From a virus, in IMG/VR virus record IMGVR_UViG_3300031999_000081, positions 1 through 39,922 of that record: a stretch of 39,922 nt of DNA; one strand, 5' to 3'. Within the stretch, counting starts at the first letter, position 1, and each line of letters begins with the position of its first letter. Positions 1 to 39,922 of the stretch are shown here, one piece after another. The notes below the pieces were generated by a model. The model ran no database searches, was not told where the DNA came from, and was given only the letters and a program-made list of their open reading frames with translations. The position numbers and the translations under genes were made by a program.

Positions 1-127
1 CATATGAATAATCTTATTACTCGAGAAGACATTGAAAATCTCAAAAATGAAAAACTTACAATAACTCCAAGTGAAATAGATTATCCTTATTTGGCTGGCC
101 TTATTGATTCTGAAGGTTGTCTTAGAA
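1..127. repeat. Terminal direct repeat, left copy (contig closes into a circle)
   Basis: Bases 1-127 are identical to bases 39796-39922. Joining the two copies keeps the homing endonuclease reading frame open across the junction and completes a group I intron, so the overlap is real sequence continuity. A repeat of exactly 127 bases is typical of the k-mer overlap left by a de Bruijn assembler on a circular template. It is therefore probably not a biological terminal repeat. The unique genome length would be 39,795 bp. Confidence 0.95.
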
Positions 128-513
128 TAAAAAAATGGAAACCTAAAAATAAACCTAATGAAGTTTATACAATAAGCATAGAAATTGGCAATACCAAACT
201 TCTGATTATGCCCTGGCTTGTAAAAAGATTCGGTGGAAGTGTCAGTTTTGTAGAAGCAAAGAAAAACAAAAGAGCTTCTGCTATTTGGACACTTTCTGCT
301 GCCAAACTCTATGAAATCCTTCCAAAAATACAGCCGTTTCTTAGATCGAAGAGAGAAGTTTGCGATAAATTGATTGAATTCCAACAAACAATCTTGCCAA
401 ATGGCGGAGATCGTCATTCCGAACTTTTTCGTGCTTTGTTTGAAAAGCGCCAAGAAATTCGTGAACAAATTATTGCTGAAGTTCATGAACTTAATCGTAA
501 AGGTTCTCATTAG
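4..513 (+). CDS. LAGLIDADG homing endonuclease, C-terminal part (continues from 39394)
   Basis: This is the second half of a DNA endonuclease that cuts an intron-less allele and so spreads its host intron. The motif LAGLIDSEG lies at residues 30-38 of this segment, with E37 in the position of the catalytic metal-binding acid. It is followed by a typical single LAGLIDADG fold (an ISIEIGNTK strand and an FGGSVSF loop). Across the contig junction the frame is open from 39394, giving one 304-residue protein with two LAGLIDADG motifs, as in single-chain monomeric enzymes. The ATG at 4 has an AAAGGA Shine-Dalgarno just upstream (39786-39791), so the C-terminal domain might also be made alone. The gene runs antisense to the capsid gene and the intron around it, and its TAG stop lies inside an intron stem. 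Function is assigned by motif; the target site is inferred to be the joined capsid exons. Confidence 0.9.
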   Translation: MNNLITREDIENLKNEKLTITPSEIDYPYLAGLIDSEGCLRIKKWKPKNKPNEVYTISIEIGNTKLLIMPWLVKRFGGSVSFVEAKKNKRASAIWTLSAAKLYEILPKIQPFLRSKREVCDKLIEFQQTILPNGGDRHSELFRALFEKRQEIREQIIAEVHELNRKGSH

Positions 514-597
514 TCAAGTTCCCTCTGGTTGCCTTAGGCTATTGCCGTTAGGTTTTCCAAGTTATTCAGGTTTAGTTTTACTTCCCCCATGATGTTA

Positions 598-710
598 AGG
601 GAAACGCCTAAACGTGCAGCTGCTTCGTTTAAGACTGGGTCTTGAGATTGTAAAGTTACTTGTTCATTAAGCTGAATATATTGCCCATAGAAATCAATTC
701 TTGCATCTAT
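598..710 (-). CDS. Major capsid protein, N4-gp56 family, exon 2
   Basis: This is a 113-nt internal exon encoding residues 80-116 and two bases of codon 117. It reads IDARIDFYGQYIQLNEQV, then DPVLNEAAARLGVS, the most conserved stretch of the N4-gp56 family. It has no usable start of its own. The frame open on both sides runs into intron sequence, producing nonsense (arginine-rich upstream, NIMGEVKLN downstream). It is flanked by intron 1 (711-942) and intron 2 (597 and beyond). Exact borders come from the group I rules (U at the 5' exon end, G at the intron end) and agree with the family reading on both sides. Confidence 0.85.
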
Positions 711-942
711 CTTGCTATTACTTTCAGGTTGTAATTTAACCTTACTGACCACTTGCGTGGCGGAGATTCCGCTTCGGAAATCTCTCAAGGCCTTTCGTTG
801 CCTTGGTTGGACTTTCGCATCCCTTATTAAGGGCCATCTCGTTAAGTCTCTCACGGTGGCTTGCGCCTTCCGCCTTGTCGCCATAGCTTTCGCCTTAGGC
901 TTCCAAGCCGATTAGAGTTGGTTTAAAGTGGACATAAATTTT
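711..942 (-). ncRNA. Group I intron 1 of the capsid gene (compact, no ORF)
   Basis: This is a 232-nt minus-strand intron between codons 79 and 80. P1: exon GTGGAT pairs with intron GTCCAC (933-928), with U.G at the splice site. P3: CCAACTC (921-915) with GAGATGG (840-834), one mismatch. P7: GACTT (848-844) with AAGTC (814-810) inside GCGAAAGTCC. P8: CCCTTA/TAAGGG (833-821). P9-type hairpins follow: GAGATT..CCG with CGGAATCTC near 783-762, and CCAC-GCAA-GTGG (760-749) with a GNRA tetraloop. The intron ends in G at 711. All core pieces are in the right order, so it should self-splice. It lacks a homing endonuclease and may be moved, if at all, by another nuclease. Confidence 0.87.
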
Positions 943-1179
943 ATCCACCGCTGTTAATGGTACTGAAGGAGGAGTTACACCTGTATTACCTAATGGCACT
1001 AATGCAGTTGGCAATGGGTTATATCTTCTCATTCTTATAACACGACCACCATTGCGAGGCATGGTCTTCTTCATTGCAGCAATTTTATGAATAAGCGAAG
1101 GAACGGGGACACTTAATAATTTGTAACTGAAACTTTGTTGCACTGGAGCGGGCAACAAAGTCGTAGTTGTAATAGGCAT
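943..1179 (-). CDS. Major capsid protein, N4-gp56 family, exon 1
   Basis: This exon encodes residues 1-79 of the capsid subunit that builds the icosahedral head. The ATG at 1179 follows an AAGGA ribosome binding site. The segment shows the N-terminal hallmarks of the N4-gp56 family, including KTMPRNGGRVIRMRRYNPLP followed by GVTPPSVPLTAVD. The open frame runs on to a stop at 895, but the residues after D79 do not fit the family. The next family residues (IDARIDFYGQ) instead begin at 710, after a 232-nt group I intron. Exon 1 is exactly 79 codons (phase 0). Read unspliced, it would give a useless 94-residue peptide. Confidence 0.85.
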
Positions 1180-1365
1180 ATTGCTATCCTTATAGTTTTA
1201 CATTTTACATAAACACTATAAGCCGACGAAGCTTAAAAATACGTCATGACTTTGGCGAATAAGTCGTTACGCCGAATTGTTTTTTTGAAGTTGATGAGTC
1301 TTCGTTACATCGTGATTAGTATAACTACAATTATTTATGATTAGCAATAATAGAAGAGTTATTAT

Positions 1366-1394
1366 ATTATAAAACAGCAAGTCTCTAGTCCCAA
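1366..1394 (-). promoter_or_regulatory. Candidate promoter for the capsid gene
   Basis: On the minus strand TTGGGA (1394-1389) is followed after 17 nt by TATAAT (1371-1366), a perfect -10 box. It lies upstream of the capsid ATG and immediately after the hairpin at 1393-1433, so it could restart transcription after the scaffold gene. The long leader to 1179 (about 180 nt) is otherwise without a gene. Confidence 0.5.
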
Positions 1395-1433
1395 AGCCAA
1401 ACTGCTATCTATACTTAAGCACAGTTTGGCTTT
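1393..1433. terminator. Strong hairpin between scaffold and capsid genes
   Basis: AAAGCCAAACTG (1393-1404) pairs perfectly with CAGTTTGGCTTT (1422-1433), a 12-bp stem with a 17-nt loop. It lies 36 nt beyond the stop of the scaffold gene in the direction of transcription. The minus-strand tail is only UUU, so it may be a weak terminator or an RNA processing site. On the plus strand the tail is UUUU. Confidence 0.55.
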
Positions 1434-1468
1434 TAGCTTATTAAAAGAAGGAGTAAAGAAAGACTTTA

Positions 1469-2299
1469 TTACATATTTTTTCGAGCATTTTCCATTTCTT
1501 TGCGCAGCTGTAATTTCAATTCATCAGTTAAACCATCAGCAAAAGCATTAGCTTTAGACAATGGCGATTCACCTTGTTGTGGTGATACTATATTAACAGG
1601 CTTAGGCTTTGCTGCATTTCTTTGTGCTATTTCTCTGTCCTTAGAATAAACATCTTCTTGCCCAATATTAAGCTTCTTTATCATCTTGTAAGCAAGTGAA
1701 GCCTTCTTGTATATGTCTGGTGTATAGTAAATAGCATCTGCAATATCAGGATCACTTAAACGTAAAGCATCAATATTTTCTTTAGTTACAACCTTATCAA
1801 AATCCGGATACTGGGTTCTAAGTTGTGCCTCTAATGATATCTCTGTAGCCTTTTGTTGGTATTGCTTAACTTGTTCTTCTAACTTGCGTATCTTCTTATC
1901 AACCTTACTTAAATGTTTACCTTCAACAAAATCATCAGGATTCAAATTAACATTCAAATCTTCTTCAGGTTCGATAGTTTTTGGTTGCATCTTAGATTGT
2001 AAGTCCTGAGCAACTCGTACAGCTTCATCCCGTTCACGTTCAAGTCTTTCTGATCTCTCACGTAATATTTTAAGATTGTCTTCTTTACTCGGTTTAACAG
2101 GTTGTGTAGGTTCAGAAATCTTAGTCTCTTGCTGTAGATTTTCTTCAGGAGTATTATCAACCTCCTCAGAAACTTGAGTCTCTTGCTGTAGATTTTCCTC
2201 GGGAGAAGTTGCAACTTCGGGTGTTGGTTCTTCTTGTATAACAGGCTCTTGTCCTTTTATAGGCATACCATTTTTATCGTATTTCATCTCAAATGACAT
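1469..2299 (-). CDS. Putative capsid scaffolding protein
   Basis: This 276-residue, highly charged protein has no cysteine. The first ~85 residues are Pro/Glu/Gln-rich and contain a tandem repeat of PEENLQQET(Q/K)(V/I)SE. Residues ~75-155 are predicted coiled coil (ERSERLERERDEAVRVAQDL, then KKIRKLEEQVKQYQQ). The C-terminus is charged (LQLRKEMENARKNM). Composition, size and a position directly before the major capsid gene match phage scaffolding proteins, which guide head assembly and then leave. The start ATG at 2299 follows TAAGGAG and lies 8 nt after the previous gene. The assignment rests on context and composition, not on a specific motif. Confidence 0.65.
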   Translation of the reverse strand: MSFEMKYDKNGMPIKGQEPVIQEEPTPEVATSPEENLQQETQVSEEVDNTPEENLQQETKISEPTQPVKPSKEDNLKILRERSERLERERDEAVRVAQDLQSKMQPKTIEPEEDLNVNLNPDDFVEGKHLSKVDKKIRKLEEQVKQYQQKATEISLEAQLRTQYPDFDKVVTKENIDALRLSDPDIADAIYYTPDIYKKASLAYKMIKKLNIGQEDVYSKDREIAQRNAAKPKPVNIVSPQQGESPLSKANAFADGLTDELKLQLRKEMENARKNM

Positions 2300-2307
2300 A
2301 AAACTCC

Positions 2308-2787
2308 TTAATCATTTAATAAGACACTGTCGTCTTTCTCTCCATTTAACTTTTTTGCCAATCTTAATAATGTACCATCATAATAGTCTAAAACATACTT
2401 TAAAAGAACCCTTTCATTAGGGGCAATCTCTAATACGTGGTTCCTAAATAGTTCGCATGTATCCTTTGAAGGGATTACCCATAAAAACTCTATATGATCT
2501 TCTGATCTATGATAATGGTATACTGTTTGATCTGTGTTTGGTGTAGGACAAGTCTTTCTATAAAAGAAATAATTACGTACAACATTCTCTAATAACCGTT
2601 CCTTTTTTGTCTCTAAAACAATAAAGAAATCTCCTGTTGTGATATCCTTCTTGCCACGCTCAAGACATTCATAAATGTTTTGTTCATAATCTTTATGTAG
2701 TTCTCTCTCTAATTCAATTGGATCACGTGTATCAAATTTTTGATTTAATAACTTAGAAGATATCTTACCAACTGTATCTCTTTTCAT
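2308..2787 (-). CDS. Conserved phage protein of unknown function in the head gene cluster
   Basis: This 159-residue soluble protein has no known catalytic motif. It contains an aromatic/histidine-rich centre (NYFFYRKTCPTPNTDQTVYHY, positions about 91-111, then EFLWVIPSKDTCELF). The C-terminal helix ends RLAKKLNGEKDD. Proteins of this pattern recur next to scaffold and capsid genes in uncultured podovirus-like genomes, to my recollection, but no function is known. The ATG at 2787 has AGGAG upstream. It is probably co-transcribed with the scaffold gene, after the terminator at 2865-2894. Confidence 0.75.
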   Translation of the reverse strand: MKRDTVGKISSKLLNQKFDTRDPIELERELHKDYEQNIYECLERGKKDITTGDFFIVLETKKERLLENVVRNYFFYRKTCPTPNTDQTVYHYHRSEDHIEFLWVIPSKDTCELFRNHVLEIAPNERVLLKYVLDYYDGTLLRLAKKLNGEKDDSVLLND

Positions 2788-2864
2788 GGTTGTTTTTCAC
2801 TCCTAATTTCAAACAATATGTTTATTTTTCACATTATGATATGACAAATCTACAAATAAAACAA

Positions 2865-2894
2865 CGAACCTTACCAGTTTATTAGTAAGGTTCG
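2865..2894 (-). terminator. Intrinsic terminator after the DUF6496 gene
   Basis: CGAACCTTAC (2865-2874) and GTAAGGTTCG (2885-2894) form a perfect 10-bp stem with a 10-nt loop. In minus-strand RNA it is followed by UUGUUUUAUUU, a good U-tract. It would end transcription coming from the portal side after the gene at 2958-3143. Confidence 0.7.
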
Positions 2895-2904
2895 AACGAT
2901 ACAA

Positions 2905-2943
2905 TCCACTATCAGTATTAACTGATAAGGAACGGAGAGTGGA
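2905..2943. other. Nested stem-loop next to the terminator
   Basis: TCCACT (2905-2910) can pair with AGTGGA (2938-2943), enclosing a second hairpin built from ATCAGT and ACTGAT around 2911-2926 with an ATTA loop. With the terminator hairpin it makes a compact structured 3' end of about 80 nt. It does not fold as a tRNA. Its role is unknown. Confidence 0.45.
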
Positions 2944-2957
2944 GAATGAATGATATT

Positions 2958-3143
2958 CTATTTTCTTTTCTTCTTAGGAATCTTAGCGCCTTCTTTACGA
3001 GCTTCCGAAAAAGCAATCGCTAATGCTTGGCGTTTATTGGTAACTTTAGGACCTTTTTTGGACCCTGATCTTAAGGCATGTTCTTTAAATTCATGCATCA
3101 CTTTTTCTATTTTCTTCTTACCCTTTGTAGGTTTTTTTACCAT
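2958..3143 (-). CDS. DUF6496 protein, small lysine-rich phage protein
   Basis: This 61-residue, strongly basic protein begins with a lysine run and ends AKIPKKKRK. The core VMHEFKEHALRSGSKKGPKV followed by RQALAIAFSEARKEG matches the DUF6496 family, which is common in phages of uncultured hosts. Its histone H1-like charge suggests nucleic acid binding, but its role is not established. The ATG at 3143 has AAGGAG 5 nt upstream, and the gene starts 2 nt after the previous gene's stop, so the two are translationally close. A terminator follows. Confidence 0.85.
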   Translation of the reverse strand: MVKKPTKGKKKIEKVMHEFKEHALRSGSKKGPKVTNKRQALAIAFSEARKEGAKIPKKKRK

Positions 3144-3145
3144 TA

Positions 3146-3460
3146 TTACTCCTTAGTTGAATCGTCTATGAAAGGAATGGAATTAAATCCTGTACGTGGA
3201 TATTCTTGTTGATATCCTTTACTAGGTAGATTAGACATAGCTGTTTGATCTTCATGAATCATACCAGCATCTGCCATCTCAAATCTACGTCTTGGATCTA
3301 TACCACCATAAAACTTACTTTCTAAATCTTTTACACGATCATAGTTAAATTGATTACTATCATCGCGCTTCATTTCATAATTATGATAAACTTCACGAGC
3401 TTCATCACGATTCTTTGCTCGTGCTAGCTTGTGAAGTCTTGAGTTCTTTGATATTTCCAT
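3146..3460 (-). CDS. Small conserved phage protein with GMI-x-ED-x-NLP motif (paralogue of 3704-3970)
   Basis: This 104-residue hydrophilic protein has the motif region FEMADAGMIHEDQTAMSNLP followed by a tyrosine-proline element (QEYPRTGF). The same arrangement (EASDSGMISEDRSKIANLP, then KKYPEVAY) occurs in the neighbouring gene, so the two are diverged paralogues. The N-terminal part (KLARAKNRDEAREVYHNYE) looks helical. Function is unknown; position between portal and scaffold suggests a virion or assembly role. The ATG at 3460 has AAGGA upstream, and a 16-bp hairpin lies just before it. Confidence 0.75.
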   Translation of the reverse strand: MEISKNSRLHKLARAKNRDEAREVYHNYEMKRDDSNQFNYDRVKDLESKFYGGIDPRRRFEMADAGMIHEDQTAMSNLPSKGYQQEYPRTGFNSIPFIDDSTKE

Positions 3461-3475
3461 ATTAATATCCTTGTA

Positions 3476-3529
3476 ATATTAGGAAGAAGAATTTTGCTGG
3501 GGAAGGGTCGTTTTTCTTCTTCCTAATAT
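3476..3529. other. Long perfect hairpin between small structural genes
   Basis: ATATTAGGAAGAAGAA (3476-3491) and TTCTTCTTCCTAATAT (3514-3529) form a 16-bp perfect stem around a 22-nt loop. It lies just upstream of the ribosome binding site of the gene starting at 3460. No U-tract follows in the direction of transcription, so an RNase III-type processing or mRNA-stability element fits better than a terminator. Confidence 0.65.
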
Positions 3530-3542
3530 GTTAAAAAGAATT

Positions 3543-3692
3543 CTATCGCACCCGAGTTGTCTCTTCAAATGTCAATCGTTTACTTATCTTTTTTTGATTA
3601 GGTGTTTTTTTAGATTGCATATTTAAAGGGACTCCTAAAATCTTCCAAGCAATTTGAGTAGCTTTACCTTTAACTCTTGGTACGCCTGGCAT
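3543..3692 (-). CDS. Small basic phage protein, 49 aa
   Basis: A short open frame starts at ATG 3692, preceded by AGGAG at a good distance (AATAGGAGTCACTATG). It encodes MPGVPRVKGKATQIAWKILG and then a basic segment (KKTPNQKKISKRL) before the stop at 3543. It fits snugly between the genes at 3704 and 3460 and is in the operon direction. It is unrecognised; the tryptophan-containing helix plus lysine-rich tail could bind nucleic acid or a partner protein. Confidence comes from the ribosome binding site and spacing only. Confidence 0.6.
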   Translation of the reverse strand: MPGVPRVKGKATQIAWKILGVPLNMQSKKTPNQKKISKRLTFEETTRVR

Positions 3693-3703
3693 AGTGACTC
3701 CTA

Positions 3704-3970
3704 TTAAAACTTTTCAGGATATTCTTTATTTGTTTTATTCTTGCCACCATGAACATCACTATTTCTTTGATTGTTAACAACTTTTTGCGTGTCATCAAGA
3801 TCATAAGAATAATAAGCTACTTCAGGGTATTTTTTGAACATTACTTCTGTTGGTAAATTAGCAATCTTAGAACGATCTTCTGAGATCATACCAGAATCTG
3901 ATGCTTCTTGACCTTTTTTGCCTTCAAATCCTGCATACGATTCATTGCTATGAAATCTTTTCTTTGCCAT
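3704..3970 (-). CDS. Small conserved phage protein with GMI-x-ED-x-NLP motif
   Basis: This 88-residue protein carries EASDSGMISEDRSKIANLP at about residues 22-40, KKYPEVAYYSYDLDDT next, and a C-terminus rich in Asn/Lys. It shares its core with the gene at 3146-3460. Similar short proteins are found near portal genes in related phages. No enzymatic motif is seen. The ATG at 3970 has AAGGAG upstream. The 104 nt between it and the portal gene contain two small hairpins (TGTAGT/ACTACA and CCTCT/AGAGG) but no clear U-tract. Confidence 0.75.
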   Translation of the reverse strand: MAKKRFHSNESYAGFEGKKGQEASDSGMISEDRSKIANLPTEVMFKKYPEVAYYSYDLDDTQKVVNNQRNSDVHGGKNKTNKEYPEKF

Positions 3971-4074
3971 AGGAACTCCTTAGAAACTGTAGTCTTTAAA
4001 CTACAAGGTTATTACCTCTAACTAGAAGAGGGTGTGCCTATAGTTAATTAAATTTGGTAATTAATGCAAGATAT

Positions 4075-6051
4075 TTATTGTTGAGGCGGTTTGACTCGCT
4101 CCGCTGTTTGTTGTTCTGATGCTTTTAATGCATTAGATATAGCTACCAATTTCTCAAGATGACCCAAGTCCATCTCTTCTAATTCTTTCATAGCTTTAAC
4201 CTTATCTAAAGTTGCGCGCTCATCAGCAGCAGCCGATTCGTGAACTCTTGACACATACAGTCCTTGATCTGCCATAGCCCTTGAATTAGCCAAGTTTGCC
4301 CTTGCCTGCAATTCTTGCATTGTAATCTCAGCTTGTTGTTGTGCTTGTTGAGCTTGTGCTTGAGAATTCTTAAGAATAGAATCTGTAAGCTTTTTCTTAT
4401 TTTGGATAGTTGCAGCCTCAAGTAATACATCATCAGGAATTGGAACTCCAGCTTGACGTAGTTCAAGTATCTGAGCAAATTGCATTTGTCTTTGTGTTGC
4501 AGTATTCAATCCTTCTTCAACTGCAGCATCATATCTTCCAAAAGCTTTGTTATAAAACTGGGCCGTTGGCTCAGCTTCTAATATTCGTTTTATCTTGCCC
4601 GGAGTAAAGTTAACTTGTATAAGATCAATCATTAACTTACCAAGTAACTTTTGGGACCTATCAAGTTGATCAAATAAATTCTGTAAAGTAGTCAGTCCAG
4701 AACCTTGACGAAGCATACTTAAAATACCAGCCTTATCATCAGTAGCTGACCCTAAAAGTTCTTCATTAACACCAGATATTTCCATTATCTCTTTAGCTAG
4801 AAGCTCTGAAAGTTGAATCATTGATGGTGGTATTTGTGGTGCTTCAATTCGTTGTACATCAGTCATCTGTGCTTCTTCTTTCAAAGCAAGACCACGACCT
4901 TGGCCAGACAAGAATACATCTTTAGGGTTAACTAAAGCATTCTCTTTATATATCCAACCAGAATTAAGCTGAGACTCTAATATGTCTAATTCAATTTGAC
5001 GTCTACGATTATATAGATATTGTGCATCACGAAGACCACGTACAACACCTTGAATACGCCATGGGAAATATGGTGATTGTGGATTGTAATAAGCAAAGAC
5101 CGGCACAAATGGATAATTATCAATACCCATAGGATTTGGTCCATCGTACATTACTTTACCCTGAACAACAATTGCAAGACGGATTGTTGGTATCTCTTGT
5201 TCTATTACTGTAACTTGTGGATATGTTCTTAAGAACTCACCTAAAGCTTCTTCTTCTTTAGAGCGCCATTCCATTGCCTCGCCAGTTTGTGTATCAACTA
5301 GCATCTTCTGTGTTCTTGAATCCTTATAGTAAAACTCATCATAAGTATAAAGATTCTTATATCCATAATTATAAGACTCAGGCATAAACTGGAACTTACC
5401 ATCCCTACCAGTGCCTTCAGCATTACTATGTAAATTTAATATTTCTTCAGATCTACCTGGAAGTAATGATAATATCTCACGCTTTGAAACAAATGAACGT
5501 TTCCATATAGCTCTGCAATCTGATAAGTCAGGTTTACGGAAATATGGATCTATTAAGAAGCTATTATATGAACAGTTATCAACTTTAATATCGCCTGAAA
5601 CTGGATCTTTTCTATAGTCTAACCAGACCTGAAGCAAGTTCATTCCAGTAACTAGACCACCATAAAATGACTCTGATATGGTCTCTAAAACCCCTTCTTG
5701 ATCATTAACCCACATAATAACTTTGGTAAACTGATCAGCAGTCTCAGAATCCCCATTCTCAACAGGCGTAACAATTGTAGACTTTCTGTTCCTTCTTTGA
5801 TGCCCACCTATCATTTGTAGAGTACGTCTAATACGATTAAAATTAAATTGACGACGACGACTTGCTGGAAGATTACCATAAATATCATTCCAGAGTGTTT
5901 GATCCCCAGATTCGAATCTAGTGTCAGTGTCCGCTTCACCCCAAAAGCTTTGATTGATAGTTATCGATTCAGCATAGAAAGATTCCATGCGTGATAAAAC
6001 ATCACGATGGGGTTCATTATAATACTGCGGTCCAATTTCAGGGAACAACAT
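4075..6051 (-). CDS. Portal protein
   Basis: This 658-residue protein should form the dodecameric ring at the head vertex through which DNA is packaged. It has the usual P22-type portal layout: an N-terminal helical region with SRRRQFNFNRIRRTLQMIGG, a central crown/wing part (LDYRKDPVSGDIKV, SYNSFLIDPYFRK, RAIWKRSFVSKREI), a conserved YPFVPVFAYYNP segment, RGLRDAQYLYNRRRQIELDI, and ISGVNEELLGSATDDKAGI near residue 440. A glutamine/alanine-rich coiled-coil barrel follows (about 560-600, QAQAQQAQQQAEI). Length and gene order (terminase, portal, scaffold, capsid) agree. The start at 6051 has AAGGAG 5 nt upstream. Confidence 0.9.
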   Translation of the reverse strand: MLFPEIGPQYYNEPHRDVLSRMESFYAESITINQSFWGEADTDTRFESGDQTLWNDIYGNLPASRRRQFNFNRIRRTLQMIGGHQRRNRKSTIVTPVENGDSETADQFTKVIMWVNDQEGVLETISESFYGGLVTGMNLLQVWLDYRKDPVSGDIKVDNCSYNSFLIDPYFRKPDLSDCRAIWKRSFVSKREILSLLPGRSEEILNLHSNAEGTGRDGKFQFMPESYNYGYKNLYTYDEFYYKDSRTQKMLVDTQTGEAMEWRSKEEEALGEFLRTYPQVTVIEQEIPTIRLAIVVQGKVMYDGPNPMGIDNYPFVPVFAYYNPQSPYFPWRIQGVVRGLRDAQYLYNRRRQIELDILESQLNSGWIYKENALVNPKDVFLSGQGRGLALKEEAQMTDVQRIEAPQIPPSMIQLSELLAKEIMEISGVNEELLGSATDDKAGILSMLRQGSGLTTLQNLFDQLDRSQKLLGKLMIDLIQVNFTPGKIKRILEAEPTAQFYNKAFGRYDAAVEEGLNTATQRQMQFAQILELRQAGVPIPDDVLLEAATIQNKKKLTDSILKNSQAQAQQAQQQAEITMQELQARANLANSRAMADQGLYVSRVHESAAADERATLDKVKAMKELEEMDLGHLEKLVAISNALKASEQQTAERVKPPQQ

Positions 6052-6118
6052 AATCGTCTCCTTAATTTCTAATGGATATTATGTTGCAAGTCTAGAATTA
6101 GTGGGAAACTATTTCAAG

Positions 6119-6469
6119 CTATTCTTTGGGTTCTTCAACTTTGCAACCCTTACAATTACATTTGTCTTGAATTAGTTTCTTTTCTTCAATGTACTTCCAT
6201 TTATCTTCAAACCATTCAACAAATTGTTGTTGATCTGGATAATATTCTTTAACAAATTCAATAGATGGCTTAAGCATTAAAATAAGATTTAACATACGAT
6301 AGTCAGTACCGTTTTGGCCTTGAAGAAGTAGAATCTTCTCTTTCTCTTCCATCTCTTTATTATCAATTATCGCTAAGGCTTCTTTATTAATGCTATATAT
6401 ATTTTGAATTGCCCAAGCAATACAATGTTGTAACGCTTTTGTCTCTTTATTAATCACTGTATCCATCAT
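6119..6469 (-). CDS. Unknown small protein between terminase and portal
   Basis: This 116-residue, mostly helical and acidic protein (WAIQNIYSINKEALAIIDNK, FVEWFEDKWKYIEEKK) has a C-terminal cysteine cluster CNCKGC at about residues 104-109 that could bind a metal. There is no family assignment. It starts at ATG 6469, overlapping the end of the upstream 55-residue gene by 20 nt, which implies translational coupling. A role in packaging or head assembly is possible from position alone. Confidence 0.7.
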   Translation of the reverse strand: MMDTVINKETKALQHCIAWAIQNIYSINKEALAIIDNKEMEEKEKILLLQGQNGTDYRMLNLILMLKPSIEFVKEYYPDQQQFVEWFEDKWKYIEEKKLIQDKCNCKGCKVEEPKE

Positions 6470-6617
6470 CTTCCTTTCCTGTTAGTTCTTCGATTAAAAC
6501 TTCTACTTGTTCATCAACCCATTCAATTAAACTACTGCTTGAAGTATCAACAATAAGTTGAGTTTCTAATAATAACTTAATTTGTTCTAAAAGTTTAACT
6601 TGTTCTTTATCTAACAT
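6450..6617 (-). CDS. Small acidic helical protein, 55 aa
   Basis: The ATG at 6617, preceded by AAGGAGTCAA, opens a 55-codon frame: MLDKEQVKLLEQIKLLLETQ at the start, then DTSSSSLIEWVDEQVEVLIE and an acidic tail. Heptad-like leucines suggest one or two amphipathic helices. It starts 9 nt after the large terminase stop and overlaps the next gene by 20 nt, so it fits the operon. It is unrecognised. It is too short for most gene-calling thresholds but well supported by the ribosome binding site and coupling. Confidence 0.65.
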   Translation of the reverse strand: MLDKEQVKLLEQIKLLLETQLIVDTSSSSLIEWVDEQVEVLIEELTGKEDDGYSD

Positions 6618-6625
6618 TTGACTCC

Positions 6626-7987
6626 TTATTCCGGATAATGATCTTTGTAGAAATTTGGCATATCACTATCACCATATCTTACTTCATTATAACGTTTTTC
6701 CAAATCCTGTGCATTAGAACCAGATTTACATTTAGGTAAACATAAACATAAATATCTTATAGCGTCGCAAAGATGTGAATGATTATCATGTAGTGGATGA
6801 TTATCATACATCTTTGTAACTTCATTATATTTCTTATGATAGTTTCGCAAAGACATTATTAACGACTTACATTTACTTTCATCAATATACGTTCTTGGCA
6901 ATGTAGTTCTAACGCATTCAATACCATCAATAATAGAAAGATTAGGAGCTAATAAGAAATTAAACCCTAACTGTCTTGCTTTCTCTATGCGTGATAAACC
7001 ACCTGAAGTAAACTCACGCACAGCAAGATCATGAGGCCCAAAATGCTTTGCCCATGTATAAGGTTTTGCTTGAAGAATATTTATGTAATGCTCAAGGCCT
7101 ACATTAGAATTCTGATACATATCTATAATATTTACTTGTCTACCAATAACCTGGAACATTAATATTGCTGTCTGATCTCGCATACCAATATCCCATGCAG
7201 AAAAGACAGGATAGTTTGGTTCCCAATCTACAATACCAATTTGGTTATTAAGCTCCATATTGTTTACATACTTAGCATAATAAGCACCTTGTGCACCAAT
7301 AGAAAAGCTACAAAAATACTCTTGAGTACTCTTATCTGGGCTCATCTCTCCAGAATCTATTTCTTTTTGTATCTGCTCTAAAGATATATGTCGCGTATCG
7401 TTCGTTGTCTTAAAGTAAGTAAACCATTCATCAGAGTTATTCTTAGCAACTTCATAAAGCGTAAAGAAATGATTCTCCCCAAATGGTGTAGATATAAACA
7501 TAACCCAACCATCATTTCCAAGAAGTACAGGCCTTAAAGTAGGGTAAGCTTGGGGATGGGAATACGCTGCTTCTGAAAATATTATTCCAACTGGATTACC
7601 ACCACGTAGAGAATCGAAATTATTGGAACCTGAAAATTGTATAATAGAACCGTTAATTAATGTTATTGTCATCTGTTGAATATTTTTCTTAAATATCAAC
7701 TCCTCAGGAATGAATTTGAGGATAGGATAACCCTCAGAAGTAAATCCCTGCCAAATTACTTCCCTAGCCTGTTTATTTGTAGGCAGTAGATAATAATAAA
7801 TTCCTACACGTTTTAGGGCTGCCTTTAACATAAGATTAAAACAGACAATATCCTTACCGCTTCTTCTTGGGAGAACGATTAATAATTTTTTGAATCCTTT
7901 TTCTTCAAATGCTTGGCATATTGGTAATTGATAATCACGGGCCTTAAAACGGTTAAGTTTTATTTGTGTTTCGACTGGTATCTTCAT
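6626..7987 (-). CDS. terL: Terminase large subunit
   Basis: This is the ATPase/nuclease motor that cuts and pumps phage DNA into the prohead. Of 453 residues, the Walker A motif PRRSGKD is at 40-46, a Walker B-like VGIIFSEAA at about 133-141 (serine in place of the usual aspartate before the catalytic glutamate, as in some phage terminases), and coupling motif STPFG at 167-171. The RNase H-like nuclease domain follows with D266 (AWDIG), D289 (IIDMY) and D408 (HLCDAIRY) as likely metal ligands. It overlaps the small terminase gene by 35 nt, with a GGAG site upstream. Length is normal to slightly short. Confidence 0.93.
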   Translation of the reverse strand: MKIPVETQIKLNRFKARDYQLPICQAFEEKGFKKLLIVLPRRSGKDIVCFNLMLKAALKRVGIYYYLLPTNKQAREVIWQGFTSEGYPILKFIPEELIFKKNIQQMTITLINGSIIQFSGSNNFDSLRGGNPVGIIFSEAAYSHPQAYPTLRPVLLGNDGWVMFISTPFGENHFFTLYEVAKNNSDEWFTYFKTTNDTRHISLEQIQKEIDSGEMSPDKSTQEYFCSFSIGAQGAYYAKYVNNMELNNQIGIVDWEPNYPVFSAWDIGMRDQTAILMFQVIGRQVNIIDMYQNSNVGLEHYINILQAKPYTWAKHFGPHDLAVREFTSGGLSRIEKARQLGFNFLLAPNLSIIDGIECVRTTLPRTYIDESKCKSLIMSLRNYHKKYNEVTKMYDNHPLHDNHSHLCDAIRYLCLCLPKCKSGSNAQDLEKRYNEVRYGDSDMPNFYKDHYPE

Positions 7988-8408
7988 TTCTCTTTTGTGT
8001 CTCCGTTTTTAAGACCCTACTTAAAATCTCCTCATATTCTTCAGGCTTAAGAGTTTTTCCATTATTATCTTCTTTAAGTTTGGCCCTAAATTTATGTTCT
8101 TCTTTATAATCATCGAGATATTGGGACAAAGGGAAAGCAATAACACTATTCATAGAATCGTGCATTCCCTTAAGAAATCTATTAATACCGCATTTTTCTT
8201 TAGCAATTTGATGAACTGTATTTAATTTTTTATTATTACGAACATGATCATAAAATGTTGTCTTGGGAATATGTCTAGGTATATAAAATTGAGAAATCAT
8301 ATAAACATCATCTCTCAATGCCCATTCTTCCAATAGCGTTGCTAGTTCCGCAGGACGAAACTTGTCGTATTCTTCAGGTCGCGTGCTATTCTTAGAAGAT
8401 TTCCCCAT
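7953..8408 (-). CDS. Putative terminase small subunit
   Basis: This 151-residue protein lies immediately upstream of, and overlaps, the large terminase gene. Residues ~15-65 contain a likely DNA-binding helical region (RPAELATLLEEWALRDDVY, then HIPKTTFYDHVRNNKKLN). The C-terminal part is charged and helical (LKPEEYEEILSRVLKTETQ). Small terminases recognise the packaging site and oligomerise. The call rests mainly on position and the HTH-like segment. The start at 8408 has AAGGAG upstream. Confidence 0.7.
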   Translation of the reverse strand: MGKSSKNSTRPEEYDKFRPAELATLLEEWALRDDVYMISQFYIPRHIPKTTFYDHVRNNKKLNTVHQIAKEKCGINRFLKGMHDSMNSVIAFPLSQYLDDYKEEHKFRAKLKEDNNGKTLKPEEYEEILSRVLKTETQKRNEDTSRNTNKT

Positions 8409-8416
8409 AGTTCTCC

Positions 8417-8545
8417 TTATCTCATTAATAAAAATATAATCATAATAGCAATTACAAACAAACTAAAATAACTAGGGAATAGGAATACTGATAAGAATGA
8501 AACGGCTAAAAAGAATAAAAGAGCAAAAGAAATAAAATCATACAT
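8417..8545 (-). CDS. Small hydrophobic membrane protein, 42 aa (holin candidate)
   Basis: The ATG at 8545 opens a 42-codon frame that is almost wholly hydrophobic: MYDFISFALLFFLAVSFLSV, a short FPSY turn, then a second segment ending FVIAIMIIFLLMR. That predicts a two-helix membrane hairpin. It begins 3 nt after the RusA stop and ends 8 nt before the small terminase start, so it fits the operon, but the Shine-Dalgarno is weak. Size and topology would fit a very small holin, and no other holin is obvious. It could also be an unrelated membrane peptide. Confidence 0.5.
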   Translation of the reverse strand: MYDFISFALLFFLAVSFLSVFLFPSYFSLFVIAIMIIFLLMR

Positions 8546-8548
8546 AAT

Positions 8549-9001
8549 TCATTCATAAACTCTAATTGTAAATTCGGTAAAACCTTTAGTATCGTATATT
8601 TTTTTAGCATAAATTTCATAAAAGATACAATCATCTTTGTAAAGAATACCATTACCCAGGTCGAGTATAAACTTAATTAGATTATCAATATCTGGTTTAA
8701 ATACATGTGGTTGAGTTAGGAGTTGTTGTTTGTTTAGCTTAGATAACTTATTAGGCACTTGGAAATGGAATATAACATTAAGACTAACAGGTCCTAAGAA
8801 TAATGGTTTTCTACCGTGTTGCTGCTTTAAGTTTAATCCGTGATAGAACTTAAGCTTCTTTTGTGGATCCCAAGTCCTTTTATTCCCATGTCTTGCTCTT
8901 TGGAGAGCGATTGGTTTTCCATCAATAATATAATTACCACTTCCCGCTACTAAATTTGTCCCGTGCTGCACGTTTTTGCTTTCTAATGAATCGTTCTTCA
9001 T
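8549..9001 (-). CDS. rusA: RusA-type Holliday junction resolvase
   Basis: RusA dimers cut four-way DNA junctions, in phages to debranch DNA before packaging or during recombination. The signature is KPDIDNLIKFILD (residues 102-114) followed by GILYKDDCIFYEI. The acidic residues D104, D106 and D124 match the family's metal-binding aspartates. The N-terminal strand region (YIIDGKPIALQRARHG, VSLNVIFHF) is also typical. The gene lies just upstream of the terminase genes, as in many phages, and overlaps the preceding gene's end by 68 nt. At 150 residues it is slightly long for the family, so translation may start downstream of 9001. Confidence 0.88.
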   Translation of the reverse strand: MKNDSLESKNVQHGTNLVAGSGNYIIDGKPIALQRARHGNKRTWDPQKKLKFYHGLNLKQQHGRKPLFLGPVSLNVIFHFQVPNKLSKLNKQQLLTQPHVFKPDIDNLIKFILDLGNGILYKDDCIFYEIYAKKIYDTKGFTEFTIRVYE

Positions 9002-9287
9002 TCTCTTTATTTTCGTTTATTATAGTTGATTCTAGTTCTTTTCGCCATTGTAAAACTAGAGCGTCAACATGTACCCATTCTTCTTCATTAATATTAATCT
9101 CAGGATTCTCTGAAATAATGGAGTAGAGTTCTTGATTTCTACCATTAACCAGCGCGGCGGCCAACTCATGTAGTTCAGAACAGTTGTTAAACCGATTACA
9201 AATATTGCCGGAATGGTAGTAAACATTTAGGAGTTTCTTCTCTTCATCCGTAAAGTTAAGTTGCTTCCCAAATAAATCATTCATCAT
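8934..9287 (-). CDS. Unknown helical phage protein, 117 aa
   Basis: I place the start at the double ATG at 9287 (MMNDLFGKQLNFTDEE), which has AGAAGGA upstream. The frame is open to 9353 but that would overlap the previous gene. The protein is acidic then basic at its C-terminus (RFIRKQKRAARDKFSSGKW), with a central EINEEEWVHVDALVLQWRKE helix. No family is recognised. It is co-transcribed with and overlaps the RusA gene, suggesting a DNA metabolism role by association only. Confidence 0.65.
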   Translation of the reverse strand: MMNDLFGKQLNFTDEEKKLLNVYYHSGNICNRFNNCSELHELAAALVNGRNQELYSIISENPEININEEEWVHVDALVLQWRKELESTIINENKENEERFIRKQKRAARDKFSSGKW

Positions 9288-9312
9288 AAGATATCCTTCT
9301 ACTTCGTTAAAA

Positions 9313-9648
9313 CTACGAAGAACTATCGTCAAAGTTAAATGGATTTGAGTCAAATTCTAACGTAGGCGAATCTTTTTGTACATCATGGGGATTTGTATTC
9401 TCCTGATTACTTCCCCCCATTTTAAGGAATCCTGGTTCTTTCTTTTCCTGAGTTTGTATTAATTCGTTCAATTTATTTACAAACTTTAATCGTAGAGATT
9501 CCTTAGAGATATTCATAAAAGTAGAATAATCATCAGCATATTCTTCATACCATATTGCAAAGCGATCTATGTTTTCTTTATAGCTTTTTGATACCCATGG
9601 TTGTGGTGGGTGTACTATAACTTGATTATTACGTACTCTGTTTTCCAA
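9313..9648 (-). CDS. Unknown protein with acidic C-terminal tail
   Basis: This frame of 111 residues appears to start with TTG at 9648 (AAGG upstream). The front half contains an aromatic helical stretch (SYKENIDRFAIWYEEYADDY). The C-terminal third is low-complexity and acidic, ending FNFDDSSS, reminiscent of the protein-binding tails of single-strand DNA-binding proteins, though no OB-fold pattern is visible. It lies between the winged-helix-like gene and RusA. Function is unknown. Confidence 0.55.
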   Translation of the reverse strand: MENRVRNNQVIVHPPQPWVSKSYKENIDRFAIWYEEYADDYSTFMNISKESLRLKFVNKLNELIQTQEKKEPGFLKMGGSNQENTNPHDVQKDSPTLEFDSNPFNFDDSSS

Positions 9649-9667
9649 CTCTAAAACCTTTCGCTCG

Positions 9668-10375
9668 TTAATCTTCCCATTCTATTCCAGCATCTTTAAA
9701 CTTTGCTCTTAACATTTCTTCTAACGTTTGTGGTTCTTTTTGTAAAGGTAATTTTGTTTGATACTTTGGAATAACATTAACAACTTTTTTCATATCACTA
9801 TCGTTACCTTTTGTAAGTAAATCTACCTTTCCTTGTAGAATTTTCCTTTGGTTCTTTTCCTTTTCTTCCGATTCTTTTATCTTGTTATCAAAGTTACTTA
9901 AGATTAACTCATTATATATATAAGTTCTTAGAACATTAGTACATTGTAGCCAATTTCTTGGAAACAGAGATTGAATCTTTTTTTGCAAATAATAGAAATA
10001 TGGTAGAAATTGAGCTAAAAGTTCTTGTATGTTTTGGTATGAAAACCATGGCGATATTTTATAGAAATTTGTTATTTTTACCCCCCTATTAAATTTTGAC
10101 ATTAAACCTTCTTCTATAAACTCATCAAAATATATTTTTAATGCTGATACGCTACAATGTGCCATTTTTGCTATAGTTTCTTCCGTCGCGTATACATTTT
10201 GATATCTATTGCATAATGTTACTATCGCATTTAATGCCATTTTTTTCTTGTATGTCCAGGATTTTATTTTTCCAACTATAAATCTATCCCTGGGTAAAGG
10301 GTTGAAATTTCTCCATTTTTGATATTCATAAATAAAGACTTGCTTTTTATTTAAGTTTTGGTTTACTGAAATCAT
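9668..10375 (-). CDS. Winged-helix DNA-binding protein, possible replication initiator
   Basis: In this 235-residue basic protein, residues ~30-110 look like a winged helix-turn-helix of the phage replication/DnaD-like or MarR-like type: MALNAIVTLCNRYQNVYATE, then TIAKMAHCSVSALKIYFDEF, then EEGLMSKFNRGVKITNFYKI. The rest is lysine-rich (QTLEEMLRAKFKDAGIEWED at the end). In phages of this size without a polymerase, such a protein often recruits the host replisome. That role is inferred. It could instead be a regulator. The start at 10375 has AAGGG upstream. Confidence 0.6.
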   Translation of the reverse strand: MISVNQNLNKKQVFIYEYQKWRNFNPLPRDRFIVGKIKSWTYKKKMALNAIVTLCNRYQNVYATEETIAKMAHCSVSALKIYFDEFIEEGLMSKFNRGVKITNFYKISPWFSYQNIQELLAQFLPYFYYLQKKIQSLFPRNWLQCTNVLRTYIYNELILSNFDNKIKESEEKEKNQRKILQGKVDLLTKGNDSDMKKVVNVIPKYQTKLPLQKEPQTLEEMLRAKFKDAGIEWED

Positions 10376-10383
10376 AAAACAAC

Positions 10384-10414
10384 CCTTGTTTTTGCTTTAA
10401 ACAAAGGCTTTTTT
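10384..10414 (+). terminator. Plus-strand terminator-like hairpin
   Basis: CCTTGTTT (10384-10391) pairs with AAACAAAGG (10399-10407) with one bulge, followed by CTTTTTT on the plus strand. It faces against the leftward genes around it. Opposite-strand transcripts, if any, would end here. Confidence 0.4.
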
Positions 10415-10436
10415 ACTAAATACTTAAAGTAATACT

Positions 10437-10670
10437 TTAACATTGAATCACTCCTGTGTAATTCCTTGCTTTTAGCTTTAGATAAAGGCTTTCATTGAAA
10501 CAACTTCCTTGTTTCTTTGCTTTGTTTTTGGCTTGGGTTCTTTTACCTTTAGTTCTTAACCGGGGGGTTAGGGATTTAGAAAATAGACTAAGACGCTTAA
10601 AACAGGCGTCTTTTTCTTTTTTTATACTTTTTACTTGATTTTTTATTGGAGACTTGGTAATTTGAATCAT
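10437..10670 (-). CDS. Doubtful basic ORF in a hairpin-rich stretch
   Basis: This open frame of 77 codons encodes a very basic peptide (SLTPRLRTKGKRTQAKNKAK) with no recognisable fold. AAGG lies 7 nt before the ATG at 10670. The frame covers a terminator-like hairpin (10590-10620) and a purine-rich repeat tract, so its composition may simply reflect RNA structure. It could be a small DNA-binding protein, or this 410-nt interval (10376-10786) may be regulatory and non-coding. Confidence 0.3.
   Translation of the reverse strand: MIQITKSPIKNQVKSIKKEKDACFKRLSLFSKSLTPRLRTKGKRTQAKNKAKKQGSCFNESLYLKLKARNYTGVIQC
10590..10620 (+). terminator. Plus-strand terminator-like hairpin
   Basis: AAGACGC (10590-10596) pairs with GCGTCTT (10606-10612) and runs into TTTTTCTTTTTTT. 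The orientation is plus, opposite to the genes on either side. Confidence 0.5.
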
Positions 10671-10707
10671 AAATAAACCTTTTTTTATAGTAGAGAAAAG
10701 TTGTTTA

Positions 10708-10733
10708 AGACGTTGGTGTAAAAACCAGCGTCT
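10708..10733. other. Perfect 10-bp hairpin related to the one at 10590
   Basis: AGACGTTGGT (10708-10717) and ACCAGCGTCT (10724-10733) pair fully (one G.T) around a 6-nt loop. The outer AGACG/CGTCT arms are the same as in the hairpin at 10590-10612. It lies 54 nt past the stop of the DUF551 gene. The following bases are AT-rich on both strands, so direction is unclear. Confidence 0.5.
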
Positions 10734-10786
10734 ATTTATTTTTACTCTAGGAATTCTAATTTCAATCTAAAATTCCAAAAAGCTTA

Positions 10787-11434
10787 TTACAATTCAGTCT
10801 CTTTAGCAATAATAAATTCTAATTTTATTTTCCATCTACCATCTGGAATTATATGAACAATATTTTCACGACGCAATTTTTCACTTAAAAACATTTCTAA
10901 AAATTCACATTCCATATCAAGTATCTCCTTTTCATCAAAGCTTGTATTATTTTGTAATTTTAAATAAATCATTGCAGTTAATGCTAAATCGTCATTATAT
11001 TCATTCTCATTTATTATACTAAAATCTTCTTTTAAAGTTGCTTCATCTAAACTTTCTAACCAATCTTTTATATTTTTATTTTCTTGGTTTATTTTGAACA
11101 AAGAAAAACTTATCGGATATTTATTTGTTTTAAATTTTTCTTGTATTTCATCTTCGCTTAAATCATATTCATTTGAATGATTTTCTAGAATTTTTATAGA
11201 TGATTCTTTAGGTTTTTCTGGTAACGGCATCCAATGAGTAACGTTTTTTAATTTGCCATCTCCAAACGTCCATTGTGGTTTATTAGTTTTGTAACGTTCT
11301 TTGTCACTTTCATAAATTGACATTGCAATAATATATTCTGAATTAAGACCATCAAAAAAACTGTATGCTTGACCATACGCTAATATTTGTTGGTTTAGTT
11401 TTGGCATTTTATGTAATACATTAATCCATCTCAT
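10787..11434 (-). CDS. DUF551-domain phage protein
   Basis: This 215-residue protein starts MRWINVLHKMPKLNQQILAY and contains VTHWMPLPEKP at about residues 65-75; these two elements define the short DUF551 domain found in many phage early genes. The remaining ~130 residues are acidic, helical and unassigned (EDEIQEKFKTNKY, KEILDMECEFLEMFLSEKLR). Biochemical function of DUF551 is unknown. The start at 11434 has AAGGAATAAATA upstream and follows the HTH gene by 3 nt, so both are in the leftward early operon. Confidence 0.8.
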   Translation of the reverse strand: MRWINVLHKMPKLNQQILAYGQAYSFFDGLNSEYIIAMSIYESDKERYKTNKPQWTFGDGKLKNVTHWMPLPEKPKESSIKILENHSNEYDLSEDEIQEKFKTNKYPISFSLFKINQENKNIKDWLESLDEATLKEDFSIINENEYNDDLALTAMIYLKLQNNTSFDEKEILDMECEFLEMFLSEKLRRENIVHIIPDGRWKIKLEFIIAKETEL

Positions 11435-11437
11435 TAT

Positions 11438-11701
11438 TTATTCCTTTGCGCCTTTTAAAGTTTCTAAACACTTTTGTACCATTGCACAATAATCACATTT
11501 AAACTTAGGACTTTCTTTTTTCCATTCTCCTGATTCTTTTAAGATCTTCTCTAAGTCTTCCTTCTTATAAAGTCTGTATTTATTTATGGGATTCCTATAA
11601 ACAGAAATCTTATTCAACTTCTCCCAATTGCGTAATGTAAATAACGAAACCCCAAGAAACTTCGCCGCTTCTTTTATTTTTAGATATTCATTAATTTTCA
11701 T
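11438..11701 (-). CDS. Excisionase/MerR-type helix-turn-helix regulator with C-terminal cysteine cluster
   Basis: In this 87-residue protein, residues 5-55 form a MerR-like HTH (LKIKEAAKFLGVSLFTLRNW, then YRNPINKYRLYKKEDLEKIL), as in excisionases and plasmid/phage regulators. A short C-terminal segment has CDYCAMVQKC, possibly a metal site. It is the first gene leftward from the divergent promoter region and so is a natural candidate to regulate it. No integrase is present, so an excisionase role is unlikely. The start at 11701 has AAAGG upstream. Confidence 0.8.
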   Translation of the reverse strand: MKINEYLKIKEAAKFLGVSLFTLRNWEKLNKISVYRNPINKYRLYKKEDLEKILKESGEWKKESPKFKCDYCAMVQKCLETLKGAKE

Positions 11702-11723
11702 CTTAACCTTTCTATATAGAAGT

Positions 11724-11752
11724 AGTATAAACTTTTATAAAAAGACTTGCAA
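11724..11752 (-). promoter_or_regulatory. Leftward early promoter, shares its -35 box with the rightward one
   Basis: On the minus strand TTGCAA (11752-11747) is followed by 17 nt and TATACT (11729-11724). The start of the HTH gene is 23 nt beyond. TTGCAA is its own reverse complement and also serves the rightward promoter. Confidence 0.65.
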
Positions 11753-11774
11753 TGTTTGTTTTATGTGTTACACT
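11747..11774 (+). promoter_or_regulatory. Rightward early promoter for the ERF operon
   Basis: TTGCAA (11747-11752), 16 nt, TACACT (11769-11774), about 38 nt upstream of the ATG at 11812. A short direct repeat (TAATGTT/TTAATGTT) just downstream of the -10 box could be a regulator site. Confidence 0.6.
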
Positions 11775-11811
11775 AATGTTAGTTAATGTTTAAATAGATC
11801 AAAGGGAAACA

Positions 11812-12060
11812 ATGAAAAGTAGATTATCAATTGATGAATTAAATAAACGTATAGAACTTCAAATAAATAAAAAGATGGAACAGTTTAGTAAGTTGGGTGT
11901 TGCAGCCAAAGCCACTTCTCAATTAGTAATAGACTACCAAAAAAAGATGTATGACATCTTAAAAGAATTAGAATCACATGAAGGTTTATTACGTACTCAA
12001 CGTCCTGAATTATGTGAGTTGTTTGATGCTCTTAAAGAAGAATTTAAAGCTAAAGAATAA
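11812..12060 (+). CDS. Small helical early protein, unknown
   Basis: This 82-residue, charged, probably all-helical protein (LSIDELNKRIELQINKKMEQ at the N-terminus, LCELFDALKEEFKAKE at the end) is the first gene of the rightward operon. The start has AAAGGGA upstream. No family is recognised. Its position before the ERF recombinase suggests an early or recombination-accessory role, which is only a guess from context. Confidence 0.7.
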   Translation: MKSRLSIDELNKRIELQINKKMEQFSKLGVAAKATSQLVIDYQKKMYDILKELESHEGLLRTQRPELCELFDALKEEFKAKE

Positions 12061-12062
12061 TT

Positions 12063-12317
12063 ATGAAAAAAATCTTATTGTTACCTATAACTTTTATGTG
12101 CTTTAATTTACATTCTGATCCAGATCCATCTTATGGACTCAGACCTTATGTGGACTTTCTTGAATTGCAAGAGTTAGTTGAAAAAATAGATACAACAATG
12201 GAGATACAATGGAACGAAATAACAAAACTTACCTTCAAACAAATTAAATATCTGCGTGAAGAAAATGATAAACTAAAACTTATTCTTAGTGATATAAAGG
12301 ATTGCAATGGAAAATAA
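12063..12317 (+). CDS. Small protein with N-terminal signal-like segment
   Basis: This 84-residue protein begins MKKILLLPITFMCFNLHSDP, which resembles a short export signal (basic start, hydrophobic core, possible cleavage after LHS). The remainder is a charged helix, likely coiled coil (LTFKQIKYLREENDKLKLIL). It could be a periplasmic or membrane-associated accessory. Its end overlaps the ERF start by 11 nt, so it is translationally coupled. The weak ribosome binding site and the short length leave some doubt. Confidence 0.6.
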   Translation: MKKILLLPITFMCFNLHSDPDPSYGLRPYVDFLELQELVEKIDTTMEIQWNEITKLTFKQIKYLREENDKLKLILSDIKDCNGK

Positions 12318-12969
12318 TGAGATCTTAAAACAAACACCTCCAGAACCAACAAAATCAAAGGAATTAAACGAATTATTCTCTGCAATGGCTAAAGCTCAAT
12401 CCGAGATAAAAACAGCTAACCTTGACGCAGAAAACCCTTATTTTAAAAGTTCGTTTTCCAGTCTTGCCGAGATCATGCGGGTATCTCGGCCGGCCTTAAC
12501 TAAAAATGGGCTTTCTGTCATCCAACAAGTATTGCCCAATGAAGAGGGCCAAAATGTTCTCCACACAATTTTGGCTCACTCTTCTGGGCAATGGATTGAA
12601 ACTCAAATGAAGATAGTTCCTACTAAACCTGACGTTCAAGCCCTTGGCAGCCTTATAACTTATTTGCGTAGATATTCTTATGCTGCTATCGTTGGGGTAG
12701 TTTCTTCAGAAGAAGATGACGACGGTGAGCAATCGCTTACCGAAGAACACTCAAAAATAAATAAATTTGACTCAAGAGAGCAAACTAACGAAACTCTTAC
12801 CAAAGAACAACTTGAAGAACTTAATTATGAATTGGATGGGCATCCTAATATTGCTCAACAGATTCTTGAGGGTATGAAGATACAGTCATTAAGTGAAATT
12901 CCAAAATCGAAATTTATAGCAGCAATCAATCGCGTTAGGGCGATTAAAACTTTGAGGAATGGTAAATAG
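12307..12969 (+). CDS. erf: ERF-family single-strand DNA annealing protein
   Basis: ERF proteins anneal complementary single strands and in phages such as P22 circularise or recombine genome ends. This 220-residue protein has the family core: ELFSAMAKAQSEIKTANLDA, PYFKSSFSSLAEIMR, a WIETQMKI strand, and the conserved QALGSLITYLRRYSYAAIVG near residues 115-135, followed by an acidic EEDDDGE stretch. The C-terminal region is a variable tail. The ATG at 12307 has AAGGA 5 nt upstream. RusA across the divergent promoter region would resolve the junctions that ERF creates. Confidence 0.92.
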   Translation: MENNEILKQTPPEPTKSKELNELFSAMAKAQSEIKTANLDAENPYFKSSFSSLAEIMRVSRPALTKNGLSVIQQVLPNEEGQNVLHTILAHSSGQWIETQMKIVPTKPDVQALGSLITYLRRYSYAAIVGVVSSEEDDDGEQSLTEEHSKINKFDSREQTNETLTKEQLEELNYELDGHPNIAQQILEGMKIQSLSEIPKSKFIAAINRVRAIKTLRNGK

Positions 12970-12995
12970 TTAACCAATATTAAAGGAGTGTAGTT

Positions 12996-13274
12996 ATGTT
13001 GAATGAATTCTTTAAAAATATGGGTAATAAAATGAATGAAAATATCATCAGTAAATATAACCCTCCTACCAAGTTTGAACAGTTACCTGTTGGAACTATA
13101 TGGATAGTCCAAGGCGATCATCCTGAATATTTTATTCAACTATCTTATGACGTTGAAAAACCTCAATGGGAAAGATTGGGTACATTCTTTGAAACAATAT
13201 TCAAAGAACATATAACTAATGAAATTTTCTTAATCGAATGTTTGAAACTATTTGCTGAGAACAAGAAAGCCTAA
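12996..13274 (+). CDS. Unknown small protein, last gene of the rightward operon
   Basis: This 92-residue protein has a strong AAAGGAGTG site 7 nt before the ATG at 12996. The middle part (YNPPTKFEQLPVGTIWIVQG, then EYFIQLSYDVEKPQWERLG) looks like a small beta-rich domain. The C-terminus is helical. An alternative in-frame start lies at 13032 (MNENIISKYN). No family is recognised. A convergent hairpin overlaps its stop codon. Confidence 0.7.
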   Translation: MLNEFFKNMGNKMNENIISKYNPPTKFEQLPVGTIWIVQGDHPEYFIQLSYDVEKPQWERLGTFFETIFKEHITNEIFLIECLKLFAENKKA

Positions 13275-13297
13275 GAGTAAATATATTAGACTTTCTT
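13263..13297. terminator. Convergent bidirectional terminator
   Basis: AAGAAAG-C-CTAA (13263-13274) pairs with TTAG-A-CTTTCTT (13286-13297), one mismatch, loop GAGTAAATATA. It overlaps the stop codons of the two convergent genes that end at 13274 and 13286. Because it sits between converging operons it can end transcription from both sides. Confidence 0.55.
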
Positions 13298-13573
13298 ATT
13301 CGAAGTAGAATGTTTTTTTTTAGCTAGTTCAAGGTTTTTTTGGAACTCTTCTTTTCTCATTCTATTTTCTTCACCAAAAAGTTCTTCATTTTCAATATCT
13401 TCAAACCATACCAAATTGTCATTGTAGTCACATATTTCTTTTTCTAATTCAACAGATTGTTCATACATCTTTTCCAGCAATGCTGCCTGTTTATACGTGA
13501 AAAATGAATAGTCTACTACAAAGCCAGTGACTAGCCCTCCAACAAATATAATAATTGGTATGAACTGTACCAT
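13286..13573 (-). CDS. Membrane-anchored coiled-coil protein, possible spanin
   Basis: This 95-residue protein has one N-terminal membrane helix (FIPIIIFVGGLVTGFVVDY, residues 4-22), then a charged coiled coil (LLEKMYEQSVELEKEICDY) and a lysine-rich end. Size and topology resemble the inner-membrane i-spanin (Rz) class that disrupts the outer membrane at lysis, but no partner lipoprotein gene overlaps it. It is the last gene of the fibre block, a usual place for lysis genes. The call is tentative. Confidence 0.55.
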   Translation of the reverse strand: MVQFIPIIIFVGGLVTGFVVDYSFFTYKQAALLEKMYEQSVELEKEICDYNDNLVWFEDIENEELFGEENRMRKEEFQKNLELAKKKHSTSNKKV

Positions 13574-13648
13574 CGTTTTTCCTTAATACTTAACTTTTAT
13601 CTTTCTTTTAATTGTTATACTTTTATTTCCATTTAATACAATCATTTC

Positions 13649-15751
13649 TTAACAAACTAACCAACCCTGAACAAATGTATGTGGACAATTTGCTGGACAC
13701 CCTGCAACTGTCCCTACAACTCCTACTGTTTTAAGACCTGAATCAACATGAACAGTGAATATTGCTGTATCACCTATAGCCATATCTGCAAATGTACCAA
13801 AAGACAGAGATAACATGTTAAGTATACTTGCATCTTTACATACGCCCGGATTTAGTTGGCCACCATGATATTCTCTTGTTGTAGTAGTAATATGTATTGC
13901 CATCTTATTATGAGCAGCTCCCAAATCCCTTAAAGTTGTATTTAGTGAAAAATAATATTTTCCAGCCACAGGAGCTGTGAAAGTAGAAATACCATCAAAA
14001 TCATTATTTTGATCAAATATTTCTGTATCAAATATCATTGTATAGACTGTTCCATCACCAGTTACATTAAGACGATCAATTGTATTCCAAGCAGAAAATG
14101 CTGGTTGTAATGGATAATTAATTTCACCTGAAAACCTGGCTGTCATCGCATTACCAACACCACTAGCCAAACTGAAATTATTGCCGCCATATCTTAAATC
14201 TAATGATGAAGCTACTATGATCGAACCTACCGTTACTTGCTTACTAGCTCCACCTGTTCCTATATTAACTGTAGTTGCAGCTGCATCATTTGATATATCA
14301 ATTTGATTAACACCATTATTCAAAGTTGCAGTTCCTGGCGTTGTCGTACCAAGCTGACCATTAGCATCAACTAAAACAACTTCAGCTCCTACACCAATTG
14401 TTGGGGTTGCTGTTATTCCTGCAACATAAGCTTGATTTTGTTGCCCATCGCCACCACCTTGAGCTCCAATTCTTATCCTATGAGAATCACCTGCAAAAGC
14501 TGATTGACCAATAATTATATTACTACTATCTGCAACTGTTAATGACACTCCTGCTAAATCACCTAAAATAACGTTATAACTACCGGTTGTAAAAGTTGCT
14601 CCTGATCCATATCCTATAGATGTATTATTTGATCCTATGCAATTTACTAATGCAGCTGAACCAAGACTGGTGTTATTACTTGTCGTTGTTAATAAACGAC
14701 CTGAATTCCATCCTATAAGTGTATTGTTGTTACCTGTAGAAATTGATTGTCCAGATTGATAGCCACTTGCTGTATTATTATCTCCAGTTGTAAGCTCATA
14801 TAATGAATAGGATCCTACTCCGGTATTATTATTACCTATTGTTGCATGGGCTAAAGCAGTCCTTCCAATAGCAGTATTATCGTTACCGCTTAGCAAGACG
14901 AGTAAACTCCCTGATCCTAGAGCAGTGTTATTAATACCTGTTGTTAAGGAAAACAATGAACTTTGGCCTACCCCTGTATTGTCATTGCCTGTTGCATGTG
15001 CTAAGGCGAGAGTTCCCACTCCGGTATTAAAGCTACCTGTTGTCACGGCGTCTAAAACCCCTGCTCCTAAAGCTGTATTATAAAGACCGGTTGTTAATCT
15101 AAACAGAGCAGATGCTCCTACTGCAGTATTATAGTCAGTTGTTGTTATGGAAGTTAAGGCTCTTTGCCCCACAGCAGTGTTATAGTTACCTGTAGTTAAA
15201 CTAGCTAAACTAGTTATTCCAATAGCAACATTATTTGTTCCGGTTGTAAGATTAGTTAGAGTACCCATTCCAAGACTGGTATTACTATTACCAGTTATAG
15301 CAGCATTGCCTGAATTCATTCCAATAATCGTATTGGATAAAATATCTGTTACATTCAATTGAAGAGTATTTGGTGCAGGTACGCTTGAAAATTGAACACT
15401 AGAACCACTGTTAACAACAGCATTTCCTGTAATAATATTTATATTTCCAGCAACATCTGGATCAACTACTATACCAGTATCACCTGTTAAAGAATTGACA
15501 TCACCGCCCCCAAAACTCATCCAACTTCCAACATGATTAATTTTTGACACTAACATATATAAATTGTCAGATGTTGGTAATACAGGTGGAGCTAATCTTA
15601 AACTAGAAGTATCTAACCAAATTGTGCCTATATTAAAGTTCATAAAATCATTTGGAGTTGGTACTTTATTATGCATCACAAATTGTGGTGGCGTAGATGA
15701 CTCTACCCCCGTATATGCCATTGGATTTAATCCAGAAATATTCGAACTCAT
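13649..15751 (-). CDS. Tail fibre/receptor-binding protein with YadA-like repeats and C1q-like tip
   Basis: The N-terminal ~120 residues of this 700-residue protein (TPPQFVMHNKVPTPNDFMNF, TIWLDTSS) probably attach to the virion. From about 150 to 420 there are many ~14-residue repeats of the type TTGNNNTAVGxxAL, as in the left-handed beta-roll heads of trimeric YadA-type adhesins. A linker GDGQQNQAYVAGITATP follows. The last ~150 residues (FDQNNDFDGISTFTAPVAGK, YYFSLNTTL) resemble a C1q/TNF-like jelly-roll, a common trimeric receptor-binding tip. It is the distal gene of a series of fibre genes sharing the repeat module. Function is inferred from architecture. Confidence 0.82.
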   Translation of the reverse strand: MSSNISGLNPMAYTGVESSTPPQFVMHNKVPTPNDFMNFNIGTIWLDTSSLRLAPPVLPTSDNLYMLVSKINHVGSWMSFGGGDVNSLTGDTGIVVDPDVAGNINIITGNAVVNSGSSVQFSSVPAPNTLQLNVTDILSNTIIGMNSGNAAITGNSNTSLGMGTLTNLTTGTNNVAIGITSLASLTTGNYNTAVGQRALTSITTTDYNTAVGASALFRLTTGLYNTALGAGVLDAVTTGSFNTGVGTLALAHATGNDNTGVGQSSLFSLTTGINNTALGSGSLLVLLSGNDNTAIGRTALAHATIGNNNTGVGSYSLYELTTGDNNTASGYQSGQSISTGNNNTLIGWNSGRLLTTTSNNTSLGSAALVNCIGSNNTSIGYGSGATFTTGSYNVILGDLAGVSLTVADSSNIIIGQSAFAGDSHRIRIGAQGGGDGQQNQAYVAGITATPTIGVGAEVVLVDANGQLGTTTPGTATLNNGVNQIDISNDAAATTVNIGTGGASKQVTVGSIIVASSLDLRYGGNNFSLASGVGNAMTARFSGEINYPLQPAFSAWNTIDRLNVTGDGTVYTMIFDTEIFDQNNDFDGISTFTAPVAGKYYFSLNTTLRDLGAAHNKMAIHITTTTREYHGGQLNPGVCKDASILNMLSLSFGTFADMAIGDTAIFTVHVDSGLKTVGVVGTVAGCPANCPHTFVQGWLVC

Positions 15752-15805
15752 TATTATCTCCTATTTAGTTTGCTTGGTTTTCATTATTGCAATCCTATTA
15801 TTATT

Positions 15806-16882
15806 CTAAAAAGAAACTATTCGATAAGTTATAGTCATGTAAACTACATTATTATCTTCAGCGTTTCCTGTAATTGCAGCATCTGAAGAGAAGTCTGTTG
15901 GTTCATCTTCAAGATTAGCTGCCGCACCAATTGTACGATGAGCAGTCAAAATATTATTAGTAATTTCCACCATGCTTTGACTTTGTGTAATGGTAGCATT
16001 GCTCATTGCTTGCATATTTGTATTATTAACAAAAAAAAGTGATCCCGTACCTGTAAAAGGACTAGTCCCACCATAACTCAATTTAGTTGCACCGATTATT
16101 GGCACTATGACTTTACCAGCACCTGCATTAAAGATAACAATACGCGTAGTGTACCATGCCGCTTTTACATGTGCTGAAGTAGTTGGTCTATTAACGAAAC
16201 GTATATATTCGTCAGTTCCAAGTTGATCACTTGCATCTACTTGAACATTGGAAAATGTAAAATTTGAAACACCACCGTCTATATGTGGATTTCCAGTAAT
16301 ACCAGCAATAAAACAGTTATCTTGTTGACCAGCGCCGCTACCTGCGGTACCAATTATAATCTTATTACCATCACCTACGGTACCGGTATTTCCTATAATT
16401 ATATTGCTACTATCAGCTAAAGTTAGAGAAGATCCTGCTGAATATCCTAAAAGAGTATTATTAGCGCCTGTTACAATACTATTACCTGCACTGTATCCAA
16501 CAGCTGTATTATTTCCACTAATTGATGTTATATTGCATAAAGTATTTACTCCACATGAAGTATTATTACTATTACTTGACGATACAAACATTGAACTGTT
16601 TACACCTACAGCAGTATTATAAGCAGACGTAACTAGACTCTGTAGACTATTTGTACCTATACCAACATTAAATCTAGCATTACCTACAGTTAAACTTCCA
16701 TTTCCTGAAGAAGCTCCTAAGAATGTATTCTCTGTTCCAAAGCTATGTATAAAACGAACTGCATTAATATTTATAACTCCAGTTGTAAGTGCACTATTCG
16801 TTGTAGATAAAGCAAGGTTACCAGTACCTATTGTAAAATTAGAAATTGAACTTCTATTGTTAACACTATTTATAGTAGCCAT
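15806..16882 (-). CDS. Fibre paralogue A: YadA-like repeats, C-terminal module 1
   Basis: This 358-residue protein has three modules. Residues 1-~65 (ISNFTIGTGNLALSTTNSAL, then FLGASSGNGSLT) are shared with the next two genes leftward in transcription order. Residues ~70-190 are YadA-like repeats (GNNTAVGYSAGNSI) ending in GDGNKIIIGTAGSGAGQQDN. Residues ~220-358 form a beta-rich module (KVIVPIIGATKLSYGGTSPF, SSDAAITGNAEDNNVVYMTI) shared only with the gene at 16921-17985. It is probably a trimeric fibre or accessory receptor binder. The start at 16882 has AAGGAAAC upstream. Confidence 0.78.
   Translation of the reverse strand: MATINSVNNRSSISNFTIGTGNLALSTTNSALTTGVININAVRFIHSFGTENTFLGASSGNGSLTVGNARFNVGIGTNSLQSLVTSAYNTAVGVNSSMFVSSSNSNNTSCGVNTLCNITSISGNNTAVGYSAGNSIVTGANNTLLGYSAGSSLTLADSSNIIIGNTGTVGDGNKIIIGTAGSGAGQQDNCFIAGITGNPHIDGGVSNFTFSNVQVDASDQLGTDEYIRFVNRPTTSAHVKAAWYTTRIVIFNAGAGKVIVPIIGATKLSYGGTSPFTGTGSLFFVNNTNMQAMSNATITQSQSMVEITNNILTAHRTIGAAANLEDEPTDFSSDAAITGNAEDNNVVYMTITYRIVSF
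16425..16464. repeat. 40-bp direct repeat between fibre paralogues, copy 1
   Basis: This is identical to 17534-17573 in the neighbouring fibre gene. It falls in the YadA-like module, while the flanking bases differ at several sites, as expected after gene conversion or recent duplication. Confidence 0.8.
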
Positions 16883-16920
16883 AATTGTTTCCTTAATTAT
16901 TTTAGTATGTTCTTTTTTAG

Positions 16921-17985
16921 TTAATGCAAAGAAACTATTGTATAAATAATTTTTACTATAATCGTGTTATTATTAGCTGCATTTCCCGTAATTGCAGCAT
17001 CTGCAAAAAGTTCTATTGCTAAATTTGTCATTGCAGCAGAAGTATCAGCATAAGAATCATTGATCCAATTAGTAATTTCTATCGTATCTGCAGATAATAC
17101 AACAGTAGAGTTAGTTACTGGTTGTATTATCATTTGTGCAGCACCAACATATCTACACTGAATATTCCCCGCACCTGTAAAAGGATTAGTCCCAGCATAA
17201 ACCAATTTACTAGCAGTAGTTATTGGAACTATAACGCTATAAACGTCACCAGGGGATGCAATTATAGAAATTGGTGTTGCATTTAAAGCTTTTACCTGTG
17301 CTGATGTCAATGTTACACTAGCTTCATATAAAGGAAATCCAGCAGTTCCTAATTCGCCACTTGAATTTATTACAACATTTAAACCACTTGTAACCGCAAC
17401 TCCACTTATTCCAGCAACATAGCATTTATTTTGTTGTCCAGCGCCACTGCCAGTTGTACCAATCCTTATCTTGTTAGAGTCACCTACGGTTCCAGTATTT
17501 CCTATAATTATATTGCTACTATTTGCTAACGTAAGAGAAGATCCTGCTGAATATCCTAAAAGAGTATTATTAGTGCCTGTTACTATATTTGCGCCTGCAT
17601 TATATCCTGCAGCTGTGTTGTTTCCAGTTGTCGTTAGATTATATAAAGCACTAGCTCCCATAGCAGTATTATTACTACCTTGGGTCAAAAGAATTAAAGC
17701 TTTTCTTCCTACAGCCGTATTATAAGAACCAGTCGTTAGCGCATTTAAAGTACTATATCCTACTCCAGTATTATATTTGCTTGAACCTGAAGTTAATGTA
17801 CCGTTGCCTGAAAGTTCACCCAAAAATGTGTTTTCTGTTCCAAAAGCATGCATAAACGGAACTGCATTAACTGTAATAACTCCAGTTGTTAATGCAGCAT
17901 TTGTCGTAGATAATGCAAGATCGCCAGTACCTATTGTAAAGTCAGAAACATCCGTTTTATTATTATTACTATTTATTGTTGCCAT
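16921..17985 (-). CDS. Fibre paralogue B: YadA-like repeats, C-terminal module 1
   Basis: This 354-residue protein has the same three-part plan as its neighbour at 15806. Module N is VSDFTIGTGDLALSTTNAAL; then come YadA-like repeats (GSYNTAVGRKAL, GNNTAAGYNAG), the linker GDSNKIRIGTTGSGAGQQNK, and a C-terminal module with VIVPITTASKLVYAGTNPF and FADAAITGNAANNNTIIVKI. A 40-base stretch (17534-17573) is identical to 16425-16464 in the neighbour although the flanks have diverged. That points to recent duplication or gene conversion. It is likely a tail fibre component. Confidence 0.78.
   Translation of the reverse strand: MATINSNNNKTDVSDFTIGTGDLALSTTNAALTTGVITVNAVPFMHAFGTENTFLGELSGNGTLTSGSSKYNTGVGYSTLNALTTGSYNTAVGRKALILLTQGSNNTAMGASALYNLTTTGNNTAAGYNAGANIVTGTNNTLLGYSAGSSLTLANSSNIIIGNTGTVGDSNKIRIGTTGSGAGQQNKCYVAGISGVAVTSGLNVVINSSGELGTAGFPLYEASVTLTSAQVKALNATPISIIASPGDVYSVIVPITTASKLVYAGTNPFTGAGNIQCRYVGAAQMIIQPVTNSTVVLSADTIEITNWINDSYADTSAAMTNLAIELFADAAITGNAANNNTIIVKIIYTIVSLH
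17534..17573. repeat. 40-bp direct repeat between fibre paralogues, copy 2
   Basis: This is identical to 16425-16464. Recombination between the copies would swap the C-terminal modules of paralogues A and B or delete 1.1 kb. Confidence 0.8.
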
Positions 17986-17994
17986 TCTATCTCC

Positions 17995-18981
17995 TTAAAC
18001 TATTGTCCAGTTACCCGTCGAACTTGTTACATTCCATATAGTTGATGCTCCAGCAACAACACAAACCATTCTTAATGAATCACGTATTGCAGTAGTTTCT
18101 AGATACCCACCAACGCCTGCTGTTGTATTAGATAAACCAAAGAATATTTGTTGATTAGCGTTTTGTGCAATACGAAGTCCAACTGCTGTATTTATACCAG
18201 TGAATGCAAGTTCGTCACCAATTGCAGCTGTTGCTGGCAAGGTCATTGTTAATAAGCCTGCCTTGTTTGCAATGGTTCCTGTGTTAATAACTAGTCCAGC
18301 GTCAACTGTAACAACTGACCATTTGGCACCACCAGTTCCTGTGCCTAATTGGCCATTTGAATCGATAACAACGGGTGATCCACCAGCGACCGCAACTCCA
18401 CTTATTCCAGCAATGTAACACTTATTTTGTTGTCCTGCTCCAGAACCAGCCGTACCAATAATTATCTTATTAACATCACCGACAGTTCCAGAATTTCCTA
18501 CGATTATATTGTTACTATCTGCTAGAGTTAGAGATAGTCCTGCTTCTTTTCCTAATATAATATTGTAGTTACCTGTTACAATATTACTTCCTGCGCTTTG
18601 TCCTATGGCTACATTGCTACCACCTTGCGTCATATTATACAAAGATGATAATCCTACCGCAACGTTATTATTACCTGTCGTTAAAGCTTGACAACTATTT
18701 CCTCCTAACGAAGCATTATAAGTACCTGACGTTAAAGCTTTCAGTGAAGCGTATCCAACTCCAACATTAAATTTACTTGTAGCTACAGTTAAAGAACCAT
18801 TTCCAGCTGTTTCCCCCAAAAATGTATTTGCTGTACCAAAACTATGCATGAAACGAGCTGCATTAACATTTATAACACCTGTTGTTAACGCACTATTTGT
18901 AGCAGATAGAGCTAGATTACCTGTCGCTATTGTAAAATTAGAAACTTCAGTTTTATTATCAAGAGCATTTATTGTTGCCAT
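17995..18981 (-). CDS. Fibre paralogue C: YadA-like repeats, C-terminal module 2
   Basis: This 328-residue protein carries the N-terminal module (VSNFTIATGNLALSATNSAL) and the YadA-like part (TGNNNVAVGLSSL, GDVNKIIIGTAGSGAGQQNK) of paralogues A and B. It ends in a different ~107-residue module (GLLTMTLPATAAIGDELAFT, LRIAQNANQQIFFG, GNWTIV). That end occurs again in the genes at 18992 and 21213. It is therefore a hybrid linking two fibre subfamilies. The end of the gene plus the intergenic ribosome binding site is nearly duplicated at 18981-19010. Confidence 0.78.
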   Translation of the reverse strand: MATINALDNKTEVSNFTIATGNLALSATNSALTTGVINVNAARFMHSFGTANTFLGETAGNGSLTVATSKFNVGVGYASLKALTSGTYNASLGGNSCQALTTGNNNVAVGLSSLYNMTQGGSNVAIGQSAGSNIVTGNYNIILGKEAGLSLTLADSNNIIVGNSGTVGDVNKIIIGTAGSGAGQQNKCYIAGISGVAVAGGSPVVIDSNGQLGTGTGGAKWSVVTVDAGLVINTGTIANKAGLLTMTLPATAAIGDELAFTGINTAVGLRIAQNANQQIFFGLSNTTAGVGGYLETTAIRDSLRMVCVVAGASTIWNVTSSTGNWTIV

Positions 18982-18991
18982 TATTATCTCC

Positions 18992-21202
18992 TTAAACTAT
19001 TGTCCAATTACCTATTAAACTTATCGCCATCCAAACTGTTGATGCACCAGAAACTATACATACCAAAGTTACCGAGTTACGTAATGCAGTCGTCTCTAGA
19101 TATCCACCAACACCTATAGTTGTAGCTGATGTACCTGCCAATATTTGTTGATTGGCATTCTGTGCAATTCTTAAACCTACTGCTGTGTTTATATTTGCAA
19201 AAGCAAGTTCAGCGCCAATGTTTGCAGTGGCTGGTAAAGTCATAGTTAATAGCCCTACCTTATTAGCAATAGTTCCAGTGTTAACAACCAATCCTGCATT
19301 AACTGTAACTATTGACCATTTATGCCAATCATCAATAGTCTCTAATGCAGCTTGTACGTTTGTATCAGCAGAAGAAAGAATTCCATCAAAATTTGTTACA
19401 TTTGTGGTTACTAATGAAGCTGTACCTACGCTACCAGTTGACGTTGTGCCACGTAGTGTTGTTTTGGATATGTTAACTTGAACTATAGTTGCTGTAGATT
19501 GTCTATAAATTATCAAGCCAAGTTGTGCTAATTCAAGAGATGCAAGTTCACCAGATGCTTTTGCAGGAGTATCGTTTGCTATAGCTGTCTGAGCTTGTAT
19601 TAAATTTGCAAACTCTGCCGTATGAAGAACAGCAAAATATGTTGGTGTAGTTGTATTTAATGAATCTTTAGATACATACAAACGATACACACCAAAGCTT
19701 CCAGCTGTTAAAGCTGTAGCCGTACCTGCATTATTATAATATCCAGTAAAAGTAGTTGTAGCATTTTGACGAGCCCATTTACCACCTGCAAGAGTAAACA
19801 TTCTTATCCATGTTACTCCAACACCACCACTATCTGGAATTGTTGTATCAAGACCATGATCTTCAAGTTCATCTGCTCCTGATATACCAATGCCTTGAGT
19901 ACCAACAAGTGTTATATTGGCACCATTATCAGTATTTTCTATAACTGTACCAATAACATCATGATCATAATTAGATACAGAACTTGGATATGAATATGGA
20001 TGATTTTCTTTAACTGTAACTTGATTATTAGTTACCGCTGTTGAATCTCTAAGGCATTCAAAAAGAACTATATAATCTTGAAATAAAGCTTCTGTTCTTG
20101 TAGACGTTTTACCAATAGTTCCATTTATATCTATATAAATCCAATACGTATTACCTGCTGTCATACCAGTTATATTTTGGGCTACCCAAGTCACTTTTTT
20201 ATTTTGTATATACCCAGTTCCACCAACAAGTAATTGGAAGGTCCCAAGTGTTGTATCATCAAAATATGGCCCAGCTGCTGCCCAAGAATAGAAACCTGTA
20301 AAGTTCATACGTGTGATATTCTCACTCCAGACTTCAGCTGTTCTTGTAACTCCAACATTGGTTTCTGTTATTGTTCCAGCTATCACATTATTATCAGGAA
20401 ATTGACCCATCATAAGCTTAAGAGGCCCTGTACCACCTATAGCAGTTGCATTAGATGTTTTTACAATAACTTCATCAATCACTAAAATTGATGCAGAATT
20501 GTGCGTTATTGCTTGATTTACACCAGTTGAAATACGACATTGAGCTATAGTTACAGTATTAGTATTAGCTGTTGCAATATTGCCTGCAAAACAACTTCCA
20601 CCTTTAAGTAATGTAGTTCCTGTACCATTAAATAAACATGGACATCCAAGATCTACACTGAACATAGTTACAGCGCCATTTGCTGTAAGAATATTAGCAG
20701 TTCCGGCACCAATTAATGAATGGTTTATCGTAATTATGGAACCGCCTGCGTTATTAATAACACCATTAGCAGTAGAATAATCAGTGCACCATCTTAACCT
20801 AAGTTCACCAGTCCAATTAGGAAGATTATAGACATAGCCATTTGTTAAAACAAATTGGCATCTAAGACATGATAATAAAGTTGTTCCAGCTGCTGCTGAA
20901 GAAAATATATGTGTGGCTGATCTTAAACCAATACGTGTAAACCTAAATGATCCTGCTACTGGAGGTGTGTGAGTTCCTACAATTATAGATAACGTTTGTT
21001 CCTGACCTTCAATATTAATACCATCATATAGAGTTAAGTTTTCTGTATACGTCCCCTGTCTAATCCAAATACTAGCGCTTCCACCTGCAGCATTTGCTGC
21101 ATTTATTGCGCTTTGAACTGTAGTGTATGGAGACCCAGGGCTCACATTATCTACAATATAACGCGAATTAGAGTAAGTATCTGTTGAATTATTAATTGCC
21201 AT
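18992..21202 (-). CDS. Beta-helix tail spike-like protein with shared C-terminal module 2
   Basis: Residues ~30-300 of this 736-residue protein look like a right-handed beta-helix of the pectate-lyase type (YTTVQSAINAANAAGGSASI, then GTYTENLTLYDGINIEGQE, then turns rich in Asn/Gly). Such folds form trimeric tailspikes that bind or degrade surface glycans; no catalytic residues can be assigned here. The middle (310-620) is a set of beta domains. The C-terminal ~107 residues repeat the module of genes 17995 and 21213 (GLLTMTLPATANIGAELAFA, AVGLRIAQNANQQI, GNWTIV). It is probably one of the main host-recognition proteins. Confidence 0.78.
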   Translation of the reverse strand: MAINNSTDTYSNSRYIVDNVSPGSPYTTVQSAINAANAAGGSASIWIRQGTYTENLTLYDGINIEGQEQTLSIIVGTHTPPVAGSFRFTRIGLRSATHIFSSAAAGTTLLSCLRCQFVLTNGYVYNLPNWTGELRLRWCTDYSTANGVINNAGGSIITINHSLIGAGTANILTANGAVTMFSVDLGCPCLFNGTGTTLLKGGSCFAGNIATANTNTVTIAQCRISTGVNQAITHNSASILVIDEVIVKTSNATAIGGTGPLKLMMGQFPDNNVIAGTITETNVGVTRTAEVWSENITRMNFTGFYSWAAAGPYFDDTTLGTFQLLVGGTGYIQNKKVTWVAQNITGMTAGNTYWIYIDINGTIGKTSTRTEALFQDYIVLFECLRDSTAVTNNQVTVKENHPYSYPSSVSNYDHDVIGTVIENTDNGANITLVGTQGIGISGADELEDHGLDTTIPDSGGVGVTWIRMFTLAGGKWARQNATTTFTGYYNNAGTATALTAGSFGVYRLYVSKDSLNTTTPTYFAVLHTAEFANLIQAQTAIANDTPAKASGELASLELAQLGLIIYRQSTATIVQVNISKTTLRGTTSTGSVGTASLVTTNVTNFDGILSSADTNVQAALETIDDWHKWSIVTVNAGLVVNTGTIANKVGLLTMTLPATANIGAELAFANINTAVGLRIAQNANQQILAGTSATTIGVGGYLETTALRNSVTLVCIVSGASTVWMAISLIGNWTIV

Positions 21203-21212
21203 TCAATCTCCT

Positions 21213-22244
21213 TTAGACAATGGTAATGTTGCCTACTCCAGAGAGAACTACCCAGCCTGTTGATGCACCAGCAACCATACATACTAATTTAACAGAATTT
21301 CCTAAAGCAGTTGCTTCAAGATATCCACCAACACCAGTTGTTGTTAGTGTGGTTCCATATCTTATATATTGATTTGCGTTTTGAGCTATTCTCCAACCAA
21401 CTGCTGTATTCATATTAGTAATTTCTAAGATGTCACCAATTGCTGCAGTTGCTGGCAATGTTACAGTCAAAAGTCCTGCCTTATTGGCAATAATTCCTTT
21501 GTTTACTGTAAAATTTAAATTAACTGTTTCAACAGTCCATGATACGCCACCACCCCATGCACTTACTGTTATAGTTCCTGCACCACTAGAAATTGCTATT
21601 CCAGGTCCAGGTTGTAGTTGGCCTAATTGTGGGAAGTCACCAGTTTTACCTATGAGAAGTTGGCCATTAGCTGGTTCACCTGTTGCCTGAATATCTCCAG
21701 CTCCATTGCCCATTAAAATACCATGAAGGGTCAAAGTTGAAACGCCTGTGCCACCTTCAGTAACATCAAGATCATTAAATAATGTTAAAACTCCAGCACT
21801 TGTTGAAGATATTATTGCATTGCCTGAACTTGGATCAACGTTGTTGGTTAATTTCCATGGGTCGCCAGCTACTGAATTATCGATACCACAAGAATAATAT
21901 TGAGTTGCTGAATCTACCTCAAAAAATACAAATGCATCACCGCCAGCAGGCTCTGCTGAAAGTTTTAAGCAAGCATATGATCCAGGATCAGTATCATCAT
22001 TTTCAACAGTTAAAACTCTTGGAGTTGCCGCAACGGCATTAGTAAAAGAAAAGTCTCCAGCTGCAATTGCTGAAAATGCTGGATCTGCTCCTGTAGCCCC
22101 AACAAGAAGTTGCCCTGTTGTACCAACAACTATAGGTGTTATAGCATTTACTCCAGAACCTAAAAGAACTCCGTGGTCAGTTAAACTAATATTGCCCGTG
22201 CCACCTTCACGAACAATTATTGGGGAAAGTTGCTTATAAGCCAT
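21213..22244 (-). CDS. Fibre protein with shared C-terminal module 2
   Basis: This 343-residue protein starts with YKQLSPIIVREGGTGNISLT, typical of phage fibre shafts, and contains repeated GGTG elements (TEGGTGVSTLTLHGILMGNG), then LGQLQPGPGIAISSGAGTIT. The C-terminal module (GLLTVTLPATAAIGDILEIT, VGWRIAQNANQYI, GNITIV) matches those at 17995 and 18992. It is probably an adhesin or fibre component that uses the same tip as its neighbours. The start at 22244 has AAGGAGATAAT upstream. Confidence 0.75.
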   Translation of the reverse strand: MAYKQLSPIIVREGGTGNISLTDHGVLLGSGVNAITPIVVGTTGQLLVGATGADPAFSAIAAGDFSFTNAVAATPRVLTVENDDTDPGSYACLKLSAEPAGGDAFVFFEVDSATQYYSCGIDNSVAGDPWKLTNNVDPSSGNAIISSTSAGVLTLFNDLDVTEGGTGVSTLTLHGILMGNGAGDIQATGEPANGQLLIGKTGDFPQLGQLQPGPGIAISSGAGTITVSAWGGGVSWTVETVNLNFTVNKGIIANKAGLLTVTLPATAAIGDILEITNMNTAVGWRIAQNANQYIRYGTTLTTTGVGGYLEATALGNSVKLVCMVAGASTGWVVLSGVGNITIV

Positions 22245-22253
22245 ATTATCTCC

Positions 22254-23030
22254 TTAAAATGTCTCGAATGAAACACCATTAAACAGTACCATTATTGCCT
22301 CATAACTGGTGTTCATTACAAAAGTGGCAACACCATCAATTAAAACAGCTCCACCAAGAGTAGTAACTGAAATGTTACGTATATCTGCATTTCCAGTTCT
22401 ATCTTTAATTATAAAGATTGTATTTGGTGCTGGAGCGTTAGGTAATTGAATAGTAATTAGTAAAGCAGAGGTATCAACACTAAGATATAGATCCGCTGGT
22501 AAAACAAGATAAGGAGTAGCGTTTACATTTGTATAAGCAATAGGTAAAACACCTGCAGAAATTGTTATAGTTCCTGCACCATTTGCTATTCCAATTCCAG
22601 GGCCAGCTGTTAAGGTAGCTAAAGTTGGTGGATTACCTGTATTTCCTATGGGTAACTGTCCATTTGTAGCAGCATTTAAGGCGCCAAGCATTGAACCTGG
22701 ACCACCTTGTCCATACATTAAACCATTTATAGTTTGAGCACCAAGTTTGACATTTAATTCTGCAGGATTAACAGCTAAAGTTGTAGACATTCCTATTAAG
22801 GTTTCTAGATCTGTAGCTAATCTTACCGAGCCATCATTAATTTCCGTTGCTGCATCAATAGATATTTCTAATGTATTTGTTAATGGAATACCAGTTACAT
22901 TTATAGCACCTACACCAAGTAAGTTTATATTTCCAAGAGCAGTTGGAGATATTTGACCCCCAACATTACCTGTTATTGTATCTATGGGAGTTCCAATACC
23001 AGCTCCCATAAGTCTTCCAATTTGTGACAT
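22254..23030 (-). CDS. Tail fibre-like protein
   Basis: This 258-residue protein is rich in Gly, Ala, Thr and Asn. A shaft-like front half (GRLMGAGIGTPIDTITGNVG, LTAGPGIGIANGAGTITIS) is followed by a C-terminal domain with ADLYLSVDTSALLITIQLPN and TIFIIKDRTGNADIRNISV, a pattern seen in phage fibre tips. The element PGIGIANGAGTITI is close to PGIAISSGAGTITV in the next gene. It is likely part of the host-binding apparatus; the exact position is unknown. Confidence 0.72.
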   Translation of the reverse strand: MSQIGRLMGAGIGTPIDTITGNVGGQISPTALGNINLLGVGAINVTGIPLTNTLEISIDAATEINDGSVRLATDLETLIGMSTTLAVNPAELNVKLGAQTINGLMYGQGGPGSMLGALNAATNGQLPIGNTGNPPTLATLTAGPGIGIANGAGTITISAGVLPIAYTNVNATPYLVLPADLYLSVDTSALLITIQLPNAPAPNTIFIIKDRTGNADIRNISVTTLGGAVLIDGVATFVMNTSYEAIMVLFNGVSFETF

Positions 23031-23042
23031 TGCAATCTCTCC

Positions 23043-23390
23043 TTATACACTAAAACCATAAAAACTTGAGACATAAACATCACCTAATGTGGCAGCTCCA
23101 CCCGTAAGTCTTACATAAACGTGTGTGCCTACAGCAAAAGAAAACTCTCCAGCTTGATTTGTTTTATTACCGGTTATATCAAGCACTATATAACCATTAC
23201 TTAAAAGTGGTAAATGATCGTTTACACCATCAAATGAAAACATTAATGTTTGATCTGTAAAATTCTGTAAAATTAACATTCTTATAGGACTATTGAATCC
23301 AGTGCCTATTGCTGCATGTGATACACCAATCGCTGCGAAACCTAAAGTACGTACTGGTTCAGCTAGCACTTTTACTGCTGATGATGACAT
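23043..23390 (-). CDS. Small beta-rich virion-associated protein
   Basis: This 115-residue, beta-strand-rich protein includes the pattern GTGFNSPIRMLILQNFTDQT followed by SFDGVNDHLPL and a VYVRLTGGAATLGDVYVSSF end. Proteins with this 'resolve to N-F-T-D-x-x-x-x-FSFDG' layout recur in phage fibre regions, to my recollection, and may be small tip or decoration proteins. No enzymatic motif is seen. It lies between the HNH homing endonuclease and the fibre genes. Confidence 0.7.
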   Translation of the reverse strand: MSSSAVKVLAEPVRTLGFAAIGVSHAAIGTGFNSPIRMLILQNFTDQTLMFSFDGVNDHLPLLSNGYIVLDITGNKTNQAGEFSFAVGTHVYVRLTGGAATLGDVYVSSFYGFSV

Positions 23391-23413
23391 TTTAGTCTCC
23401 TAATTTTAAATTT

Positions 23414-24052
23414 TTATATATTTACGTGTTTCCAATTTCTATTCCTTTTAATATCACTAATCGCCCCTCTTGTAACCTTATATTTTTTAGCAATTTTAGA
23501 TTCGGTTATTCCTAATGCTAAAAGTTTTTTTATATTTCGCACTTTGCGTTCATTAAGTATTGCTTGTTTGCATTCTGATCCTATTTGGAATGTTCTTCTT
23601 CCTTTTTTAACCATATCTTCAAAATTATCTCTTGGGGTTCCTAAAAAAAGATGCTTTGGATTGGTACATGATGGAACATCACATTTATGAAGAACGCATA
23701 ATTTATTTGGAATAGGACCATATTCAAGAAGCCAAGAAATTCTATGCCCTTTCATAGGTCTTTTTTCAAAAGTCATTTGTGGATATCCATTTTTATCTTT
23801 ACATCCTTGCCAATTCCAACAACCTTCATTTTTCATAACATGTGAATCGAATACTAAACGTAAATGCTTCATTTTCTCATCATAACTTGCAGTTTTCCAT
23901 TTAAATCTTTTACCATAAGAATGATATTTTTTATTTCTACAAGCCGAGCAAATTTTTCTATATCCATACTTTTTCCCACGAGCAACACTTCGATCAAATT
24001 TTGCAATATCTTTAACTTGTAAACACGCAGTGCATTTTCTTTTATTTTCCAT
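23414..24052 (-). CDS. Free-standing HNH homing endonuclease
   Basis: This 212-residue protein has three parts: an N-terminal zinc-ribbon-like region (C7-x2-C10 and C35-x2-C38), an HNH_3-type nuclease (HRISWLLEYGPIPN at ~103-116; LHKCDVPSCTNPKHLFLGTP at 121-140, with H122, N131 and H134 as key residues), and a C-terminal helix-turn-helix (ITESKIAKKYKVTRGAISDI, 182-201). Such enzymes nick or cut a neighbouring gene of a related phage and spread by repair. I prefer the ATG at 24052, which has AGGA 5 nt upstream, over the ATG at 24058. A 14-bp inverted repeat covers this ribosome binding site. It is inserted between fibre genes. Confidence 0.9.
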   Translation of the reverse strand: MENKRKCTACLQVKDIAKFDRSVARGKKYGYRKICSACRNKKYHSYGKRFKWKTASYDEKMKHLRLVFDSHVMKNEGCWNWQGCKDKNGYPQMTFEKRPMKGHRISWLLEYGPIPNKLCVLHKCDVPSCTNPKHLFLGTPRDNFEDMVKKGRRTFQIGSECKQAILNERKVRNIKKLLALGITESKIAKKYKVTRGAISDIKRNRNWKHVNI

Positions 24053-24093
24053 ATACATCCTACATTAAATTGTTATCTGATGTAGGATGTATA
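24052..24093 (-). promoter_or_regulatory. Hairpin masking the HNH gene ribosome binding site
   Basis: TATACATCCTACAT (24052-24065) and ATGTAGGATGTATA (24080-24093) are a perfect 14-bp inverted repeat with a 14-nt loop. In the mRNA (minus strand) the 3' arm contains the AGGA Shine-Dalgarno (24061-24058) and the first base of the start codon. Folding would block translation, as known for T4 I-TevI. No U-tract follows, so it is not a standard terminator. Confidence 0.7.
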
Positions 24094-24115
24094 AGTTAAT
24101 ATATAAAGTCAACCT

Positions 24116-26638
24116 CTAATTTAAAATCCAGAAAGTTACTGTAATATTCCCATTAAGAGCGGCGGGACCTTGATTGATGCAATGCAATATTAGATGTCCA
24201 GCAGTAGCGGTATTAACACCTTCGATTTGGATGTCTGCATCATTCGCACCCTGATTAGATACAGTAGCAAGCACTCCACAACCTGGAACAATAAAAGCGT
24301 TGGTGATGTCTAAGTCGATATCTGCCCCTGACGCAGTAACTTGGCCAGTGATTGTTGCTACTCCAACTCTAGAATTTAATACTGCTCCTGGACCTGCTGC
24401 AACTACTGTTCCTGGAGTCATAGTTACATTACCACCAGCTGCGTTTATGGTTATTTCACCACCACCGGTTAATAAATCAATTCCACCAGCAGCATTTGAT
24501 GCATTAATTACAACAGCATTTGCAGCAGCTTGAGATGAAGCTACATTTATTTGCAATGCTGCATCAACATCAATACCACCAGCTGTAGCAGTTAAATTAA
24601 TTGCATCATTTGACACAAAATTTGGAGCTATAAGTGTTATTCCACCTTGATCTGATTGAAGAGTAATTGCATTTGCAGTTGTTCCTTGTTCTGCCTGAAT
24701 TTCAATAGTTTCAGAAACTCCTGCATTGGCATGTAACCAAATTGAATTTGCTATATCTTCTGTAGAAACAACAGCAACAGAACCACCAATAGATGCTAAT
24801 GTTAGATCTTGACCTGCGCCTGTTACAGTTATATTAGAAGCTGTTGCGCTATCTAAAGAAATTCCAGCTGTAGTATCTACTGTAACTGCAGCTCCTGCAT
24901 TAATATCTACTATTCCAGCTGTAGCTGTTAATGCAATGCCACCTAAATCAGACAATAAATCGATCGAGTTAACCGCTGTTGATTGGTCTGCATGTAGCTG
25001 TATTGTTTCTGTAACACCACCGTTAGCGTGTAACCTGATTGCTAATGGGGCATTTTCTGTTGAAGAAACTAACACAGAGCCTAAAACTGAAGATAGAGTT
25101 AAGTCTTGGCCTGCGCCTGTTACGGTTACATTTGATGCAGTTGCGCCATCTATAGAGAATGCGCCAGTTGTATCAACTGTTGTACCTGCTGTACCAGAGT
25201 CAATATCAATTCCGCCAGCTGCGTTTGAAGCAAAAATTCTAATTGCATCAGCTGCAACTTGAGCACCGTCAATATTAATTTGAAGAGCAGCATCTACATC
25301 TAATCCGCCTGCTGGTGCTGAAATATTTATAGCATCAGCTGTTGCATTTCCTGTAGCTGTTAATGTAATACCACCTAAATCTGATAATAAATCAATTGAA
25401 TTTGCAGAAGTACCTTGATCTGCGTGTAATTGTATTGTTTCTAGAATACCACCATTGGCATGTAATCTTATTGCTTGTACGGCATTTTCTGTTGCCATTA
25501 ATCGTGCAGATCCTCCAATAGCAGAAAGTTCTAAGTCTTGAGCTGCTCCAGTTACTGTTATATTGGAACCCAATGCGCCATCTATAGAAAATGCGCCAGT
25601 TGTATCTACTGTTATTCCTGCTGTACCAGAGTCAATATCTATTCCGCCGGCTGCGTTTGAAGCAATAATTCTAATAGCGTTTGCTGCTGCTTGAGAGGAA
25701 TCAATATTTGTTTGAAGGGCTGTATTGCAATCTAAACCACCTGCTGCTGAAACTAAAGTAATTGCATTTGCGGCTGCTTCTTCAGCATTAACTATTACTC
25801 TTCCTAAAGTTGAAGAAAGTGTGAGATCAATACCAGCGCCACCGACTGTAAAGTTAGAAGCTGCAGCGCCATCTATAGATATAGCACCTGTTGAATCAAG
25901 AGTTGCTCCACCAGTACCACAATCAATATCTATTCCGCCAGCTGCATTAGAAGAAACCAATCTTAATGCATTTATAGCAGCTTCACTTGAGGCTATGTTA
26001 ATTTGTAATATACCATCAACATCAATACCACCAGCTGTAGCACTTAAATTGATTGCATCTGTAGAAGCTAATCCTGAAACTAATGTAATACCGCCTGCAT
26101 CTGAATCAAGTTCTACTGAGTTTACAGAAGTACCTTGATCCGAATGAATTCTAATTTGTTCAGCAATACCACCATTGGCATGTAGGTAAATTGCTGGAGC
26201 TGCGTTTAAAGTAGATGTTATATCTATTAATGCTGCTGATGTTAGATCTAAATCTCCTGTAAATGTAGTTGTACCAGCAACAGTAAGATCTCCTGCTATT
26301 GTAGTTAATGCGCCAGCATTATCAAAATCTATAAAGACACTTGAGATTGTTGTTGTTGAAGCTACATTAGAAACATCAAGTCCTGCTGCTCCTGTGACTT
26401 CTAAAGAAGCAAGAACTGTTGCTCCAGCAGCTGGTGTAGATGTCCATGTTGCTACCCCTGCAGTTAAACTGGCAAGAGCAAATATTGTATTTGTAAGTGT
26501 ATTAACCCATAATGTACCTATTTGTGCTAGGTCATTTGCTGTGGGATTTCTACGCGATACTATTGGTTGTGGTGGAAGCTGAAGCAAAGAATCTCCCATT
26601 CCATACGCAAATAATGGTGCTAAATTATTAACTGCCAT
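24116..26638 (-). CDS. Large repetitive fibre protein
   Basis: This 840-residue protein is extremely rich in Ala, Gly, Ile, Asp and Thr. The N-terminal ~100 residues (PPQPIVSRRNPTANDLAQIG, TLWVNTLTNTIF) probably attach to the virion, as in the 700-residue fibre. The rest is built from repeated blocks of about 100-145 residues containing IRLHANGGVTETIQLHADQ, SIDLLSDLGGITLTAT, then DVDAALQINIDSSQAA-type and SNAAGGIDIDSGTAG elements. They probably form a long beta-helical shaft. The C-terminal ~60 residues form a small globular beta domain. It is the first gene of the fibre block; AAAGGAG precedes the ATG at 26638. Confidence 0.78.
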   Translation of the reverse strand: MAVNNLAPLFAYGMGDSLLQLPPQPIVSRRNPTANDLAQIGTLWVNTLTNTIFALASLTAGVATWTSTPAAGATVLASLEVTGAAGLDVSNVASTTTISSVFIDFDNAGALTTIAGDLTVAGTTTFTGDLDLTSAALIDITSTLNAAPAIYLHANGGIAEQIRIHSDQGTSVNSVELDSDAGGITLVSGLASTDAINLSATAGGIDVDGILQINIASSEAAINALRLVSSNAAGGIDIDCGTGGATLDSTGAISIDGAAASNFTVGGAGIDLTLSSTLGRVIVNAEEAAANAITLVSAAGGLDCNTALQTNIDSSQAAANAIRIIASNAAGGIDIDSGTAGITVDTTGAFSIDGALGSNITVTGAAQDLELSAIGGSARLMATENAVQAIRLHANGGILETIQLHADQGTSANSIDLLSDLGGITLTATGNATADAINISAPAGGLDVDAALQINIDGAQVAADAIRIFASNAAGGIDIDSGTAGTTVDTTGAFSIDGATASNVTVTGAGQDLTLSSVLGSVLVSSTENAPLAIRLHANGGVTETIQLHADQSTAVNSIDLLSDLGGIALTATAGIVDINAGAAVTVDTTAGISLDSATASNITVTGAGQDLTLASIGGSVAVVSTEDIANSIWLHANAGVSETIEIQAEQGTTANAITLQSDQGGITLIAPNFVSNDAINLTATAGGIDVDAALQINVASSQAAANAVVINASNAAGGIDLLTGGGEITINAAGGNVTMTPGTVVAAGPGAVLNSRVGVATITGQVTASGADIDLDITNAFIVPGCGVLATVSNQGANDADIQIEGVNTATAGHLILHCINQGPAALNGNITVTFWILN

Positions 26639-26734
26639 GTTTATCTCCTTTGAAGTGGATCATAGAGACCCAAAAATAAAATTTAAAACTACCGAGATAT
26701 TATACCTATATGAATTTTTAATATAGTAAAATTA

Positions 26735-26763
26735 TTGACAATATTATGTTATAAATGTATATT
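26735..26763 (+). promoter_or_regulatory. Near-consensus sigma70 promoter for the ribbon-helix-helix gene
   Basis: TTGACA (26735-26740), exactly 17 nt, then TATATT (26758-26763). The ATG of the downstream gene is at 26796. The same two hexamers with the same spacing recur at 27707-27735. Confidence 0.75.
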
Positions 26764-26795
26764 TGTTACACGGATATATATATTTAAGGAATATT

Positions 26796-26981
26796 ATGAA
26801 ACCAAATGAACAACGCTTAGTATTAAATATTGATCGGGGACTTCACACCAGCATTAAATTAATTGCTACAAAAAATCATTTAACCATAAAATCTTGGTTA
26901 TTAATGGCTATTGCTAAGGCTTTAAATGAAGACGCATTAAACGGGAAAGTTTATGAAGAAGCCAAGGAAAAAATTCTTTAA
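26796..26981 (+). CDS. Ribbon-helix-helix (Arc-like) DNA-binding protein
   Basis: In this 61-residue protein the strand QRLVLNIDRGLHTSIKLIAT followed by a helix and KSWLLMAIAKAL fits the ribbon-helix-helix fold of Arc/CopG regulators, which bind DNA as dimers. The frame is open to 26763, but the ATG at 26796 has TAAGGA 5 nt upstream and matches family length. It has its own strong promoter and lies opposite to the fibre genes. It may regulate that promoter or host genes. Its end overlaps the next gene by 29 nt. Confidence 0.75.
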   Translation: MKPNEQRLVLNIDRGLHTSIKLIATKNHLTIKSWLLMAIAKALNEDALNGKVYEEAKEKIL

Positions 26982-27207
26982 TTGTGCGTTTTGTGAAAAA
27001 GAATTTTTCATTTTATTGTCACAGAGAAAACATGCTAAATACTGTAGCCAAAATTGTTATTTAACAGCAAGAAAATTATCAGAACAATCCCCTATTTATT
27101 TCCTATTACATAAATATTTCAGAAAAAAGAATGTTTTAATTATCTTAGTAATCTGTGAAATAATATTTTTTATAGTAAGTCTTATATTTTCATATATTTA
27201 TAAATAA
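26953..27207 (+). CDS. Small zinc-finger protein with C-terminal membrane helix
   Basis: This 84-residue protein has two cysteine pairs (C11-x2-C14 and C31-x3-C35) in NCAFCEKEFFILLSQRKHAK and YCSQNCYLTARK, which form a likely zinc finger of the kind found near HNH nucleases. The C-terminus is one hydrophobic helix (VLIILVICEIIFFIVSLIFS, about 59-78). A membrane-anchored zinc finger is an odd combination. The start overlaps the previous gene by 29 nt and has GGGAAAG upstream. Function is unknown; it is a host-takeover candidate by position. Confidence 0.65.
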   Translation: MKKPRKKFFNCAFCEKEFFILLSQRKHAKYCSQNCYLTARKLSEQSPIYFLLHKYFRKKNVLIILVICEIIFFIVSLIFSYIYK

Positions 27208-27211
27208 AGAA

Positions 27212-27628
27212 TTATAATTTATATAATTTATATATTGATAGAAAATATAAATATATACCAGAGATAGAAGATATGATTGCTGTTTTATTATACTGAGCAA
27301 AATCTTCTGGATTGTTATTTATAATATAAGACACCCCTAAAGCTAAAAATGCAGTTACCATAGAAATAGGTGACAATAGTTTAATATGTTTTGCATTTGT
27401 AACCATTGACTGTGTTAATAAAGAAGAGCCTAAAACTAAATGCCCTGTACCTAATATTGCTCTATCTGATCTTTCTTCTTTCTGGCTAAGCGATTCTACA
27501 TATAAGACTAAAGAAGAAATAAAATTAACCCCACATGTAGTAATTCCTATTCCATTAATTACATCATTTGTATTTGCATGCAACGATGAACTTAAAATTA
27601 AAAAGAATATCAAACTAAATTTACGCAT
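27212..27628 (-). CDS. Secreted or membrane protein with four hydrophobic segments
   Basis: I place the start at ATG 27628, which has GAGAGG 7 nt upstream. The resulting 138-residue protein has a clear signal peptide (MRKFSLIFFLILSSSLHA, cleavage before N) and then about four membrane segments (GVNFISSLVLYVE; AILGTGHLVLGSSLLTQSM; ISMVTAFLALGVSYII; ISSISGIYLYFLSIYKLY). It is not recognised. It could be a superinfection-exclusion or lysis-related protein, but nothing in the sequence proves that. It is leftward, between two rightward cargo genes. Confidence 0.6.
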   Translation of the reverse strand: MRKFSLIFFLILSSSLHANTNDVINGIGITTCGVNFISSLVLYVESLSQKEERSDRAILGTGHLVLGSSLLTQSMVTNAKHIKLLSPISMVTAFLALGVSYIINNNPEDFAQYNKTAIISSISGIYLYFLSIYKLYKL

Positions 27629-27706
27629 GGCAGCACCTCTCATATTTATAGAAATATATATACATCTCGAATGGTATTCTTCTTAAATATATTAACAACT
27701 TATACG

Positions 27707-27735
27707 TTGACATATATAAGCACATTTGTTATATT
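27707..27735 (+). promoter_or_regulatory. Near-consensus sigma70 promoter for the gene at 27774
   Basis: TTGACA (27707-27712), 17 nt, TATATT (27730-27735), followed by an ATG at 27774 with an AGGAG site. It is identical in hexamers and spacing to the promoter at 26735. Confidence 0.75.
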
Positions 27736-27773
27736 TGTTATATGAAATTGTTATAAATGATACAGGAGATGAC

Positions 27774-28055
27774 ATGGAAGATTTTATAAAGAGAGATAAA
27801 TTGTGGATCAATATTGCAAGAGAGGCTTATAAAGCTAAGATGCTAAGGAAGCAATATGAAGATATGGAAGCTGAGTTATTAGCAAAGCTTAAGGAAGTTT
27901 CGCAAGACAAGAGTTCCATTGGTGGAGGCTTTAAATTTCAATGTGTTGAACGTAAAGGCTCAATAGACTATAGTTCTATTGAGCTACTAAAAACGATTGA
28001 TTTAGAACCATATAGACGTGATTCTACAAAGAGTTGGAAATTAGAAAAGTTTTAA
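27774..28055 (+). CDS. Small protein resembling a recombinase/exonuclease C-terminal segment
   Basis: The start at ATG 27774 has ACAGGAGATGAC upstream; the frame is open to 27726 but without a ribosome binding site there. Of 93 residues, the N-terminal half is a coiled helix (EAYKAKMLRKQYEDMEAELL). The C-terminal half (GGGFKFQCVERKGSIDYSSI, then DLEPYRRDSTKSWKLEKF) resembles the end of some phage YqaJ-type exonuclease proteins, in which an ERKG..DY..I..L..DLE.YR..S...W pattern follows the nuclease. No nuclease residues are present here. It ends tail to tail with the gene at 28052, with stop codons overlapping. Confidence 0.6.
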   Translation: MEDFIKRDKLWINIAREAYKAKMLRKQYEDMEAELLAKLKEVSQDKSSIGGGFKFQCVERKGSIDYSSIELLKTIDLEPYRRDSTKSWKLEKF

Positions 28056-31021
28056 TAACCCTTTTTTATAACATTTCTCATCTCAGTGATTTTACTTTTT
28101 ATTTGTTTATTTTGATAACCATTATCTACTAAAACTCTTCTTAATCTATTCAATTCTTTAAAATCTTTAGCTTTAAGAGCTTCTTTAATATATGGGCCTG
28201 AAGCATCCAAACTCATCCCTTTACTTATAGGTAGTGCTCCTGCACCTGCTGTTAAATATGATGCTGCTCCATGTTCCATCGCACTGCTTGCGGCATATGG
28301 AAGAAGTACATCTTTTGCTAATTTTTTACCTCTTGAAAGCATTCGTCCAGGTGTAAGTTCTTCAGTTCCACCCCAAGGCAATTTTTTTCTTCCGACATAT
28401 TCACCTTCAACTGGATACCATTCTTTTTCTCCGGGTGTAATTTCCATAATCTGATTCCATGTTGTTTGCGCTACCGGATTAAGTTTAGAAAACAATTCAG
28501 CAACAAAGTGTCGCCATCTATATAATTCACGCCATTGCTTGCCTGTATGTGAATATAATCTTCTACCTTTTTCATCTCTTCCCGGATTAAATTCATACCC
28601 ACCTATATTTACTGGAACATCTGGTAATGGAAATTGCCCCCATTTTGTAGGATCTTCAATGCCTTCTTTTAGTGCTTTTGCGGCCTGTTGTGGGTCAAAT
28701 CTGATTCCTGCTGGTGATTTACTTGGATCTGTTTGTTTTAGTCCTGAATATGCGAGGCGCATAAGATATGTCATTCCAACTTGTGCTATTCCATATTTAA
28801 TCCAATACTTTCTACTAAGCCTACCTTTGAATCCTGGAGAAAATGCATCAGCAGCATTCTTAATAGTAGATACATTCCAATCCGGATAACCTAATATTCT
28901 ACCTAAGGTTTTTCTATCCCATGGACCATTTCCCGGAAGTTGCCATTCTTGGCCACCATATATATTATTAACAACATCAGCTGCATCTTGTTTGATTTTT
29001 TTTATTTCTTGTTCAGATGGTGCTTCACCTTTTTTAATACGCTTACCTACTTCTTTATCAACAAAATCTCTCCAAGTTGTAACTTTTAAATTTGGATGAT
29101 ATTGCTCAAATAAATGTTTGGTGTAATTATTCATTGTGTTTAGAGTTTTTTCTGTAACACCACCTTTTACTTTTTCAGGTAAACGATCGATTATAAAACT
29201 AAGTTGGCCTTTACCTGGAGCAGTTATATTTTCAGCTTTTTCATGTACGACTAACCCTGAACGAGCTGCATCCATCATAAATTGTTTATCTTTTCTTAAT
29301 TGCCGTCCTTGTTCCATCCACCCGGATTTTTTAATATTAAAAAATCCCCAATCTTTCGCGCCAAGTGCATGTTCTGCCAATGCTTGATAGTGGAATGGGC
29401 TGAACGCAACATGCCAACCTCTTAATTGTTTTGTTCCCCAATCGTAAGCTCTCCAATATTTGCTTTCTGGCTTATACGCATCCTTACTGAATATACCTTG
29501 AAACACATCAGCAAAATCTGGATTAACTAAAGCAGGAGATTTTGATTTAACTCTAAATAATGGTTCATCAAATGGTACATAATTCTGTTTTTTTGCTTCT
29601 TGATAGAAACTATCATTTGGTCTTACTATAAGCTTTATTTGATTTTCTTTTTCATAATTTTTTATATTTTGAAGTAAGTTTCTATTTGCTTCTGTCTTAG
29701 ACATAATATTGTCATAAGCATGCATCATCTCAGTAATAGTCTTATATTTAGGTATCAATCCTCTTTCTTTAAATGCTTGTTCATAAGTTAAGAATGTCTT
29801 TGCATTAGATAATGGATTCTTTTTCTTAAATGTATTACTTACATCTGCAGTCGCTCTTGCAAATTTCTCTGGATCAAATTCATATAGACCAGGTAAATAA
29901 TAATTTTCTAATCCTTCACGTGGTGTAATTTGATTATCTTTAGCTATTTCATTCCAATGTTTAAGTGATTTTTCAAGATGTGGAACTACAATATCATCAA
30001 CAAATTTTTTAGCATGTTCTGGTAAACGATTAGATAACATTTCAGGAGTATCACCTTCCTTAAAAGGATTACCTGTCTTTTGACGATAATAGATCATATC
30101 TTCAAGATTTTCTTTGGAAAATTCACCTTTTTCTTGGGCTTTAGATAATCTTGCTTGCCAATCTATTTGACTTTCAATTACCTTTGCAGCTTTTTCGCCA
30201 ACATGTTCTCTAGCCATATTATAAAAATTTTGTTTAAGATCTGAATATTTCTCAAATGGTTTTTTGGCATGAGTCGCAATAGTACCTATTTGAGATTTAG
30301 TCTTTTCAGGTAACATTTCATATATTCCAGATGCTGCACTTTTAATCTTTCCAGGTGCCATGCCTGCTGCATGTAAACCACCCATTAATAAAGCGTTAGC
30401 TGCTATATCTTTTGTTTCAGGCATTTTTTGTTCCAGTGCTGCCTGAGTACCAGTCATTGCTCCTAGTTCTAAACCTGCCTTTGTTAAACCTTTGCCAAGC
30501 CCTGTTTGTAATATCTTGTCTACTCCTGGAAGTTTAGAAACTAATGGCATTAATTTTCCAGCTGCACCAGTTGCAGCACCAATAGTACCTGCCTTGCCAG
30601 TTTCTTTAGCAACTCTACCAAGTGACTGTAAACGCTCTAAAGCTGTTAGTTCTTCAGGTTGTGCAATATTTCTTCTTCTTTCTGCTGCGGCTGATTTTAT
30701 CAATGCAGGTGCTCCAAATGCTGCAGCTGCAGAACCAATAGGTCCAGCAACACCACCTAAAATACCACCGCCTATCATCTCAGGAATATCACCTATAACT
30801 TCACCAGCTTGTTGAGCAACACTTTCACCAAAACTTTGATTTTCAATTTGCCTTTCTGGTTCATAACCTAACAATTGAGCTGTAGCACTACTTTTTAAAC
30901 CACGACCAATTGCAGGTATAATTCCTGATTCGTATGGTTGATCTTTAGATAATGTATCAAAAATATCACCTTTGATAGATTGTTGTTCTTTGGCCAATGT
31001 ATCAAAAATATCTTTTGCCAT
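28052..31021 (-). CDS. Large internal virion protein, probable DNA ejection protein
   Basis: The N-terminus of this 989-residue protein carries a short duplication (DIFDTLAKEQ and DIFDTLSKDQ). Residues ~70-230 are Gly/Ala-rich and amphipathic (GGGILGGVAGPIGSAAAAFG, AGTIGAATGAAGKLMP), as in proteins that form a channel through the host envelope. The rest is charged and helical. Together with the two smaller genes upstream (31024, 31645) it forms a trio like the podovirus internal core or ejection proteins. No transglycosylase or peptidase motif is certain. It could also act as a tape-measure-like component. Confidence 0.65.
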   Translation of the reverse strand: MAKDIFDTLAKEQQSIKGDIFDTLSKDQPYESGIIPAIGRGLKSSATAQLLGYEPERQIENQSFGESVAQQAGEVIGDIPEMIGGGILGGVAGPIGSAAAAFGAPALIKSAAAERRRNIAQPEELTALERLQSLGRVAKETGKAGTIGAATGAAGKLMPLVSKLPGVDKILQTGLGKGLTKAGLELGAMTGTQAALEQKMPETKDIAANALLMGGLHAAGMAPGKIKSAASGIYEMLPEKTKSQIGTIATHAKKPFEKYSDLKQNFYNMAREHVGEKAAKVIESQIDWQARLSKAQEKGEFSKENLEDMIYYRQKTGNPFKEGDTPEMLSNRLPEHAKKFVDDIVVPHLEKSLKHWNEIAKDNQITPREGLENYYLPGLYEFDPEKFARATADVSNTFKKKNPLSNAKTFLTYEQAFKERGLIPKYKTITEMMHAYDNIMSKTEANRNLLQNIKNYEKENQIKLIVRPNDSFYQEAKKQNYVPFDEPLFRVKSKSPALVNPDFADVFQGIFSKDAYKPESKYWRAYDWGTKQLRGWHVAFSPFHYQALAEHALGAKDWGFFNIKKSGWMEQGRQLRKDKQFMMDAARSGLVVHEKAENITAPGKGQLSFIIDRLPEKVKGGVTEKTLNTMNNYTKHLFEQYHPNLKVTTWRDFVDKEVGKRIKKGEAPSEQEIKKIKQDAADVVNNIYGGQEWQLPGNGPWDRKTLGRILGYPDWNVSTIKNAADAFSPGFKGRLSRKYWIKYGIAQVGMTYLMRLAYSGLKQTDPSKSPAGIRFDPQQAAKALKEGIEDPTKWGQFPLPDVPVNIGGYEFNPGRDEKGRRLYSHTGKQWRELYRWRHFVAELFSKLNPVAQTTWNQIMEITPGEKEWYPVEGEYVGRKKLPWGGTEELTPGRMLSRGKKLAKDVLLPYAASSAMEHGAASYLTAGAGALPISKGMSLDASGPYIKEALKAKDFKELNRLRRVLVDNGYQNKQIKSKITEMRNVIKKGY

Positions 31022-31023
31022 TG

Positions 31024-31641
31024 TTATATCTCATAACCATTTTGAATAGCCATTTTTCTTGCTATATCTGGATTACCTTTAGCTTTTTGCATAAATTGTT
31101 GAGCTATGTCTTTGGTTATTTTTTTAGGTTGTTGTTGAGTTAGTTTTTGTTGTAATCTTTGTTGTTTTCGAGCTTGTTGTTCTTCAGTGGAAACACCAAT
31201 CGATTGTCTTTCTTCTCTTGCGATCTGTCTTTGTGCAGATAAAGACTGATTTACCAATTTTTGTGCCATAGAATTTGAATTTAGATATGCTCTTGCTCGC
31301 TCGGGAGACAACATACCGTCACTGGAATTAACAAGTAAATCAATTTGTTCTTGTGTAGCTTCATTTTTAGGTTTTAAATTGTGTAACAATCCTGAATATA
31401 TAGATTGTGGCATATATTTTGCTGCATCTATTGCTTCATTTGTTAACCCTGGAAGAATTCCTTTTAGAAATGGAGCTGCTTTACTTATTTGATCCTGCCT
31501 CATTCTCATTTTAGATTGTTCTTGAAATTCTTTCATTTTCATATTTGCAAGTAGTGCTAATCCTTGGGAAAACCCTGATCCAAAACCAGTTCCAATATTT
31601 TGAGCAGAACTTGTTGGCGCTGGTAAAATCGTTATAGCCAT
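31024..31641 (-). CDS. Internal virion/ejection-type protein
   Basis: This 205-residue protein starts MAITILPAPTSSAQNIGTGF, a Gly/Ala/Thr-rich front, then a long helical, Gln/Arg-rich region (KMKEFQEQSKMRMRQDQ; QQARKQQRLQQKLTQQQPKK). This composition is common in podovirus ejection proteins that ride inside the head. It sits between two other putative ejection genes, with 2-3 nt gaps. No specific family is assigned. Confidence 0.6.
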   Translation of the reverse strand: MAITILPAPTSSAQNIGTGFGSGFSQGLALLANMKMKEFQEQSKMRMRQDQISKAAPFLKGILPGLTNEAIDAAKYMPQSIYSGLLHNLKPKNEATQEQIDLLVNSSDGMLSPERARAYLNSNSMAQKLVNQSLSAQRQIAREERQSIGVSTEEQQARKQQRLQQKLTQQQPKKITKDIAQQFMQKAKGNPDIARKMAIQNGYEI

Positions 31642-31644
31642 GGT

Positions 31645-32238
31645 TTATATTCCTCCAAACATTGCTGCTGCCATTGCTATTTGTTTTGCCATATCAGCAG
31701 GTGATTTTTGTTGTGGTTGTTGGGATTGATTTTGCTGTTGTGGTCCAAATGGATTTTGTCCTGTTAACATATATGGCATTGACATTCCAGCACCCATACC
31801 TAATCCTGGAGCAAGTGAACTTAATAGATTCCCTATAAAGGATGGTTGTCTTGGTGTATACATAGTTTCAAATTGTGGAGTTAATCCAATTCCTAAAAGT
31901 TGTTGAAGTAATTGTTGGTGTTGTAATCCAAATTGTGCTTGTCCAGCAGCTAATCCTTCTTCAAGTCCTGCACCTGCTTGACCTAGCATTTGAGGAAAGG
32001 CGCTTGATCTTTGGCCACCTTGTCCACCCATAGAACTAAATCTTTCTGCTAATGTAGGAATTGTTTGTTGATTAAATTGCGATCTGGCTTGTTGTGCGAT
32101 AGGAGCATAACCTTGGCCTAAAGGTTGTTGCAAACCAGATAAAGCTTGTTGTAAGGATGTATTAAATCCTTGTTCTTGAGCAGGATTAAATTTTGATATT
32201 TGTTTAAATTCACCTGGAGTTCCTGTAAAAAATGGCAT
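31645..32238 (-). CDS. Gln/Gly-rich internal virion protein
   Basis: The frame is open to 32283, but the ATG at 32238 (MPFFTGTPGEFKQISKFNPA) has AAGGAGATTCAA directly upstream. The resulting 197-residue protein is rich in Gln, Gly, Leu and Pro (QQALSGLQQPLGQGYAPIA; QQNQSQQPQQK). Similar short proteins with an FTGTPG start occur just upstream of ejection-protein genes in podovirus-like genomes, to my recollection. The probable role is packaging inside the capsid or helping DNA ejection. Confidence 0.65.
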   Translation of the reverse strand: MPFFTGTPGEFKQISKFNPAQEQGFNTSLQQALSGLQQPLGQGYAPIAQQARSQFNQQTIPTLAERFSSMGGQGGQRSSAFPQMLGQAGAGLEEGLAAGQAQFGLQHQQLLQQLLGIGLTPQFETMYTPRQPSFIGNLLSSLAPGLGMGAGMSMPYMLTGQNPFGPQQQNQSQQPQQKSPADMAKQIAMAAAMFGGI

Positions 32239-32318
32239 TTGAATCTCCTTGATTTGATATTTCAAATTTTTATATAAGCTCATTATATTCTAAAATATAA
32301 AAAGAAAAGAGGTATATT

Positions 32319-32855
32319 ATGGCAAGTTCAAGTGATTATGGTTTATTTCTGGGAACAACACAAATCTTCGATGTATCACAATTACAATCAACTGATGTAA
32401 CAAAACCTGAGTTTAAAGAGTTATTAGTTCGTCTTGCACAAAACGTTAACAGCATTCTTTTAGCTACCAATAATAAAGAATCTGCAATGTTTCCTTATGG
32501 ACAAGAATTTATTACAGGTAAAACATTTTCACCAAATTTAAATTCAAACTTAAATACTGGAACTAATCAAAGACAAGGTTACAGAATGGTTCTTAATACA
32601 GGTGCTCTTGCAAATACAGGAACAACTACCATTCGTCATAATATCGACTTCAATAACGGTTATATGATTACAGACATCTATGGTGGCGCTACAGATCCTA
32701 AGGCTTTAAATTATATACCTTTACCTTATCCATCACTTGTAGCGGCAGATATTATTGAAGTGTATGCGGATGGCACAAATGTATATATTACAACAGGTAG
32801 TGATTGGTCTGCATTTACAAAGAGTATTATAATTATAGAATATTTAAAGAATTAA
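32319..32855 (+). CDS. Isolated rightward gene in the late block, possible virion or cell-surface protein
   Basis: This 178-residue, beta-rich protein (GLFLGTTQIFDVSQLQSTDV; GYRMVLNTGALANTGTTTIR; NGYMITDIYGGATDP; DIIEVYADGTNVYITTGSDW) has no signal peptide or known motif. The C-terminal half resembles small phage receptor-binding or decoration proteins. It starts with AAGAGG upstream and ends exactly where the leftward gene at 32856 ends, stop to stop with no gap. The AT-rich upstream region has only weak promoter-like boxes. Opposite orientation suggests separate timing or recent acquisition. Confidence 0.7.
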   Translation: MASSSDYGLFLGTTQIFDVSQLQSTDVTKPEFKELLVRLAQNVNSILLATNNKESAMFPYGQEFITGKTFSPNLNSNLNTGTNQRQGYRMVLNTGALANTGTTTIRHNIDFNNGYMITDIYGGATDPKALNYIPLPYPSLVAADIIEVYADGTNVYITTGSDWSAFTKSIIIIEYLKN

Positions 32856-35378
32856 TTACAATCTGTAAGATGTTGGTGTGGCATAAAAAATAATTGCATT
32901 GAGCTGAAAATCTGACCAGACAATATCTTTATCTATCATCTGATCATCAGACATATATAAACGTAATTGAATTGAGGTACCATCTGCTTGTAAGAATACT
33001 GGATGCCATACATAATCTTGTGCTGTTTCTAATGGTTGTAAAGCATAAGGGGATGTTTCAAGAACTCCAGTTCCCAATCTTGCACCTGTTATTAAGCCTT
33101 CATCTAACATTGAAACATTTGAAGAAGATGGGAAATAATCAATAGTAATTGCACCATGTTCTGTCTTATCTACATTAAAATCTATCTTAGATATATAAGC
33201 ATTTCTGCCTTGTGATTGGTAAAAGTTATATTGTTTACTGTATATATCTATTTTACTAACACGAGCAACAGTACCACCTCCAATATAAACTCCTGTAGGT
33301 AAAGGTACAGATGTTATTTGGATAGTATTTACATCTACTATTCTTACTTGATAAATATTCCTATTTACATCAGTAACACCCTGAACATTTTCAATAATAA
33401 TCCAATCATCTAAGACAAGATTATGATTAATAATAGTTAGAGTTATAACACCACCAACATAAGTCATATTAGTAATCTGTAAGGATGGTGAATTTCTAGT
33501 TGATTCTGTATCTATTAAGAAAGTAAATCCTTCTTGATTGCCTGCTATTATATTTCTAAATAGTTTTAAGTTCGAAGCTGAACCCCATTTTTCTATTGAT
33601 TCTTGCCAAGTTTGATTTGAGTTTGCCCAAGTTACACTGTTAACATTTTGAAAATACCCAAAACATGTAATAGAATCATCATTTATTGCCCAAGATCCAT
33701 TTTGATAATTATAGACTAAGACGTTTGTCGGATAAGCAGGATCGCCTGCAAGATGGCTATTAGGGTCTGAATAAGACCAATAAACCAATTCTGTAAAGAA
33801 ATCACGAATACCATATACACGTTCAACACCAAAATTTTCATTATTTATTTCAAATACTTTATCTGGAATCTTATTATCAATACGTTCAACATTGGAACCA
33901 TTGCAAGCATGAATTCCATTGCTTCCAACCCCTATTGTTATCTTATCAAAAGGTACTTCTGAAAATGTAGATTCCGCACCAAGTTCTGTATTAATTTGTT
34001 GCCATACGAATGGCAATACTTGGTTATGTGTATAAACAAGTTCATAAGTAGATTTCTCAAAAAATACTATAAGGCGATCCTTAACAAATTGTGCTGTAAC
34101 AATTGCCTCTTGAGTAGAACAATCTATAAAGCCACCCTTACCTGGAACGTCATCTCTAAAAGCATCAGCCTGAAATGGATTACCATTTTGTGAAAATCTA
34201 CAACGATTTACATAAGTTTGTGCAGATGTACCAGGTAATACATTATTAGGTTGGAAATAGACTGGCGTATTTGGATTTTCATTATTTCCAACAATTCTTA
34301 CTGAACGTGTAGTAACATCAAAATCACCTGTAGCTACTTTACTTGTTGATAACATTGCTTGCCATCCTGCAGCAATACTATTAATAGTATAAGTAGTAGT
34401 TCCAATAGTAAAATTTTGACCTACTTTAAATACAAATCCAACAGGTGCGACTACCGTAGCAGGAAGATTTCCAGTACCAGCAGCTGTAATTGCTCCTGCA
34501 ATTGGGATACCTAAATTTTCATCATATTCTTTAGTGTTTAAGAGTACCAATCTATCATGATAAGATACTATAATTTTTGATGTATGAAGACGATATCTAT
34601 TATTTACTATTGGATTGAAAGTAGTCCAATCTGTCCCATTCCAAGTTTGAATTCGATCTGGAGCATTATAATTAGATACAAAAAGAACATTATCATTTGA
34701 TTGTATACCCCTATGAGTATTACCCCAAAAGAATTGAGAATCTATACCAGTCCAAACTGGTGTAACAACACCGGGTGTTGTACTAACTAATCTAGTCCAA
34801 CCACCAGCTGTATAAAAATATGAAAATTGAGTATCAAATGCAAAAGTAGGTTCATCATTAATTGGAGTTATCTCGTATGTTATTAAACCCATAACAGGAG
34901 TTGCTGGATAGAAATAAACAGGAGTATTAGCATTATGGCCATTACCTGTAACTATTACAGTTCCATTTGCAACATCATATGTAGTTGTTGCTCCTCCGAC
35001 ACCACCAGTAGATAATGTAGGTTGTGGACCAGGCAACGGACTTACAACAGTAAATATATCGTCGCCAACATAAAAATCACTGTTAATTGAGAATATTTGG
35101 CCTATACCAAATACATTTCCTGGTACAACAAAAGGGCCAAAATTACCTGTAACAGGAGCAGTTGTACCAATATTTATTCTTAATCTTGAGTATAATTGTG
35201 CGTATTCTGGTTCAATAGTTCCATTTAATAAAAGTGATCCAAATCTTTTTCTAACGCGTCCTCTAAAAACATAAGCATTATTTAACTGTTCAAAGGCCTC
35301 GTCGGCAATCATGAACGGTTTCAAATCTGTTTGCAGTCCGGAATTAAGAGGAGCTATAAGAAAACGATCTATTGCCAT
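32856..35378 (-). CDS. Large tail protein (stabilisation/tail-tube type), with a duplicated inserted domain
   Basis: This 840-residue protein begins IAPLNSGLQTDLKPFMIADE followed by NNAYVFRGRVRKRFGS, which is typical of phage tail proteins that fold as a beta-propeller-like neck or stabilisation protein. Two related segments are inserted at residues ~88-160 and ~312-380, each with VGQ/IGQ, TI...LST and a GN(N/G)xNxNTPVYFxP end. A region near 640-700 (ITLTIINHNLVLDDWIIIEN and NRNIYQVRIVDVNTIQIT) resembles the FCCH-type beta domain. It is likely part of the short tail. The start is 1 nt from the next gene's end. Confidence 0.7.
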   Translation of the reverse strand: MAIDRFLIAPLNSGLQTDLKPFMIADEAFEQLNNAYVFRGRVRKRFGSLLLNGTIEPEYAQLYSRLRINIGTTAPVTGNFGPFVVPGNVFGIGQIFSINSDFYVGDDIFTVVSPLPGPQPTLSTGGVGGATTTYDVANGTVIVTGNGHNANTPVYFYPATPVMGLITYEITPINDEPTFAFDTQFSYFYTAGGWTRLVSTTPGVVTPVWTGIDSQFFWGNTHRGIQSNDNVLFVSNYNAPDRIQTWNGTDWTTFNPIVNNRYRLHTSKIIVSYHDRLVLLNTKEYDENLGIPIAGAITAAGTGNLPATVVAPVGFVFKVGQNFTIGTTTYTINSIAAGWQAMLSTSKVATGDFDVTTRSVRIVGNNENPNTPVYFQPNNVLPGTSAQTYVNRCRFSQNGNPFQADAFRDDVPGKGGFIDCSTQEAIVTAQFVKDRLIVFFEKSTYELVYTHNQVLPFVWQQINTELGAESTFSEVPFDKITIGVGSNGIHACNGSNVERIDNKIPDKVFEINNENFGVERVYGIRDFFTELVYWSYSDPNSHLAGDPAYPTNVLVYNYQNGSWAINDDSITCFGYFQNVNSVTWANSNQTWQESIEKWGSASNLKLFRNIIAGNQEGFTFLIDTESTRNSPSLQITNMTYVGGVITLTIINHNLVLDDWIIIENVQGVTDVNRNIYQVRIVDVNTIQITSVPLPTGVYIGGGTVARVSKIDIYSKQYNFYQSQGRNAYISKIDFNVDKTEHGAITIDYFPSSSNVSMLDEGLITGARLGTGVLETSPYALQPLETAQDYVWHPVFLQADGTSIQLRLYMSDDQMIDKDIVWSDFQLNAIIFYATPTSYRL

Positions 35379-35379
35379 G

Positions 35380-36009
35380 CTACCATCCTATAGCTAAATA
35401 ATAACCAACAAGAGGAACGCGCATTAATCCTATTGATGAATCTCTCATTGCAAGCCACACATTAAAATTATTAACTGTTAGTACAGCATCCACATACATC
35501 GCTGTGTTTTGGTCTACCAGATTATTGCCTTCAGGTGTTAATTGCACATTTAAACAAGCATTTGGAAATGGGATAGCAAATCCACCGGTTGCTGCGTTAT
35601 TATTTGCTCCAGCTACCAATACATTCGTTCTTCCCCATTGTAATAATATGCCAGAAGGCAACCACGTCCAACCTTTAACAGCTCTACCTGCTGAAGTAAT
35701 TGGAATACCTTGATTTGCAGCAGTATTAGCTGTATCAGTTCTTATAAACAATTCTCTTTGATTAGTATTTCCTAAAGCAACAATATTATTAAGTTGTGTC
35801 CATATATTTGTAGTTGTAGCTATAAAATTTGGTTGTGCTCCTTGTACTGGCATGTACAAAAAATTAAAACCAGCAGCTGCGCTTAATAGAGCGCTATTCG
35901 GATTACCATTACCTGCTATAGCTCCTATAGCTTGAAAGTTACCTAAAAGTTGTGGTTGTGAATCTTTTAAACGATCTGTTGCTATTGGAATATTTGCATT
36001 ATATGGCAT
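35380..36009 (-). CDS. Tail fibre-type protein with gp53-like C-terminal domain
   Basis: The front half of this 209-residue protein (NIPIATDRLKDSQPQLLGNF; FLYMPVQGAQPNF) is common to podovirus tail-region proteins. The C-terminal part (GWTWLPSGILLQWGRTNVLV; FAIPFPNACLNVQLTPEG) matches the pattern of the gp53-like receptor-binding domain that ends many phage fibres. It is short for a full fibre, so it may be an adaptor or a small tip protein. The start at 36009 has AAGGAGATATAGCT upstream. Confidence 0.75.
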   Translation of the reverse strand: MPYNANIPIATDRLKDSQPQLLGNFQAIGAIAGNGNPNSALLSAAAGFNFLYMPVQGAQPNFIATTTNIWTQLNNIVALGNTNQRELFIRTDTANTAANQGIPITSAGRAVKGWTWLPSGILLQWGRTNVLVAGANNNAATGGFAIPFPNACLNVQLTPEGNNLVDQNTAMYVDAVLTVNNFNVWLAMRDSSIGLMRVPLVGYYLAIGW

Positions 36010-36027
36010 AGCTATATCTCCTTAATT

Positions 36028-37008
36028 TTAGAAAATTCCAGTTCCTCCAAAGAATCCTGCTCCACCAGCATTTTCAGTATAGATTGTAGAAACACGTTCA
36101 TTAGATTGTTGTACTAAAGTACGACGTAAACATAAACGTTCTTGTATCTTAAATTCAGGAAGAATCTGAGCTACAGAATCCATATCCATACGATCTTCAA
36201 ATACTTTCTTAGCCGCTCCATATGAAACATACTGCCACCATTCTTCTAATGCTGGTTTATCTATAACTGCTAATAATTGGGTAGGACGTACAGAAACTTC
36301 CATATTAACTGGATATACTTTGTCTGGAACCGGACGAATAGTAAATGTATTATCGTAATACAAAACAGCTAATGGTTTGCCTGCAATATATGGTACAGTT
36401 TCACTATAAATTGGCTGGGCAACTCCTGGAGCTATTGCAAAATCTAAAACAAAAGCACCCGTTTCATAATTAATTGTTCCTACACCACCTAAAACTGGTT
36501 CAACTAAACCACCAACACCATTGTCAATAAGTTTCAGACCAACTGTTGTACCAAGCACTGTCGCATTTGATACAAATGTTACATTATTCCTTAAAACTGG
36601 AATTTGTGATAATGTTCCAACAAAGTGAGTATTAATACCGTTACCTGTTAAACCTGTTGATGTTATTGACTGTATAGAAGAATAAATATTAAAAAATTGT
36701 TCTCTGGATTGAGTAAAGAAAGCCTGACTACCTGCTATATAAATAGGTGGATTAATAGTTAAATTAGTTTGATCAAAATTTAATAAACCCGACATTAAAG
36801 AGATGTTGTTATAAGTTTCAATAAATGGTTGTGTATACCAAGTTAAAGTCTTGTGAAGATTAAAAAGCCTTATATGTTCAGGGAAATCATACTGAATAAA
36901 CGTGTTAACATATTCATCTATTTCTGCATCTGCTAATTGAGAAGTAGACATAGATCTTGTTAATCTACGTACTTTCTTTCTTATAGCTACGAGAGACGAA
37001 TCAGCCAT
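36028..37008 (-). CDS. Putative head-tail adaptor/neck protein
   Basis: The start of this 326-residue protein (SLVAIRKKVRRLTRSMSTSQ, then LADAEIDEYVNTFIQYDFPE) is the helical front end seen in phage head-to-tail connectors of this gene order. The C-terminal region (EEWWQYVSYGAAKKVFEDRM, ERLCLRRTLVQQSNERVSTI) is also conserved in such adaptors. In between, a beta-rich stretch (residues ~105-210) resembles an inserted decoration domain. It likely docks the tail on the portal. The start has AAAGGAG upstream. The 94 nt before it contain no clear element. Confidence 0.72.
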   Translation of the reverse strand: MADSSLVAIRKKVRRLTRSMSTSQLADAEIDEYVNTFIQYDFPEHIRLFNLHKTLTWYTQPFIETYNNISLMSGLLNFDQTNLTINPPIYIAGSQAFFTQSREQFFNIYSSIQSITSTGLTGNGINTHFVGTLSQIPVLRNNVTFVSNATVLGTTVGLKLIDNGVGGLVEPVLGGVGTINYETGAFVLDFAIAPGVAQPIYSETVPYIAGKPLAVLYYDNTFTIRPVPDKVYPVNMEVSVRPTQLLAVIDKPALEEWWQYVSYGAAKKVFEDRMDMDSVAQILPEFKIQERLCLRRTLVQQSNERVSTIYTENAGGAGFFGGTGIF

Positions 37009-37102
37009 GATTTCTCCTTTAGTGCTTTTTCCTATACTTTAACAACTTCACTAAATAATAACTAGTAATTTAAAATATTATCCGTAGCGGCTGTTAACAT
37101 AT

Positions 37103-37546
37103 TTATACCTCTGTGTTTGGTCCTACATTTTCAACAGTTACAATTCCACTATCACCAGTAGGATTAAGATCATCTGTATCAATAAATTCTAAACTTTGAA
37201 AGCTACAACGACGTACTTTTTGACCTATTTTTTGTGTTACTTTTCCAGCATCATCTTGTTGGTATGCATGAACAGGGTACCAACAATTTTTATTTAAATG
37301 CCTAGCTACACCAAGTGGTAATGAATATATTTCACCATCAGTTAAATCGTATCTTTCAACATTATCTTCTTTATAAGCTTTAAAAACAAAACTTAATGTG
37401 CCACCTGGAACTTCATGAAATATAAACTTTCCTTTTACAACCTCACGATCTCTATCACGCATATATTTCAATTGTTCTTTTGTCTTAGGAGTCATTTGAT
37501 CTTTTTTATCAGATTCATCTCTTTTAATTGGTTGTCCAATTGCCAT
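37103..37546 (-). CDS. Conserved structural-region protein of unknown function
   Basis: This 147-residue protein has a charged N-terminus (MTPKTKEQLKYMRDRDREVV) followed by a small beta domain (GKFIFHEVPGGTLSFVFKAY; YDLTDGEIYSLPLGVARHLN; CWYPVHAYQQDD) and KVRRCSFQSLEFIDTDDLNP. This pattern recurs between the capsid and adaptor genes in related phages, to my recollection. It may be a head completion or internal protein. The start has CGGAGATAAAT upstream. It is the first gene after the terminator at 37566-37587. Confidence 0.72.
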   Translation of the reverse strand: MAIGQPIKRDESDKKDQMTPKTKEQLKYMRDRDREVVKGKFIFHEVPGGTLSFVFKAYKEDNVERYDLTDGEIYSLPLGVARHLNKNCWYPVHAYQQDDAGKVTQKIGQKVRRCSFQSLEFIDTDDLNPTGDSGIVTVENVGPNTEV

Positions 37547-37565
37547 ATTTATCTCCGTTAAAATA

Positions 37566-37587
37566 AGAGGGGTTTTGACACCCCTCT
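37566..37587 (-). terminator. Intrinsic terminator after the head genes
   Basis: AGAGGGGT (37566-37573) and ACCCCTCT (37580-37587) form a perfect GC-rich 8-bp stem with a 6-nt loop. In minus-strand RNA it is followed by UAUUUUAAC. It lies 18 nt after the stop of the gene at 37606 and would cap the capsid mRNA or reduce read-through into tail genes. Confidence 0.75.
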
Positions 37588-37605
37588 ATTATACTCCAAT
37601 CTTAA

Positions 37606-38604
37606 TTATCTGTTATCTATACTAAATGATTTACCCGCAATCCAATAAATTACATCGTTGTTGGCACCTGCTGGGCTGTCGTTTCCAGCCATAAGCATTA
37701 GACCAAGTTCCCCTTCATTTACTGTTGCACCAGCTAATATATCGACACCTGCAAGTAAGGCTGCTCCTGTATCTTCACCAATAGGTATTGCCAATGCCCA
37801 ACTAAATGGAACAGCGGCTACTGCTGGGAATACAAAAGCTGTAAATGCTGTTGAATCAATATCTACCATAAATGAATCTACAGTAACTACCGCAGTAACT
37901 GTACCTGTTAATCCATTCAATTCAGTCATGCCAAAAGCTGTTGGTACCGTAAATCTTATTTTTTGGCCAACTGTATATTGATGTGTTACTGATGTATTAA
38001 TAAGTGTGGTTGCGCCTGTTGTAACATTTACAATAAATCTATGTCTTGGATAAAACATTGGGTCAAAATATATTTGACGATAGAATCCATTACCAGCACC
38101 AGCTGCTCCAGGAACGTTTGCCATTGGGTAACGCATACGGAAATTAGCGCCAATATTAACAGCATCAACTTCAAAATCAAAGCCCATTATATTAGGAACG
38201 TTAGTATCAGAATTTAATCTTACAATACTTCCTGTAGCTAATAGACCTGTATTTGCTGTAGTAACTACTGGTTGTGCAGCATTAGTAATACCAGTTTCTG
38301 CTACTGCAGGTCCATTTTGAGAGATAGTACTATCAAATAAAAAGAATCCAGCATTTGCTGCAATTTGTACTGTTGTTATAGGATCATTAGCAACTGTACC
38401 TAGCTTTTGATATTCAAGACCACGACCTTGTAACATGCCACGATTCCATTGGAACCAAGCGCCACGGTCGGCAGCTAAAGCAGCATCATTTAAAATAGTT
38501 TCATTATAAACATAGATCCAATCTACGTCAGATCTGAGATTTAAAGTTACCGGTATACCAGCAGACGTAAATCTACCTTGTAATACAACTGTATCCATAG
38601 CCAT
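37606..38604 (-). CDS. Head protein downstream of the capsid, with FCCH-like beta domain
   Basis: This 332-residue protein starts MAMDTVVLQGRFTSAGIPVT and contains DVDWIYVYNETIL and RGAWFQWNRGMLQGRGLEYQ. Residues ~205-260 (YTVGQKIRFTVPTAFGMTEL, then LTGTVTAVVTVDSFMVDIDS) match the FCCH-like beta domain found in phage structural proteins. Its C-terminus (GDSPAGANNDVIYWIAGKSF-like, here starting AGN) is beta-rich. It immediately follows the capsid gene and precedes a terminator, so it is probably abundant: a decoration, minor capsid or head-fibre protein. The start at 38604 has AAGGAGAAAAT. Confidence 0.75.
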   Translation of the reverse strand: MAMDTVVLQGRFTSAGIPVTLNLRSDVDWIYVYNETILNDAALAADRGAWFQWNRGMLQGRGLEYQKLGTVANDPITTVQIAANAGFFLFDSTISQNGPAVAETGITNAAQPVVTTANTGLLATGSIVRLNSDTNVPNIMGFDFEVDAVNIGANFRMRYPMANVPGAAGAGNGFYRQIYFDPMFYPRHRFIVNVTTGATTLINTSVTHQYTVGQKIRFTVPTAFGMTELNGLTGTVTAVVTVDSFMVDIDSTAFTAFVFPAVAAVPFSWALAIPIGEDTGAALLAGVDILAGATVNEGELGLMLMAGNDSPAGANNDVIYWIAGKSFSIDNR

Positions 38605-38620
38605 ATTTTCTCCTTATGTC

Positions 38621-39221
38621 CTAGATTGTTCTTGTAGAACGCATATTAATAACCCACAAATCATTTGTAATTCTAGGAACTTCAGCAAATTTATAACCTA
38701 CTGAAGCATTTAATGCAAGAGGACCATCGTATATTGGCGGTCTATAAATAAATGTAGCACTGTATCCATCTTGTTCAATGCAAGCATAAGCTTCCATACC
38801 AACAACAAATGTATTATAGACGTTTCTACCTCTTACAGATGCATTTGGAGTTACAGACCCAATTGATGAGACTAAGAATCTTAAGTTTCCAACGGCACCC
38901 CATTCTGAACGTAATGCATTCATTGGAGATGGGTAATCATTTTTATGAACAAATCCAGCAACACTTTCAAGATCACCAGTAATTTGTGTAGACCCTAAAG
39001 CAAAAAAAGCGTCCCTAATCGGTGAAGTGCCGAATTTATCTTCACCTTCAATGTTATCTAAAATTGTATAAGCATTATTAGATAATAATGTTCTTGTAAC
39101 TTCAGATACATCAACTCTTTGTATTTCAGTAGGATTATCTCCATTAAAACCAGAAACACAGTTAATGAATGCAGCAGTTCCTGCTAACATATTACGTGTC
39201 AATTCATCTTCTGTTTGTCTG
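38621..39221 (-). CDS. Major capsid protein, N4-gp56 family, exon 3
   Basis: This exon supplies the last base of codon 117 and residues 118-316 plus the stop. It begins RQTEDELTRNMLAGTAAFIN, the family continuation of exon 2. The central region (FALGSTQITGDLESVAGF) and C-terminal GRNVYNTFVVGMEAYACIEQ are typical of N4-gp56 capsids. A gene caller would start at the TTG at 39202 and lose the first six codons. The three exons sum to 951 nt, or 316 residues, a normal size for the family. The next gene leftward (37606-38604) starts after a short gap with its own AAGGAG site, so both are probably on one late mRNA that ends at the terminator near 37570. Confidence 0.88.
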
Positions 39222-39795
39222 CAATCTGTTACTTTTATGACCTTATTTCTAAGGCGGGGAGTCTTGTTAATCCTCCCTCCAAATCTTTCGAAATGGATCG
39301 GACTATCGCATATATTGGAATATTTCCAATATCTAAACCGCTTAGTCTCTGCGGGTCTTGACTAATCTTCAGTTTGTCTGTATTGTTATATCTATGAATA
39401 ATAATTTGTTGTCTTATATAGCTGGTTATATTGATGGAGATGGATGTCTTTATGTGGGTAAATATACACATAAGAATATTGTTATATATGAACAATCCAT
39501 TCAAATAACTTCTGTTAAGAAACCGGTTCTTAATGAATTCCAAATTAATTTTGGTGGTTCGATAAGAAAAAAACCATTTAAGCCAAACCATAAAACAGCT
39601 TATTGCTGGACTATAAAAGGATATGATTCGATTGTTTTGTGTAAGCAAATTCTTCCTTATTTGGTTGAAAAGACTTATCAAAACAATTTGTTCATAAATT
39701 TTTATGATCTTATAGAATTTAACAATTTCAAAACTGTAGATCCTCAAATTATCAATCAAAGAAACGATATTATTTTTAATATTAGAAAGGATAAA
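39222..39795 (-). ncRNA. Group I intron 2 of the capsid gene, 3' portion with catalytic core
   Basis: Read on the minus strand, after the P6-like arm (39366-39357) come the P7 5' strand GACTA (39347-39343), the P3 3' arm GGTTTAG (39339-39333), a P8 hairpin (ATATTGGAA/TTCCAATAT, 39332-39312) and the P7 3' strand TAGTC within GATAGTCC (39305-39301). This order (P3, P6, P7, P3', P8, P7') is the group I core. The intron ends in G at 39222, the expected omega-G, and exon 3 starts at 39221. Joining gives CT|C, leucine, and restores the conserved capsid reading GVSLRQTEDELTRN. Splicing itself is inferred, not shown. Confidence 0.87.
39358..39386 (+). promoter_or_regulatory. Candidate promoter of the antisense homing endonuclease
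   Basis: TTGACT (39358-39363), exactly 17 nt, TATTGT (39381-39386). The endonuclease ATG is at 39394, only 7 nt past the -10 box, so the mRNA would be leaderless. The -35 box lies within the arm of the P6-like intron stem (39357-39366). Confidence 0.5.
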
Positions 39796-39922
39796 CATAT
39801 GAATAATCTTATTACTCGAGAAGACATTGAAAATCTCAAAAATGAAAAACTTACAATAACTCCAAGTGAAATAGATTATCCTTATTTGGCTGGCCTTATT
39901 GATTCTGAAGGTTGTCTTAGAA
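39394..39922 (+). CDS. LAGLIDADG homing endonuclease, N-terminal part (runs off the window, continues at base 4)
   Basis: The ATG at 39394 opens a frame with no stop to the end of the window. It joins in phase with the frame at base 4 (405 nt, 135 codons, from this ATG to the internal ATG at 39799). Motif IAGYIDGDG is at residues 9-17, with D16 as the expected catalytic acid; FGGSIRKKP follows at about residues 55-63. Together with the second motif this makes a 304-residue, two-motif enzyme. No Shine-Dalgarno precedes the start. A promoter-like pair (TTGACT, 17 nt, TATTGT) ends only 7 nt before the ATG, so a leaderless mRNA is possible. The gene sits in a peripheral loop of a group I intron but on the opposite strand, which is unusual for phage intron endonucleases. 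Confidence 0.88.
   Translation, partial: MNNNLLSYIAGYIDGDGCLYVGKYTHKNIVIYEQSIQITSVKKPVLNEFQINFGGSIRKKPFKPNHKTAYCWTIKGYDSIVLCKQILPYLVEKTYQNNLFINFYDLIEFNNFKTVDPQIINQRNDIIFNIRKDKHMNNLITREDIENLKNEKLTITPSEIDYPYLAGLIDSEGCLR
39796..39922. repeat. Terminal direct repeat, right copy
   Basis: This is an exact copy of bases 1-127 and should be trimmed before circularising. It contains codons 135 onward of the LAGLIDADG gene that continues at base 4. Confidence 0.95.

Follow-up and report, generated by a model that had tools for sequence, protein, structure and literature searches.

The window analysed here, a whole virus record of 39,922 bases from IMG/VR, carries a major capsid gene that can be read only in separate pieces on the minus strand. 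Is this gene broken, or is it interrupted by introns, and what do the interruptions contain?

A major capsid gene in three exons

The minus strand of the window carries the structural genes, among them a P22-like portal, a terminase and the capsid. Bases 39796-39922 repeat bases 1-127, and with this 127-bp direct repeat the record represents a circular genome of 39795 bp. Joining 1179-943, 710-598 and 39221-38621 on the minus strand through the 39795/1 junction (237 + 113 + 601 nt) gives 316 codons and a stop, with no internal stops. The joined protein matches the N4-gp56 major capsid profile TIGR04387 at 132.6 bits (cut-off 60) over profile positions 1-319 of 324; taken separately, the fragments score 33.3, 14.8 and 49.4 bits, each below the cut-off. 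The pieces are as follows.

943-1179, minus strand: capsid exon 1 (codons 1-79), identified by the joined frame and by uninterrupted relatives; by itself it scores 33.3 bits with TIGR04387
598-710, minus strand: capsid exon 2 (113 nt), identified by the joined frame and by uninterrupted relatives
38621-39221, minus strand: capsid exon 3 with the stop codon; the 49.4 bits are those of the open reading frame at 38621-39202
39796-39922, no strand: terminal direct repeat, identical to 1-127, of the 39795-bp circular genome

The splice points are fixed because uninterrupted relatives supply them. We used the best 80 of 272 capsid relatives from an IMG/VR scan, most of which align in one piece (residues 1-313 or beyond) at 75-87% identity, and alignment across both junctions is continuous in nearly all of at least 80 relatives. 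The nearest relatives have their empty sites precisely at 237|238 and 350|351 of the mature sequence. The last base of both upstream exons is T and the last base of both introns is G. The sequence-only reading had proposed that the three segments splice into one uninterrupted 316-residue N4-gp56 capsid protein; the stop-free join and its end-to-end profile match bear this out, and as far as the sequence goes we can confirm that two group I introns divide the major capsid gene in three.

Elsewhere on the minus strand, the 700-aa product of 13649-15751 matches a C1q domain weakly close to its C-terminus (E 0.0063, below cut-off) and may be a tail protein that binds the receptor.

Two group I introns of one family

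The insertions occupy the following positions.

711-942, minus strand: intron 1, group I, 232 nt, without an endonuclease gene, at mature nt 237|238
1-597, minus strand: 5' part of intron 2, at mature nt 350|351, the same site as in the relatives L083-L098
39222-39795, minus strand: 3' part of intron 2, with P6', P7, P3', P8, P9 and the 3' motif GGTCATAAAAGTAACAG

Intron 2 totals 1171 nt and runs from 597 to 1 and then from 39795 to 39222. Both introns have a P1 helix, read from the sequence, with a U.G pair at the junction: GUGGAU with GUCCAC in intron 1 and UUCCCU with GGGGAA in intron 2. The boundary bases and the P1 pairings are thus as the sequence-only reading had described them.

Covariation was assessed in 47 short aligned introns, all from relatives. 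In these, 96.9% of cells in the core helices P3, P4, P5, P6, P7, P8 and P9 are paired, compared with 75.3% after shuffling, and two-sided changes occur in 24 of 30 pairs (280 two-sided cells against 80 expected), with both halves of the P3/P7 pseudoknot among the covarying pairs. A covariance model built from the same 47 introns with the window left out (R1) scores 114.2 bits on intron 1 (926-779(-), E 3.2e-25) and 40.3 bits on intron 2 through its 3' half (39409-39272(-), E 6.5e-8); alone, the 5' half is weak (580-425(-), 15.8 bits, E 0.035), and the next-best match in the window has an E of 0.79. Among 80 capsid loci picked for full-length capsid matches it found only three, all of them immediately upstream of capsid matches that start near residue 10-13. 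No close relative of the intron 1 core emerged from a pattern scan.

Rfam hardly sees these introns. A search of the whole window gave no intron match, intron 1 gave no match to Intron_gpI, and the 3' half of intron 2 reached 14.9 bits (E 0.11) with RF00028, whose gathering score is 50. At gathering score no introns were found in 18 relatives, and across eight relatives' loci RF00028 matched one intron, that of L211, end to end at 31.8 bits (E 2e-4), again under gathering. Because R1 hits both window introns, the core covaries and the L211 intron matches RF00028 from end to end, we assign the window introns to a group I subtype to which the Rfam model is insensitive. The group I order of P3, P7 and P8 in the sequence-only reading is upheld by the covarying core of the relatives and by R1; the covariance search it looked to succeeds for both introns with the family-specific model, and with RF00028 both stay below gathering. 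From their structure, both introns would be self-splicing.

How else might the interruptions be explained? Gene callers see at least three unrelated open reading frames here, as they would in a broken or misassembled pseudogene or in three separate genes, but the segments join exactly in frame, the breaks coincide with covarying introns and independent metagenomes have the same site occupied, all of which makes such an origin very improbable. Fainter still is the prospect of group II introns or inteins in place of group I. It can point to the weak score of RF02012 in intron 1 (16.2 bits, E 0.38), against which stand the covariation of the P3/P7 pseudoknot, the U.G at the 5' site together with the terminal G, and the end-to-end RF00028 match in the relative L211; inteins are ruled out because the insertions contain stop codons.

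An antisense LAGLIDADG endonuclease gene in intron 2

The plus strand of intron 2 encodes a 304-aa protein with two LAGLIDADG domains, antisense to the capsid, that matches PF00961 in two stretches with 49.9 bits (cut-off 23.1). This gene had not been seen in the sequence-only reading, nor had the hotspot described below.

39394-39922, plus strand: antisense endonuclease, first part; it continues at 128-513, since 39796-39922 repeats 1-127
1-513, plus strand: antisense endonuclease, second part, with the second motif (PF00961 match 91-354; PHROG 5046, 2.9e-44)

As read from the sequence, the gene lies inside P6, flanked by GGGAACUUGAC and GUCAAGACCC. Sixteen relatives of it (L083-L098) were found in IMG/VR, and in every one whose sequence includes the flanking capsid exons the capsid gene is interrupted at the intron 2 site, with the endonuclease antisense. 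Antisense LAGLIDADG genes predominate also in long introns at other sites, and sense-oriented ones are found at sites 36, 38, 105, 259, 264, 312 and 377. Scans for promoters and terminators near the antisense gene showed no clear excess over shuffled sequence and no standout promoter.

Three further observations concern the reading frames in these introns. An internal in-frame ATG at window position 4 (+), preceded by AGAAAGGA, begins the second LAGLIDADG half (169 aa) and is kept in all site-350 relatives examined; the first start lacks a Shine-Dalgarno sequence, and the gene may also yield a half-size product. Some introns carry capsid-sense open reading frames with no Pfam match (L102:7150-7530, L173:6311-6727, L171:109-732, L144:301-915, L162:3649-4203 and L180:10671-11132), of which some may be unknown endonucleases and others open frames opposite an antisense gene. 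The L211 intron (5072-5238), which has no endonuclease gene, retains AAAGGATGTTCATG in its P6a hairpin; a reading frame since lost apparently began there.

The capsid gene as an intron hotspot

To estimate how often this capsid gene is interrupted, we chose a sample through relatives of the portal gene, which avoids the bias of a motif-based search. Seventeen of its 33 complete capsid genes are interrupted, a count that gene models based on splice signals reproduce, although L278 and L279 among the 17 look like near-duplicates. Sixteen genes have no intron, seven have one, seven have two, two have three and one has five. A search with the 3' motif GGTCATAAAAGTAACAG returned at least 120 stretches; about 85 of the 120 listed lie in relatives of the window capsid gene (84 by tblastn match to the window capsid or endonuclease and one by profile). 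Both splice signals support 39 insertion positions well; adjacent positions (290/292/295; 309/310/312/314) may in part be single sites, which leaves roughly 30-39 sites. Insertion sites favour conserved stretches when compared with phase-matched random positions (p about 0.005).

The sequence-only reading had called two introns in one capsid gene an unusual arrangement. The two introns are there, but single capsid introns are already known, in LittleE and Tuc2009 (PMC3706429), and several per gene are common in this phage group.

In a tree of intron cores, intron 1 clusters (support 100/97) with five introns of site 354 and one of site 824, apart from that of L230, the other site-237 intron included. 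In L134 (2353-2888), the introns at sites 543 and 684 of one capsid gene are sisters (100/95), which suggests a recent jump within that gene. Because the nearest kin of intron 1 occupy other sites and the L134 introns are sisters, we conclude from this tree that besides homing to a site the introns also transfer from one site to another.

Introns of this family also lie in or beside other phage genes, namely portal (L128, L116, L124:9209-9362 and L259:1356-1503), terminase (L272:2105-2460), ribonucleotide reductase (L130) and tape measure genes (L106 and L148). Three capsid relatives (L299, L300 and L301) come from bacterial assemblies, in metagenome bins labelled Simkaniaceae, Thermotoga and Parachlamydiaceae. 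Two of these bins are Chlamydiota, and while binning errors are possible, chlamydial hosts would be noteworthy if real. L301 also has an intron of the same family (124.7 bits). INPHARED phages offer only relatives below 31% identity. One candidate, annotated in StenR_269 as an 'intron homing endonuclease', was set aside: the gene stands alone next to a capsid gene that has no interruption, and it lies outside any intron.

An open sense frame maintained by codon avoidance

Opposite the endonuclease gene, the capsid-sense strand is open from an ATG at 510 to a TAA at 39235, 356 codons in exact register with the endonuclease gene.

1-510, minus strand: sense frame opposite the endonuclease, part 1, codon register 0, beginning with the ATG at 510 and free of stops through codon avoidance
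39235-39795, minus strand: sense frame, part 2, an open reading frame ending at the TAA in the conserved 3' motif

The sense strand is open in this register because the endonuclease gene avoids TTA, CTA and TCA, the complements of the stop codons. In the window gene TTA and CTA account for none of 27 Leu codons and TCA for none of 15 Ser codons, whereas the figures for 12 large genes on the window's minus strand are 318/545 and 148/460. The avoidance extends to 14 of 16 clusters of antisense endonuclease genes formed at 50% identity. In the site-350 cluster, TTA and CTA make up 2 of 264 Leu codons and TCA 2 of 179 Ser codons, and the three trinucleotides have a frequency of 0.001 per codon in frame, whereas the other two frames have them at 0.114 and 0.052. 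Four LAGLIDADG genes that lie in sense orientation within these capsid genes use the codons freely (36/80 and 21/60). Two antisense clusters (L115/L195/L230/L235/L289 and L135_396) do not avoid them, and the sense strand there has no long frame; since these clusters lack the avoidance, an open sense frame is not required for every intron with an antisense gene.

The sense frames begin in or near the P6 loop and stop 0-180 nt short of the 3' splice site. When the best start among the first 40 codons is taken, a Shine-Dalgarno-like match of at least four bases precedes it in 85% of cases, compared with 16% of single internal starts, a contrast that is inflated in that the best of about two candidate starts is set against single internal ones.

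What is selected here? The frame might encode a functional overlapping protein, given that it is long, in register and provided with a start and Shine-Dalgarno-like sequences. The fourfold sites of the endonuclease gene, however, are the first positions of the sense codons, and they have diverged by 0.54, compared with 0.60 in the capsid gene; because this divergence nearly equals that of the capsid, the sense protein itself does not appear to be conserved or to be the selected target. Its sense identity of 0.432 is also close to the 0.389 obtained under random synonymous recoding, and an NCBIfam match is absent, so we regard an overlapping protein as unlikely. We give slightly less credence to the avoidance being a codon-usage relic of the endonuclease gene's origin, unrelated to the sense strand. 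Horizontally mobile genes can bring foreign codon usage with them, but in the antisense genes other A-ending codons are unrestricted (GGA 87, ATA 125, AAA 302), the avoided trinucleotides are frequent in the other two frames, the 14 avoiding clusters are divergent with synonymous change near saturation, and the sense LAGLIDADG genes in the same capsid genes show no avoidance. Both readings fit the data less well than selection for a host-gene strand that stays open as a translated, sequence-free 'shield' frame opposite the antisense endonuclease gene of the P6 loop, a proposal to which we give about an even chance.

Proposed mechanism and comparison with known systems

Our overall reading, to which we assign a probability of roughly 0.9, is that the capsid gene holds two group I introns of one family at 237 and 350, that intron 2 is a homing intron and that its sense strand is kept open, the likeliest reason being translation. 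Both introns would be removed from the capsid mRNA by self-splicing, as their splice points and core predict. Intron 2 would be a mobile element whose antisense LAGLIDADG product cuts intronless capsid genes at the site, after which the intron is copied in; we infer homing because of the endonuclease family, the occurrence of this gene at this site in 16 relatives and the conserved insertion sites, and for the cutting of the intronless allele those relatives are circumstantial evidence. Intron 1, which is free of an endonuclease gene, is most like introns at other sites of the capsid gene, and movement between sites would account for this. The capsid precursor RNA would be translated through the insert, as the codon avoidance suggests, and this translation may protect the long insert against Rho-dependent termination, or against decay, ahead of exon 3 and the virion genes that follow it. 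Two observations count against such a shield: the two antisense clusters described above lack it, and ribosomes that enter the core are reported to hinder the splicing of T4 introns (PMC2988022). Translation across the core, if it does occur, might at the same time have a regulatory effect on splicing.

Precedents exist both for introns in capsid genes and for antisense endonuclease genes. In the Cluster J mycobacteriophage LittleE, a group I-like intron in the major capsid gene, verified by RT-PCR, carries a LAGLIDADG-related endonuclease on the bottom strand (PMC3706429). It is, however, a single intron in a different capsid gene, it does not match R1 and so is not of the window intron family, and its sense strand is not open through the endonuclease gene (longest frame 106 codons). 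The T4 introns in td, nrdB and nrdD, with I-TevI, I-TevII and I-TevIII (PMC2988022), are likewise group I introns with endonuclease genes in core loops; unlike those of the window they lie outside capsid genes, and, as is generally known and described there, they are one to a gene with sense-oriented endonuclease genes. Jug phages resemble our phages in having dense introns in essential genes, averaging about 206 nt, and their splicing has been observed in metatranscriptomes, but they are huge gut phages with introns in many host genes and mostly HNH endonucleases, and the antisense LAGLIDADG pattern was not found in the part of that account covered here (PMC12363816). Group I introns of Didymium nuclear rDNA have a homing endonuclease gene antisense to the ribozyme, but this is a His-Cys box enzyme in eukaryotic rDNA, where there is no translated host gene (PMC9548176). 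What appears to be new is the density of the hotspot in one capsid gene and the constraint that holds the sense strand open, of which we found no description in the literature searched (few subscription journals among it).

Split capsid genes, about half of the complete ones sampled, are missed by gene callers and marker-gene surveys, and their introns go unflagged by Rfam. With 30-39 intron sites in a short essential gene, this phage group offers a natural test bed for homing, site-jumping and persistence. The codon avoidance is a clear signal of selection and poses the question of whether a long insert in a bacterial message must be translated even though its gene lies on the opposite strand. 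If the shield proposal is true, the coding of a selfish gene would be constrained by the transcript of its host gene.

Follow-up and report, generated by a model that had tools for sequence, protein, structure and literature searches.

In the bidirectional promoters described by Warman et al., transcription starts on opposite strands lie 7–25 bp apart around a shared −10 element (PMC10268837, PMC12825309), and in those of E. coli studied by Warman, Grainger and colleagues, where the distance is usually 10–23 bp, one symmetrical element is read both ways, a polymerase bound in one direction excludes the other, and the promoter often separates the gene of a regulator from its target (PMC12825309). 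At five such E. coli promoters, transcription was basally too weak for the two directions to compete, and competition emerged only on activation (PMC12825309). Overlapping divergent promoters under a regulator that is encoded on one side are also known already, as in the case of pLS20 Pr/Pc, where the core elements of the two promoters are presumed to coincide crosswise, −10 with −35 and −35 with −10, and where Rco activates as well as represses its own promoter and loops the DNA (PMC4207663). MerR-type repressors are known in such a setting, too: CvkR of the type V-K CAST, a protein of 150 aa with its own dimerisation domain, binds a 15-nt inverted repeat in the region of overlap between the cas12k and cvkR promoters; at cas12k, most of the motif falls within a 21-nt spacer, CvkR autoregulation was not supported, and the promoters of the MerR family are described there as having 'atypical long spacers' (PMC9938897). 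Finally, BldC is a short MerR-like winged helix-turn-helix (wHTH) protein that binds to direct repeats of AATTXXXX(C) in head-to-tail order (PMC5859096).

The locus described here lies in the sequence of an uncultured phage that was analysed over its entire length (the full 39,922 nt of an IMG/VR virus record, hereafter the window). A 110-nt gap (11702–11811) separates a minus-strand ORF of 87 aa (11438–11701) from a plus-strand ORF of 82 aa (11812–12060), and both ORFs are preceded by purine stretches that by eye resemble Shine–Dalgarno sequences (AAAGG on the minus strand at 11707–11711, AAAGGGA on the plus strand at 11801–11807). Direct reading of the gap reveals the hexamer TTGCAA at 11747–11752, which is its own reverse complement and a candidate −35 box on both strands. 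Leftward, a 17-nt spacer (11730–11746) leads to the −10 hexamer TATACT (AGTATA on the plus strand, 11724–11729) with a predicted start near 11717; rightward, a 16-nt spacer (11753–11768) that ends in a TGn extension (11766–11768) leads to TACACT (11769–11774) with a predicted start near 11781. The palindrome and both spacings are thereby exactly, to the base, those of the original prediction.

As far as the sequence tells, two predicted divergent core promoters overlap here with coinciding −35 boxes, which places the pair among the overlapping divergent promoters of the pLS20 Pr/Pc kind. As in pLS20, one of the two would drive a regulator gene, and a candidate operator of that regulator lies over both; however, only the −35 box is shared in the phage, and no second, distant operator was found in it (PMC4207663). 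As in the E. coli bidirectional promoters, a single symmetrical element could be read both ways, but the phage pair shares the −35 instead of the −10 element, and its predicted starts lie about 64 bp apart (PMC12825309); on both counts, the pair falls outside the definition of a bidirectional promoter by Warman et al. What appears to be new is the shared −35 box with a merged operator. In the literature searched, mostly without subscription and older promoter papers, we found no paper on a shared −35 box, with or without such an operator, and we make no claim of priority.

Most genes of the window are oriented leftward, including the portal gene (4075–6051). The 87-aa ORF is the first leftward gene and encodes the candidate repressor of both promoters. 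It is followed on the minus strand by the gene of a 215-aa protein with DUF551 (10787–11434; PF04448, 4.9e-9) as second leftward gene, and further on by genes for a DnaD-like helicase loader (9668–10375; weak match, phrog_186, 1.9e-4), a RusA-like resolvase (8549–9001; phrog_140, 8.9e-23), and the terminase large subunit (6626–7987; phrog_2, 1.3e-27). The rightward arm is a short island of four plus-strand ORFs (11812–13274). It begins with the 82-aa ORF, which belongs to no family and has weak homologs in the ERF arm of the relatives L104 and L112, with no relative found in a single-protein scan; an 84-aa ORF, likewise without family (12063–12317), the ERF single-strand annealing protein (12307–12969; PF04404, 1.9e-21; phrog_2324, 4.3e-44), and a 92-aa ORF (12996–13274) follow. 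The labels originally given to the arms, packaging/HTH and ERF, are thus slightly off, as the leftward arm also has the DnaD-like loader and RusA and the rightward arm is an island of four ORFs. RNA elements or tRNAs were not found in the window. Two terminator-like hairpins with T runs are present on the plus strand (10590–10612 and 10708–10733) among genes that run leftward, and a plus-strand ORF at 4–513 contains a LAGLIDADG-like stretch (LAGLIDSEG, by eye) with no NCBIfam match; an ORF of similar appearance lies near the HTH gene in the relative L003 (5680–6276).

Promoter strength and coincidence of the −35 boxes

Promoters were scored with a σ70 matrix of hexamer frequencies, supplemented by a TGn bonus and a spacer penalty, and the threshold of 9 was chosen when the weaker promoter of the window was already known to score 9.5. 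In the gap, there is one match of at least 9 per strand, the leftward one scoring 10.8, and the whole window has 83 such matches per strand, with the leftward promoter among the best 16. With D as the offset between two −35 boxes, TTGCAA at 11747 is the only pair of the window with D = 0 and both promoters at or above 9, and two further pairs are offset by one base (1341 and 27707). When the gap was dinucleotide-shuffled 20,000 times, a pair with D = 0 appeared in 0.045% of the cases, and a D of −1 or 0 in 0.44%; by a looser consensus criterion, the frequency was 0.5% of the gap shuffles, with 3 sites in the whole window versus 1.5 expected. When the right side was held, a left promoter of at least 9 at D = 0 was found in 5.6% of the shuffles, and one as strong as that observed in 1.4%. 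With one promoter given, an in-register partner arose in about 4% (214/5000) in the form of the test that was used for the family. The shared box is real and exceeds what is expected by chance for this gap, and alone it is not overwhelming.

The pairs offset by one base are observations of their own. At 27686–27735, a rightward TTGACA-17-TATATT with TGn (16.0) faces a leftward ATGTCA-16-TATATT (9.2) between a minus-strand ORF (27212–27643) and a plus-strand ORF (27726–28055), with a partner of this kind in 12% of shuffles, and at 1318–1370 a pair (TTAGCAA at 1341) lies in the gap between two leftward genes.

It is the rightward promoter that invites doubt. Only the leftward promoter might be real, with TTGCAA serving as its −35 box and as part of an operator, so that the rightward match would be a chance product and the ERF island would be driven by another or a host-specific promoter. 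The rightward match (8/12) fell below the limit of the promoter scan and went unlisted, the leftward one (9/12) being listed; with its score of 9.5, it ranks 63rd on its strand, 62 other plus-strand matches in the window scoring at least as high; and with the left side held, a right promoter fell into register in 3.3% of the shuffled right flanks. Against this stands that it is the sole rightward match of at least 9 in the gap, that it possesses a TGn extension, and that it is properly spaced from a gene with a Shine–Dalgarno-like stretch. We regard a solitary leftward promoter as rather unlikely, but as the strongest of the competing explanations.

The HTH protein and a candidate operator over the shared box

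The claim that the first leftward gene encodes an HTH protein was borne out by matches of the 87-aa product to PF00376 (MerR, 7.4e-9, 35.7 bits at a cut-off of 28.2) and PF12728 (HTH_17, 9.8e-8), and a PDB match was obtained with 3qao. The protein has an N-terminal winged helix domain of the MerR type, with about 30 aa behind it, and the dimerisation coiled coil and effector domain of MerR proteins are absent from it; we therefore call it only MerR-like. Its homologs in L002 and L003 likewise end soon after the wHTH domain. An IS607-type transposase or an excisionase was considered and rejected, as both matches were below their cut-offs (24.4 bits versus 110 for IS607, 23.2 versus 28.8 for excise). 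The protein resembles BldC in being a short MerR-like wHTH without coiled-coil dimerisation domain, and since BldC binds direct repeats, such a protein need not bind a palindrome, whereas the motif described below is an inverted repeat (PMC5859096). The arrangement is also like that of CvkR, in that a candidate MerR-type repressor of a mobile element has a predicted promoter that overlaps that of the candidate target at a short inverted repeat, but the phage protein, with its 87 aa, is smaller (PMC9938897).

The closest full-length homologs of the HTH protein are encoded by L002 (73% identical) and L003 (75%), and an inverted repeat of the type GCAA-N3-TTG[CT] overlaps the −35 box of the best promoter towards the HTH gene in the window and in both of these relatives. 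The repeats are GCAATGTTTGT in the window, where GCAA-N3-TTGC has one mismatch (11749–11759), GCAAGCATTGC in L002, and GCAATGTTTGC in L003, and the respective promoters are TTGCAA-17-TATACT (10.8), TTGCAA-17-TATGCT (8.5), and TTGCTA-16-TATCAT (9.9). Outside the motif, the three upstream regions barely align. The best 11-mer on either strand that is common to the three 110-nt upstream regions (ACAAACATTGC, GCAAGCATTGC, and GCAAACATTGC in the window, L002, and L003) begins 58, 57, and 53 nt upstream of the start codon, and its score of 18.4 was reached by none of 400 shuffled triplets (mean 13.6, maximum 16.8); the summed dyad match of 7+8+8 was not reached in 4000 shuffles, although the motif had been spotted by eye before testing, in three sequences of which the window copy has one mismatch. 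In the entire window, GCAAN3TTGC with at most one mismatch occurs 38 times versus 21 expected; 37 of these sites are coding, which leaves a single site between genes, at 11749.

In 12 of the 15 HTH loci examined (31–74% identical), the motif was absent, the best sites matching at 5 or 6 of 8 positions. Most of the loci without it are less alike or lie within operons; in L386 (57% identical), the gene may have its own promoter, in L096 and L112 the HTH genes (31–35%) are first leftward genes without the motif, and the 74% identity of the L388 protein extends over 38 residues only. Because an inverted repeat overlapping the −35 box is found again at this position upstream of the HTH genes of L002 and L003, the protein probably acts at the 110-nt gap, and we infer that TTGCAA doubles as half of its candidate operator. 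The case of a solitary leftward promoter also draws on these two relatives, where the motif serves a one-directional HTH promoter.

Other symmetries of the gap were considered. A perfect 12-bp palindrome, TTCTATATAGAA, at 11710–11721 covers the predicted leftward start and could be a second operator. That TTGCAA is the centre of a wider palindrome serving as dimer site was rejected, as the 28-bp symmetry, with matches at 6/11 flanking positions, does not exceed chance (p 0.45). The hexamer AATGTT occurs three times, and its copies at 11751, 11775, and 11785 (24 and 10 nt apart), the first within the candidate operator, can be set beside the direct repeats of the BldC type; the motif common to the homologs is an inverted repeat.

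The position of the candidate operator bears on the idea that the shared box forces the polymerase to choose an arm, with the HTH protein tipping this choice, perhaps through a block in just one of the directions. If both promoters are used, the geometry leaves room for one polymerase at a time, and the box is exactly shared; the either/or choice is doubtful, because it would require strong occupancy and both −35 boxes are poor, with only 4/6 consensus positions. With two weak boxes, polymerase exclusion may matter little. At the level of the protein, the candidate operator spans both −35 boxes, and one would expect the HTH protein to reduce transcription of both arms, its own gene included, so that the balance would not tip for that reason; an unequal effect is nonetheless conceivable, because the operator extends 7 nt into the rightward spacer, whereas for the leftward promoter it covers part of the −35 box and the sequence upstream of it. 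Activation through a long spacer, as by MerR proteins, was rejected: these act on promoters with spacers of 19–20 nt, and the spacers here have 17 and 16 nt. There is precedent for a choice in the MerR-type SoxR, which at soxS/soxR stimulates transcription one way and prevents it the other way, but the same source argues against basal competition, which was negligible at the five E. coli bidirectional promoters (PMC12825309). A choice between the arms is thus unlikely in our view. Nor does the HTH protein appear to be the usual switch regulator of the family, as a homolog was found in 13 of the 100 records searched, mostly elsewhere in the genome.

Divergence points in related phages

Relatives were collected as loci from queries with portal, terminase, ERF, and HTH. 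Among the 15 matches listed, no portal of an annotated phage exceeds about 25% identity to the portal protein of the window. One relative, L378 (CAIXAE010000018.1), is a 33.6-kb contig that was binned to a Methylococcaceae MAG and has a portal with 58% identity, which either hints weakly at the host or reflects faulty binning. In many relatives, ERF diverges from rus-terS-terL as in the window. Among the portal-family loci with ERF and terL in a later scan (n = 18), 13 were divergent, and the layout is not universal, since ERF is on the terL strand in the other five (L281, L282, L294, L306, and L310). The first leftward gene varies; it encodes an HTH_17/MerR protein in the window, L112, and L118, weakly so in L096, and other small proteins elsewhere.

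Near-consensus promoters of the TTGACA-16/17-TATAAT type are common at the divergence point of the relatives (for example in L061, L076, L082, and L129), which supports σ70-type promoters at this position in the family. It is therefore quite improbable that neither match in the window is a working promoter and that the phage uses other signals, even if AT-rich DNA often gives such matches, promoter-like sites at 6000–18000 are not in excess (50 versus 56.8 in shuffles), the matrix may not be that of the host, and the relatives in named genomes amount to one MAG contig.

The geometry of the promoters differs among relatives. L066 has an exactly shared TTGCAA, with TATAAT to the left and TATGAT to the right at 16 and 16 nt, and in L061, L076 (TTGACAA), L122, L129, and L170 the two −35 boxes are offset by one base. 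The boxes abut in L171, the overlap is at the −10 elements instead in L004 and L118, the promoters are further apart in L082, L096, and L104, and overlapping control regions were also seen in a second set, in L288 and L327. With plain dinucleotide shuffles, a D of −1 or 0 in 7 of 28 regions compares with 0.63 expected (0 of 300 sets), but this null destroys real promoters, and the D class was picked after the data had been seen. A fairer null keeps the strongest promoter and shuffles only its upstream side. It gave 1.9 expected against 4 of 25 observed for the first set without the window (34/300 sets), and 0.7 against 2 of 14 for the second set (46/300), which consists of new contigs with automatic gap calling, several gaps probably being misplaced by spurious ORFs. 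In the merged sets, 6 of 39 other regions had a partner within one base versus 2.7 expected (36/1000 sets). The first set left out L063, dropped before the counts as it has no scorable promoter, and L008, L044, L141, L142, L146, and L159, whose divergence point is unclear or cut off. Some of the overlap comes free, because TTGACA followed by A or T yields a box with 4–5 of 6 positions on the opposite strand, one base off.

In 33 of the 39 other regions of the family in which a promoter could be scored, there is no −35 partner within one base, so the shared geometry is not fixed in the family. The shared −35 box was thus rejected as a conserved family trait, the excess over plain shuffles shrinking under the fairer null, and is kept as weak support. 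We conclude from these comparisons of sequence that close-packed divergent promoters appear to be common in the family, with the shared −35 box as one of several forms.

A model for the control of both arms

The reading that we prefer, tentatively, is that the shared box and the candidate HTH operator constitute autorepressor-controlled divergent promoters that give one early pulse to both arms. The 110-nt gap would be the divergent control region between a leftward replication/packaging arm and the rightward ERF island, with TTGCAA acting as −35 box of the leftward TTGCAA-17-TATACT promoter and of the weaker rightward TTGCAA-16-TACACT promoter with its TGn, and as half of the 11-bp inverted repeat GCAA-TGT-TTGT that is bound by the HTH protein. 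As long as little HTH protein is present, polymerase would enter either way, one at a time and mainly leftward. Once the protein builds up, it would occupy the box, exclude σ region 4, and repress its own arm together with the ERF island. The autorepressor would thereby provide one early pulse for both arms and would not be a chooser between them. Promoter use, HTH binding, repression, and timing are what we infer here, and the simplest reading of the arrangement is that one element may have three uses, as leftward −35 box, as rightward −35 box, and as operator half-site.

A broader view, which we consider doubtful, is that the phage family exploits the near-symmetry of the −35 element, such that one −35 box, exact or shifted by one base, would drive both arms, with the operator merged in the present case. 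TTGaCAA reads TTGtCAA on the opposite strand, TTGCAA is perfectly symmetrical, and a single element of 11–15 bp could then serve two promoters as their −35 box and also shut both of them off.

In the literature compared, the published bidirectional bacterial promoters rest on −10 symmetry. If our reading is true, the phage possesses a natural promoter pair with a shared palindromic −35 box, and the role of −10 symmetry can also fall to the second core element, with starts that are further apart. The gap would then also be a small and readily rebuilt test case for the competition of polymerases and for the shutting of two promoters by one repressor via one box.
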